A stretch of DNA of 64,000 nt. Origin: Astrocystis sublimbata (lineage: Eukaryota > Ascomycota > Sordariomycetes > Xylariales > Xylariaceae). This document shows positions 1-64,000 of this stretch, one piece after another. Each line of letters opens with the position of its first letter. Position 1 is the first letter of the stretch. The notes beneath the pieces were generated by a model. It did no database searches. It was given only the letters and a program-made list of their open reading frames with translations, and was not told where the DNA came from. The translations under genes were made by a program, and so were the position numbers. Location: positions 1 through 64,000 of the forward strand of contig JAJNNY010000050.1 of NCBI GenBank assembly GCA_022453515.1, in the 5' to 3' direction.

Positions 1-2
1 AC

Positions 3-200
3 CTGCGAAGTCTCCCCGTCGACTTACCTCAGTTGCCCGAAAGGCCTCTCACACAGGACGAGAGGGACTTCAAGAATTGGGCCTCCCTTTTGGGACTCCG
101 AGCCGAAATCAGAGTTCGCAACCCCGCTACTGACGTGCGGATGGTCATGGATTTCTTTGGCGATATTTGCCCATATTCAAGGGGTTACTTCAGGGAGTGA
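3..200 (+). CDS. 3' end of an unidentified protein gene (5' part outside the window)
   Basis: An open frame runs from the window edge to a TGA at 198-200, about 65 residues. Its composition looks like real coding sequence: charged, mixed residues, including a DERDFKNW segment and an RMVMDFFGDICPY segment near the end. I do not recognise the family. The gene would enter from the left on the plus strand. An exon boundary near 157 is possible, so the true stop could lie elsewhere. The evidence is only frame openness and amino-acid character, so this is a weak call. Confidence 0.3.
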   Translation: MRSLPVDLPQLPERPLTQDERDFKNWASLLGLRAEIRVRNPATDVRMVMDFFGDICPYSRGYFRE

Positions 201-1754
201 GTCGGTTACACCTGATGCTAATAATCACCCTCTTCCTTGGGATTTCGCCAGAGACAATCTTGCCAAGAAAACTTTCAGCGATCAGCATCGCCGCAGGCGA
301 AAAGTTATGAAAGCTTATCAGATTGATAGGAAATGGGGTCTCTTCGCTGACGTTAGGCGATTGCTAAAAACTCGGGTGACGGCGTTCGACCGCCGCAAAA
401 GGTGGAGAGGCACTTAATTAGTTTAGAGAATGCCATGCATACGTGAGACCACCTAGCTATCACGGAAGAGCGTCTGCTGAAAACTCAGATGACGAGAAGA
501 CGCTTTTGAGTATGTACGTCGCCCTATTTGGCGAAACCCGTCGCGCAGAGTATTGGTACACAGTTGTAGCTCCTATCCAATAGATGATACAGTTGCCACA
601 AAAAAAGTATTCCCTAAACGTGATGCATTGACTATTAATAGTAACCCCAACGATTCTTTCCATTCCTGATTGTATAGTACAGTGCATTATTAGTTCGTCT
701 TGACCGACCGGTGGAATATGACTCGCATGACAAACTGTCTCGCCGTGACTGATTGAATGCGCTGGTCTATTTTCTCTGATATCATTTGCTGTAGCCCATG
801 GCGATATGTACATGCTGCATAATGGAAGAAAGTGCATTTCCGGAGTGTGACATGGCGAGCCTTACTCCATACTGCGTTCCCTCGTTACCTTTCGACCCCG
901 GCCCTTTCATCACCGTCGACCTTATCTTGAGCAGTTATGCATCAAAAAGAAACTCATACACATATGTTTGGCATGAGGGGCAATAAATCATTTCTCACTA
1001 GAAGGTTGTACAAGCAGCACGCCATGTCAACCGAGCGGGTAGCTGCTGCATCGGCCGCACGAAGCGATTCGCCGGAAGGAAGCTATAGCGGCGGTGATCC
1101 CAAGTCTACGCCTATGCACAGAAAATCAGGTAATTTTCGTTTCACCGGCTGTAGTACAGATATTCTTCATGTAAGACAAGTGATCAGGAAGTAAATGAGC
1201 GATTTCTTGACCAATTACCTGATGTGTCAAAATGTTATGATAACACGGGGAAGACGGACAAAGGTGATACAACATGAATCTAAGACACGGGAGACTTAAA
1301 ACAAGTCTTGGTGATTTCGCATAGATTACACTGTAACATAGCAGACGGTGGTAGTTTGCGGGGACTATGGCAACCTCAACAAATCTAGAAGAGCGCTTCA
1401 CAGCAAGGCTTTCTATCATATGCTGTATCACGACAGAAAAACTACGTGATATTTGCTACTACATCAGGATCAAGCAAGCCAATTCTATTCATGTCTCATC
1501 TAGCCTTTGTTTCTGTCACCTTGTTGAGGGAGGGGCGGACAGGCTATCCAGCCTTTGCGGCGTGGGAGGAATTGCACGAAGCAATACAAGTCAATATCCA
1601 GGACAATGGCTGTCATTGAGGATTTTCCTATATATGCCTAGTATTGATTGAATTAATTTCCCATGGAAGATCATTGCGCTTCCATCGTTAAGATTTCATT
1701 CATAATTGAACATCGCGAGTGAAGAGCTCTGTACACGCAACTATCATTATTATT
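201..1754. other. intergenic, no recognisable gene
   Basis: Small open frames occur on both strands but none has a recognisable family motif or a convincing intron-exon structure. The stretch includes the 5' region of the GTP cyclohydrolase gene. I see no clear repeat or RNA gene in it. Confidence 0.5.
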
Positions 1755-2644
1755 ATGCCTCGGAAATTCAATCTTCTGACTGGAGAGAATGCTTTCAAAC
1801 GTGTATCATTACTGCCGACGGCAGATTCGACCACCTCGCTTGATATGCATGATACACACGAGGAATGTAAGCATGTCTTTCGCCTCATTCGGGAAGATTA
1901 TCTTGTCTTATGCGATTCAATATTTAGTTACTTCAGATGAGAACCCCCCCAGGCAATCGCGACTACACGACTTGATAGATGATGCTGCTCCCGCATCCCC
2001 ACGAACCGGCATAGCGGTTGCGATCCGCGAATTCCTGTATCAGATCGGCGAGGACCCCGACCGTGAAGGGCTCCTCAAGACACCTGACAGATACGCCAAT
2101 GCACTTCTGTTCTTCACCAAAGGATACTCCGAGAACCTAGAAGAGGTCACCAACAATGCCATTTTCAGCATCGATACTCGCGAGCTTGTGGTCGTACGTG
2201 AAATTGATATCTTCAGCATGTGTGAGCATCACATAGTCCCATTCTTTGGAAAGGTCGGTTTCACTCATCCTAAAGCCCCTGGAAAGGTACCTTAGAACCG
2301 TCTCTCAGAACTAACATGGAACAATTTACAAGGTACATATTGGGTATATTCCGAATGGCCGGGTGCTTGGGCTGTCAAAGCTGACACGGATCGCCGAGAT
2401 GTACGCCCGCCGACTGCAAGTACAGGAACGGCTGGGGACTCAGATTGCAGAAGCTATTGAGAAAGTGGTCAGTCCGCTAGGTGTTGCAGTGATCTTGGAG
2501 TGTACGCATATGTGCATGGTGATGCGGGGGGTAGAGAAGACGGGGTCCTCCACCATCACTCAATGCATGACAGGCTTGCTGAAGCATGACTTGAAGGAAC
2601 AGCAAAAATTATATAGGCTGCTTGGTCTGGGACAGCGAGCATAG
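1755..2644 (+). CDS. GTP cyclohydrolase I, cluster-embedded paralogue
   Basis: Converts GTP to 7,8-dihydroneopterin triphosphate, the first step of pterin/folate biosynthesis, in the cytosol. The core matches the family closely: [17 protein letters not shown], the zinc-site [27 protein letters not shown], and the second zinc/substrate region [21 protein letters not shown]. Preferred model: exons 1755-1866, 1937-2253 and 2333-2644, about 246 residues against 250 for human GCH1. Intron 1 (1867-1936) has a GTAAGC donor. Intron 2 (2254-2332) uses a GTCGGT donor so that FFGK joins directly to VHIGY, as in the family. A later in-phase donor at 2287 would insert 11 residues. The start is uncertain; Met at 1719 is also possible. 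It sits upstream of the oxidase/phosphoribosyltransferase fusion on the same strand. Housekeeping genomes carry a separate folate copy, so this one probably serves the cluster (inference). Confidence 0.92.
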
Positions 2645-3163
2645 TTACCGTCTAATACATGTTTCCCATACTGCAATAATGCACTGGAGGGAGTACTTGG
2701 GATGTATCCGCCACCCGTGGAACCTGGCCATCATTGATTGGCGTCAAGGTTGGCTTCCGGCAAGCCACTCATGTCTGTAACATATGATTCATGCGAAAGC
2801 GACGTACCATGTCGGTAGCCGAGCCAATGAAGAACAAATTATTATTGCATACAAAAGTGCATCATGCGAAAGAGACATCCCACACATGTTTAGTACCCCT
2901 CTCTGCCCATTTAACAGCGTTTGGGTCAAACAACGGATATTATTCTTTGCCTGGCACACATTATTGGTGCTGGGCCCATCGGAATCGAATAGGAATTCAG
3001 CAGTATAAGTTTTGATAGAGTAACTGATATGAGTAGGTGATATCATTTTTACCTTGGCGTCCATACGACGAATGAAACCTAACCTCCGCTATAAAGAAGA
3101 CCGTAAAGACACCATAGCCTCAGGAATTCACATAACAGCCAACAAAATCATCAGAACTCCAGC
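2645..3163. other. intergenic promoter region of the fusion gene
   Basis: No gene is seen. It ends in an A/C-rich leader just before the ATG at 3164 and holds a TATA-like element, listed separately. Confidence 0.5.
3090..3096 (+). promoter_or_regulatory. TATA-like box of the fusion gene
   Basis: The sequence TATAAAG lies 68 bp upstream of the ATG at 3164, a plausible spacing for a fungal core promoter. No experimental start site is implied. Confidence 0.35.
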
Positions 3164-6100
3164 ATGAACACAGGTCTATGCAAAACTGACATGGCCACTC
3201 TCGACTCCCTCAAGCTTGCCCTGAAGCGGAAAGCGGCGGCAACGACATCTTGCCCAACGCAATCGTTGTCCGACTCCCAATACAGTGCTGGCTTCAACAT
3301 CTTGTTGCAGGGGCCGGGCTGGATGACATACCAAGACTTCATCATTCCCCAGCTTTCTCAGTTGTTAGTTCATCTTTTGAGTTGGCGTACCGATATCTCG
3401 GTGCTAGAGATCGGGCCGGGTCCGAAGAGCGTTCTTGGACATCTGCCTGGCAGTCTAAGACAGAAGATCAGGAGGTACGCTGCATATGAGCCTAGCGCCT
3501 TATTTGCCACAAAGTTGGAAGAATGGTTTGCCGCTCCGTCAGAGACGGGGCTACCGCTCCCCTGTTTGGAAAGCCCACGAGAAGTCCATCGACTGGCTTT
3601 CACTTTCGACAGCAAGACAGAAAGCAGTACCAGCGCCAGCAAGAGCGATGGCGACGACAAGTTTGACATCATTCTATTCTGCCATAGCATGTATGGCATG
3701 AGACCTAAAAATAGGTTCATTGAACATGCGCTCGACATGCTGGCCGAGAAGCCCGAAGGTGGAGTGGTGGTGGTTTTCCATCGCGACGGAGACCTGCAAA
3801 TCGATGGCTTAGTGTGCCACAAAACGGCATCTTTCCCTACCGGAGTCGTACAAGTGGCGGATGAAGATGATGCCCTGGATTCTTTTGCCGCTTTCATCGC
3901 CGGATTCACCATACAGGATGAAGGCGCAGACAGGTCTACCCGACTTGAGTGGCGTGAAATATGCCGCGCCTTAGGCCATCGTGATGAAGCCCATCCAGAC
4001 TGCCTCTTGTTCAGCTGCCCCGATGTAATGATAACCTTCACTCAACATGCGACTGCCTTGCCGGAACTGGCTTCACAAGTACCATTATTGGAGGAGAAGA
4101 AGGCAATCAAGAACCGGGAGGCTCGCCTGCACTCCCCCACAGCAATTGCCAGGCCAAAGGACATTCAACAAGTTCAACATTGTGTTCAATGGGCTCGGAG
4201 GCGTAGAACCGGCCTTACCATTATCGGCGGTAGTCATAGCGGTCACTGTCTCTGGAGGAATGTCGTCGCGGTCGACATGGGCGCATTTGACAAAGTCGAC
4301 ATCCTCGAGGCCAATTCTGACTCCCTAGTAGTTGCCGGCGCCGGCTGCACGACCGGCGATATCATCCACAAGACTGTGGCCGCGGGCCTGACAGTGCCTC
4401 TAGGGTCTCGGCCCAGCGTCGGCGCGGGACTGTGGCTGCAGGGCGGCATCGGACATTTAGCGAGGCTTCACGGGCTGGCGTGCGATGCCATCGTTGGCGC
4501 CGTGATGGTCAGCGTCGACTCCGGCCATGTGCTCTGCGTCGGCCGAGTACCAAGCCAATATCAGCCGGCCGGAGCCGTACGCCCGGCAAACGAAACGGAT
4601 CTGTTATGGGCATTGAAGGGTGCCGGAACCAACTTTGGTATCGTGGTCAGCGTTACTTTCAAAGCCTGTGCAGCTCCGATCTTTTCCGTTCGGAACTGGG
4701 TTCTCCCGCTGAAGAACAGCCTCGAGGCACAGACCAAGCTAGGTGATTTCGGCCGATTCGCTGCTGGACGACTCCCTCGTGAATGGTCTGCAGATGCGTA
4801 TCTGTATTGGGACGCCAACCAGCTGCATCTTGGCGTGACAACGTATCAATCTACCGACGCCAGGTCGACCTCTGAACCGGACAGTCTAACTTCCATACAG
4901 ACGATTCTGGGGCCAGAGCGCACCGTCGAAGTTGTGAATGCCGTTGGTTTGTTCGAGACCGAGATGTACATGTCTGGAATGCATGGCGGGCACGCTGGCG
5001 GGAAGACCTCTTCGTTCAAGCGATGTATATTCTTGAAAAACATTATCGAAACAAACATCGTCGCCGTCTTAGTAGCAGCCGTTGAGTCCCGTCCTTCGCC
5101 ACTCTGCTACCTGCATCTACTACATGGTGGCGGGGCGGTCAGCGACGTGGCGGCCGATGCCTCTGCCTTCGGCTGTCGAGACTGGGACTTTGCATGTGTC
5201 GTAACTGGTGTCTGGCCCCGCGACAAAGATGAAACCGAAGTCGCTCGAGCTGCTGTGGGATGGGTTTACAACGTCGCCAGAAGATTGCTACCCCTGAGTG
5301 GCGGAGTGTACGGCGCTGACCTAGGTCCTGACCCAAGAGATGCCGCGCTGGCTGTCAGGGCGTTTGGACCGAATCCCCCACGTCTTGCCCGTCTCAAACG
5401 CCGCTTCGATCCGTGCAATATACTTGCTTATGCTTGCCCGCTCCCAAACACGCCGATTAAGCAGAAGCTCATAGTCCTTGTCACGGGTGAAAGCGGCGTC
5501 GGCAAGGACTATTGCGCCAACATCTGGGAATCTATTATCATAAAATGCCCCGAAAAGTGCCTCGGGGCACGCGTTGTGAGCATCAGCGATGCAACCAAGC
5601 GAGAGTACGCATTCGCTACCGGCACTGACCTAGACCGTCTGTATTGGGACCGTGCCTACAAGGAGAAACATCGCCCAGCATTGACTTCATACTTCCAGAA
5701 CCAGGTGCGACAACGGCCCCGTCTACCCGAAGAGCATTTCCTTAATTTGGTGTATGGCAACGTAGATGTGGATGTACTCTTCATCACCGGGATGAGGGAC
5801 GAAGCACCGGTCGCGTCATTCTCGCATTTGGTGTCCGAATGCAGGATGCTCGATGTCCACATCAAAGCTAGTAAAAGGACGTGCCAGACACGCCGAGGAT
5901 GCCACGGTGATGACGATCTTCGCGACAGTAATACAGACAACAATAAGCCGGGCTTAGAACTTTTAGATTACCACCCCAGTCTCGTCCTCGACAATGACAT
6001 AGACGGAGACGCGACAGTCAGAAGTTTTGCGGAAGTCCACCTACTTCCATTCTTCCACGAGGACTTGGAGAGACTGGCCCATATGGTGCGCGGAGTACCC

Positions 6101-6643
6101 GACTTTCCACGCCCGGGCATCGAGTTCCGCCACGTGCTCGGCATTGCCCAGAAGCCAGGTGGGCTGTCCCTATGTACGTCCCTGCTACAAGCTCACTTCA
6201 CTGGCGACTGGGCGAAAGTCGATATGGTCGCTTGCTGCGAGACTAGTGGCTATGTCTTTGCGTCGGCGTTGGCTGCGCGAATCGGTGTACCACTGGCGCT
6301 GATTCGCGAGGCCGGCAAACTGCCTCCGCCTACCATTTCCGCGATCAAGTCTTCCTCGCATATCTCAACTTCTGAATCTGGTCATTCGAAGGAAGGCAAA
6401 ATTGAGATTGGCCAGGGTGCGATCCCAAGAGGCGCGTCAGTGGTGGTAGTGGACGACGTGCTTGCTACGGGGAGGACGCTCAGCGCCGTGCTACGGTTGT
6501 TGAAGGAGCCCGCCATCGGCGCTGGGAATGTCGGCGTCATGGTTGTCGCCGAGTTTCCTGTCCATCGCGGTCGAGAACTGTTACGTCAACACGGCTTTGG
6601 TCAAGTTGGTATTCAAAGTCTTCTCGTTTTCGGGGGTGCTTAG
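3164..6643 (+). CDS. Four-part fusion: methyltransferase-like / FAD oxidase / P-loop kinase-like / adenine phosphoribosyltransferase
   Basis: One intronless frame of 1159 residues. Residues about 40-300 look like a SAM-dependent methyltransferase, with motif I LEIGPGPKS near 81-89. About 319-760 is a VAO/BBE-type FAD oxidase: IIGGSHSGH near 353 supplies a histidine for covalent flavin, while the usual Cys-Pro-Thr-Val-Gly site reads SRPSVG near 415. The BBE tail is FDPCNILAYACP near 748-759. About 765-950 has a Walker A loop (GESGVGKD, near 774) followed by a region resembling animal-type phosphomevalonate kinase (DRAYKEKHRPAL). About 965-1159 is adenine phosphoribosyltransferase: VPDFPRPGIEFR near 977 and the PRPP loop VVVVDDVLATGRT near 1092. 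No stop or intron separates the parts, so it is probably one polypeptide. The role is unknown; the APRT part suggests a purine-like base or ribosylated intermediate (inference). Confidence 0.85.
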   Translation: MNTGLCKTDMATLDSLKLALKRKAAATTSCPTQSLSDSQYSAGFNILLQGPGWMTYQDFIIPQLSQLLVHLLSWRTDISVLEIGPGPKSVLGHLPGSLRQKIRRYAAYEPSALFATKLEEWFAAPSETGLPLPCLESPREVHRLAFTFDSKTESSTSASKSDGDDKFDIILFCHSMYGMRPKNRFIEHALDMLAEKPEGGVVVVFHRDGDLQIDGLVCHKTASFPTGVVQVADEDDALDSFAAFIAGFTIQDEGADRSTRLEWREICRALGHRDEAHPDCLLFSCPDVMITFTQHATALPELASQVPLLEEKKAIKNREARLHSPTAIARPKDIQQVQHCVQWARRRRTGLTIIGGSHSGHCLWRNVVAVDMGAFDKVDILEANSDSLVVAGAGCTTGDIIHKTVAAGLTVPLGSRPSVGAGLWLQGGIGHLARLHGLACDAIVGAVMVSVDSGHVLCVGRVPSQYQPAGAVRPANETDLLWALKGAGTNFGIVVSVTFKACAAPIFSVRNWVLPLKNSLEAQTKLGDFGRFAAGRLPREWSADAYLYWDANQLHLGVTTYQSTDARSTSEPDSLTSIQTILGPERTVEVVNAVGLFETEMYMSGMHGGHAGGKTSSFKRCIFLKNIIETNIVAVLVAAVESRPSPLCYLHLLHGGGAVSDVAADASAFGCRDWDFACVVTGVWPRDKDETEVARAAVGWVYNVARRLLPLSGGVYGADLGPDPRDAALAVRAFGPNPPRLARLKRRFDPCNILAYACPLPNTPIKQKLIVLVTGESGVGKDYCANIWESIIIKCPEKCLGARVVSISDATKREYAFATGTDLDRLYWDRAYKEKHRPALTSYFQNQVRQRPRLPEEHFLNLVYGNVDVDVLFITGMRDEAPVASFSHLVSECRMLDVHIKASKRTCQTRRGCHGDDDLRDSNTDNNKPGLELLDYHPSLVLDNDIDGDATVRSFAEVHLLPFFHEDLERLAHMVRGVPDFPRPGIEFRHVLGIAQKPGGLSLCTSLLQAHFTGDWAKVDMVACCETSGYVFASALAARIGVPLALIREAGKLPPPTISAIKSSSHISTSESGHSKEGKIEIGQGAIPRGASVVVVDDVLATGRTLSAVLRLLKEPAIGAGNVGVMVVAEFPVHRGRELLRQHGFGQVGIQSLLVFGGA

Positions 6644-6771
6644 GTAGGAAAAGAGATGCAATGTAGAACCCAATTAATTCCCTGTGCCTGACGCACGCGA
6701 ACAATTTTTCCTTCTCTCTTTTTGTCCCAAATAGCCTCGTCGAGTCAAATCGTAGCATCACCCCACTTCGC

Positions 6772-8286
6772 CTAGCGCTGTTTACTCATTATATGCTCGG
6801 CTATATAAGTCTCTATGGAAATAATCTGGGCTAGAACCGACATCTTGCTGGTGCCGCCTTGCAAAGACCTTCTCTCTACGCTCTTCTCGAAATCAAAGAC
6901 TTGGGCAATGTCGTCGTCGAACAGCGGCGAGATATGTTTCAAGTCCGCTAAGCCCACCTCTGCGATGGATACGCCCAGCTCCTCGGCCTTGCGGACGACA
7001 GAGCCGGCAATGTGGTGCGTTTCGCGAAATGGAACACCTTTCATGACCAAGTAGTCTGCGACATCGGTTGCCAGCATATCTGCTGTGAGCGCGGATTTCA
7101 TCCTACTAGCATTGACCTTGAGCGTGTGTAGCACGCCAAGCATGATCCTGAGAGAGTCGAAACAGGTTTTCACACCGTCGACCAGAGGTTCAACTGATTC
7201 CTGGAGATCTTTATTGTACGCGGTTGGGAGACTTTTGATTGTCAAGAGAGCGCCCGATGCCTAAAGTCTGTTAGGATTCAGGAATACCGAGTATGGAGCT
7301 TGGGGAAAGGAGTGTTACCTGTCCCATGACCCTGCCAGCCTTGCCCCGTATCAGTTCTAGGCTATCGGGGTTCTTCTTCTGAGGCATTAGGCTACTGCCA
7401 GTACTGTACCTATCATCAACGCAGACGAAGCCAAACTCGGCGGTAGAGTATATTATCAAGTCTTCGCTTAAGCGGCTTAGATGAGCCATCATCAAACTCG
7501 ACCATTGAAGGATTTCGGCAACTGCAGCGAGGCTGTTTTGATGGACAGCGGAGAAGCCAAGGTCGCGAGCAAGGAAATCACGGTCGATGCCAAAGGGATT
7601 CCCAGCGAGCGCCCCAACGCCAAGCGGACACAATTCGAGCCGCCGCTTGACACCCTCCAGTCGTTCCAGATCGCCCATGATGAAGGTTGCATGGGATAGC
7701 AACCAGTGAGAGAAGCGAATAGGCTGTGCGCGCTGCATATGTGTATATCCCGGCATCACAACATCAATGTCGAGCCTGGCCCTTGTGGTACAGATGTAGA
7801 GGAGCTCCTTCATGACAACAGCAAGTTTCTTCAATCCACCTCGGGCCCAAACCCGCATGTCGGTGGCAATCTGCTCATTGCGGGAGCGCCCGGTGTGAAG
7901 TTTGCCTGCAATTGAGGAGCCGATGAGTTCTGCAAGACGACGCTCGTTCGCTGTGTGGATGTCCTCGTCGATTTTTGGCTTGATAACGAAGTTTCCCTCG
8001 TCCCACTCCTTCTCGACACTTTCGAGGCCCTGTATTATTTGGGTGAGCTCGATCTCGGAAAGGAGATTGAGTTGGCGAAGGGCCTTGGCAAAGGTGATTG
8101 ATCCCTGGATATCGGCCTTGTAGAGTGCCTTATCGAACGAAAGAGATTCATTGAACTCGACCATGAGGCATCCATCGACCCTATCTCGGACGCAAGCTAT
8201 TAGCACTTCGCACCGTTGTGCAGATAAACACACTTCTTACCGGTAAAGCGGCCACCCCATAGGAGGTTGGACGTGTTCGGAGCCAT
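6772..8286 (-). CDS. Argininosuccinate lyase paralogue with altered active-site signature
   Basis: Fumarase/aspartase superfamily lyase. ASL normally cleaves argininosuccinate to arginine and fumarate as a homotetramer. Exons (minus strand): 8286-8241, 8184-7319, 7260-6772; introns 56 and 58 bp; about 466 residues, a normal length. Visible motifs are LLWGGRFT at the N-terminus, HTGRSRNEQ near 110, PGYTHMQRAQPIRFSHW near 158, and the catalytic-serine loop GSSLMPQKKNPDSLEL near 274. The tail includes LPTAYNKDLQES. Unusually, the stretch that normally reads D-x-x-S-x-R-D between NS and the AEF/AEI helix is missing: HQNSLAAVAEILQW runs through with about six residues fewer. The coding DNA is continuous there, so this is not a missed intron. 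It may be a neofunctionalised lyase acting on another N-succinyl compound (inference). It converges on the fusion gene, with 128 bp between stops. Confidence 0.9.
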
Positions 8287-8341
8287 GCCGATCGAGTTTG
8301 TAGTTGTTGATCGTGAAAGGGTGAGCGGATCCTAGCTACGC

Positions 8342-8442
8342 GATCAATGTCAACGTTTCGAGCAGCAGTGTTTCTGCCAATGGTTGGGTTGATCAATGTC
8401 AACGTTTCGAGCAGCAGTGTTTCTGCCAATGGTTGGGTTGAT
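8342..8442. repeat. 49-bp direct tandem repeat, two copies
   Basis: The unit beginning GATCAATGTCAACGTTTCGA starts at 8342 and again at 8391 without visible mismatch, followed by the first bases of a third copy. It lies 56 bp upstream of the lyase start codon, in its likely promoter. It may be a recent slippage or duplication event. Confidence 0.9.
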
Positions 8443-8639
8443 AAATGGTGGGGAAGTTTACTACGGGCGCCTTTCTACTAGCAGTAAAAGAGGGTTACGT
8501 GTGCGTGGCCTATTTAATAAGGTTCGGTCGGCGAGCTCGAAACAGTCGTATTACGAGGCAATACGGGACTTAGTCATGCCGGTCGTAGACGGCCGGCCAT
8601 GTGAGGTAGTTTTGGTACCTTAGGTAGGTAGTGTTATGA

Positions 8640-9162
8640 GTGGCATCCTTCGTATTAACAGCTGTATATATATTATCGATTGTCTTGTATACAAATAACT
8701 GCCCACGGGTACTTTTTGCATACGAGATAGCATGGCGTGAGACTCACTCCTGAAGTCCACACATGTGATGTCCGGGCGGACAATACCAGCCTCGGGATCT
8801 CGGGAGTACACATCTCCGGGGTTGATTTGAATGCTGTAACGACGTAGAACTCGCGACATGACTTGCACATCCCTCTGCAAGATGGCCATGGCACCGATTT
8901 CGTCGAGGAACCAGGTAATGTAGAAGTTTTGAGACTTAGTAGGGAAACGGAATAATTAATGGAGAAACGCGTGTGCGCAGGCTTACCTTGTCGCCTCAGC
9001 CAACAGGATTTCCTAAATTCTAGCTGGTGCAGCGCAAGGGACCGACCGCATTAGACTATGGGTGAAACAGAAGACAACGCGGCATGGGACACATTGCGCG
9101 AGCGCATTGACATTGACTGAATCGGGAGTGTCCGTCTGATGGGCTCGCTGGGTAGACGCCAT
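8640..9162 (-). pseudogene. Unidentified coding-like remnant
   Basis: On the minus strand an open stretch reads FLDEIGAMAILQRDVQVM and then INPGDVYSRDPEAGIV and RPDITCVDF. It is preceded by a possible intron with donor GTAAGC near 8985 and an upstream ATG near 9162. The residue pattern looks like conserved protein, but the frame decays downstream and no complete gene can be built. I do not recognise the family. It could be a decayed cluster gene or an exon of a gene I failed to assemble. Confidence 0.25.
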
Positions 9163-10255
9163 GATCATCCTGATGTCGAGCTTCGTGGATGTCGTAGGTC
9201 GACGACCTGGAGGTGGTGTATTTGGGGAAAGCCTGCTGAGAGTTGTTCTGGGCAGTTCAAGGTGATCTGAGAATGCCGCGAGCGGCGAGGAGGGTCTCGA
9301 TTGCGAACAAGGCTCGTAATAAATGGGCGTTGGCTTGATTGGGGAAACGAGTCGTTGGCTGCCGTTGCGGCCTGGTTATGGGAGCGGTGTCAGCCTCCGT
9401 ACTGTGTGGTCTATGACAGCGAGACGGCTACCTGTCTGATAAGTTCGCCCTCTATGTCAGTGTGTCGAAATATCTTCATAGTAGTGATACAGTGGCCAGA
9501 GCGTGCCCGATGCTTCTGTAGACATCAGTCGGAGTCACTGTTCCTTGTTCTTTGCGGTCAATCTTATCTGAACGCTCTTGGGAATATATTATGCATTGTC
9601 AAAGCCCCACGTGCTTCGCCGGCAGAGTCAACTTTTCACTACCTAATAGATAAATTTCATAAAACTGGACTTTCTATGCCGGGTATTCAAGCGATCACCA
9701 GTCCAAATTAGCAGGATGGCGGCGATAAGCAGGAGGAATACGTAACCAAATTTCTAATATGCAGGCCCGCAATACTATTGGATAGAACTAATGGTATGCC
9801 TCTCGCCCTTTCCGAGGGGGGGGAGGCTTACGTTTCAGCCGCAAAGACTGTAGTCCTATCTGACTACCTAGTTGAGAAGTAGAGGGTGCCGTGGCTTTGC
9901 ATCAACAAAATGCCTCGTCTGACTCAACTTGTCAGGTATTGCTAATATCAGAAATGGATATTCGGCTTGTCTGCCTGGTCTTGAACGTTTGGGGCCTCGA
10001 GCATCGGTTGCACTCCATCCCAAAATAGAACAGGGGGAATCCTGCTGGATCTTAAACTGCAGTGATTGGGCGCTATGAATTGGGTGCTCGTTTCTCGTGT
10101 CATATCCCACCGCCCGACTTACTCCTATTTCCTTTGATCCGCTGTCTGCTGTTGTAACTGTAGTATAATACGCCGAGGGGCCTAAAATGGACGTTCAGCT
10201 TGCCAGCGCCATGAGGACAGATCAACCTCAGCCTTCAGCGGATTCCTGAGAGGAA

Positions 10256-10261
10256 TATATA
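10256..10261 (+). promoter_or_regulatory. TATA-like box of the secreted oxidase gene
   Basis: TATATA lies about 93 bp upstream of the first in-frame ATG (10354). Confidence 0.3.
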
Positions 10262-10353
10262 GTCGAGGGGCCCGAGGTGCTAGACTTTCTCGGACGTGAT
10301 AGTAATTTGCTTGCACGAGGCAGTTATCGAAGAAGTTCTTAAGTAAGCCTCAA

Positions 10354-12310
10354 TTGGTCAATATGTTCTACCTCTACATCTTGTCTACCTTTGCCATCCT
10401 CCTTTCTCTCGAGGCTCTTGTATCATGTCAAGTCGCCAAACACCGGTCTACTCCTCCACACGTGGGACTGAGGAGTTCCAACAGGAGATCACAAATAAAC
10501 CGCGAAGAGCACAAGACCATAGATTGTCGTTGCATCCCAGGCGATTCTTGTTGGCCCGCTCAGTCCAAATGGAGGGCATTGAATGAGACATTACAAGGAC
10601 GGCTTATCGCCACTGTTCCTATCGCTCAGGTGTGCCACGCACCTCATTACGACCAAGAGGCCTGCAGCACCTTGCAAGCAACGTGGAGTGACCCTCAGAC
10701 GCAGTGAGTCAATCTCCCCTCCCTACAATCTCTACCAGGACTCACTTTTGATGATGACGAGCAGTATCTTTTCTCCTGGAGATTTTGTGGCGCCTTACTT
10801 CCAGAATCAAACGTGCGATCCTTACACGCCAACAGACAAGCCATGCACGTTGGGGAACTACCCGCCTTACTCGATCAACGTGACTACTGCAGCCGATGTG
10901 ATTGCTGGGTTGCGTTTCGCACAGAAGCATAATGTCCGCTTGGTCATCAAGAACACGGGTCAGGAGTATGTTTCCCTCCCATTTTCTCTGTGATTGCTCT
11001 TCGCTGATGTCGCGGCCCTCGCGAGCTACAGCTTTTTGGGCAAGTCATCGGGGAAGGGGGCTCTCGAGCTCTGGATGGCGAACGTTAAATCGTCATCTTT
11101 CATGCCACATTATCGTAGCAGCTCTTATTCAGGGCCGGCCTTTAAGCTCGGCGCGGGTCTCGTCAACAGTGAGGCCGCGCTGCTTGCGCGTCAGCATAAT
11201 GTGCGGCTCGTGGGCGGCTCTAGCCCGACTGTGGGCGTCGCTGGTGGATTCACGTCTGGTGGAGGTCACTCTCCCCTGTCTGGCCATTACGGTCTCGCTG
11301 CGGACAGTGTGCTTGAATGGGAAGTTGTCACGCCGAATGGCGAACATGTAGTAGCGGCGCCCCATGGCAAGCATGCCGACTTCTACTGGGCCATGACAGG
11401 TGGAGGAGGGGGCACGTGGGGTGTTGTCCTATCGATGACGGCGAAAGTGTATCCAGACGGCAAAGTCGGGGGCGCGTCACTGACAGTGTCATCGAAAGGG
11501 CTGGCGCCGGATACGTACTGGGGGACAGTCACCGCATTCCACCGTTTCATCCCGACATTCGCAAACTACGGTACAGTCGCCACGAGCCTGCTCAACGGCG
11601 ACGGTCTCACCATGTTCGCAGCCACGTCTCCGGACGCCACCGCTGATGAAGTGAGGAGTCAGCTGTCATCGTTCGTGGGCTACCTCGACATTCACAACAT
11701 AACCTACAGCGTCAATTACACCGAATTCGGCAACTACTATGACCACTTGATGTACTACCTCGGCCCATACCCGTTCGGATCGTTCCCCGTCACGCAGCTG
11801 ACGGGCGGACAACTCGTCTCGCGGGCCGTGTTGCAGTCGCAAAAGGAAACGACAGACCTCGTGAGAGCCGTGCGCTCGGCCATCGCCAACGGAGACTTCT
11901 ACGTGACCATGGAATCGTTCGACTTGAACGCGACGACGACGGCGCGTGCCGCATACCGCGAGGGACAGAACTCGGCCAAGGCTGCGTGGCGCGAAAGCGC
12001 GCTGTACTACATCGTCATCAGTCCGTGGGACTGGACTATCCCGCGCGAGGAGATGGTGGCGCGCCAGGAGAGACTGACGAACACTATCCTGCCGGCACTA
12101 GCGGCTGCGGCCCCGGGGACGGGGGCATACCTCAACGAGGGCAACTTTGCCGACCCAAACTGGCAGCAGTCGTTCTACGCCGAGAACTACCCGCGCCTCG
12201 CCGCGATAAAAGAGAAGGTTGATCCCCGAGGATTACTGTATGCGCGTACGGCTGTGGGTAGCGAAGCTTGGCGGGAAGATACAAGTGGAAGACTGTGCTT
12301 TGTGGGCTGA
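10354..12310 (+). CDS. Secreted berberine-bridge-type FAD oxidase lacking both flavin anchors
   Basis: VAO/BBE-family flavin oxidase, likely an oxidative tailoring enzyme in the secretory pathway. Exons 10354-10703, 10765-10965, 11026-12310; introns 61 and 60 bp; 611 residues (608 if Met at 10363 is used). The N-terminus is a signal peptide (MFYLYILSTFAILLSLEALV). The FAD domain contains NTGQDYSFLGKSSGKGAL near 180 and SSPTVGVAGGFTSGGGHSPL near 248. The C-terminal BBE motif is NWQQSFYAENYPRLAAIKEK, followed by KVDPRGLLYA. Two positions are unusual. The histidine of the family's N-T-G-H-D-Y motif is Gln, and the cysteine of C-P-T-V-G is Ser. Both covalent flavin links known in bicovalent BBEs are therefore absent. 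FAD may bind non-covalently, with a lower redox potential (inference). Confidence 0.92.
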
Positions 12311-12597
12311 TTTCTGACATGAAACCGTACGGCGAGGTGAGAAGCTCCCTTTGTACTTGGCGCGCAAAGTGTATGTTAGTTTTTTAAAAAGGGTTCTTGT
12401 AGTGTTAGCACAACTAGAGTATAGTATAGTCGGCTGTATAAAAGAAAAGTATTAACGGAGAGAAGACACATCATAACAATAGAGATATAATGGAAGGAAC
12501 TCGAGATGGATAAACACATTAAATTAATGACTGATACCATTTCATAACTATATTGCATTCGCGAAGATATAAAGGTGTCAGTATCGTTTCCACCATA

Positions 12598-14297
12598 TTA
12601 CAGCATCTTCCGGAGCTTCACCCGAACACCACGTGTCCCAGGCTTCGGCCTAGGCACAAAGCTATCGTAGTAGCAGTCCACAGCATCACGCTCCGTGTCC
12701 GTGAGCTCGCACGTAAACCGGCGGAAGAAGGTGGCGAGGCCGATATACAGGTCGGCATAGGCCAACTGCATTCCGACACAACTGCGTGTACCTCTCCCGA
12801 ATGCGACGAGATACGCCGTGAGGGGTTTACGGTCGGCTGCGCGAGGGTTGTCCTCCCAGCGCTCCGGCCGGAACTCAAAGGGGGCATCGAAAGCCCATGG
12901 ATCGTGCGACGCCGTGTAGTTGTCCATGCTGACGACGGAGCCGACGGGCAGGTCGTAGCCGCCATAGACCATGGGCGTCGGCGAGAGGCGAGGGATGCGT
13001 TGTGGCGTGCCGTAGGCGAAGCGCAACGCCTCGTTGATGACGCACGTCAGGTACGGCAGCTGCGTCAGCGCGTCCAGACGAGGCATCTCCCTTGGATCCG
13101 GGATCGCTGCCATGAGCTCGGCCCGCAGCTTGGCGGCGATGGGCGCGTTGCTCAGGACGTGGTACGAGCACAACGAGAGTGCGTACGTGGTGGTCTCGAT
13201 GCCGGCGCCGATGATGGCGATGGCTTCGTGCTGCAGTCTCTCTGTGCTGAGCTCTCTCCCCGGGAGATCGGATTCTAGGAGTGCAGTAAATAAGGATTTG
13301 GGGCCCACGGGGCTTTGTTTGCCCATTGTGCGAGCTGCCTTGCTGCGAAGGATTTGTCTCTCCATCTCCTTGTTGAATGCGTGCACCGAAGCCATGGGCG
13401 GAGAGAGGACGGCGATCAGCCGGTCGGGGAGGAGCTTGAATATCCAGATCAGCCAGGGGAATTGTGTGATGAAGTGAACGGGATCGAGGAGGTTGACCCT
13501 AGGTGAACATGTCAGAGCCGAAGCATACCAAGTGGACAATCGGGATTGAGGTGGCATTTACATGGCGTCAGAGAACTCGGCACGAAACTCGGGCTCCTCG
13601 ATGAAGTTGTAAGGCTCCTCGAGACAGTAGCCTACTACTATATCCCCAGTGAAGGCTCCCCACATGTTGCTGAGATTGAGAACGCTGCCATTGTCAAGAA
13701 ACTCAGACTGTAGTCGGTTGCAGAGCCGATTCATGAGCTGTTGGATAATGGACGACTGTTGGGTTATCTTTCGCTTTGAGAAAAACGGGTTGACGGCGGC
13801 ACGGCGCATGCGATGGACGCTGTGCTCGGCCGTGGCAAACGTCGCCAGCCTGTTGTTGAAGCGGTGTTCGAGATGTTTCAGCTTGTCCGAGTGGCGCGAG
13901 TTGGAATACAACGTGTCGTAGAAGCGTACATCTTGGATGTGAACCTCGTTGGGGCTGATGTGAACGATGGGCCCTTTGGGAGTCATTCAGCGGTTAGAGA
14001 TCTTCATGTTTTTGAGTACCTAAGACAACATCACTCACCATATTTCTCATGCCACCGCTGATACTCCCACATGAATTGCCCTCCCGGCTTCTTGAAGCAT
14101 TCGTAGTAGGTCTCAACCCACAGCGTGAGTGCGGCTAGTCTCGGCCCTGGTATTCGTCGGAGCGGGTGCAAGAAAAGGCGGTAGATGCTAATGCAAATGG
14201 TATACACCAGCCAAGACACGATTGCCGCAAGGGCAATCTTGCCGGGCTCCAACTGCAAGAATTCGTGGGAAGACGGATTCATCGTTAATGGCACCAA
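12598..14297 (-). CDS. Cytochrome P450 monooxygenase 1
   Basis: Heme monooxygenase anchored in the ER membrane, presumably hydroxylating a cluster intermediate. Exons (minus): 14297-14039, 13973-13562, 13498-12598; introns 65 and 63 bp; 523 residues. The N-terminal membrane helix (residues about 15-40) is followed by the proline-rich hinge HPLRRIPGPRL. The I-helix reads GAGIETTTY near 323, the K-helix EALR near 380, the PERF-like motif FRPERW, and the heme loop FGRGTRSCVG with the ligand cysteine near 452. All key residues are present. It resembles P450-2 further on, in motif order and in the first intron following the KYG codon, suggesting related members of one clan. The substrate cannot be told from sequence. 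It converges on the oxidase gene. Confidence 0.95.
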
Positions 14298-15231
14298 AAG
14301 AGTGCTTGATTCCGTCGGGTCCTCGCCAGTTTATCCGAACCGTCTTGGGCAACACTTAGTAACTACCGAGTCATGCGGCAACAGTTCTCTTGACAATTGT
14401 AATGCTGAACGCCATGATGATCAGATCTCGACATTACAAAGTACCAGTCCTTACTTCCCTCCCGCTCACCAAGTCTATAGTGAGATTGGCCTGGTTGAGG
14501 CGTCAGCATCTCTCTACACCTAGGCGGCGAGTTACATGGAAGGATTCCGAGTAGGGTCAGTCCGAGCCTCAATGTAGATCATTGACTCAGAGCGAAGAAG
14601 CGCCGTATACGCCGTATACGCCGTATCCAGACTCGTGATAATACGATGCGTAACTAATGCAATGTCACTTGCGCTTACGCTTTGCCCTTACCCTGACCCA
14701 ATAGCATCTCAGGGGCGTAATACATGCTGACACCGCGCATGCCCTCCTATTCCCTCGACGTAATAATGGGTAGCAATAAAAATCTGCTGCTCCCGTCTGC
14801 TGAATCACAAACCCACAAGCTGCTTGATTGAGCATACAATACCACCCTATGTGAGCTGCAAAGTAAAATGATGGCGATGTCACAGGGCTGCGTCTTTTAG
14901 AAATCATCTGCAAATCTTGTTCAAGGTAACCCAAGCAGCGTGCCTAGCAAAATGCGACGATAGGTTGTTTCATGGCCAGTATTGTGACGCTCGTCGGCTC
15001 ATGCACCCAACAAGTCTTGGATTGGCACACCGCCTTGATAAGCAGGCCCTATCTGACAAGCCGCTCGATTCACATCGATCTGCTCAACCCGGTGAATCGA
15101 GCAGTCGTCAGTCCAGAACCCTCTTGTCTTGCTCTAGACTTGTCGCATGGAGTTTGTGACTGTCATCTCTGATTCTATTTTGCACCATCCGGCTCGAATC
15201 AAACGCAGCGTTGTGTACACTGTGTGCTGCC
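14298..15231. other. divergent intergenic region
   Basis: Lies between P450-1 and the membrane protein, transcribed away from each other, and so probably holds both promoters. A short 9-bp repeat (CGCCGTATA, three copies) lies at 14601-14627. No gene is seen. Confidence 0.5.
14601..14627. repeat. 9-bp microsatellite-like repeat
   Basis: CGCCGTATA is repeated three times, the last copy ending in C. It lies about 300 bp upstream of the P450-1 start. Confidence 0.7.
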
Positions 15232-16440
15232 ATGCCCTATACCTTTCGCGAGAACCTCGGCGGCGTGCGGTACTTTATACCTGTCGTGATATTCCAGACA
15301 ATTGCACTATTCATCGTCGCATTGCGTCTATGGAGTAGGCGTCTTCATCGACTATGCCTACAGAGAAACGATTATGCTATTCTCGTAGCTCTGGTCGGTG
15401 TCTTGTCAATTTTTGCCTGTGTTCCAGGCCGTCACTTAGCATCGTGTTTCCTGACATCCATCTCTATAGGTATTCTCTTTCGCATGCACTGGTCTTTTCG
15501 GAGCAAGTAAGTCCTTGGAAGGTTGATACATCGTCATGATTTTGTTCTGACCACACACATAGGCATAAACTTTGGGCTAGGCATACACATCGATCAGCTG
15601 CAACTCGATGATCTCAAGACCTTTGCTAGAGTACGTTCTCCTGGATTGGCAATTACAAAACGGAAATGCTGATGCACTCTCAGATCGAAACCGCTCTCAC
15701 ATGTATATGGGGCTGGGCGTTGCTGGCCATCAGATTCTCTATCGTCGATACCTATGTCAAGATCTTTGTTGTGCCATGGTTCATCAAAACTTGTTACGCC
15801 TGGCTAGCTTTGGAAATCGGCTGGGCAATTCAAAACCTCTTCGGATTGAGCTTTTTGTGTCAACCTTTCGACTATCAGTTCGATAAGTCGATCCCAGGGG
15901 GTCACTGTGTGGACATCTTGGCATACTACTACGCAACTCACGTCATCATATTCATCCTCGACATCGCGCTCACGATCCTCCCAATCCCCGTTCTCTGGAG
16001 TCTACAGATGGACGTGAGGAGAAAGTTGACCGTAACGGCCATGTTTACTCTCGGTCTCACGTAAGTTCACACCGGAACCGTAAAATCGTGTGTCCCAAAT
16101 CAAGGAATGATACTGATGCGAAAGTGGCAGTATCAATGTCATCAACCTTTTGCGCATCGCGTGGCGCGAAGCCGTCGCTAGCCCTGATAGGACCTACGAG
16201 TATGCATTGCTGCTCTTCTTCACCGTGATTGAAATTCAACTCGGCATCATCCTGGCTTGCGTCCCGGTCTTGCGGCCTGTCATGAGGAAACTGGCAGACC
16301 TCTATGCTGGGTCGCATTCGAAAAAGTCGGCGCATCGCCTGCAAAACACAGACAACTCTGGGGAGACGGGGTGCGTGGATGAATTACCGTACTCCTATGG
16401 CGGCGATACAGACAGCCACGTTCTTGTTCCAATGAAATGA
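15232..16440 (+). CDS. Fungal rhodopsin-like / SAT4-family integral membrane protein
   Basis: Seven-helix type fungal membrane protein of unknown function; members are common beside biosynthetic clusters. Exons 15232-15393, 15470-15506, 15563-15630, 15684-16060, 16131-16440; introns 76, 56, 53 and 70 bp; about 317 residues. Family landmarks are RNDYAILVAL, the GIHIDQLQLDDLKTFA loop, IRFSIVDTYVKIF, the ILDIALTILPIPVLWSLQM helix, and DRTYEYALLLFFTVIEIQLG. The tail is hydrophilic and cytosolic. The second exon is only 37 bp, and its placement rests on matching the family reading rather than on transcript data. Met at 15211 is an alternative start. It might sense or tolerate the product, but nothing in the sequence shows this. 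Confidence 0.82.
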
Positions 16441-17229
16441 TCTTTTAGGATGAATCCGGCGTGATCATCATTGCGTCAGCGGAGCAAAAATCAAGACAAG
16501 GCATGTATATAACCATACATGAAACAGAGAATCGGGATTAAAAAAGGTAATTAGTATATAGCCGCTCCGAAAAGCTTATATCAATATACGCAATGAATCA
16601 ATAAGACCAAAAGGTGATTAGAGGTTGATAGGGCTCTATAAGGACAGGAACCTACCGTATAACTCTCTCCTCTGATTTTGCTACCTCACATAGCATACTA
16701 GCCGAAAAAAGCTCACGCTCCCCCAATACACGTATTATAAATACCAGCTTCGAATATACCCTAACTGTGCTATAGATAAATAAGAAAAAGGTATTAACAG
16801 ATGTGTATTGCAACTTCAACTACCAAACGAGGCCTACATTGTTTGCTAAAATCCCCCGAATCATGGTTTACCAAAGCTGTCACTAGTAAAAACTGGCATG
16901 CTGATGCTATGATTTTGATTTACTTCATTCCACATCGAAATTCCATACCATGCATAACCAGATCTACTCGACCATCGAGATGAAGGCTGTGATTTCGAGT
17001 GAAACGTAGTTCAAGGAAGACGTAGTGTCAGTACAGTTGTCACCTTTAACCACAGCGTGACGGTCATCATCAACATCATCAGCAACGATATCGCTAGAAC
17101 GGTAGGAGAATATAGAAAGTAGCAGTATTATTCAAAACCCCTGTCTGTACATGAGCTTATTGCGCTCCCCCCCCCCCCCCCCCCCCAGATATCTACCTAG
17201 GTAGTTACATCGAATTGACCTCTTCGCTT
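16441..17229. other. intergenic, no gene
   Basis: A/T-rich sequence between convergent genes. It contains a run of 20 C at 17167-17186 and the palindrome TACCTAGGTA at about 17194-17203. Nothing else is recognisable. Confidence 0.5.
17167..17186. repeat. C20 homopolymer
   Basis: Twenty consecutive C bases on the plus strand, 44 bp from the SDR stop codon. The exact length may be unreliable in sequencing. Confidence 0.8.
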
Positions 17230-18248
17230 TTAAAAGCCTTGGTCGATGCCCTGGTAGTCGAAGAAATTGCCAGAGGTCTTTTCGCGAGAAGACTCGTCAA
17301 TCTAGGGACGTATCAGAAAAGGCATACCCACAGCATAGACTGATCGAGTTGGGGCCGGTGGTGTGCTTACCTGCTTCAGCAGTCCCGCGCAGCTGTCGGC
17401 GACCTTGATAGGGGCTTCAGGCCATCCAAAGTACTGACTGCCCTCGTTGCCCATGTCTGTTTGAATGACACTGCGAACATGACTGTCAGCACCTCATGAT
17501 ATCTGCGTGATGGCTCCAAGGCCATTTTACTCACCCAGGCTCCAAGAGGAAGGCCTGCAGCCAGTCATTTTCCACATGAGCGCGCCGGACAAGGTAGTTG
17601 ACGGCAGCCTTGCTCGAGCCGTAGGATCCGAGCATGAACGGGACGTTCTCTTTGAGTTTAGTGATGCGGGAAGCGACACTGCTGATGGCCACGAACTTGG
17701 GGGAGCCCTTGTTGTCCGCGGCGGCCTTGAGAAGAGGGTACGTGGCGAGGTAGAGGCGCATGACGCCGAAGACGTTGACGTGGTAGAATTCCGAGAAGTC
17801 GCTCATGTCAATGGCCTCGAGACGGGCGAACCTGTTGGCGATGGCGGCGTTGGCGATGACGAGATCGAGTGACGAAACGCCGTCGGCCTTGATGGCTTCG
17901 ACTGCGGCGGCTGCGTCCGTCTCGGAGTCGTTGGCGATCTTGACCAGGATCAGGCGAGTCCCGGATGCCGGAGTGATGGCCTTCAGCGACTTGGCAGACG
18001 GCGACGATTCATCGCGAACACTGCCGATAACAACGTGGTCTGGACGAGAGAGATATGCCTCCGCCAGCGCACGGCCGAGACCTTGGCGTACGTCAGTCAA
18101 TACATGCCAGATCCCATCCCCAAAGATTTTGTCACTCAAGTTCCGCTCACTTGAGGAGCAGGGACGAGTGGGGATACAGTTGGCTCAGATACAAAAGAGG
18201 CTGCTTACCTCTATTCACACCCGTAATCAGCACTGTGGTCGAAGGCAT
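17230..18248 (-). CDS. Short-chain dehydrogenase/reductase
   Basis: NAD(P)-dependent oxidoreductase of the SDR family, likely acting on a keto or hydroxyl group in the cluster pathway. Exons (minus): 18248-18209, 18081-17535, 17470-17371, 17301-17230; introns 127, 64 and 69 bp; 252 residues, typical for a classical SDR. The cofactor motif T-G-V-N-R-G-L-G is completed across intron 1. NAA follows at the usual place, then the catalytic serine in ISSVAS and the Y-x-x-x-K motif in YGSSKAA. The C-terminus reads VIQTDMGNEGSQYFGW, as in the C-factor-like SDR group. All catalytic residues are present. Confidence 0.92.
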
Positions 18249-20213
18249 GGTGTGATGTGATAAAGGTGGTATGACTTGAGTTCTGGTATCGCAGCGAGAA
18301 GTAAGCAATAATCAGATGTCCGTAGTGCAAGCTGGATCCAGGAACACATCTCAGGGAGGAAAGGTCGAAATAGGCGCCTTCATCTTATAAGGCTTTCTAG
18401 ATGGCAGGTCAGGTAACAGACAGCCAGAGCCTCAACCCCTCCAAGGCAGATTACGTACCCAAAGACTCACTTTTTCGATTTGTAAGTCAATAGCCTGCAA
18501 TCAAGGTTGTGGAACTGCGTGGAAGGGGGAGAGAGGTACTTTGTGTTGGTGTGTTACACAGCTTAAAGATGCCCCGCCCACCTCTGTGTCTGGGTGGTGC
18601 TTTGACAGGGGCCTCTCTACCGCTTGGGTCAAGTGGCGGCCGTTTGGGGTCTGAGCGTTGCATTGTCTCGGAGCGTTACCTCAAGCATTCCCTTCGAATT
18701 TCATTGCTTGGAATGGGGCTCACAGAATTCAGCGCGCAAAACAGGTGATGTTTTCTGAATGTAGCGCTTCTGTATCCCCTACGTGTAGGCAGGATACCTA
18801 CTACCTCCTATAGGTACCCCCCTGACTTACACATATGCACTTACCGTCGTATAGTACTTCCGCTATAAAGTAACTTAGCGGATTGAGAGGGGGGGGTGGG
18901 GGGGGGGCATATTATTCGAACGTTCGGAGCGGGGAGCGGCTCCGACGTATTTAACGCTCCAGTTTTCGAAACGCTCTAGTTTCGCAGAACGCTCTAAATC
19001 TAGGAGCAGTTTACGTATAGCTATGTCTTAATACTATAGCTTTCGCAACGGCTCGAAAACGTTCCGTTAAAATACTAGCTTACGAAGCAAATCAATAGGT
19101 CCGCTTTATGCGTATAGGTAGTAGGTGTATGTGCAGTATATTTGTAGATCAGATTGATTTAGGGCTGTAGGGATACTCCTTGTATGTGGGTTGGCTGGCT
19201 GGGCTGGGCAGATTTAGTGTGCGATTTTGGAGCGTTCCGTAAACGGGAGCGCATACTTTTCCACTAACCTTTACAAAGCACTCCGAATATTAAGCCGTAG
19301 ATTTGCCGTAAATATATGGCTCGTGCAACCCTACTAGGAACCGCCTAGAAGTATTTAACTATTATTTTCCCTTGTTCGAAAATGCGCACAACGGTTCGAC
19401 CCTCCCATTCTACACAGTCTACGAAGGGGTACATATAGTATTTTATCCTATTTCGTGGAGGAGGCTCCGATGGGGTGGGCCACTAACTTGTTTCGTACTT
19501 GAAGAAGTACCAAGTAGTAGCGGGGTAAGTTCACATGCGAGATGCAATGGTCTTAGTACGGCGTATTTAGCGGATCTCGGGACGTCCCGTAATTGTATTA
19601 CCTAGTACCACGGTTACGGGGCTTATCAACCCTTGCTCAGGTAGTGCCATATGCACAGGCCCAATAAGGTAGTTAGTTAGTTTGATGATGTTTGAAGGTC
19701 ATTTCTCCCGTCGAACAATCAACAATCGAGGGGTATGGATCAAGCACGTCAATTCGTCTTTGCCAAGAGCGGCACAGCGTAGACAATCTTGCTCAATTCC
19801 AAATCTCTCATGCAGTGGTTGTTAGCAAGCTCTCGCCTAGGAAGCTCGGTATTCGTCTTGTTGAGGGTCGTCGCAGAAGAGTGAGCGACGAATAGCCCAC
19901 CATCTTTGTCGCGAGTCTGCTTCGCGTAGCTTCGAGCAATATTACACGCATCGCATCATAGGCGGTAGGACTCGAGGCTCTGCTTTTCATTACCACCACT
20001 AGATGGTCAGACCATACATGGCGTAGTGGCAGCTACAAATGCAACTAACTCATCACGGCGATCATGTTGCGAGCTTGTTGAGGAAGCCGAGTGCGAGTTA
20101 ACCGACAATATCTGTAGCCTTTCCTTCTCGTGGGTCGATGTTCATTCTCATTGTGCTACTCTCGAACACGCCGATGCTTGACAGCCCATCTCTCTGCCCT
20201 GCCATCCTGCCCA
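18249..20213. other. long gene-poor stretch with low-complexity and decayed sequence
   Basis: The promoter side of the SDR gene includes a TTATAAG element near 18385. From about 18760 to 19700 the sequence is low in coding character. It has a G-rich tract at about 18890-18908 and repeated GAACGCTC / GAGCGTT-type words in both orientations around 18915-19080 and 19230. This may be an old, mutated transposable element, but no transposase or terminal repeats could be defined. Confidence 0.4.
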
Positions 20214-21287
20214 ATGGATAGCAATGACGCAGCCGAGCGACGTCGGATCCAGAACAGGGATGCGCAGAGACGGTTCCGGTGTGAGACGCCCCATGACTCT
20301 AAGGTTGTTCAGGTAGAGCGCCTCGGACTAATCAAGGCATACCAGGGAAGACTGGGGCACATGCAGGTGTTTCCTCGTCGGGGGCGGTTAGGGAAGGACG
20401 GGTAGCTAGCGCCGGCCCGGGCCACGCGACCGTCCCGTTACCGGCGCGGACCAAAAAGCGGAGACTTTACACCGAAGCGCCGGCTTCTCTTGCGACGCCT
20501 ATCTCTGCATCGGGGTCAATGGTCTCCTACACGTTAGTCATGTCCCATATACTAGGGTTATCTCAACTCAACAATCACAGAATACCCCCATTGGCTGCAG
20601 GTGGGCAGCCTGCCCTCTTGTCGCCACGGCCGGGTACCATCGTCCCCAATAATGCGGCCCCATTTCTCGACGGCGAAGCCATTGAGGCCTTTGAAGATAG
20701 TAGGCCTGCCGACTTGAACGGCTACGCCGATGCTTTTGGCCCGAGCTATATGTGGTGCAACTCCGATCAGAATAATAACGAGGTCTCTTTCCCCCGTCCT
20801 CCTCAACTCAAAAGATGCTTGCGCGATGCCCATATATTTCTTTACTACAAGAGTCTCTCTACTGATAGACGAGTGTCACTAGTTTCCGTCAGATACCATC
20901 TCAGAGACAAGCGATCAGATACAGACGCGCGGCGAGCATGCGTCGTTGCCGACTCCGGCTTCTGAAGTGTCAAATAGTGGTAGGTTTCAGACATCTCTGC
21001 ATATAGCTGCCGAGAACGGCCACGCCGTCTTGATCGCCATCATCATCTCAAACGGCATCACGGTGGACGAGCCAGATAGCGAGGGCAACACGGCGCTTCA
21101 TCGCGCCACGCAGAGGCAGAGACTGGCCGTCGTCGAGCGCCTACTCGACCTCAGAGCGAATCCCAACGCTACCAACTTGGCTTCCTGGAGTCCCGTGCAT
21201 GTCGCCATAGAGACTGGTGCCGTGGACATCCTGACGGCTCTAGTCAGCCGAGGCGGCGATGTGTCCAAGAAAGTCAACTGCGATTAG
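20214..21287 (+). CDS. bANK-type transcription factor (bZIP basic region plus ankyrin repeats)
   Basis: Likely the pathway-specific activator. Exons 20214-20280, 20346-20782, 20883-21287; introns 65 and 100 bp; about 302 residues. The first exon encodes a bZIP basic region (AERRRIQNRDAQRRFR, residues about 7-22) with no leucine zipper after it. A poorly ordered middle follows. From about residue 203 there are ankyrin repeats: TSLHIAAENGH, NTALHRATQRQRLAVVERLL and SPVHVAIETGAVDILTALV. This layout is that of bANK regulators such as ToxE of the HC-toxin cluster and Apf2 of the apicidin cluster. The middle donor (GTCTCT) is weak but keeps the frame exactly. ToxE is longer, so a further C-terminal exon cannot be excluded. 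It lies centrally in the cluster between the SDR and P450-2. Confidence 0.75.
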
Positions 21288-21688
21288 ACCGTTTTGGGTC
21301 TGCTCTGTTCTTTACGAGCCTTGATCTTTTATTTGTCTCTATTCCCATTTACAAGTATAGATTTATTTATCACCATATCATGTGTCAATAGCCATGTAGA
21401 CCGAATACCTGGACCCTCGTCTCATTCAAAAGATATCGAGCCCTTTGTGACGCAAAACGGGGGTTGTCTCGTAACCCTGACGTACCTCTTGGGCACTGAG
21501 AAGCCAACCAATTGAGCTATCGGAGATGGTGATGATAGAGGTCGTACAGATATTAGGGGGCATAATCCCAACCAGCATCTAACAACTATGGTATATCTCA
21601 TGTACGACAAACTTCCATGGAGGGCTCGGCAGATGAGAAGATGAAAGTCTGTCTCAGCGTTCCTGCGTTGCTTGAAACAAAGACCCCC
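21288..21688. other. intergenic, tRNA-like remnant only
   Basis: Lies between convergent genes. On the minus strand around 21460-21535 an A-box-like TAGCTCAATTGG precedes a T-arm-like GGGTT...AACCC hairpin, but the anticodon arm and T-loop do not fit a working tRNA. No gene is called. Confidence 0.4.
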
Positions 21689-23483
21689 TCATTTCACCAA
21701 GACTCGAACCCCCTTAGATGTCGGACTAGCCATCGGCATTACATAGTCGGCATTCATATCGACATCGTCACGAGTCGTCTCGAATAATTCCAACCGGCAC
21801 CGTCGAAACAAGATGGCCAGCCCCAAGAAAAGCTCCGTGCGTGCCAGATTCATGCCCATGCACATGCGCGGGCCGCGCCCAAAGCCGACCATATACTTAC
21901 CCAGGGGCTGACCATTGAGGGCGCGCGGTTGTCGGTCTGCCTCTAGCCAGCGCTCTGGCCGGAACTCGTCGGGAGCATCCCATATCGACGGGTCGGTATG
22001 GGTGTGATATGTAGTCATGCTAAAGTAATAGCCCTTGGGTATGAGCTGGCCACCGTACGGCACCGGCTTATCGCGGGATTTCCGGACGGTACGCCCCGAG
22101 ATGCCGATGGTTATCCGCAGCACCTCGTTGATGATGCTTCCGAGATAGGGAAGTGCTTCGAGGGCTGCTAGCGGCGGTGTGCAGCGCGAGTCTGGGAATA
22201 CTGACTCGAGCTCGCCTATCAGTCTGTCTTTGACACGGGGATTCTCGAGAATAAAAAATATGGCCTTGGACAGGGCTGCAGATGTTGTTTCTACACCACC
22301 GGCCACGATGGATGCCGCTATTTCCCCGGTCAGCAAATATTGGAAACACAGAAGATGAACTCAGTTACCTTCGTCCCGTAAACGCTCCAATGTCTTTTCC
22401 TCTGGAGGCAGATTCGAACCGAGGAGTTCGTTGAAGACGGTCTTGTGCGAAACATCCTTGTGGGAGTCGTTCACTCCCGATTGAATGGCGCGAACTTGTC
22501 TCTCGATTTCCTATTACAAGAGTCTTACTCGACGTCACTTATTATAGAAGGGTCTCAATAGGTAATTACCTCGTGCCAAGAGGAGATTGCATCCATCGCA
22601 GGGATAATCATACGGGTCAACCACGCAGGAAGCGACTTGAGACCAGTTGCCAGCCATGGGAAGTGACCCATAGCATGCAATGTGGTTGAGAGCTCTTTTG
22701 CAACGTTTGTAAAAGGACCCTCAAAGTCTGGTCGCTCAATATAGTCGAACGAACAGGCAAAGACATAATACGTTATAATGTCAAAGGACAGAGCTGTGCA
22801 ACACGTATTCATGGTAACTGGAGTGGCGGATGGCTTATACTCGTGCTCAAGCCGGTCACATAGTTTGTGGACCTTGTCTGAGAAGTAGTCGACAATTCCA
22901 GAGATCTTTTGTTTTGAAAAGAATGGACTAACAGCCGACCGGCGGATCTTATGGCTGGCCCAGGGGTCAGTCATCATGACACAGGCTAGGAGGATGATGA
23001 TAGACGCACTGGGAATGCTCGATGGTGTCGAAGCTGGAATTTGGAATCCCGAACCGATATTTCCATTCTTTCTTCTTGTCGAAAGTAGAGCTGCTGGCTA
23101 AAAGAACATGAACAAAGTCGGGGTCTGCAATATGCACCTCGGACGGGTTGATTCGAACAATGGGGCCTGGGAGATAATATGAGTATTTATGCCTCTGACA
23201 TTGGGGTACAGGTCAATACTGGCTAACCATATTTCTTGTGCCATTCGCCTAATACGAAGATGAACTGCCCTCCCTTGAACACGTCGTAATATATTTCAAC
23301 CCATCCTGTAATGGCCGCCAGCCTAGGGCCGGGAAAGTGTGCGAGCGGGTGGATCAAAAAGCGATACACGGTAAGTCCAATGCACCAAGCGAGCCAGATA
23401 GTGACGAAGATAATGCCGCTTAGTTGAAAAGCGACCATCGATTCTGCGAACACAGAAATCTCCATTGCTGTGAAGAGTTGCAT
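21689..23483 (-). CDS. Cytochrome P450 monooxygenase 2
   Basis: Second heme monooxygenase of the cluster, ER-anchored. Exons (minus): 23483-23228, 23166-23010, 22954-22570, 22510-22369, 22317-21689; introns 61, 55, 59 and 51 bp; 522 residues. Met at 23465 is an alternative start. The N-terminal transmembrane helix is followed by HPLAHFPGPRLAA. The C-helix region is HKIRRSAVSPFFSKQK, the I-helix VAGGVETTS, the K-helix EVLR, then FRPERW and the heme loop FGRGPRMCMG, with the cysteine near residue 462. All conserved residues are present. The first intron follows the KYG codon, as in P450-1. The gene is transcribed divergently from the MFS exporter. Confidence 0.95.
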
Positions 23484-24847
23484 TGTATCAGCGTCAAAGA
23501 TATTGACGATTAGGTAGACTTGGTGTCGCTCAAAATTAGTTGTATTACGGCTACACCTTTGTTGTCCTTCCACTCTCTTCTAAAGTATCTCCTTTACTGA
23601 CCTCTCAAAGGCAACTTGTGTGCACAAGTCATCAAACAGGGGCACTCACTTGGATAGACCATACACCGCCCCAAAGGTAATTAGTCAGTCACTTTGGCTT
23701 ACTCCCTTTGATTTGGTGAGAGGATGACATCAATGCTTGCCTGCTGCTGCAGTGATTCGTTGTGAGAATTGTATCCCGAAACTCGCATATCACTCTACCC
23801 AAGTTGATACGCCACGCTGAAAAAGAAGAAATTACGAGATGCCCATGACTAGATCCGGGACGTTCATCCATTCAGAGTAGGAGACTCGATACCGTGATCG
23901 GACTCGGCCGGGTTTATTGCCAAGTCCTTAGTGTGCCATCTTACTTGACAGGAATGGGAGACAAACACGTAGTATTATTTTGACGACGCATTGGCTCAGC
24001 TTTCGCCGCATTTCTTCTGCAGCCTGCCGCGTGACAAGCTGGCAGAGAAGCAGCAAATGTTCTAGACGAGTATTTGATTGGTTCTCTTGTGCCATTCTCA
24101 TAGCGGCCGGGCGTGGGGGCCGACTGTCGCACCGCGATCGGTGTGTTATTCTAGTCGCCCGCAGCTTACCCAGAACCCGCAGCCAAAGGCGAGCTCTGTA
24201 CTATGTTCCACTATATTCTGACTCGGGCTCCGGATCTTAATTTAGTAAAGCCACGTGTTTGGCGGGTGAGACAAGGGGTCCACGCATAAGTAGAGGGAAG
24301 TGATTGGGTTGCCGCGCATTAATAATTTACCTACAGTCACATAAATTCACGTAGCCTCACATAATATCATGTAACACCACATATGATTGATAAGCAGAAG
24401 AAAGTGCATATGTACTTTCCCAGCGCTACTACGGATGTGTACATATAAAAAGTGTGAGGCTGTTGGGGTACTCAAACTGCGAGTAAAATATCCACTTGAA
24501 GTACCTGACAGATGTTTCTTCTGACTAATCTGACTTCCGAGGTACAAATATATACCTCCAACGTCTTATTACTTGCGTGTGAGTTGTATCCAATCAGGAT
24601 GCCGAGACATCAGCATTTGTTTCTCAATCGGGAAAGTGTATGCCCAGTACACTTATTTGACTGCCAGTGCTAACTCTGTCAATCTCCCATTGGCTACTGA
24701 TAATAAAAGAGGCGGGAATCTCAACATCCAGATACCCCTGGTGCAGCCCTTCTCTGCGTTTCCTGCGTTTCCTGTTTCGTTTGCCTTTTCGTCTTTTTTT
24801 TTGCCATTGGGCAGAGTCCCGACCCTAACTAAGCCAAGCCAAGCCCC
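23484..24847. other. divergent intergenic region between P450-2 and exporter
   Basis: About 1.36 kb that should hold two promoters. The last 100 bp before 24848 are C/T-rich, typical of fungal leaders. Small open frames inside have no recognisable family. Confidence 0.5.
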
Positions 24848-26818
24848 ATGTCTTCGACTTCGCTATCCCAGAAGCCGCCACAAGCAGCATCGCGCCCCGA
24901 TGTTGTCCCCAACACGGCGAGTCAGAAAGGACAGGATGGAGGCTTTAGTGCTTTGCGCCGCACCGCCGTTGTTGCCGCTCTGCTCCTCAGCATCTTTCTA
25001 GTGCGTCAATACAGTTTGCGCCATTGAAGAAGGAAGGCTTACTGACGATGGCGCTGCTCATGCACAGGTTGCTCTAGACCTTGTACGCTTCTCGCTCTGG
25101 CTCGTCATCAGGCATCAGACTGACTTTCCCTAGACCATCGTGGCCACCGCCATCCCGCGTATCACAGATGAATTCCATGTGAGCAGCGTGCGTCACTGTC
25201 GATCAGCGCTTCGTATCCTAAGTTTCTCTCTCTATAGTCCATTGACGACATTGGCTGGTATGCTGCCGGCTTCTTCATCACCCTCGGCGTCTTCCAGTCG
25301 ACATGGGGCAAGATCTATAAGCACCAAGACCTGAAGCGCACCTTTCTCGCGACAATCTTCTTCTTTGAGCTGGGAAGTCTCGTCTGTGGTATGTCGCTCC
25401 TCACTGTGCATGGGCGACTCATTCATTACCTGACTCGGTCCCAGCCGTTTCTCCAAACAGCATCGCCCTGATATTCGGACGTGCCATCGCTGGCGTCGGG
25501 GGTGCGGGCATCACGGGCGGCGTCTACATCATCATAGCCTATACGGTCCCTGCTGCGCAGCTGGCTACATACATCGGCTCTATTGGAGCGGTATTCAGTG
25601 TTGCCAGCGTTGCTGGCCCACTCCTAGGTGGCGTCTTCACCCAACAACTTACTTGGCGGTGGTGGTATGTTTGTTTCGCTGGTATTATAAACCCCATGCG
25701 CTGACACAGGATTGGCCAGCTTTTACCTCAATCTTCCCGTCGGCGGTTTTGCGTGGCTCCTCATCCTCTTCTGCTTTCGCACACCCACCACAGCCCGGCC
25801 AGTCCCCATCTCCATCCGGCATCTGCTCATCACGCTTGATATCCCTGGCAACTTACTTTGTCTCGGTCTCCTCGTCTCGCTCACACTTGCCTTGCAATGG
25901 GGCGGGACAGTCTACCCCTGGTCCTCGCCTCGCATTATCGGGTTGTTGGTCACATTTGGTGTTGCCAGCATCATCTTCGGAGTCCACCAATGGCACGCCG
26001 GAGAGAACTCGATGCTGGTAACTCGGTTATTAAAGCAGAGAACCAACGCGGCGCTTTCGGCCTACATATTCTTGTGAGTACTGCGTCCTCGGAAAGCGTA
26101 ATGTCAGCAACTCAAGAGTCTGACGATATGAGCGATCAATAGTCTGAATGCGGCCAACTTCACACTCGTCTACAACCTGCCACAGTACTTCCAAGTCATC
26201 AAATCCCTCAATGCCACTTTCCGTGGCATTATGAATCTCCCCCTCATCATACCGTCGGCAGTCTTCGCTTCTGCTAGCGGATACGTGCTGGGCCGAGTCG
26301 GGCTATATACTATATTCCTCGTTGTTGCTGCCACCGCCATTACCATCGGCGCAGGCCTCATCTATACCCTTGATGGCGATTCCACCCTCGGAGAGATTGT
26401 CGGCTTTCAACTGCTCGTCGGCTTCGGTATAGGTAGTGGCATTCAAGTACCAGTCACCGCCGCCCAGGCATTCTCTGCGCCCGAGGACATACCGATCCTC
26501 ACAACAGCAATCCTCTTCTTCCAGCTGGTATCGGGGGCTATCTGGGTCTCGGTCTCGCAGGCCATTCTCAACAACTCACTCATCACGTCTCTGGCCGCGT
26601 CTGCACCAGATCTGAGCCCGCAGCTTGTCTTCCAGGTCGGCGCGACCGAGATCCGATCCACATTCCACGGCGCCGATCTTGATCACATTCTCCAGGCGCA
26701 CCTCACAGGTCTCGAAAACTCTTGGATCCTCTCTATAGTGCTGGGGGGAGTTATGTTGTTGTCGGCATTCTTCACCGAGTGGAAGAGTATAAAGGGGTCG
26801 GCGCCCGTCCCGCTGTAG
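24848..26818 (+). CDS. MFS drug:proton antiporter, DHA2 family (14 helices)
   Basis: Plasma-membrane exporter, likely for the cluster product. Exons 24848-25000, 25068-25082, 25134-25178, 25238-25388, 25445-25664, 25720-26073, 26143-26818; six introns of 51-69 bp; 537 residues. The second exon is a 15-bp micro-exon encoding VALDL, needed to complete the DHA2 signature VALDLTIVATAIPRI across three exons. Other landmarks are GWYAAGFFITLGVFQSTWGK, GRAIAGVGGAGI, the motif-C-like VASVAGPLLGGVF, RWCFYLNLPVGG and the late LVGFGIGSGIQVPVTAAQ helix. The N-terminus is soluble and the C-terminus short. It belongs with TOXA-type self-resistance/efflux pumps found in fungal toxin clusters. Confidence 0.93.
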
Positions 26819-27322
26819 TGACCTAGGTGTTACAGGCACAGAACGAGGCTAGAAGGTGAAAGAGACTGTGAAGCTGTGACATAAGTTCTTAAGTGGCCAT
26901 CTATGCGGTTCGGGAGTACCTTTTCGCACGTTGTAAAATACCGATATAAGATTTTATTAATACTATACAAGTCAAGCATTAACCTTTAGAGCAACCTTAC
27001 CACATTCTTTATCTACCTCATCTTCTACAACTCGAGGTCCTCTCATTTATTTCATCCGAGACCCATGAAACTTCTCGCGGAGGAAATGCTCAGGGAAGCC
27101 GCGACAGGTAACAAGTGTTGCATATTTCTGACTTGTGTATCGAGGTGGTCTCTAGAAGGAGGCTACGAGAAACTTGGGCCATCTAACTGCTGCTCGGCGG
27201 CACAGAGCTACCATTTCCCGCCGGAGCTTCGAACGCAAGTTCAAATGTAGTGCACTACTTTACTTATTTTGAGTTTTTGTGGTAGAAATATTGAGATTGT
27301 ATTGTAACCTAGACTAATTAAG
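26819..27322. other. intergenic, no gene
   Basis: Lies between two convergent genes and holds their 3' regions. No recognisable gene or repeat. Confidence 0.5.
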
Positions 27323-28373
27323 TCATGCATGATTTCTAGATATAATGTCTTTGACAAAATTCGATTGCATCTCAGCCAGCACGGGAAAATCATCGCCGCT
27401 CAGCACATTGAGGTGCCCTTTGCCGGGAGCGATGTGCAGCATCTTTGGTTCTGGAAATGATCGGTGGAGCTCGATCTGCGCCTGAGGGGGTGATATCTGG
27501 TCGAGCTCGGGGACGACCATGAGGACTGGCGTGTTGGCTATGTAACGCATGATTCCCTGCGGCTGCCAGAGCTTTATCTTGTAGTACGTTTGGAAGGTTG
27601 TGTGGTTCTCGTGACGAGGGGCACCACGGGTTTTTGCGTTGACCATGCTGCGGAAATCACAGACTTAGACTCCTACGATTCACTTGTCTATAGACAAGAG
27701 ACGGCGAGAAAGAACTTACTAGTCAAACTCTTCTTTATCGGCGCCCAAGCCCATGCCGGCTGGGTTTTTGCCCTCTGGTGTCAAGACGGGGACGTAGAGC
27801 GGTTCGTTGCCGGCAAGCACCGACTCACGATCTCGTTGGAGTTTCGACAGGACGATCGGGAACTTGGCGGGTTCGTATTCGAGATCCATCAAGGGACATA
27901 TAGCGATACAAAACCGGATCCGAGGGTCGAGGGCAGCGGCGGAGAGGGCGACGACACCGCTGAACAACATGCCCCAGACACCGATCATGGACGGGTCGAC
28001 GGCCGGTAGACTGCGCAGAAATGTGACGGCATCGGAATAATCCGAGGTCTGGCGGGCCGGGTCTATATCATTTCTCGGAAGACCGTCGCTGAGACCGAGG
28101 GTTCGCGGGTCGTAGATCAAGGCGCTTATACCGGCCTTTTGAAATTGCTCGGCAACTTCGGGGACGAACATTTCCTTGACGCAGTTGAACTAGATTGATA
28201 AAAATACAATCAGTGACCATCACGGGAAAAGACGTTGTTGGAATGTCCCATACCCCAGGTGTGATGATGACTGCTGGACCTGGGCTCCCCGTTGGCCGAG
28301 AGGCAGTATAGAGATCGCCGCGCAGGGTCAGACCATCAATGGTCTTGAAGCTAACTTCGGTCACTTCCAGCAT
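27323..28373 (-). CDS. Alpha/beta hydrolase, probable polyketide-releasing or transferring enzyme
   Basis: Alpha/beta-hydrolase fold protein beside an HR-PKS that lacks its own release domain. Exons (minus): 28373-28254, 28189-27720, 27647-27323; introns 64 and 72 bp; 304 residues. Landmarks are GPAVIITPGFNCVKEMF, YDPRTLGLSDG, RNDIDPARQTSDYSDAVTFL, the acid region VPELDQISPP and the catalytic histidine in GKGHLNVL. The pattern resembles the fungal polyketide-transferase/thiohydrolase group (af380-like). The nucleophile elbow reads GVWGMLFSGVV, whereas G-x-S-x-G is expected. The position where serine normally sits is leucine, and a serine occurs two residues later. Either the elbow is shifted or the activity is altered. 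The gene is divergent from the PKS across 791 bp, as expected for co-regulated partners. Confidence 0.85.
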
Positions 28374-29164
28374 TCTGATAGATGGTTTTCCAGAATATGC
28401 TCAAATGGCTTCTAAGTCACTGCTTCGCTTTAGAGGAATGAAAATAATGGCAAAGAAACTCCTGAAAAGCTCTGCGTGGAACGACACTCTGAACAAGCTA
28501 CCGAATCTAGAAGAACATAGGGCTCAAGGCATGATAGCACTTAATTGTCATACAGTATGCGTGTATTTCTGGGGAATATCATGCATAGCAAGACATGCTC
28601 GCCCAATGGTCGCAGTGCAACATAAGCTTCTATCTATTGATCTGACTTTGTGCTTATTTTGAATCCCATGTGCCGCCCGCTTATCGCTGACTGCAGCACT
28701 CGGCATACGGGAGAGCCTGATGCTAGCTGCGCCGCACCGACTTTTCAGAGACGATCTGCATAGTACGCTCTTTGGAAAATTGGGAGACGAATGCAGCCAG
28801 TCCGATGTAACCACCCAAAGCAAATCATCTCGCTCTCTCATCAGCCGAGCAGACTGGAGACACAAATAACAAGGTTGGAGCATTTGTTAGAATAAGACGT
28901 GACCCCATCTTACTCTCTTTATGCAGCAAGCTTCTCGAACAAGGGTAGCGAATCAGCCCGACAATAGACCCTGGACAGTAGGCTCTGCACTGCGAATTGA
29001 AGCCTCAAGTCTATTAATGACACGTCACTCTTCTTTTGCAGTGGAGATAGAACACGGGCAAGTCCATTATCGTCTATGCTGGTCGAGCTACAAACGAGCA
29101 AATTGTGTGAAGACTGTATCATCATCTGCGACTGAGACTACATCGTCTTCCTAATTGTTACAAT
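28374..29164. promoter_or_regulatory. bidirectional promoter region, hydrolase and PKS
   Basis: The only sequence between two start codons facing away from each other (28373 minus, 29165 plus), so it must contain both promoters. I could not identify a binding site for the bANK regulator by eye. Confidence 0.6.
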
Positions 29165-32100
29165 ATGAAGCCCAGCCACTCTGTCAACGGCGCCAACCGG
29201 CTCGACGGCGTATCAGAACCCCCGGGAAATCAGCCAAAGCCCACACAATACCTTCAAGAGCCCATTGCTGTCGTGGGCATGGGATGTCGCCTCCCCGGAG
29301 ATAGCAACTCCCCCCACGCGCTGTGGCAGTTTCTCGAAAGGGGAGGAATCGCGGACAACCAGCCGCCAGAAACCCGATTTCAGCTCGACACACATTACGA
29401 TGGCTCCAAGAAGCCCTACACAATGAGGTCCCCGGGCGGCATGTTCCTCGAGTCCATCGACCCCCAGAAGTTCGACGCCGCCTTCTGTGGGATCGGCAGG
29501 GTAGATGCCGTGGCCATGGACCCGCAGCAGAGGCAACTCCTCGAAGTCGTCTACGAGTGCCTCGAGAACTCGGGTATCCCGTTGGAGGCCCTCGACGGGA
29601 AGAACGTGGGGTGTTTCATCGGGTCTTATGCTGTCGACTACGCCGACATGCAGGCGAGAGACCCGGATGACAGAGTGCCGTCTGTCACGATCGGCATTGG
29701 CCGAGCAATCCTCAGCAACCGTATCAGTCACTTTTTGAACATTCACGGACCCAGCATGACGATCGACACTGCTTGCTCCGGGAGTCTCGTAGGACTCGAC
29801 GTGGCATGCAGATATCTAACCACAGGCGAGATCGATGGAGCAATTATCGGCGGCGCCAACCTCTATCTTAGTCCCGAGCACGTCATGGATGCGGGACCGA
29901 TGAAGGGGGCTTCGTCTCTCTCTGGTCGGTGCCATACTTTTGACAAGAAGGCGGACGGCTACATCAAAGCAGAGGGCATCAACTGCGTCATGCTAAAGCG
30001 TCTACGTGATGCCGAGAGAGATGGTGATCCTATTCGAGCCATCATAAGAGGCACCGCTACCAACAGTGATGGCAGGACACCTGGTATAGCCAGTCCGAGT
30101 GCTCGAGCTCAGGCCGCAGTCACTCTGTCAGCCTACTCTAATGCCGGTATCACGGACTTATCGACGACGGCTTATATAGAGGTATACGAACATGTTTCTG
30201 GTTATTTCGTTTATGTTTATTGTCAAGCTGACATGTAGCTAGATGCACGGGACGGGCACGCAGGCCGGTGACCCGGAAGAAGTCCGAGGCGCCGCATCCG
30301 TCTTCTCCCCCACGCGCCCACAATCCTCCCCTCTCGTCATAGGCTCCATCAAGAGCAACATCGGCCACTCGGAGCCTGCTGCCGGCATATCCGGTCTCAT
30401 CAAGGCCGTCCTATCCGTGGAAAACGGTCGCATACCCGGGAACCCGACCTTTGTCGACCCGAATCCCTCCATCGACTTCGAGGGCGCCAGAGTCCGTGCG
30501 ACGCGCTGGACGATTCCCTGGCCGGCTGGTCACGAGTTGCGGCGCGCCAGCGTCAACAGTTTTGGTTATGGCGGGTCCAATGCTCATTGCATCGTAGACG
30601 AAGTGCCCGTCGAGCGACGAAACTTCAAGTCGTGCTTCAGCAGCAATATCGCTGACGATTTCCTCGCGGACGCGGACGCGGTCGAGATCTCACGGCCGCA
30701 CGTCATTGTTTTGTCGGCAAATGATGAAGCGTCACTAAAAGCTTACTCTGAATCTCTCCGCAAACATCTGCTTAACCCAAAGGTGAATGCCAGTCTGGAC
30801 AGTCTGGCCTACACTCTCTCGGAGAGGCGGAGTCACCACTTTCACAGAGGATACATGGTATTGAAAAACACATCCTTTAGCCCGGATTCTCTGACGTTAG
30901 GCAAAAAGAAGACAGAATACCCAAGATCGGCTTCATCTTCACGGGTCAGGGGAGCCAATGGTCGCGCATGGGGCACAGCCTACTCGAGAACTTCCCCGTC
31001 GCTCTCGAGACCATCAAGCGCCTCGACGTATTCCTCCGGGATTTCAAGCATCCGCCTGCGTGGTCTCTCCTAGAAGAGCTGACGGCGGCTAGAGACGCTG
31101 CGATGCTTCGAGAGCCCGAGTACTCACAGCCGCTCGTGACGGCGCTTCAGATCGCCATCGTTAACTTACTAAACTCATGGGATGTGAGTGCCGGGTCTGT
31201 GCTCGGCCATTCCTCGGGCGAGATCGCCGCTGCATATGCGGCCGGCTTACTGTCTGAGAAAGAGGCACTGCAGGCAGCCTACTACAGGGGCTACGCTGCA
31301 AAGACCAGTCGCCGCTCACGTTGCTGCGACATGGGAATGCTGGCTGTCGGCCTGAACAGCAAGAGGGCACAGGCCTATGTGGACGAAGCAGCCGAGTCGT
31401 CACATTCAGACTCCGGGGCCGTTTCTATCGCGTGCTATAATAGTCCGGAAAGTGTTACGCTCTCTGGACCGAAGAGCTCGCTTGAAGCTGTGCGGGTGAA
31501 GATCCTTGCTGATGGGCACTTTTCGCGCATGCTTCAAGTCGACATGGCGTATCATTCATCGCTCATGCACGATGTCGGAGAATCTTACGCCCAGTTTCTG
31601 GAGGAGGAACATTTTGCTCCCAGCACGGTTAAGACACCAAAGGTCAAGATGTTTTCTTCGGTAGACGGCGAATGGACTCGCAAGGCTATGGACATTGCCT
31701 ATTGGCAAAGCAACATGGTCCAACCAGTTCTTTTTGGTCAGGTCCTTACCCAAATGCTGACAGGCAAAGACTCGCCCGACTTTCTGATTGAGATCGGACC
31801 CAGCGGCACATTGGCCGGCCCCGTTGCTCAGGTCAAGAAGGAATTACCCGGTGGCGGATCTAATATCCAGTATTGCTCGGCAATGACGCGTGGACAGGGA
31901 GCGGAAGACGCCATCTTCGACACTGCCGGGAAGCTGTTCGTGGCAGGTTATCGCGTAAACATGGCAGAGGTCAACGGCGTCGCAGCTCATCATGCGACCC
32001 CCAAGATCCTCACCGACCTTCCGAATTACTGCTGGAATCGCGAGAGAGATTACTGGTACGAGAACGAAGCCAGCCGTGATTGGCGCTATAGACGATTTCC

Positions 32101-35100
32101 GCACCATGATCTCCTCGGCTCCAAGATTCTGGGCACGCCGTGGGCCGCGCCGGCCTGGAAGAAGACGCTCGCCGTCGAAGACCTGCCTTGGCTCGGGGAT
32201 CACCGTCTTGGGCCTGATATTGTGTTCCCTGGCGCTGGATACATGTGCATGGCGGTCGAGGCGATGAGGCAGACGGACAGTGCGTTGCGTCAACAGATAG
32301 GAGAAGACGTCGAGATGAGGCAACAAACACGCCTGCGCAATGTCACGTTTGACAAAGCTCTAGTCCTCGAGGAGGGCAAAGGCACGCGCATCATGTTGAA
32401 CATGGCACCTCTCGCCAACCAGCAGGGCGGTTGGTACTCCTGGGTCATCAGATCCCTAGTCCTGGGGTCTTGGATCGACCATTGCAAAGGCCAGGTCCGC
32501 ATGGAGAACGACGGGAAGGCGATCGGCTCGTCCTCCGAAATGGCCACTCTTAAATATGCGACGCCGGGTGCGGCCTGGTACAAGTCCATGTTCGACGTCG
32601 GCTACAGATTCGGCAAGTCTTTTCAAAAGCTGCAGCTCGTCGAGACAGTCTCTGGGTCTAGGTCCTGCCGATCTCATGTCGACCTCGTCCCCCCCTCTTC
32701 TCAATATGCTCAGTCCAAATACCCCATGCATCCGGCCGTGCTTGATGGATGCATGCAATCGTGTGCGCCTGCGCTTTGGAACGGCATCAAGAGCAGTGTC
32801 AATGCGGTACTTGTTCCTGCCGTAATCGACGATGTCCTTGTCAAGACGCCATGGGGTAATCTGGAAAGAGGCATTTCTGTCTCGCAATCCTCATTCGCTG
32901 GTCCAGGTCGTGAGGAAGAGACCAAGAACTACGCGTCACACGCCAAGATCTATGACTCCGTGACTGGAGAGCTTGTTTTGGCCCTTTCTGGATTGAGGTA
33001 TCACAAACTGGACTTCCAGGACTCGGCATACGCAGCCCATCGCTACAGCCGACTAGAATGGGGGCCGGACCTGACACTGAGTCCCCAGGCTTGTCGTCGC
33101 GTCCAAGGTTATGGCGATGGGGAGGCAGTCCAGCACATCCTCGATCTCGTAGCCTTCAAGAAGCCAAACGCCCGCGTGCTGGAGGTGCTTCTGGCTCCAG
33201 GAGAAACTTCCAGCATGTGGCTCGAGGGCCTCGGCTCGGCTTCAAAGCCTCGAAAGTCGTACAGCAGCCTCGTGGTCATGACTGACGATGCTACGGCCCT
33301 CGTCACAGCTCAGGCAAGGTACGGAGCCATGCCAAGAACGGCGTTTAGCCTGCTAGCAACCGCGGAGTTGTTCGGTTCAGGGGTCGAGGAGCCACAACAG
33401 AATCAATTTGACTTCATCCTCCTAAGGCTGGGTGGTCATGGCAAGCGCCGCTGCGGGGACATCATCCCGTCTGCCAGGAAGATCCTCGGCGAGTCGGGCC
33501 TGTTCATGGTTTTTGAGCAAGAAAATGTCTGCTCCAATGGGCCCAGTGTAGATCCTCAATCCGCTCCACTTGTCAACGGCAGCGGACCTGGTGTTGAGGA
33601 GATGCTCGACGAAAGTGGGTTTGAGGTTACCAAAGCTTCCGACGAGAGACCTTTTTGGCTTGCGCGTCCTTCCACCCCGAATTCTCATGAAAACCCCATT
33701 CCTCTCGACATCATACATCTTAGTTCGCCGGGAAGAATATGCCACAGCATCTCAGCAGCACTCAAAAGCTTTGGCTGGGATGTCCGAGAGATGATGGTCT
33801 CGACATTCGAGCAGCAATTGCGAGCCGACGCAACCTGTCTTGTCATCACAGAACTTGAGGCCCCTCAATTGCCCACATTGACTGCTGAGTTGTGGACGGC
33901 TATCCAGAAGTTACTGCAAAAACAGAACAAGATCTTGTGGCTTAGCGAAGCGTCCCAGTGGAAGGTCCGGAACCCCGACGGTGCCATGATTCACGGCCTG
34001 TGTCGTAGCATCAGAACCGAGGATCCGTTCATGAGCATCATCACTCTTGATGTCGAGGACGCCGAGAGTATCGACACAATGCTCCGGCGGCTTCAACAGG
34101 AGACACCGAGCGTTGGCGGATTTGACGGCGAGTATGTCGAGCGCGGAGGCATATTCCACGTAAGCCGTATTCTCGGTGATGACGCCGTCAATGCCATGGA
34201 TGCTGCCAAGGCAACCGGACCTCCGCCTGTCAACATGAGCCTTCACGAGGCGTCCACTACCATCCGTATGGTTGCAGAGCGTCCGGGGTCCATTGACTCG
34301 CTGCATTTCCATGAGATTGATTCCGCCGAGCTACTACTCCCAGAGAATAAGGTGGAAGTGGAACTGTTTGCCTCTGCTCTGAACTTCAAGGATATTGCCG
34401 TGACGATGGGTATCGTCCCGGAAAACCACCATCTACTGGGTCTAGAAGGCGCCGGCACCATCCGTCGAGTAGGTGAGAAATTGCATTCGCATTTCCATGT
34501 TGGTCAGCGCGTTCTAGTGTTCGAAAAGGGCGCCTTTGCCAATAGGATCATCGCCACAACGGAGAGGACCATAGCCATTCCAGACTGGCTCAGCTTCGAG
34601 GACGCAGCGACGCTCCCGTCCGTCTACCTCACGGCTCTGTACAGCCTGCAAGATCTAGCTGCGGTGAAAGCGGGAGACCGCGTGCTCATCCATTCCGCCA
34701 CCGGAGGTCTGGGCATAGCATCCATCCAGATCTGCCAGTCCGTCGGCGCCGAGATCTTCGCGACGGTCGGTCAAGACGACAAGAAGCAGTTTCTCATGGA
34801 TCACTACGGCATACCCGCGGACCACGTCTTCAGCTCGCGAGATCGAGACTTTGCAGAGGGCATCATGAGTCACACGCACGGCTACGGCGTCGACATCATC
34901 CTAAACTCGCTCACCGGAGACTTGCTCGACGCCTCGTGGCGATGTATCGCCGAGGGCGGCACCATGGTCGAGCTGGGAAAGAAGGACTTCATCGACAGAA
35001 ACTCCCTTTCCATGGAGCCGTTTTCTCGGAACGCTTCGTATCGGTGCTTTGATATGTCGCATAAGCACGTCACGGATGAAGTGATACAATCGTACGTGTG

Positions 35101-36504
35101 CATCTGATCGATAATTACGTCTGAGATTTCTCTACTTGGCTGAGCTCAAACTGACATACTTGCATCTATAGGTTGATGCGACGCATGATGGACCTGATCA
35201 TATCGGGCCAAGTCAAGCCCATATCTCCCGTGACGCTTTTCCCGTACCACGATATTCCCGCCGCCATGCGCTTCATGCGCAGCGCCAACCACATTGGAAA
35301 AATCATCATTTCCAACAAAGAGTGCGCAGAACCTGTTTCTACCGTCGCGGTCCGCCCCGCTCCTCGAACTCTGAAGCTTCGCGAGGACGTGTCTTACATG
35401 ATTGTCGGCGGTCTTCGGGGCCTATGCGGCTCGCTTGCTCTCGACATGGCCCGTCATGGGGCACGCAGTCTCGTCGTCTTGTCTCGCAGCGGGACCAACG
35501 ACTCAAAATCTCAAGCCGTGCTCAAAGATCTCGAAGCGCATGGTTGTCACACGGAATCTGTCTGCGGCGACGTGGCAGACCTTGACGATGTCCACCGGGC
35601 TTTCAAAAGCGCTGCCATGCCAGTAGCTGGAGTGATCCAGGGCGCCATGGTGCTCCGCGACAGGCCTTTTGAGTTGATGACCCACGACGACTACACCACA
35701 GCCACGCGGCCAAAAGTAGCAGGGACCTGGAACTTGCACAATACTGCGATCCAACTCGGTCTCACGCTCGACTTTTTCACCATGTTGTCGTCGATCTCGG
35801 GGCTCATAGGTCAGCCAACGCAGGCCAACTACGCGGCGGCAAACGTCTTTCTCGACAGCTTCGCCTACTACCGCCGCGGGCTCGGGCTCAAGGCGAACTC
35901 GGTCGACCTGGGCGCCATCGACGACATCGGATACATGGCCGAGCACTCGAACCTCATAGAGGCGCTCGACACATCGGCATGGACGCCGATAAACGAGGCC
36001 CTGTTCCAGACGATTGTGCAGTATTCCCTCATGCAGCAGGAGCCCATACCGCTCAACCCGGACTCGTCTTCTCAGTTGATAACATCGATAGCCATCCCTC
36101 AACCGCCATCCTCGCGCTTGATCTCCGACGCTCGCTTCGCCTCGTTGCTTTCTGGAAGTTCGGCAGGCACGGAGATGATAGCGCCCGACGCCACGGACGC
36201 AGACCGAGGAATCCAGGCGCTGCACCTCGCCATCAAGAGCGGGGCCGACATGTCCGCTGTCCTGCCCAAGGCTCTGGAGCTGGTCAACAAACAGTTCATG
36301 GTAACCCTAAGAGTCGAGGATCCGCTCGAGCCGGGAAAGCCGCTGTCGGCGTACGGGCTCGACTCGCTTGCCGCTGTCGAGTTTAGGAACTGGTCACGGG
36401 CGCGGCTGGGGGCTGAGCTGACTACTCTAGAGATCACGGGCGCGCAGAGCCTGATGAGTCTAGCGGAGAAGATTGTCTCCAAGATACAAGTTGGGGGAAA
36501 GTGA
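29165..36504 (+). CDS. Highly reducing iterative type I polyketide synthase (KS-AT-DH-(MT)-ER-KR-ACP)
   Basis: Builds a reduced polyketide from malonyl-CoA. Exons 29165-30181, 30243-35091, 35172-36504; introns 61 and 80 bp; about 2400 residues if the frame is continuous. KS has active-site [14 protein letters not shown] and [14 protein letters not shown] has the serine elbow LGHSSGE (about 31200). DH has [18 protein letters not shown] (about 32190) and the late [10 protein letters not shown]. The methyltransferase region (about 33120-33560) is short, and its SAM motif has decayed to LEVLLAPGE, so C-methylation is probably lost. ER has [14 protein letters not shown] (about 34690). KR has [13 protein letters not shown] and [13 protein letters not shown] has the phosphopantetheine serine in [10 protein letters not shown] (about 36360). 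There is no thioesterase. The frame shifts by one base in the KS-AT linker near 30903-30912, with intact domains on both sides. Confidence 0.93.
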
Positions 36505-36899
36505 TTGTGGGACTCTGATGTGCTGAGAGTAGGTGTTATTGGATCAAAGCAGCGCAAACTTGTCTGGGCGTGCTTATTGCTGCCGTATTGCCTATTGCTG
36601 GGCCAATCCCTAAACAGAGAGCCATGTGCGCTAGATCTATCATGCTGGAGATAAGTCTGTACCTAGGTAGTTTTCAGCTTTGGCGGTATATTAGTACTTG
36701 TTAGCCTGTGGCTAGTGCAGGGGTAGTATGGCTAGGGTGTGGCACGCGTTGCTATAGTGACTAAGTATAAGTAAGGGGCTATACGACCCCTTATTACGTA
36801 GTAACCATAAAACTGTTAGAAACAACGGGAATAAAATACCCTAGGACTATTTATTGTAATAATTCTATATACTTTTAGGAAATCTTGGTATCCGGCAGC
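36505..36899. other. intergenic between convergent PKS and chitinase-nuclease genes
   Basis: A/T-rich 3' flanks with a palindrome TACCTAGGTA at 36660-36669. No gene is seen. It is a natural right-hand border for the PKS cluster. Confidence 0.5.
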
Positions 36900-39800
36900 T
36901 CAAGAGTCCAGGGGATACGCGTACCGACTATCCGGCAACTGAAGTTCCTCGGCCGGTACATCGATGTCGACCCGGTGGTAGTTCGACGATCGTTTCACAC
37001 CTGATGAAGAAAACAGGTCAGCACAGCACTCAGCATGATCAATGTCGACTGGGTGGGTGAACGCCCGAGAAGAGACAAGGACCCGGGCGGAGGAGAGTGG
37101 TGTAATAATTAAGTACTCACCGTAGATGGGCTCGCCTCCGAAGTACCCGATGGGCGTCATCAAATTACGCTTCGAGTTCGCATGTGGCGCGCCTGTGAAA
37201 TCGATGTCACACCTGTCCAACAACAACAACAGAGGTTAGTTTACCTAGTCAAGGACCTAATAACAAAGCGGCTCGATCCTGAGTTGGGTATTGGAGCGGC
37301 AATAGATAGATCTCTGCAGGTTCGCACTCCAACAAAACAACGAGCTGAAAATAAGAAAAAGAGGTTGACAAGAAGAAGCGAGAAATTAAGAAGAGGGAGA
37401 GAGGACGTTGGGAAGAACGACGTGATAAGAAAGAGACTTGATCGAGAATATAGCAAATGAAAGCACTCACGAGAAATAACTCAATCGCTGAAAGTTGCCG
37501 CCATTGGTCCACGCCGCCGTCGTCGTCCTGCCGTCCCAGCAATACCCGTTGTGCTGAGTCGAGCCATCCTGGTTGGTCCCCCACCGGAAGCGCTCCTGGC
37601 CACGCAGGTTAATGGCACACAGGATCCAGGCCGCATCGTTCACGGTGGTCGTGAACGGAGTGCCGGCCCTGCCGGGGAAGAGCGTGCCCGCGCTGAAGTC
37701 GTTGCTCGGAAACGAGGCGGGCTGGCCCACTGCGTTGCTGATGAGATGCAGGGTGAAGTTGCGCTTGTGGAACCAACTGAGCGAGCGATCGGGTTGTTCC
37801 TAGAAAACAATGTTGTAAGTAAAAGAAAGAAAATGTCCCCGTCCAGTCTTTCGTATCCTCTCCGTTGATATTGATAGATAGATCGCACGCAATGACTAAT
37901 AGCCCAAGATAACAAGAACAAGGTAAGTAGGAAGTTACGCACATCGGAGTTCTGGCCAGATAGAGACTTGGGCTGATCCGAATCGTAGCGCGTCAAACGT
38001 TGCCGTCCGGAGTCACCGTGCGCCGTCCAAGATCCCTTGGTGTTCCAAGCGTTGCTGTTCCAGCTCTGGAAGCTTTCTCTTTCGGGGTCGCTGCCTGTGG
38101 GGTCGGCGGCGTCGTTGAAGTACTCGACGTTCGTTTCGATGTTGTTAAGGAGACCTTGGGGTAACATGTCAGTCAATCAATCATATCTATCCAACTCCGA
38201 CACTACCTAGCCCGCGCGGTAACTGTTGACTAACTTACTATTGCAGTTCCCCTGAAGCGTGTTCTGCCACTCGGGTACACACGTGCGCGTCACCCCCTGG
38301 GGCGCCGCGGGAAACACATTGCCAGCCCAGCCGTAACCGCCCTCCTCGGTCGACGCGAAGGGGAACTCGTCGCAATTGACGAGATTCCTGGTTCCGCTGA
38401 ACGGCATGCCGACTTGGTTCTTCCGTAGAGTGTTCTCGCCGTTTGTTCCGCTGCAGGGGTTCCGCGCGCCCGTGCAAGTGTCGCTGCGCCGCCTGTTCTG
38501 GTTGAAGCTGTCAAAGGTCAGGGGGTACGTGTCCGAGATGATCTGGTTGTTCCTCAGAAACGCTCGGATCGAGGTGCAGATGCCAGGCAGCGTCGCCTGC
38601 CCGTCCGAGCCTGTAATGGTCACGTCTGAGAAAAAGAGAGCGCAATTATCTAAGGTTAGGTGTCGACGACATTAGTTGGGTGTCTCGGAGATGTAATAAT
38701 ACCAACCTTGGTAGGCAGGTTAGGCGACGGAATCATCATCACTTACAGTATAGTAGCGGAATTTTGTCCCGACAGTCGTTGACCGCACGTTTCTGGAGAA
38801 ACCTTCGTAGCACGCTCCCGCCCGCTGGGCTGTGCGCGATGAGATCGCGCTTGGAGTCCGAGACCGTATTGCAGGGCGAGCTGTTGGGCCCCGTCGTGCA
38901 TTTGAAGTCCGTCCAGCTATGGACTGGAAACTCGGTCTCCTTGTTGACCTGGCGACCAACCAGGGTCATCATGCTGGTGTTGAGGGAAGTGCCGTCTTCG
39001 AAGATCGAGTAGTCTCCGTTTTGGATGCCACGGGTACTCATCATGGAATGTGACTGGACGGCGCCAAACAATGCCATGTCGCTGGACCCAAAGACTGTGT
39101 TGGTTAGAGGCTCATCAGACAGGATCCAGGGCTGGTCCGACTGGTCGCTTCCGGCCCCAAGAAACCTGGCATTGGAGCCCGCGGATTTGATGGTCACAGG
39201 ACCGTGAATTGGGATGGTCTGCCAGTTGACGGGATAATACGTTCCAGACTGCCATCGTTTGTAGTTGTATATCTGGGCTATTGCCGTCAGGCCTATGCGC
39301 CAGAGCAGTTCAACCTTGTATCCGTATTCCCAGCCACTGCTCTGGCCATTAGTGGAGGCCGTGGCGTGGGCGTTAAAGTGCAACGATGTGTTCACGAACG
39401 CCGACACATGACCATCAATGAAGGGATCCTTCAGCGGCCCGATACTTCCGCCAACCTTGATGCCGCAGTTGAGCTCCGGCGTGACGCGGAGGTGGGCATC
39501 GACTTCGGCTTTGACGTTGGCCTGGAAGACGGGAGCAATCCCCTGCTGGTTCTTGTCAAACGCCATCAGTTTATCGCTGGCCCTATCGTGTGTCCTGTCG
39601 TCGTTGGGGAGGTACATCTCTATCGAGTCAAACGTGTACTTGGCTCCCACTTTGAGCTGTCCGGAGACGGTGATGCGCCCCTCAATACGTCCGTATAGAT
39701 CGAGCGAGGGGCCGACAGTGGCAATACCCTTGATAGAAAGGCCAGGGTAGGCAATGGTCTGGATCAGCTTCTTCACCTCACTCTGGTACGCCAGCTGTGC

Positions 39801-42800
39801 GTCGCCTCTGATCGTGACGCCGGCGTAGATGTTGGGCTGCGCACCGATGTAGACATACGTGTCGATGATGTTGGGCGGGACTACAGTACCCGAGAAGTAA
39901 TATGCATACTTGGTGTTCATCTGCAGTCTGACGTCCGCCGTGACGTCGAGTCCGGCCGTGATGGTCACGCCGGCCGAGTTCTCGCAACGAAGGCGTCCAC
40001 TCCAGATGTTGAAGATCTTGCTCAAACCCATCGGCAGGTCGCCTGCCTCTTCCGACGTGATTCTGGTAACCTTCTTGAGCCAGTTAACAAACGTACCCCA
40101 CCAGCGGCGCTGCAGATGCTCGTCTCGCCGGGACAATGACGAGCCGTACGGCGAGCGAGGCACGTGTCCCTCCGGGCTGAAGTCGGTATTACCCTTGGCC
40201 TCGTTGACGACGGCACCCTCATGGTCGGTGAAAGCACCGTGCTTAGCCCTCTCAACACGAGATTTCCAAGAATCGAAATCCGCCCCGGTCGTGGCGGAGC
40301 GCTTCTTGTTGTTATTTTTGGGGTCTTCATCTGTGACATCGTCCCAGTACTCCTGGAGGTTGGTGTAGTCTACTCTCATGAAGACGGGCTCCTCATCGGC
40401 GCGGTCGATCAGGTGGAAGTCGTAGTCAAACGTCAGCTTATACAGGCCGTTTTTGTGCGTTGCATCCGTGTCTCGTTTGCGGATCATCCAGGAAGGCATC
40501 TCCGGCGGGTTCTCGTCTGGCTCCATAGACACCACACGAGCCCAAGGGCCTTCGCCAACGTGCGCAGGCAGCTTGATGATGGTATCGCGTGCGCCACCGA
40601 GGAAGACCTCGGCACATTGCTTCGAGTCGTGTGGGAAGTTGCAGTAGACATAAACCGTCTCTTCTGCGTGATCGAATGTCGCGTCCAGAACGGTGGGATT
40701 GGTGGTGACCCATGAGCGCGGCTTGATGTTGATCGGCTCATCGCGAGTCATAACCGTGAATTGGCGGTCAAATTGTTTCGCAATGGAGCCAGGGGGTCCG
40801 TCCAGCATGACAAAGCCGTAAGGATCATCGCCGGGGTTCTCCTCGAGATCTGTCGGTGACGTGTCCTTGTGGTTATTGCCAAAGTTGTTGGACCATTGCC
40901 AGGACACATCGTCGTCTTCGTCCGTACAGGCACCATCCCAGAGATAAGCAGGGTTAACAGGCCAGTCATTCGTAAACCGAGATGGTGGCGAGCAGCAAAG
41001 CCCATACTCGGTGACCGGATTTGTACTGCCCCAGGTCGCGCAGATATCACTGCCCAGCTCCTGCTTGAGATCGTGTATTGAAGATGGCTCTGCGCCCGTA
41101 GTTATCCGAAGCTTCTCTTCGGGACAGTCATGGTAGACGCAGGTTAGAGCAGTTCGACCCTTAAACCCGAGGTTACCAGGGTCAAATAGTTCGTTAGCCC
41201 ATTTGCAGTTCTCGAGAGCTTCTAAAAAGGACGTATCAGCCATCATGCATAAATAATCAGTCTTGTATGCATACTTTTCTTTGGACAACAGTAAGACCTG
41301 AAATGGTAATGTGTTGACGGTCCATCTGGACCACCAGCACCCATGCCCGTTTGTACTTTGCACAGATCTCCGTCGTCTTTGTCGTACCTAGTAGCAACGC
41401 TCACTTCATCAGAGGCGCAATTGCCATTGTCATCATTAGTCCAGTCACAGCCTGTCCAGTGACACTCGTTGAGGATCTCAGTTGAGTCACAGCAGAGCTA
41501 AAACAATTCCCACTCTCGGTCAGTAACCAGGCAGTCGGTACAAATCCCAGCTGATCTAATCGGCAGACAAGCAGACTTACACTTCGGTGTCCGGAGTAGC
41601 AGTTTTTCTTCCCCCATCGGTCAATGTACGTATCTTGAGCTAGCTCGAACTGGGACGCGCCGCAACCGCCGTCGCAGCCGAAGGCGCTACGTTCTGGTGC
41701 ACCGAGCCACTCACAGTTCTTGGGCATGACTTTGGTAGGACAGCAGATGCGATGAAACGAGTTTTCCGGGCATTGGCCTGAGAAGGCCCAGCCGTCTCGG
41801 ATCTGATTTGGACGACTATGACGCTCGAGATTAGCATATATCATCACAACTTCGGCCACGGAAGTGTCATATTCCTGTAAGACGCGAGGAAGAAAACAAA
41901 ATCGCAAGGAATAATTACTTACTGAGCAGTCTCCAGCACTGAGTATCCAGACATGCATTTCCCCCTTGAGTCATCGTTATCACTGTCTTGCTCGACGCAT
42001 TTTTCGGCAACGTAGCAGAACTGGCCGTTGTATGCCGATAGGTCGAGCGTCAATTGCTTCTCCTCTTCAGGATTCAGAGTCGTATCTAACAGGCCTTTTG
42101 ATACCGCCTCTTCACCGAAGAGGCCGATGAGGGCCTGGTTATCCGCCGAGTCGAGGCCCAGCTCCCAGATCATGAGACCCCTGAGGCAGCGCGAAAACAT
42201 GAACTTCTTCTTGTCTTCGAAAGATTCGGCGTCATCCCAGGAAATCCACTGGTTGGCTCCGTATACCATCCACTTGACCGATGATTTCTGGTCATAAGAG
42301 ACATCCGACCCTAATTCTTGGGCCCTTCCGATAACCTCTGGTCCAAAGGCTTCGTGGTTAGCCGCAATGGTACGAACGGATGACATGTCGTCTGTGACTC
42401 ACCGCCGTATGATAGGATTCCCGCTTCCTGCGTGCAGTCTCCGGCAAAGCTAGGGCCATCAAACATGCAGTTTGGTGGCTTGGAGCACTGGGGGTCAGAC
42501 ATGGTGAAGCCGCGTCCATAGAAGCCGTAACCCATGACGACTTTATCAGAGCTGATTCCATTCCTCCAGAGGAGATCAAGCCCATCGTCTATCTCGGTCA
42601 GATTAGTGTGCCCTTTGAGGAAAGCCCCTGTCCACAAGTTCTTCTGGTCCCAGAGGCCGTGGATATCATATGTCATGACATTGAACTGGCAGGGCCCGTA
42701 TTAGTAGTGGCCTCAGTGAAATCTGCCGTTAATTTGTGTTTCAATCCCCAGATCACTCACCCATTCGACATATTTCTCCAGACTCTTGATATTGAATCCA

Positions 42801-44195
42801 CGGAGATACCAGTAGCTCGAAGGAAGTGTCATGGTAAACTGCCAGCCGGGATCATAAGAATCGAAAGCCTCTCGTATCTCGGCAGCCAGCAAGACAAGAT
42901 TGTCAAAGTCTTTAGCGACACCTCCGCGGTCGTCGGCCACGGGGTATTCCCAATCTATATATTAAAGCCAGATGGTTACCACCAGCGTTCTATAGACTCT
43001 TGCGATAGTAGGGAGGGGGTTAAAAGTCTTCATACCTAGATCAACACCATCTAGCGCGTACTTCTGCATATAGCGAATAAGTGACTTGACGAACTTCCGA
43101 CGATTCGGCACCGTCGACGCCATATCCGAAAACCGCGTAGCGGTCGGAGGGTCATTGAATACCCAGCCACCTGTAACGTGTGAGCGCTGCCGCCATACGC
43201 AAAAACATCCGTGTTAAAGGGGGAGGACAAGAATCCCGTCGAGATTTTGAAGAGACTGGGTGACTCACCTAAGGCAATGTTGACCCTGAGGCCAGGATAT
43301 ATGCGCTTCAAACGGGAGACGCGGCCTGCGATGGCACCAACTTCGTCCGTGATTTCAAACTCTGCCGTGATGAACTCGAATGCAACACTGTCACGCTCTA
43401 ATCAGCAACGATTGATCCTAGTGTAGATTGCACAAGTCTTTCTTAGACCGAAGGGCCCTGTCTTGAGATGATATCTTACTTGATGTGTGTGAGTACACCT
43501 GCTGGGATGTTCTCGGGCTGCATAGAATCGCAATCACGAGTGGCTGACCAGGCTCCATAGTAGGCGATACGAACGTCGGCAGCCATGGCATCAGTGCTTG
43601 CCGAGCATGAAGGACGCCTTCGCACGCTCGTTAGCAACATAGAATTTCTGTGAACTGTTGACACACATACGGCGGGGTTGGGCAACCATCCTTATTTTGA
43701 CAGTTATCACAGAATTCCGAGGTGGTGCCACAGAAACCATGTTTGCTATGTGCCGATTAGCCTGTTGTAAATGTGGACGAGAAATACTTGCACATGCGCC
43801 AGCAACTCACCTGCAGCAAACGTTCAACGGGCAGTCGAAGTTCTCCTCGAGAGCATATTTACCGCACTCGGCCTTGGCGTCACATGTGCCCTGGCAACTA
43901 TGAGCACGCACCTAGTCAGCTTGCATCTCTTTATATTGATCAAGGGATGGTGTATGATAGAGCCTCACCCATCACCGCAGAAATCGGGTCCGAAACCGCA
44001 TTTTCCTAAAAGTCCGTAAGCATCACGCACCAGATGGGGACGTGCCGTTGTTTCTTATTTACCGTATTTGCTACAGCATCCACTCTTGCAAGGGCTGGAC
44101 ACGCTGCACGTGGCATCCTGTTGGGCCGCCGCGAAGAGGAAGATAGAAGAAAATAATAAGAAAAGAAACGACAGTCTGGTGGTGTGCGCCAACAT
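36900..44195 (-). CDS. Secreted CBM18-GH18 chitinase with C-terminal NucA/NucB-type nuclease domain (killer-toxin-like)
   Basis: Very long gene with more than a dozen short introns; I did not fix every junction. The N-terminus (44195 down) has a signal peptide ending in a run of alanines. Hevein-type chitin-binding CBM18 modules follow (CCSKYGKCGFG; later CCSKHGFCG). The GH18 chitinase domain spans about 43640-42010, and its catalytic DGVDLDWEYP is split by an intron near 43036-42957, so the proton donor is intact. Downstream come GYGFYGRGF and LRGLMIWELGLD. A long cysteine-rich and beta-rich middle section (about 41960-38740) is typical of killer-toxin-like group C chitinases. The last part (about 38700-36900) carries CDEFPFASTEEGG near 38373-38335 and CVPEWQNTLQGNC. 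These match the D-E-x-P-x-A-x-x-E-E-G-G nuclease signature of the NucA/NucB family. By analogy with zymocin, the chitin-binding part may deliver the nuclease into a competing fungus (inference). Confidence 0.82.
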
Positions 44196-45412
44196 AGTTG
44201 CTGATGGTGCCACGATGACAAGCCCACCTTTCGTGAGTAAGGAACAACTACACCTTTGTCAATGTATAAAGATAAAATCCAGACTCCAAGGAAGAAGGAG
44301 GATGGCACATATATCAAGCCCAGAAACCTAGGTAGTGCGGTTTGCACTCGCATGTACGCCGAGGCCATGGACGAGATGGGACGCCAGCGTCCAGCAGAGC
44401 CGACCTCGACTCATCTTGGCATAGCATTTTTTTCATCTGGAATTGAAGACCCCGGGCAGTAAGCTCAAGGACCCAAGAGACCGTTGCGGAAACGCAGCCC
44501 TGAGCTCGCTCGTCGTGTGATGGAAATCCAGCGGTTCCATAGTCGTCTCACGGCCGCCTGCGCCGCTCACAAGTATATTGTGGGGTTCTGACTATAAACA
44601 GGGACATGACAAAGTCGTGGATGTATCTTGTTCGCGCCAAAACGGCACCTCCCGAACGCCAAGTCCAGCCGACCGTTGGTAGCGTTGTTGTTGATTCTGT
44701 CTAGGGCGAGACTAATTGTAGAATTATGCGTACTTTTGTTTACCCGCCGAAGCTGCATACTTACGTCGGCCGGCTAAATTGTCATCTGACAGCCAAGAAA
44801 TTTAGGGCTGACCGCACTGCATGAACATAAGAGGTTACAACCCCTGAATATACTAGTTGGGGAAGAAGGAAAATGGTATGGTAGTAGTCGGTAGTGGTGA
44901 ACGAATTCAGCTCTACATCTAGGATGTTTTTTAGCGTGAACTGCTGTTTGCCAAGGGCTGGAGGCTTACATATCTAGACGAGGAATCCACCATCGGATGA
45001 TCCTTGGGCCAAGCAACCAGGCAGCCAGGATGCCAGGGTCCATGCAAATCATCAGCATCTCACCAGGTTGAGTATGGTTCTAGACACAGAGTATGGCAAA
45101 CGACGGATAATGCTATTCCTGTAAGCTTGGGATAATGCTCGGCTTTTGAAAAAGCTGGTATCGGCGTATCGCTGCTATTCCCATGTTGTTTCATTAGCTT
45201 ACTTGGAGGAGGCTTCTGTCTTAGTGTCTGCGACCCGTCTGCCGAAGACTGCCTGACTTGAATGTTCGGAGAAACCCGAGTCTTATTGAAGGTAGCCTGG
45301 TCTTCCTGGGTGGTAAAACGTGCGCCCTCGACGACCCTTCGTTGTCCTCGTCGTCTTTGAGGTCTTCATGCTTCTGTGTTCGCTATTGTCTGAACTTTGA
45401 CATCGAGGCAAG
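44196..45412. promoter_or_regulatory. bidirectional promoter region, chitinase-nuclease and LysM genes
   Basis: The sole spacer between two divergent start codons (44195 minus, 45413 plus), which suggests co-expression. No gene is seen in it. Confidence 0.5.
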
Positions 45413-46971
45413 ATGGCTCCCGTACTTTCGCTCGGCCGGCTCTTAGGCACCACGGTCGCGTTTGCCGTCACAAGCATCAATCTTTTCGCTACGTCCAGCC
45501 ATGCCATCAGGCTTGTCGCCAATCCAGGCATACTCCCCTCGAATATACCGGCGGCCTGTCGCGCGAGTCTGGCAACGGACATCACCTGCGAACCACGGTT
45601 GATACACTCGTCAGATATTGACCGCGAGGTTCCCTTCAACGCCACCTTTCTGGGCGAGTACTGCAACTCGAAATGCACCAGCTCCATCAATGCGTTTGCC
45701 GATGGCGTCGCTAAGCGGTGCGGCGACACGCCCTACGATTTTGGCGACGGCGGGGCCAAGTTCTCGGGCAATATGATCGCGGCACCACTGAAGTGGGCTC
45801 ACGATGTCGCCTGCATCAAGAATACCTCATCGTTCTGCTGGCCCGATGTTGTGGGCCACAACACAGCCATCTGCGACATCTGCACGCTGAAGCACCTAGC
45901 CGGCTTTCTCGGCGCGCCTTACGATTCGAGCAGCAAGATTGACGAGAAGGCGTTCAGTTCCCTCGTCTCGTCCTGCAGCGCGAAGCCCACGGACTTCCCT
46001 CATAGCACCAAGACTTTGGTTGTGCCATCGCCCACGTGAGTATTCGGAATTGCTTTCTTTGATCCAACGGAGCAGCTCTCAGCTAACTTGTATCCAGACC
46101 CACGGCTGCACCGGATATCACGTGTTGGGGTGGCTCTCATTACCCCGTCAAGACGGGTGACACTTGTAAATCCATCGCAGCAGCGAAGAACATGGCGATC
46201 GACAATCTCTTGTACCTGAATGGTCTGGACTTCAACTGTGACACTCTGACGGTTGGATCTGTTCTGTGTATCCGAGACAGCTGCAAGACTCTGGAGGTAA
46301 GGGTCATTCACAAGCCCATGATAGTCTCCCTCGGAGGTCAAGCCTCGATCTGGACCAATTGCTGACGCGATTTCTCTGCGTAGATTCAACCAGGCGACAC
46401 ATGCAAGCAGATCGTCAAGGATCAGGCGTTCACCATGAACGAATTTACGCATTGGAACCCGATCTTGAAAACTGGTTGCGACGACCTGAGCGTATTGGCA
46501 GGGCGCACCGTCTGCATAACGTGAGTTTTAACATCAGCATGACCTCCATCATTCTGCCCACTGCACCTTCTCTAACTATAAGATGCGCAAATTTCCAGCC
46601 CTCCCGGGACAGATAATTACGACGTGACCATGACGGCAAGCTTTAACCACACCTTTACGTTCCCGAGCGGCTCTTGGGTCCCGGGTCCGACACAGGGAAC
46701 ACCATTGGGCAACACCACGACTGACTGGGTGACCCCGGTGCAGACGACAACGCTGACGACAGGAAAGGGAGCGGAACCCACCAAGTACTACGCCTATTGT
46801 CCATTGGACGATGAGGTGTATGACGAGGGCTTCGATTGGGAAATCATCAGTCAGGAGTGCAGGGACCTGCTCTCTCCGTATTGCGATCCAGCCACCACCG
46901 GCAACCCATTGCCCAGCACCACCTTCCCGAGCAGCTGTCTCTATCCTTTGGCGACTGAGAGTACGGCGTGA
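45413..46971 (+). CDS. Secreted LysM-domain chitin-binding protein
   Basis: Exons 45413-46035, 46098-46296, 46384-46520, 46599-46971; introns 62, 87 and 78 bp; 443 residues. A signal peptide occupies about residues 1-31. A cysteine-rich region of about 170 residues without a named domain follows. Two LysM modules (CBM50) come next: one around YPVKTGDTCKSIAAAKNM with NLLYLNGLDFNCDTL and GSVLCI, the second around IQPGDTCKQIVKDQAF with WNPILKTGCDDL and GRTVCI. The tail is Ser/Thr-rich with another cysteine-containing end. LysM modules bind chitin oligomers. Such genes often stand beside CBM18/LysM group C chitinases in ascomycetes, which fits the divergent arrangement here. It may protect the producer's own wall or sequester chitin fragments (inference). 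Confidence 0.88.
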
Positions 46972-47144
46972 GCAAAGGCGTAACCTAAAGACTTATGTGA
47001 GCGAGGTTGGCGGCGGAGTACTGAGGGATAGTGTTCAGGGTAGTTCCTATTTGAGGCACACATAGGCAGTAGAGCAGATACACAAATTTCAGACTACCAA
47101 AACTCTTGCATTTCCCTGTGTGTCGATGAGTGAGTGCTGTTGAT

Positions 47145-48099
47145 CTAATCGACCTCAATGACGGCCCCACGCTTCCACATTGTTTCGTCGTCCTCCCACT
47201 CCTCACTCAGGGTGGCAAGAGATCCGCCGTCAAATAAGTGACCCTTGAAAGCGAGCATCTGATCCGGCCGAAGCCTGTTATCCCAGACGCAAGCACCATG
47301 ATCATTGAGCCACAGGACCTTGATAAATCCAGTGCGCAGGGCGTCCTCGTCGACGAGGAACAGCATGGTCCTCTCCCTCACCATGGCTTCGTACAGCGGC
47401 AGCCTGCGCTCGTCGTCCTCGGGCGGCTCGTAGTCCTCAGCCGGATCCTGTAGGCTGGCGTCGGTCTCGTAGACGTAGCGCACCGTGTCGGCAATGGCGG
47501 GCGCGCTCAGCAGCAGCCGGGTCCAGTCGTCAGCGAAGCGAGCGTAGCGAGACTCGTCGTCGAGGATCTGGCTCCAGTGACCCAGCACATGCTCAAGCTC
47601 CATGCCACCGAGCCACTCGACATAAGCGCTAGAGAGTTCCTGATCGTAGCAGCTGCGCAGCCATACGGGTGCGTAGCGTCCCATCTCGGTCCGAAGGGAT
47701 AGGTTTCTCTCGCGTGTGGTCTGGTGCGGGACGAGGACGCGGTTCATCTGGTCTGCAGTGGCATCCACTTCGGCATTTGCCGGCTCGTCGTCGTAGCCAT
47801 GGTAAGGCTGGAGTGGCGAGTCAGCTCACGGGGTCATTATAGATGCCTTGGGGTAGGAACATACGTGACGGCCTCGTGGGTCGAGGTTCAGCCATTCACG
47901 GGCTATTCCGTCCCATTGTTCTTGGTCCCGCTCGACTGGTCGAGTATAATCCCATTTCGACTATAAGTCGACGGAGATGAGCTTGTGAATAGCCTATTGA
48001 AGTGTCGGAGTTAATGCCTACCAGGACGAAAGTGTCGAACGGGAGCTTGCCAAGCTCAGCACCCTCAAGCAACTGTTCGTCTGATGGCGGCGCCGCCAT
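47145..48099 (-). CDS. Unidentified cytosolic protein in the chitin island
   Basis: Exons (minus): 48099-48022, 47960-47865, 47807-47145; introns 61 and 57 bp; 278 residues. The phases close perfectly, supporting a real gene. There is no signal peptide or membrane segment. The protein is acidic and tryptophan-rich (WDYTRPVERDQEQWDGIARE, YHGYDDEPANAEVD), with a central acidic loop (EDYEPPEDDERRLPLYEAM). I do not recognise a family. It lies between the two LysM genes, divergent from the five-LysM gene. An immunity or resistance role for the neighbouring nuclease is conceivable, since it is the only intracellular product in the island, but nothing in its sequence shows this. Confidence 0.7.
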
Positions 48100-48862
48100 G
48101 TTCGTGGGCCAGTCTAGAAGTGCGGCGTTGATCTTGGCAGGTAAGCAAGAAAATGTTGTGAGATGAGAATGGAAGATGAGATAAACTTTAGTACGACGGC
48201 GCACCTACATACGGTAATATATGTTCTTATGTAATACTACCAAGGTTAGACGGGAGTATACATACCGTAATATACGGCGACCCACCAGGCCACCTCGCGT
48301 GGGGTATATTTATAGACCAACAATCAACGCTAGTACTAGCGGCCGCAACCCTAGCACGCGAGCACGGCCCCGCCTAGGGGCATACCCCACCATATAGGCT
48401 ATAGCCATGTGATACCAACCGGAAAGGTCCGATGGGTTGACTTTGCTACTCCGTATAATCTCAATTTCTTATGATTACCTCACCTACATCGTGTCATTTC
48501 AGCCTTGTGATATCAATCTGTTTCCACATCATGCGCCCTCCATCCTACCGACTATACTAGCCCGCCAAAGATCCAACGCCGAAGATGCATGTCACATTGT
48601 GCTGACATGCTGACATGCACATGTTATCATGTTCATGCATAGTCCAGAGAGCGGATGCAAGGTACCACATTGTCTCGCAGGCTGTAGCTTCACCGAGGCA
48701 AGTTCCGATAACTTGCCAGGACGAGATGCTTCTGTAGTTTGGCTGCTCTTATATCTTGGGAGCGTTCGGCCTCGTGTTTCTTGCATCACCATGTAGGTAG
48801 CGTGGTGCAGTGTAGTCTTAAATCAGACCTTGTCAGTTGTGCTTCTACTCACGAGTCTCACC
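48100..48862. promoter_or_regulatory. bidirectional promoter region, unknown protein and five-LysM gene
   Basis: 763 bp between divergent start codons. A TTATATC element lies near 48749, about 110 bp before the LysM start. No gene is seen. Confidence 0.45.
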
Positions 48863-50181
48863 ATGTTGTTCTCCAAGATATCTGCCGCCACCGCCCTCGC
48901 CGTGCTGGCTGGCAGCACCACTGCTGCAGGCATTAAACGCCAGAGTGGACCGGTTGACCCCAGCACGGATCCCGACTGCACGTATTACGACACAGCGTAC
49001 GACGAGACCAACGACTGTTCCTACTTTGAGGACTGGTGGGGAATCTCTCATCAAGACCTCGTCTCTTGGGTAAACTTTTCTCTCTTCGCCCCAACGTCAC
49101 ACTCACGAGATACGAAGCTAACGACGTGCCTAAGAACCCTTCTCTGAAAAATGATTGTAGCGGCCTCAAAGTAGGCAATTCTTACTGTGTCGAGGTCACT
49201 CGCAAACCGACCAGCACCTCAAGCACAACAACCCCAACGGCTTCTCCCAAGCCGTCACCCACTCAAGACGGCCTCATTGACTCATGCACGACCTTCTACA
49301 AGGCGCCCGCGCGTGAAACGTGTGACAACATCGTTGCTACATACGGCACTTTTACCAAGGCCGAGTTCATCAAATGGAACCCGGCTGTTGGTGACGACTG
49401 CGGAGGCATCTGGGCTGATACGTATTATTGTGTTGGCATCCCTGGCACGCCCACCTCAAAGCCTCCAACAGCGACACCAACGGGCCCTCCCAAGCCATCG
49501 CCTACGCAGGAGGGTCTTATAGACACCTGCACAACCTTCTACAAGGCGCCCGCGCGTGAAACCTGCGACAACATCGTCAAGAAATATGGCACTTTCACTA
49601 AGGCCGAATTCATTAAATGGAACCCGGCTGTTGGCAACGACTGCGGGGGCATCTGGGCCGACACCTATTATTGCGTCGGCATCCCTGGCACGCCCACTAG
49701 TAAGCCTCCAACAACGACACCAACAGGTTCGCCCAAGCCATCGCCCACACAGGAAGGTCTCATCTCGACCTGCACCAAGTTCTACAAGGCTGTCGAGGGG
49801 GACGAATGTGACAAGCTTATCGCTAGATACGGCACATTCACCAAGGCCGAATTCCTGAAGTGGAATCCGGCAGTGGGCAGCGACTGCAAGGGCCTGTGGG
49901 CCGACACGTATTACTGCGTTGGCATTCCCGGTACACCCACTAAACCTACCACGACGAAGCAGCCCACGCCGACGGGCTGCACCAGGGCCCATCCTACGCC
50001 GACGCAGCCGGGCTCGCTCTGCGCCTGCACCAAATGGTACCTGCCCGGCAAGAACGAGTTCTGCGCTGATATCGAGAAGAAATTCGGCATCACGGCGGCT
50101 CAGTTCAATAAGTGGAATCCGAATGTTGGATCCGACTGTAAGGGCCTGTGGGCTGATCACAACATCTGCGTCAAGGCTTGA
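48863..50181 (+). CDS. Secreted protein with five LysM domains (LysM effector type)
   Basis: Exons 48863-49069 and 49135-50181; one 65-bp intron; 417 residues. A signal peptide (MLFSKISAATALAVLAGST) is followed by a KR that may be a Kex2 site. Five LysM modules follow, separated by Thr/Ser/Pro-rich linkers. Each has the pattern C...(F/I)xKWNP...DCxGL/I..YCV: the first is split by the intron at SW|NPSLKNDCSGL, then two nearly identical ones (FYKAPARETCDNIV...KWNPAVG), a fourth (FYKAVEGDECDKLI) and a fifth (WYLPGKNEFCADIE). Modules two and three differ at only a few residues, so their duplication is recent. LysM effectors bind chitin, shield hyphae or hide chitin fragments from host receptors; which applies here is unknown. 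Confidence 0.93.
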
Positions 50182-51035
50182 TTGATGAGGATGATGGTGG
50201 CGAGTATGTTGGGCCAAGCCGGGTGCAATCGAAAGAGGCGATGAAGAGGAGGTAGCCTCCCATGTTACTTCCACTATCACAGCTTAGTACCTATATTACT
50301 AGATTACTCATTAAAACGTGATTGAATATAGATTTTTTTTTCCTATTACACTCTCTTTTGGACAGAGAGTGCCGCTATATAGACATCTGGCCCAGGTGTG
50401 ACTTCCAAGGCTGACACCCTCGCCCTGTCGCAATCCTGCTTTAGCAGCATTGTCCATTAGAGCAAACTTTGACTCATCACACCCAATTTCCCGTTCAACC
50501 ATGCTGACCATACTGACAGCTCACCATGAATGCACTCCCGGTAAATGCAACGACTCTCGTGACGTGAGCAGTGACAGTTTTGCTGTCGACCTGAACGCGC
50601 TGCTACCACTTGTGATAGGAGCTCTTTACGCATCATATTTTCTCGCTGCTGGTCTTCTCCTCTGACGTCGCCTTTTCGGGTCCATTCATCGTTTCTCAGA
50701 TGATCAATAGATCATGGACCGCGGCCGTCTGATGTGGGGTCCACGGAAGCGCTGGGAGCCATTGGGCGATATTAACATCTTCGCCTGCACGTATAATGTA
50801 CTTTTGCTCTTCTAGTCGTTCCAGCCACCTGAACTGTCGCCAACTCGGAGTTCTTCAACTGGAGTGTTGTGGTGTGGTGTTCAGTGTCGTGTGGTACTGG
50901 CTCCGCGCAAGCCACTATAGCAAAGGACCTATTGAGGAGGTTTGGTAGTCTATTAGATCGGATGATGTTACAAGGCTCAAAGATCGAATTAAATTAGTGG
51001 AGTGTCTAGTATTGGAGACATGCACCGGAAGCTCT
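50182..51035. other. intergenic between convergent genes
   Basis: 3' flanks of the five-LysM gene and the membrane glycoprotein gene. Short open frames only; nothing recognised. Confidence 0.5.
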
Positions 51036-51979
51036 TCAGTGCGACGCTGGCAACTCAGATACCTGAGGGTAGGTCTTCGGTTGCTCCATTTCATGTGGCC
51101 TGTCCAAGCCATTCAGCTCTGAAGGGTGGTTGGGTTGGTCATAATACTGAGTTGGCACGGCCCCTCCGTATGGCTTCTCCGAAAGCGGCTGGCTTTCCGG
51201 CATCGCGCTCTTCGTTTTCCGTCGCCAGAAGAACCACGCGGCAGCCCCGATGAGGAGAAGACCTACAACGACGGGAACAACTATCGCAGCAATCGGAGTG
51301 TTGCTCTTCTTCACAGCTGGCTTGTTTACCGTTGTGTCGCTGCTTTTCTGGGGCGAATGTGTCGTTGTTGTAGATCGTGGGTGTGATGGTGTGGTTGACG
51401 TGGATGTTGATGTTGTGGATATCGAAGTCGAAGAGGTTGTTGTCGCTAGCTGCCTGTAGACCGTATATGCTTTCCACCCAATGCGGCAGCCATAATTCGT
51501 TGCCGATGGCCAGCCGTCCGGCGAGGACTGGAGGATTGTGAACTCAACACACGACGCTCCGTTGTTGCTGCAGCTCATTGATTAGTATCATCATCACATC
51601 ACGTCAGTCCGATCAAGATCCTCGCACCATGTTGCTGCGCTGCCATCATCGTAGTACAGTGTGTTATCAGAACACCCAGTCGCGTACACGCAGGTAGAGG
51701 CAGTTGTCGCGCAGTCCCCTGCGAAGCGCCCAGATGTTTGCCATCCCTGGCCGGCGGTCAGGCGCTCGGCTTGTTCGATCCGTCAGCTTCAGTCGCTTGC
51801 GATACTTTTGAAATGCCTCAAGCATCTTCTTGTATGTCTGACTTACTTGATGTTGGCGCCAAGTAGTATCCGATGAAGTGCGGATCTTCGCTATCAGGCA
51901 CAGCTGTTGTTGTTGGCATAGATGCCTGCGCCTGGCAAAGTCCCAGCAGTATTATCCAACTCGCGAAAGTGGCGATCAT
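51036..51979 (-). CDS. Single-pass membrane glycoprotein with Cys-rich ectodomain and Ser/Thr stalk
   Basis: Exons (minus): 51979-51847, 51769-51628, 51567-51036; introns 77 and 60 bp; 268 residues. A signal peptide (MIATFASWIILLGLCQAQA) starts the protein. The ectodomain contains WQTSGRFAGDC, CVYATGCSDNTLYYDDGSA and CNNNGASC. A long Ser/Thr-rich stretch of about 45 residues is probably O-mannosylated. One transmembrane helix (IAAIVVPVVVGLLLIGAAAW) precedes an Arg-rich stop-transfer and a proline-rich cytosolic tail of about 65 residues. The layout resembles fungal wall-stress sensors or related Mid2/WSC-type proteins, but no WSC signature is evident. Function is unknown. Splice phases all agree, so the gene model is good. 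Confidence 0.8.
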
Positions 51980-53143
51980 CTTGTGATAGTCTATGCCGTC
52001 CTCTTCGTATATACACTCGCAAGAAAGTGACGTGACACAACGAACCCTGCAAGGAACTTTGCGGTTTTGTGCGATCGACAACTTTCTATGTCCGAGTGGC
52101 AACTGAATGATGATCTCCCGGGCCTGAGGATTTCAGCAGGAGCTGAGAGCTGAAGGGCGGTGCGCGCATCACCTATAGTACTTAGCTCAGACGCTTATTC
52201 GATCCCACGAGAATCACTGGGGCGCACGCAGTCTAGACCTTGCTGTCAGCCGAGGTGGAGCGAAAAATAGGCGAGACGGTCTTCAGTGTCTCCCAACACC
52301 ACTAAGCTCGAATACTGGGATAAAGTCTCATCTATTTTTCACATCACCTCTCAGCTTGAGGGCCTAGCAAGCTAGTTGAGGCTTATCAACTTGCCTTAAT
52401 CTACGACCGGTCTTGGCACCTATCATTGGTGCAATAGTAGACTAATATTGCCAATGGCCCCAATCACGAATTGCGTTATTTTTGGCGTCAGGTTAAAAGC
52501 ACTAGTTCGAGAAACGGCTTCAATTGCGTTGAGATGAGGGCTTTCACCCTGCAAATCCTAATTTCGAAGATTCAACTTTTCGTTTCCAACGCCCGCAATA
52601 ACAATGTCTGGTAATCTGTGTTCGCCCGATTGCTTGAGAATGGATGATTGATCATCATCATGATATGTGGGATTGATGGCCCTTGTGCACGGATACTGCC
52701 GCTTGCCCCATCCTAGGCTAATACATGTAAGCCCTAGCATCGAAGGATTGTTCATAGGCGAAGATCCGAAAGTGCAAACCTTGTTGATCTGCTATAGGAA
52801 TAGTCCATTTCTGATGGGCCTCAAGTTGACACGCATCAATATGTCCTAGGAAGAATGTGGGGGAATCTGTACGACCTTAATTATGATTCGTCAGCCAGAT
52901 GTTGGCAGTGTTGCCTAGATCTGAAACCTTTCGTGGCTATTACAGCTACTCTCAGTTTGAACTGTGGAACTTCTGTAGTAATAAGAGTTACCAAGTTTTA
53001 TCCTCACATCTCATGTCTACACTCTATTATGAGTTTCATTTCATGTCTCTTAACTGTGCTGGCTTTATAGTTTATACTGATAATTGGGCAGATATCGAAT
53101 CAAACAGTAAAACACTTTAATAATCAAAGTCCCAACCCCTGTT
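51980..53143. other. intergenic, no gene
   Basis: About 1.16 kb between the membrane glycoprotein start and the UstYa stop. Weakly coding short frames only; nothing recognised. Confidence 0.5.
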
Positions 53144-54225
53144 TTAATCATGGCTATGATCGCCCAAGCTTTTATTGTCAATATTGTGAGTGCGCTGCCA
53201 ATCCACAAGCCTGTCCCAGCGTCGACACTTATGGTGGACGTTGAAGTCGGCCTTGGCACCCAGGGGATTGCTGTCATCTTCAATGATGAACAGCGGCGTC
53301 ATGTCGGCATTGCACATCAGCTGAAGTCGCAACGTCTCGATGCAGTGATCGACGTGCATGCGATCCCCAACAGAGGCGTTGTTGGAGACTTCCAGGTCGA
53401 CGAGCCGATGGTTATGTCCTTTATTGAGCCATTCGCTGAGGTTCTCATCATAGTAGTCTCGCCATGTGAATTGTCGGATGAGGTTCTAGGTAAGATGTTA
53501 GGCTAGTAACAAGTGGTCTGCGTAGATGGTTATGTATGATGTGATATAGATGGAAAAAATGTCGCTTGTCTAGCTCACCAAGCAGTGCACCTGATGAAAC
53601 GCCTCCAACATGGCGCTGTATCCTCGGCTCTTGTCCTTGTCGATGTGAAGAAGATTATCCGATCCTTTCCCGAGTCTAGCAGGTCCATCAAGCGGCACCT
53701 CTATACCGCCAACTGTTTCGTATATGTGTTAGCTTTCATGTTCTTGAGTGACTTGATGATCATTAGAAGGGCGTCTCCATACAATTCCAAAGCTGATCCC
53801 ACGCCTCCTCTAACTCGGGAGTTGGTGGTCCTCTAAACTTCGACTTGTGGGCGAACTCGTTCTCGAAGTTAAGGTCATAATACTCAACAACGCCGTCCTC
53901 GATGGGAGGTGCTGCACTTGTCATCAGCATTACACTACTTGGATGAGGGCTTAATCTGATACTGACAATAGGGATTGAGGAGCCGCGTGCATGAGAACTC
54001 ATTTGGCCCCCTGAGGATGGTATACAGAAGCAGTCCGCTACTGACAAGTGCTATGACCCATGGGAGGATGTGGAACAAGTGATAATTCAGTTTGGGCTTA
54101 GTTTTTTCATAGCTCATCAGCCCGAGGTCGTCTTTTCCATCAACTAAGCGTTGGTCTTCTTCACCAGACTCGTCAGATCTTCGAGAGATGAGAGATGAGT
54201 ACTTGAAATTTTTAACAAATGCCAT
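53144..54225 (-). CDS. UstYa-family (DUF3328) RiPP oxidase/cyclase
   Basis: UstYa-type proteins carry out oxidative macrocyclisation of ribosomal peptides in ustiloxin-like (dikaritin) pathways. Exons (minus): 54225-53967, 53911-53783, 53712-53579, 53485-53144; introns 55, 70 and 93 bp; 287 residues. The cytosolic N-terminus is followed by one membrane helix (ILPWVIALVSSGLLLYTIL), then the lumenal domain. Both diagnostic H-x-x-H-C motifs are present: FHQVHCLNLIRQ, built across an intron near 53579/53485, and MHVDHCIETLRLQLMCNADM near 53360-53301. The family's last motif WDRLVDWQ is also seen. It is divergent from the repeat-bearing precursor at 55416, the expected partner. Only one UstYa is visible; many such clusters have two, and the second could lie outside the window or be absent. 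Confidence 0.92.
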
Positions 54226-55415
54226 GGCAGAGGTAGTAGAGCTCAGAGACTTGGGAAGGGACAAAGAGGGCAGGTCGACTCGTGGGCGATGAGCAATACT
54301 ACTATGCAGTATGGGAGTCTTGTTGGTTGCTCGGAGTTAGAAGAGTCCATCGGCAGATCTTGTTGAGAACCCCTCAAATCACTTAGTTATTTGCGAAACT
54401 TCGGCTTTCGCGACGAACAACTATCCGACACATAAATCCCTCAGTCCGATGGTTCGAAAACTTCGTCAGTGGCTTGATTGCCCTGGCCTCCCATGAAGGC
54501 TAGACCGCTTGTTGCCCTTGCTGGTATGAAGAATCAAGAATCCGGACGGTCTCAGACTTCAAAGCAAAACAGGATAGATCGGACGGGATGCAGGACCACA
54601 ACTCAACCTCACTGGTTGGAAAGTGATCATTTCGTGCTTTCGATATGTGTGAAGCTGTATGTCTGACCAAGTACATATGCGGAGAGAGCAAGCACGATTT
54701 CGCAGAAAGCTCGCAGAATGTATCCAAATGAGGAAGTTCCCTACTATGTGGCGTAATTTGGTGTTTCCCCCTCTCACTTTCATGCTGTTTCCCCTCATGT
54801 GGGAAACAACGTGTAGTTAGATACTATCGTCAGCAAACCAATCACAAAACAACCCTCTTGTAACTAACATCGTCAATGGAACGTCCGTATTGCCACTAGC
54901 ACTATAATGGCTTCCTTGGGGAGCACTCTGCATATCAATGCATGATGTCTTGCGCAATTGAGTGTTATCTTTAGGTGTTGTCGGTCAAGGCATAAAGTTA
55001 ATAGTTTCTATGCAGTCAGCGATCTGCTAGGAAAATTGCCGAATACGTGAGAATCTGACTATATTCTTACAATTCTATCCTACCATAGCGCATTGTCGCT
55101 GAATACTGTCGTCGCGCAGTCATGGTTGTACAGCATAATTAGTTTGTATAATAATAACGAAACCAATGAAGAACCTTCCGTGTGCAGAAGGGTGTAATTG
55201 TATTCGTGCGGGGTGGAACTGTAGCCAATAGATCAAACACAGCAAGCCAATACGCCGTATTCATGAATATCATCCAATGTATTGAACTAAAATCGTTTAT
55301 ATTGAATTGGACTGTCTATCAAACTTCGAAGATAATTTCCACAGACGCACATACACTCACATAAACACACAAACCTACAGTCAAGCATTCCTCGAAAGCC
55401 CCCCGATTGATTATC
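54226..55415. promoter_or_regulatory. bidirectional promoter region, UstYa and precursor
   Basis: Spacer between divergent start codons (54225 minus, 55416 plus). It is A/T-rich with no recognisable gene and probably carries both promoters. Confidence 0.5.
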
Positions 55416-55991
55416 ATGCCTTCAATGTTCAAGCCCACGACACTTGTGCTAGCCTTGGCCGTCGCGGCTATGGGGGTGCCTCTCGTTACCCGAGACACTG
55501 AAGCAGGTAACTACAGATAACTATAGTTCGCGCCATAGCTATTGTGTTACATTTGGTATAGACTTAAACAAAAGCTAATCATTTTATTATGCGCAGCCGA
55601 CCACGAGTCCATCAACGTGGTTTTCAAAACCAGTGGGGCGTATGATGAAGACATCAATGCTGCGGACGCGAAGGAAGTACTCGGGAAACGCGAATCCGTC
55701 AACGTGGTTTTTAAAACTAGCGGGGCCTACGATGAGGATATCAATACTGCGGATGCCAAGGAAGTCCTTGGGAAACGCGAATCCGTCAATGTGGTTTTCA
55801 AAACCAGCGGGGCGTACGATGAGGACATCAATGCTGCGGACGCGAAGGAAGTCCTCGGGAAACGCAACCCCAACATCAAAAAGCGACAGCCCTTCGTGTA
55901 TGTCGCGCATGATGGTGATGATGCATATCAAGCAGACTTCGCAGCCGCCGACGCGGCCGAGGTGCTCGGAACAGCTGAGGGAAAGGCTTAG
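55416..55991 (+). CDS. Kexin-processed RiPP precursor with tandem repeats (dikaritin-like)
   Basis: Exons 55416-55506 and 55597-55991; one 90-bp intron; 161 residues. The first exon is a signal peptide (MPSMFKPTTLVLALAVAAMG), ending in VPLVTRDTEA at the intron. The second holds three 29-residue units (55605-55691, 55692-55778, 55779-55865). Each starts E-S-V/I-N-V-V-F-K-T-S-G-A-Y-D-E-D and ends AKEVLGKR. The Lys-Arg is a Kex2 cleavage site. A fourth, divergent unit follows a KKR: it has QPFVYVAHDGDDAYQ and the same ADAAEVLG end. Signal peptide, tandem near-identical units, dibasic sites and a neighbouring UstYa define precursors such as UstA, GigA and PhomA. The aromatic Phe and Tyr in each unit are candidate cross-link sites (inference). 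No known product with this unit comes to mind. Confidence 0.9.
55605..55865 (+). repeat. 87-bp tandem coding repeat, three copies
   Basis: Three head-to-tail 87-bp units inside the precursor gene. They differ mainly at synonymous positions and by two residue changes (Val/Ile at unit position 3, Ala/Thr at position 19). This suggests selection on the peptide rather than very recent duplication. Confidence 0.95.
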
Positions 55992-57240
55992 GTGGCTTTG
56001 GGTAGACTCTTATGGTCCGGATGAACTGGCCATACATAATGTTCGGGGGAAAGTCCATATTTATTCTGTCACTCGTTCGTACAACTCTAGTCTACGCCGG
56101 AAGCACAAGGACGATGTTGTTCGTATCTGCAATGTTGTCTATAAACCTTGATCGCCAGAATTAGTGGAATCACTGTTTGTCGATGGGTCATGGTCATACA
56201 AACAAACTGGGGTTGATCACAATATGAGTCAGCCATCTTTTTTCCGGTTGCTGAATGAGACATAGATATTTCATTAGTGGCTTGCGCTAATTGAATCATA
56301 CACTCTCTGCTGAGTCTTCTGATCCGACCGATGAGCTATGTCGACAGGATGTGGCAGAGACAAAGGAAACACAAGTTAATCTTCTTGGTCTGTAGAACCA
56401 CACTTCAAGCCAAATCGCCAAGATGTGAGGCAAGATACGATACCTTATGCCGGGCGAAGCTGTATGTTTCACTTCTTTCGAGAGACTATATCTCAACTTC
56501 GTGTAGGAAAGCCGTGGCTTCGCACCAAGCGCCGGTCTCTCATCGTGTGGCGTAATTCTCTGTGCCTTCATTCCCTCACCTACCTAGGCAATCTCACAAG
56601 TGCGCGCCATCACTATCAACGTATCGGTGACATCATAGATGGTCTCTTCAATGAAGCCATCAACGCTTTTCCCGGTCATCAGTTCCAGACTATTACCACG
56701 AGCAGAGAAATGGCTTCCTCATGGCGCCTTTTGCGTGATCTGCCAAAGCCGCTTGATGAGTGCGTACTCGTCCTCACCGGCTGAGATCCCCATACCTCGG
56801 AGTTACCATTACGCACTACCATCCCCCAGCATTGACGAGAGTATGACGATATCTTCTGGTCTATTGATGGCTTGTTCTTCTCTGGCAAGCCTCCTCTGAG
56901 ACACCAATCGCAGAGTATTGCCATGGGCAACAGATGGAAGCGTGGGTGGCGGATCTGTGTGGTGGTTCTCCTCACGACACACACGAGGATGTGAAGATGC
57001 CATTGCAAATGTTCGATATTGGCAACTGTGCTAGCCAAGGCTACATGGAAAGAGGTCATTGGTATGGGAGATATCCTCAGCAAATGTTGCCTATAATAAG
57101 CTGAGCGAGCCCGTGGCCGAAAGCATGAGCATTACAACTGTCGACAAACTCATCTCGGGACAAATCTAATCACCCAGCACACACACACGCTCATCAGGAA
57201 TCAAACTGCCCTCCGCAAAGACCAATTTTCATTCGCCAAA
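55992..57240. other. intergenic between the two precursor genes
   Basis: No intact gene is seen. On the minus strand between about 57000 and 56650 there is a decayed stretch that may derive from a HET-type protein (listed separately). Confidence 0.45.
56650..57000 (-). pseudogene. Possible decayed HET-domain-type gene fragment
   Basis: In one minus-strand frame the words REEQAINRPEDIVILSSMLG and, after stops, EYALIKRLWQITQKAP followed by a G/S-rich turn recall the C-terminal part of fungal heterokaryon-incompatibility-like proteins, which have a threonine/arginine-rich 'PED' segment and a later W...P...F segment. Stops interrupt the frame. The resemblance is from memory and weak. Confidence 0.2.
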
Positions 57241-57603
57241 ATGCCTTCCCTCCTCAAATGCACGAGTGCCATGCTCGCCTTGGCTGCCGCCCCGGCTATG
57301 AGCGTGCCCCTGGGTAACCGGAACACCGAAGCAGGTAATCCGGACATAAACCAAGCCATGGCTAAGGCAAACAAGCTGACTACCTCATCATCTGCAACAG
57401 TCGCCTCGGCCATCGAAGTGCTCGAGAAGCGCCAACTGCTGGGCGACCTAGAATCCGGCCTGTTTCCCGATCCCAACGATCCCGACGGCTTGCTCTCAGG
57501 CCTCAACGAAATCCCGCGGAAGCGGCAAACGCTAGACGACCTGCTCACCGATGGTCTCGACGGGGTGTTCCAAATCGTCGGGCGACGCGAACCCGTTGTC
57601 TAG
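57241..57603 (+). CDS. Second RiPP-precursor paralogue, shortened by an in-frame stop
   Basis: The first exon (57241-57334; signal peptide, then VPLGNRNTEA) is clearly homologous to that of the precursor at 55416. The intron donor follows the same T-E-A codons in the same phase. The intron (57335-57400) is 66 bp and frame-neutral. The mature part has dibasic sites EKR, RKR and GRR, releasing segments that begin QLLGDLES and QTLDDLLTDGLDGVF. It lacks full copies of the 29-residue unit before the TAG at 57601-57603. It is 98 residues spliced or 120 unspliced. Directly after the stop, in the same frame to a TGA at 57685-57687, comes VAYDEDMAAADAGEVLGTR, a recognisable relative of the unit in the first precursor. 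The gene has therefore either lost its repeat end or ends in an exon I could not define. Confidence 0.7.
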   Translation: MPSLLKCTSAMLALAAAPAMSVPLGNRNTEAGNPDINQAMAKANKLTTSSSATVASAIEVLEKRQLLGDLESGLFPDPNDPDGLLSGLNEIPRKRQTLDDLLTDGLDGVFQIVGRREPVV

Positions 57604-57687
57604 GTGGTTAGAAGCCGCGTGGCGTATGACGAGGACATGGCAGCTGCGGACGCGGGCGAGGTCCTGGGTACGAGGCCTGATTTCTGA
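57604..57687 (+). pseudogene. Relict precursor unit behind the stop codon
   Basis: An in-frame continuation after the TAG. It keeps A-Y-D-E-D, A-A-D-A and E-V-L-G of the active precursor units, but the terminal Lys-Arg is Thr-Arg. It could be translated only by read-through or alternative splicing (a CTAG acceptor directly precedes it); otherwise it is a relict. Confidence 0.6.
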
Positions 57688-60000
57688 TGGGCTTGGGTGG
57701 CTCGAGAGGGATGGCAAGGCAAACAAACACCTGCCTACTCAATGCAATACTTGTTGTAGATGCACTATGCAACTTACCTCGGGTATTGGGGCGTCATCCG
57801 ATGTTGGGTGGAATAGGAGAAGGGGAGATGGTTGTCGCTTGGCGTCGTGTTTCGGGTCTGCAACGAAGCTTTTCCTACCTTTCTTTTTTTTCTTTTTTGG
57901 GTCACTTGCATGTTCGGGTCTTGTTCCTGCGACATGCGGATTGGTGGAATTCGTGTCTATGGTCGGGGGGATCGACTTGCCAGGGAGTAATGAACTAATA
58001 GTCGGGTGGGTTGCTGGATTAGATACAGGTAGGCATGCTCTGCTCGCTACTACATGGCAAGTATGTACGAGGCGGCGATGCCAAGGTAATTGGCAGTTTC
58101 CAAAGGAAGAACGGCCGAATAACACTCATTTGGTCCCAGATACATAGTACCTGCCTCCCTCGCCTCCAAGGTTGCCTTGGTGTTGATGATGTTCACACTT
58201 AGTCCTGAATGGGTGCAGGAGCATGGCGTCGCGTGGACGTCCATCTAGACTTTGGAGGGCCAGAAGCGAGAGATAGCAATTGGCTGTGATTCGCGGCGTA
58301 TTTTGGTTAGCGGCATGTGCCCGTACCCATACAGAATCCAGAAGGGCGAAGTCAGCTGGCTCGGGTTGGCAGGTGGTAGGGTGAGCTCATGTACAATGAC
58401 GTATTGACTCAGGGTTTGAGCCACATGGTGTAGAACCCATATTCAGGGCCACCGAGGGCCACATTTCGCCTAGCCCCTAGCCGAGAGCACAGCTGAGCCA
58501 CTCGACTTGGGCTGCACCTTAACTCGAGTGGAAGGAACATGACTCCAGCCAGCCATGCCAGCCTCTTCGGCGATTATTAATACGGTACACGGATATACGA
58601 GTATCCGATATAGGCCGGGAATCGACAAGGAGCCGCACCGTGCGCTGCGCTAGAGCTCAGCACGGGAGAAGGACCCTGAGCATCTCTTGTTGATCTTTGT
58701 CAGTCCTCGTTCCTGAGAGGCTGGCTCGGCCTCAACACCACTTTAAAAAGTGTAGATACGAACATTCACATGATTGCCCTTTCCAACCCACTCGAGCCAC
58801 TCAGAAATTCCGACATCTCATGTTTAGGCAAGACTTACCTAACGGGGCATATGGGCATATGGACATGTCGGCAGGAATTTGTGCATCGTCGCCAGGTCTA
58901 GCGTGCCATTAGCCGTGCTGCTATTGGGCGTGGGCTGCTTTCCAAGCTGGTACTGCCGCGAGCCGAGCTGGTCTCGCAGGCCGAGGGCCCTTCCAGAACC
59001 TCGCCAACCCCTGTCGGTAGCACCACTGTCGTAGGCGAACGAGAAGTACTTGCGGGACTGGCTATCTGGCACCTATCAGCGTTGTACATGGCGGTGTCGG
59101 TGGACCCTGACGTGCCTGAGACACAGTAAGACACGGTGCAGTGTGCAGCAGCGATCGTCATAGTGCCATCTTAGTGCCACCACTTCTAGCCCAGTCAGGC
59201 AGTAGCGGGTCGGTCAGGCCAGGTCTGCTTGGAGCAGCCGCGGCCGGGCACAGTGTGCCGTACAGTATGCGTGCTGCTGCGTGTACTATGTAATTTGTGT
59301 ACCTGGTAAATCTACCTGGTCGACTTTCCCGTCCGGTCTGATCTTTCGCATCCCATCCACATCCCATCCACGCACCCACGCCCGTCCCAACCAGCGCTGC
59401 CCCAAGCATCCCCCGAGCATCCCCAAGTCCACCAATCCACACGTCCCATCTGCGCGCGATTCGGATTCGCTGGACCGACCGCCGACAGCACGGGCGACGA
59501 GACCCTTCATCAACTGCCCCCATCCACGGTACCGCGCTCCATCATTCCACCCTGAGCCTCATCTCGCACTCGACTCATCTCATCTCCCATGCGCTGCGCG
59601 CTTGCAGGCCATCCATCGTAGCCATCATCCCATCCATGAGCCTGTCGTCGAAAGAGTAGCGCACCTCGTCTTCGTCTAGGTGCCCATCCATGTCTCTGTC
59701 CGCGTCTGTGTCTGTGTACCCGAACAAGACGCCGCCGCCCACCCCCCCAACATGGTCCGACACACTCGCACACGCACCACGACTACTGTTCCTCTCTTCT
59801 CCCTCTAGTCCTTGTCCTCATCCGACCACGCGCCGAAGAGCCTGTGCCACCCTCCCCTGTCCAGCCGCCCGGTCGCTGACACCGAAGCGACGACGACCTC
59901 CATCCCAGCCTCTGCACTCGGTAGCCAATCCCCACGCCCCATCCGAGCAGGAGACACACCTCACCTTCCACATTACACACACCCTCGACACACATCCATC
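57688..60000. other. intergenic and 5' leader of the splicing factor
   Basis: No gene is seen to about 59150. From about 59300 to 60000 the plus strand is C/T-rich, as in leaders of strongly expressed fungal genes. An open frame continues upstream of the chosen ATG, but its composition is not protein-like. Confidence 0.45.
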
Positions 60001-63000
60001 ATGGCCACCCCTCTGGGAGAGGCTGACTGGATAGCCTACCTCGACGAGCAGAAGCTTTTGGCGCGATCGCGCGACCTCGAGAGCCGCATCAAGGTCGTTG
60101 AGCTCTACAAGGCCGCCATCGGTGATGAGCCCGGCAGTCTGCACCTCTGGCTCGGCTACTGTCAGTACTTCTGGTCTCTTTTCACCGAATGCCAAACCGT
60201 GCCCCCGTCGTCGTCGTCGTCAGCATCTCCGTCCCCGTCGCCTGGCACGGGATCGTGGACCGACGATGATCGCCGTCTCGGCCGAGACCTCTTCTCCTTC
60301 GATGCGGCACTGAGTCTCTGGGGCGACGGCTACGATGCTGTCAAGTTTCGCATTTCCGACAGCCACGAACTCTGGGACCGCTGGATTCATGTCGAGCTTG
60401 ATCAGCTCGCCCGCACGCGCCACCCCACCAGCGGTGTCAACGCCAGTGGTGTTAAGCGCATCTCCCACCTGTTCCGCGATCGCCTGCAGGTTCCCCACCG
60501 CACCTGGGATGAGACCTCCCAGATGTTCTCCCAGTTTCTGACCACCTACAACAATGCCGCATACGAGCAGGAGATGCAGGATGTCACGCGCACCGCGCAC
60601 GAAGCAAAGACGGCATATGAGCAGCGCGAAGCTTTCGAGATCGGTCTCGCCCGCGCCCCCGACCATGACGCCGAGAAGGAGAAGATGCGCCAGTATCTCG
60701 ACTGGGAGATGACCCAGACCGCCGCCGCCATATCCGACGTGGCCAGCAACTCCACCGCGAACGCCCGTCACCACCCGCGCCAGCCTGATCGTTTCGCCAT
60801 TCCTCTCGGCCTCGGCCTCTACGCCCGCGCCCTCACAACCAGCACCCTCTTCGCCTTCGATGACGAAATCTGGAATAACTGCGCTGTCCACATATCGAGC
60901 CTCCATCGCCAGGCCAAGGCCCACCCCTCCCTCTACACCCCTCTTCTACCCAATATGCTCGACTTTTTCCAGCGTGCCACCAAACACTGCCCCTGGGCTG
61001 GCCCTCTCTGGTCTCGCTACATTCTGACCGCCGAGGATGCCGGCCTGGCGTTCCACAACGTCGAGTCGATCAAGCACGCTGCTACTAACACGAAAGCTCT
61101 CGACAAGAATGGCATGACGGGTGTGCTCGACATGTACACGGCCTGGTGTGGCTTCCTCAAACGGACAGCCATGAACCCGAATGCGCACGAGGATGCTGCC
61201 GACGTTGCCGATGTCGGTCTGCTCGCTGCCCTGGAGGATGTCGAACTCTGGGGCAAGCGTCTCTACAAGGACATGTATCAGGGCGACCCCAACTTCCGCC
61301 TCGAGCGCATTCTGATACAGTTTCTGACCGAGGTCAAAGGAGATCCGGAGGCCGCGAGAAGCCACTGGGACCGCATGTCTCGTCAATCTCTCCTAGCCAA
61401 TAGCTATGATTTCTGGCTGAACTACTACCTCTGGGAAATGGTCGTCTATGCCTCGAGGACACGGGGCCCGAGTCCGACACCACCGACGCCCTCCGCGGGC
61501 ACCCAGAATGCTCGGATACCTACCCTAGCCACCGGTGTTCTGCAGCGCGCCCTCACACAAAAGTCGCTCGACTGGCCGGAACGGATCATGGAAGTTTACC
61601 TTCAACATTGCAATGATTATGAGGTATCCGAAACGCTGCATTTCGCACTGGATACGGTTCATAAGACTCGGCGGAGAGTGGAGAAGCGTCGTGTGAGAGA
61701 GAACGCGGCTGCCAATGCGGCGTATGCTACCCAATTGCAGGCCCAGAACGAAACCGAGAATGCGAAAGAGATTGAACAAACACCAGATGTCGATGTGACT
61801 AGCAATACACAAGACACCACAATACCAGGCTCACCATCCGGTGCCAAGAGGAAACGGGGCGAAGAGACGAACGAGGATGCAGATGCGGCTTCACACAAGA
61901 AGGTCAGAAGCACGGAATCACATGGCGACGAAGCCGAATCTGCCGACGCGAAACCTAAACGAGACCGTGAGAATACATCTGTAATGGTGACAAATCTACC
62001 CTCCGACGTCACTCAGACAGCCGTTCGGAAATACTTCCACCCATACGGACACATCAACAACTTGGTTCTCCACAGGGAAGGGGACGAGAAGTCATCGTCG
62101 GCCTTGATCGAGTTTCGCTCTTCGGAGGAAGCGGACTCGGCACTTTTGCGTGATCAGAAATATTTCAATCAGTCTAAGCTCGACGTCCAACCGGGCACGC
62201 GTCTGACCCTGTTCGTCTCAAATTACCCACCCACGGCAGATGAAGCATACCTTCGTCGTCTCTTCAAGCATTGCGGCGACATATTCAATATACGGTGGCC
62301 TTCGCTCAAGTACAACACGCACCGCCGCTTCTGTTATGTCTCTTTCCGGACGACCGATGCATCTCGCAAAGCGACGCTAATGGATGGGACGATGGTCGAG
62401 GGCAAGTATAAACTGCAATCGAAGTACTCCGACCCGTCACACAAGAAGGACCGCGAGGGCGCTCTGGCCGAGGGACGTGAAGTCCGCGTCAAGGGCGTCC
62501 ATCCGTCGACAGAAGAGAACGACCTCCGCAGCATATTTGGCAAGTACGGTAAAGTCGTCAGCCTTCGCTTTCTGACTAAGCTCAGCGGACAGCCCATCGG
62601 CACCGCCTATGTCGTCTTCCAGACCAAGGAGCAGGCTGAAAACGCCCTCCAATTGGACAAGACCAAGTTCAAGTCGCAGCTGCTGGAGGTGGAGCTCTGC
62701 AAGGAGTCGAATTACCGGCCCTTGGCTACGAGTCGTGGCGAGCGCGGCACGTCGGATACGGCATCCCCTGCGCCCTCGGCGGATGGTGACGTCACGATGG
62801 CTGATGGCGACGACGACGACGAGCAAGCAGGGGCGGGTAATAAAGGGGTGGAGATCCGGGAACGGACCATGGCTATCCTCGACGTCCCCGACACCATTAA
62901 CGACGCGCGTGTGCGGTCTCTGGCGGAGAAGTACGGGTCCATCGTCAAGCTTGTCTTACGGCCTGATCATGCGGGCGCCACTGTTGAGTTCGCGGACGTC

Positions 63001-63492
63001 GCGGCGGTTGGAAGGGCTTCGCTTGGGATCGAGGGCTACGAGATCATACCGGGTAGGAAATTACGGACGGGAAGTGTGAGGGAATTATTTGCGGAGAAAG
63101 GCGAGAAGAAGCCGTCGTCGAATCATTCTGGTGGTCGTAATAATAAGGATAAGGATGGGACGAAAACTACCGGGAATGCGAATGCGACTGCGAAGGAAAA
63201 GTGGATGCCGCCGCCCGTCGCGGTTCGGAGACCGGTTCTTGGTGGACGACGGGGCGGACGCGGTGGAAGGATGGGTGCGCTGGGCTTTGTTGCTGCTGCT
63301 ACTGCTACTGCCGCTGCTAGTAATCATAAGAAAGAGGACGAGAAAGAGAAAGAGAAGGTGAAGGAGGAAGAGAAAGGTGATGTTGGCCCTGCGCAGGGGA
63401 AGAAGGGGAATGGGGAACAAGATGGGAGTGAGAATATCGTAGTTGGCGAGGGGAAGAGGAATGGGGATGGGGATGGGGGCGGGAGGGAATGA
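60001..63492 (+). CDS. PRP24: U4/U6 snRNP-associated splicing factor, SART3/Prp24 type
   Basis: Nuclear RNA-binding protein that helps re-anneal U4 and U6 snRNAs. Intronless, 1163 residues from the ATG at 60001. I chose this start because conserved-looking sequence begins there (GEADWIAYLDEQKLLAR) after C/T-rich leader DNA. Residues about 1-560 are HAT-type helical repeats (RIKVVELYKAAI, LWLGYCQYFWSLF, ARSHWDRMSRQSLLANSYDFW). A charged nuclear-localisation-like stretch (GAKRKRGEE) follows. Four RRM domains come next: SVMVTNLPSDV, RLTLFVSNYPPTADE, REVRVKGVHPSTEEN, and a divergent RTMAILDVPDTIND. The C-terminus has an RGG-like GGRRGGRGGRMG and a low-complexity K/E tail. As a conserved housekeeping gene it marks the edge of the accessory region. 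Confidence 0.9.
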   Translation: MATPLGEADWIAYLDEQKLLARSRDLESRIKVVELYKAAIGDEPGSLHLWLGYCQYFWSLFTECQTVPPSSSSSASPSPSPGTGSWTDDDRRLGRDLFSFDAALSLWGDGYDAVKFRISDSHELWDRWIHVELDQLARTRHPTSGVNASGVKRISHLFRDRLQVPHRTWDETSQMFSQFLTTYNNAAYEQEMQDVTRTAHEAKTAYEQREAFEIGLARAPDHDAEKEKMRQYLDWEMTQTAAAISDVASNSTANARHHPRQPDRFAIPLGLGLYARALTTSTLFAFDDEIWNNCAVHISSLHRQAKAHPSLYTPLLPNMLDFFQRATKHCPWAGPLWSRYILTAEDAGLAFHNVESIKHAATNTKALDKNGMTGVLDMYTAWCGFLKRTAMNPNAHEDAADVADVGLLAALEDVELWGKRLYKDMYQGDPNFRLERILIQFLTEVKGDPEAARSHWDRMSRQSLLANSYDFWLNYYLWEMVVYASRTRGPSPTPPTPSAGTQNARIPTLATGVLQRALTQKSLDWPERIMEVYLQHCNDYEVSETLHFALDTVHKTRRRVEKRRVRENAAANAAYATQLQAQNETENAKEIEQTPDVDVTSNTQDTTIPGSPSGAKRKRGEETNEDADAASHKKVRSTESHGDEAESADAKPKRDRENTSVMVTNLPSDVTQTAVRKYFHPYGHINNLVLHREGDEKSSSALIEFRSSEEADSALLRDQKYFNQSKLDVQPGTRLTLFVSNYPPTADEAYLRRLFKHCGDIFNIRWPSLKYNTHRRFCYVSFRTTDASRKATLMDGTMVEGKYKLQSKYSDPSHKKDREGALAEGREVRVKGVHPSTEENDLRSIFGKYGKVVSLRFLTKLSGQPIGTAYVVFQTKEQAENALQLDKTKFKSQLLEVELCKESNYRPLATSRGERGTSDTASPAPSADGDVTMADGDDDDEQAGAGNKGVEIRERTMAILDVPDTINDARVRSLAEKYGSIVKLVLRPDHAGATVEFADVAAVGRASLGIEGYEIIPGRKLRTGSVRELFAEKGEKKPSSNHSGGRNNKDKDGTKTTGNANATAKEKWMPPPVAVRRPVLGGRRGGRGGRMGALGFVAAATATAAASNHKKEDEKEKEKVKEEEKGDVGPAQGKKGNGEQDGSENIVVGEGKRNGDGDGGGRE

Positions 63493-64000
63493 ACTGAACT
63501 GAATGAATTTTGGGATTTGGGAAGATGGGGATGAAAGATGAAGGGTGAAGAGTCTGCGTTCGTTGGGATGGACGAATGAACGAACCGACGAGCGGACGAA
63601 CGAACCGACGAACAGACGAACTTAATAGAATCCTGGGACTTGATGGGGATCCTGGGGTTTAGAAGATGAATTCATATCCTGTTCCAGATCCAGATCCAGA
63701 TGTTATCCGGATGTCAGCTGAATGAATTATAAGGGGATAATATTGTGAGCGTAGACTAGGCTACATGAAATGAAGAGCGTCGAGCCTTGAGCTTAGATTT
63801 ACAAGACTTTCAACTTTATTCATCAATGCTGGCTGACTAGTCCTGCTTTAGTTGTGGGAGCTGACCCAGGGGCATGTAACCTCAGCTCATGTGTAGACTC
63901 ATGCCACTAGTAGTAAGTGAGTGAATCAAGCCTGGAGGCTTTTTCGGGAAGTAGGTAGCATGGCTTGGTTGAATTGGCTAATGTGTCTATATACTTGTAG
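63493..64000. other. 3' flank, no gene
   Basis: Holds a short tandem repeat at 63578-63621 and a three-copy CCAGAT run near 63684. Nothing else is recognised. Confidence 0.5.
63578..63621. repeat. 20-bp tandem repeat, two copies
   Basis: Two adjoining 20-bp units beginning GAACGAACCGACGA, plus the first bases of a third. They lie about 85 bp after the stop of the splicing factor. Confidence 0.75.

Follow-up and report, generated by a model that had tools for sequence, protein, structure and literature searches.

The window, that is the whole stretch of 64,000 nucleotides of Astrocystis sublimbata (Xylariaceae, Xylariales) DNA analysed here, contains a compact gene pair that probably constitutes a dikaritin-like KEP/RiPP locus: UstYa-dependent, with a Kex2-processed repeat precursor that belongs to a sequence family of the Xylariales. 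The class itself, a UstYa-dependent peptide made from a Kex2 repeat precursor, is well supported at the sequence level, since the parts are present and apparently recur in other Xylariales.

The first constituent is a UstYa-family (DUF3328/PF11807) oxidase gene (positions 53144 to 54225, minus strand), which encodes a protein of 287 aa in four exons (54225-53967, 53911-53783, 53712-53579, and 53485-53144, as spliced in our analysis). The spliced protein matches PF11807 with an E-value of 2.1e-47 and contains the motifs HQVHC (residues 169-173) and HVDHC (residues 218-222), bearing out the preliminary description, which had named a UstYa-family oxidase with both H-x-x-H-C motifs. The public Astrocystis sublimbata model F4808DRAFT_463272 is 100% identical to it over the whole length, and the splicing is therefore independently supported. 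In an AlphaFold2 model (53 sequences, mean pLDDT 78) the protein has an N-terminal helix at residues 49-72, probably a membrane anchor, and the two HxxHC motifs sit in helices 166-181 and 213-233. Searches for structural relatives gave no PDB sequence at E ≤ 1 and no Foldseek match at E ≤ 0.001. The 1.19 kb between the two divergent start codons (54226 to 55415) could act as a shared promoter for the oxidase and the precursor gene; Rfam has no match within 51000-59500.

The second constituent is the precursor gene on the plus strand, whose start codon is 1.19 kb from that of the oxidase gene and which encodes 161 aa in two exons. Exon 1 (55416 to 55506) codes for a hydrophobic N-terminus that resembles the N-termini of the relatives described below and looks like a signal peptide, as judged by eye. 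It is followed by a 90-bp intron with GT..AG borders (55507 to 55596), where read-through reaches an in-frame TAA, and by exon 2 (55597 to 55991), which consists of units 1-3, a linker NPNIKKR, and a divergent unit 4 with the tail AYQADFAAADAAEVLG. Units 1-3 are arranged head to tail as three 87-bp units (55605 to 55865), recovered by Tandem Repeats Finder as one array (score 419, 86% matches). Each comprises 29 aa and ends in GKR, a Kex2-type site at which cleavage is predicted. Of 940 stop-to-stop segments scanned for repeats across the window, six passed the threshold: the precursor frame at 12/12 with four unit pairs, an alternative frame of that DNA (10, one pair), and four further segments (6, one pair each). 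The putatively secreted precursor divergent from UstYa, with three 29-residue units ending in Lys-Arg, is thus confirmed by its coordinates, by the tandem array, and by the scan. The fourth divergent unit that had also been described is indeed present and diverged, but it lacks a Lys-Arg end: it comes after KKR and extends to the C-terminus. Two distinct peptides from a single precursor gene are possible, one from units 1-3 and a related one from unit 4. For units trimmed of KR, the calculated monoisotopic masses without modification are 2870.3821 Da (unit 2), 2840.3715 Da (unit 3), and 3482.5902 Da (unit 4 up to the C-terminus); each cross-link would lower the mass by 2.0157 Da. Pfam matches on the precursor (DUF6482, DUF285, Ntox46, and DUF6150) all fall below the cut-offs and are taken as chance.

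The differences between units 1-3 are almost all synonymous. The three unit pairs differ at 14, 7, and 9 bases versus 2, 1, and 1 residues; as few residue changes arose in 0, 2, and 0 of 5000 trials per pair under uniform random substitution, and in 0, 11, and 0 of 5000 trials under transition-biased substitution. Such a bias is characteristic of a translated frame under selection, and the likeness among the three units could also stem from exchange between them.

Relatives of the precursor were sought among ~5.8 billion proteins, a step the preliminary description had proposed. In these searches the ~8000 candidates with the most words in common were scored, at 0.55 to 1.75 times the query length. 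The precursor alone gave four matches at E ≤ 1, from Xylaria and Nemania. A profile of these four and the precursor gave 18 matches at E ≤ 10 (the first four included; weakest E-values 0.67 and 1.5), which span 67 to 254 aa within the stated size limits and several of which are fragments on short contigs. Annotated fungal proteins of other Xylariales (Xylaria, Nemania, and unplaced Xylariales) account for eight of the 18, and the other ten have the same kind of tail. A public model of the Astrocystis precursor itself was not returned, although one of very different length could be missed by such a search. We note that three distant precursors (P0068, P0070, and P0071, with E-values of 2.2e-4, 0.67, and 1.5) have tails like AYQDxVDAVxxPAxVLG, a hint from sequence that the tail family is wider than the Xylariales. 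In two further relatives, P0059 and P0060, tail units alternate with a second acidic, Leu/Gly-rich segment bounded by dibasic sites, and a gene of this type may give two peptide types.

Five of the eight annotated relatives share species and an equal-sized contig with a UstYa match, where same-contig status is deduced from the species name and contig size. Two of these pairs have consecutive locus tags (P0001/P0019, EKO27_g9904/g9905; P0061/P0014, ANO14919_134290/134280) and a third has close ones (P0004/P0025, F5Y14DRAFT_400930/400928); the remaining precursor/UstYa pairs are P0062/P0009 and P0063/P0020. For the other three annotated relatives (P0002, P0003, and P0058) the match list holds no UstYa partner; in the case of P0003, from Xylaria palmicola, the UstYa match of the species is on a contig of different size. 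The linkage bears directly on the possibility that the precursor is an ordinary Kex2 repeat protein which yields linear signalling or surface peptides, while the adjoining UstYa acts on something else. According to the main text of PMC7329392, 1758 of 7878 KEPs (22%) have a DUF3328 gene nearby, so that the pairing is common, and 6120 of the 7878 lack one. The Astrocystis genome has 34 UstYa matches, ~20 loci by grouping, and chance neighbours are hence possible; the three annotated relatives without a linked UstYa in the match list point the same way. We nevertheless regard linear peptides as improbable, as five other Xylariales apparently have the same linkage and no repeat-precursor frame was found at four other UstYa loci scanned (of ~19; 7 to 10 kb each, with a scan that is blind to single-unit or much diverged precursors). 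That the scan misses diverged precursors is evident from the second precursor gene at 57241, described below, which it does not flag. The preliminary description had read the UstYa gene and the repeat precursor as the defining pair of dikaritin-type RiPPs, and this reading gains support from the related genomes, through the recurrent apparent linkage and through the clade formed by the UstYa proteins.

Among 474 candidates, 53 UstYa relatives were found at E ≤ 0.001. In a tree of 53 rows, the five UstYa proteins labelled as linked and the Astrocystis protein fall into a single clade of 19 members (support 99/92), of which the latter is the first branch in the midpoint-rooted drawing. The sister clade (18 members) contains P0033, a further close UstYa from Astrocystis sublimbata, and no labelled row. 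That it holds no linked member depends on the choice of labels, because two UstYa matches of Xylariaceae sp. AK1471 share the size of the precursor's contig (1.29 Mb): P0020, which falls in the 19-member clade and was labelled as linked, and P0038, which falls in the sister clade and was left unlabelled. A shuffle test of the labels, with 13 clade members unlabelled, found nothing unusual (5 changes versus a shuffled mean of 5.8; 79 of 500 shuffles as low). The first HxxHC motif is absent from the public models of two proteins labelled as linked, P0019 and P0020, which probably reflects gene-model error.

The relatives also reveal which part of the unit is conserved. Ends of the [VI]LG type occur 55 times in the 19 precursor proteins (Astrocystis and the 18 relatives), and seven of them do not end a tail unit (three in P0059, two in P0060, two in P0064); among these seven is the leader end of P0059, which reads EVLGKR without a Tyr. 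All 48 tail units contain a Tyr and, four residues later, I, V, or F (one unit assigned by eye), a conservation that is partly ascertainment for the whole tail, Tyr included, since the words on which the searches relied include the tail. Counted back from the motif end, the Tyr stands at residue 15 or 16 in 47 units and at residue 18 in one unit of P0069; the residue at +4 is V in 24, I in 22, and F in one of 47 units, and I by eye in the P0069 unit. The pattern can be written as [A/P/S]Y-x3-[I/V/F]...VLG-KR, with mostly E at +2 after the Tyr. For 39 units in the 15-residue register (34 distinct, effective number 12.5; three units of P0068, two of P0070, three of P0071, and one of P0069, 9 of the 48, are left out), entropy is 0-1.8 bits in the tail versus 2.4-3.4 bits at the nine positions before A-Y. 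The F-K-T-S-G part of the Astrocystis unit is hypervariable and its Phe is not conserved among the homologues. A cross-link between F and Y as the conserved core was consequently rejected, and the core region from F to Y named in the preliminary description is not supported; what the homologues keep is the Tyr together with an I, V, or F four residues further on.

Conservation of this kind can be understood in more than one way. The tail might be a recognition (follower) sequence only, in which case the product would be the variable front half and UstYa would oxidise another residue, for example by hydroxylation, or form a bond within the variable part. The front half does differ between species and between the units of some genes, like RiPP cores, next to a conserved tail, and cyclochlorotine clusters are reported to contain UstYa homologues that carry out hydroxylation or chlorination (text of PMC12048977). 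We consider a pure follower unlikely, given that the Tyr and its +4 partner are kept in every tail unit and that many front halves, for example those of the LPIGLIESLIGG type, have no aromatic residue. For the UstYa-dependent locus that we prefer, the precursor would enter the secretory pathway, where the membrane-anchored UstYa would recognise the tail [A/P/S]Y-x3-[I/V/F]-x-A-A-x-P-x-E-V-L-G. UstYa might then oxidise the conserved tail Tyr, our best guess being a side-chain bond from Tyr to Ile/Val (i, i+4), a cross-link spacing that none of the UstYa products in the text of PMC7329392 and PMC9233826 shows. Kex2 would cleave after KR, a carboxypeptidase would then remove the basic residues, and more peptidases may shorten the peptide. 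The variable first half of the unit would be either kept as a species-specific part of the product or removed. A bolder version, which we put forward tentatively and with some doubt, is a modular RiPP in which one oxidase lineage reads the fixed tail (Y-x3-[I/V]...VLG-KR) and fungi attach freely changing front segments to it. If this holds, a small Tyr-Ile/Val (i, i+4) ring would stay constant, and the peptide joined to it would vary from species to species and from one unit to the next.

Another precursor gene, diverged from the first and absent from the preliminary description (57241 to 57603, plus strand), lies 1.25 kb downstream on the same strand. Its leader is related, matching that of the first gene at 19 positions; it also has two acidic, Leu-rich segments that are bounded by dibasic sites and lack the conserved tail, and it ends at a TAG (57601-57603). 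Past this stop, in the same frame and apparently untranslated, follows a tail-like sequence (AYDED...EVLG, 57604 to 57687, plus strand), in which the residue at +4 after the Tyr is M. The precursor matches the region twice, at 57241-57444 (E = 0.0023, 41% identity) and at 57571-57675 (E = 0.0013, 54% identity, one TAG inside). A splice donor is located at the same place in the leader as in the first gene and would define a possible 66-bp intron (57335-57400), whose use is uncertain because this intron is in frame and free of stops. From its sequence, the second gene looks like a duplicate that lost its tail unit. Its acidic Leu-rich segments may be related to the spacer segments of P0059 and P0060, a lead found by eye only. 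The stop ahead of the tail unit also raises the question of whether the locus as a whole is decaying, with one precursor gene already broken and the pathway losing function, and it might be added that the protein search returned no public precursor model. Such decay is very improbable in our view, as both the UstYa gene and units 1-3 of the first precursor gene are intact, the latter with a marked excess of synonymous differences.

The tail appears confined to this locus in the Astrocystis genome. Protein queries against the genome matched it at the precursor locus only, and the distant relative P0071 as a query gave nothing significant (best E = 2.3). The codon pattern for AYDED has 13 exact matches genome-wide, four of them at the locus (three in the precursor, one past the stop of the second gene); none of six inspected among the nine elsewhere carries the tail, for a pattern that covers exact AYDED only.

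The locus has one oxidase gene, and a whole-genome search for tyrosinase (PF00264) gave 29 matches, none on the contig that carries the locus (C136). Methyltransferase, transporter, and peptidase domains had no match in the 27 unspliced ORFs tested (of 161 listed with at least 100 aa), and within the same 27 ORFs the neighbouring genes show no sign of belonging to the pathway. Beside the pair are a LysM-like gene (below cut-off), a GH18 chitinase region, and a gene for an RNA-binding protein; a polyketide synthase is located further off. The polyketide synthase region (29111-36504, plus strand) comprises acyltransferase, dehydratase, and zinc-dehydrogenase (enoylreductase-like) domains in the tested part (30881-35104), and upstream of it are a berberine-bridge-type FAD oxidase (10994-12307) and a P450 (12598-13557). 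Near the chitinase region, a 243-bp tandem repeat of 2.9 copies (49225-49940, plus strand) lies in an open frame with a LysM match below cut-off. A frame of 1178 aa (3107-6640, plus strand) has FAD-binding, phosphomevalonate-kinase, and phosphoribosyltransferase domains in a row, an odd fusion that adjoins a GTP cyclohydrolase I gene (1780-2644). Elsewhere in the genome, contig C141 has a tyrosinase match (189692-190433) ~2 kb from UstYa matches at 192183-192332 and 194690-194911; this set (189692-194911) is the gene company of ustiloxin/phomopsin clusters.

Published surveys provide the frame for comparison. The ust-RiPS KEPs (Umemura 2020, PMC7329392) share with our locus the dibasic-bounded repeats, the adjoining UstYa gene, and a Tyr in the repeat. 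As reported in the main text of that work, Tyr occurs in 65.6% of KEP repeats near DUF3328 genes versus 38.2% in others, and pheromone KEPs almost never have DUF3328 neighbours; a pheromone precursor was set aside as a less probable reading. The same text does not contain 'xylari', 'AYDED', or 'EVLG', and its Table 2, restricted to the top types, lists neither Nemania nor Astrocystis. The precursor family may still coincide with a published KEP type (838 in all), such as G-6 with its Hypoxylon and Monosporascus members, because our comparison covers the main text and the top types of Table 2. The KEP motifs of Le Marquer 2019 (PMC6339444) are likewise conserved Kex2-released peptides, some with Tyr, and the new motifs given in that text (DADAATXYV[A/V]D, YVW[G/A][G/S], SPPHKT, QKLKVD, and XSDW) differ from the unit here. 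The running text of the literature examined yielded no description of the precursor unit, and the sequence family is apparently new. A survey of Hypoxylaceae and Xylaria hypoxylon notes that its RiPPs could be detected only through similarity to precursors already characterised (text of PMC8403587), and free-living Xylaria are reported with at least one RiPP sequence, termite-associated Pseudoxylaria with none (text of PMC10119272). Counts of Xylariales RiPPs made from known cores may be too low, because no public precursor model was returned by our search.

In epichloecyclins, derived from GigA, a Tyr is linked to the N-terminal Ile in a nonapeptide, from which the unit found here appears to differ. 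Imperfect repeats and several products are common to GigA and the Astrocystis precursor, and the Tyr of GigA is internal to the core (text of PMC9233826). Victorin, grouped with the dikaritins in the same text, has a multi-core precursor that is likely Kex2-processed; it differs in its cross-link between a C-terminal Phe and an internal Leu and in its chlorination. The older five-gene definition of dikaritins includes a tyrosinase, along with a methyltransferase and a transporter or peptidase; later definitions do without the tyrosinase (text of PMC12048977). As in dikaritins, the precursor here has a leader and repeated core/recognition motifs. Ustiloxins and phomopsins share with it the UstYa oxidases, the repeat precursor, and a Tyr with a branched residue nearby; their core is Y-x-I-x with a Tyr-Ile link (text of PMC7329392), in contrast to A-Y-x3-[I/V/F] here. 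A core of the ustiloxin/phomopsin type was accordingly rejected, the conserved spacing being +4 throughout the tail units. Asperipin-2a, like the present locus, combines one DUF3328 protein with one precursor (text of PMC7329392), yet it has two rings, closed by two links that start from the side chains of internal Tyr residues (text of PMC9233826), versus one conserved Tyr per unit here; as the precursor family combines a fixed tail with many fronts, the Astrocystis locus offers a compact pair of one oxidase and one precursor for studying the site choice of UstYa.
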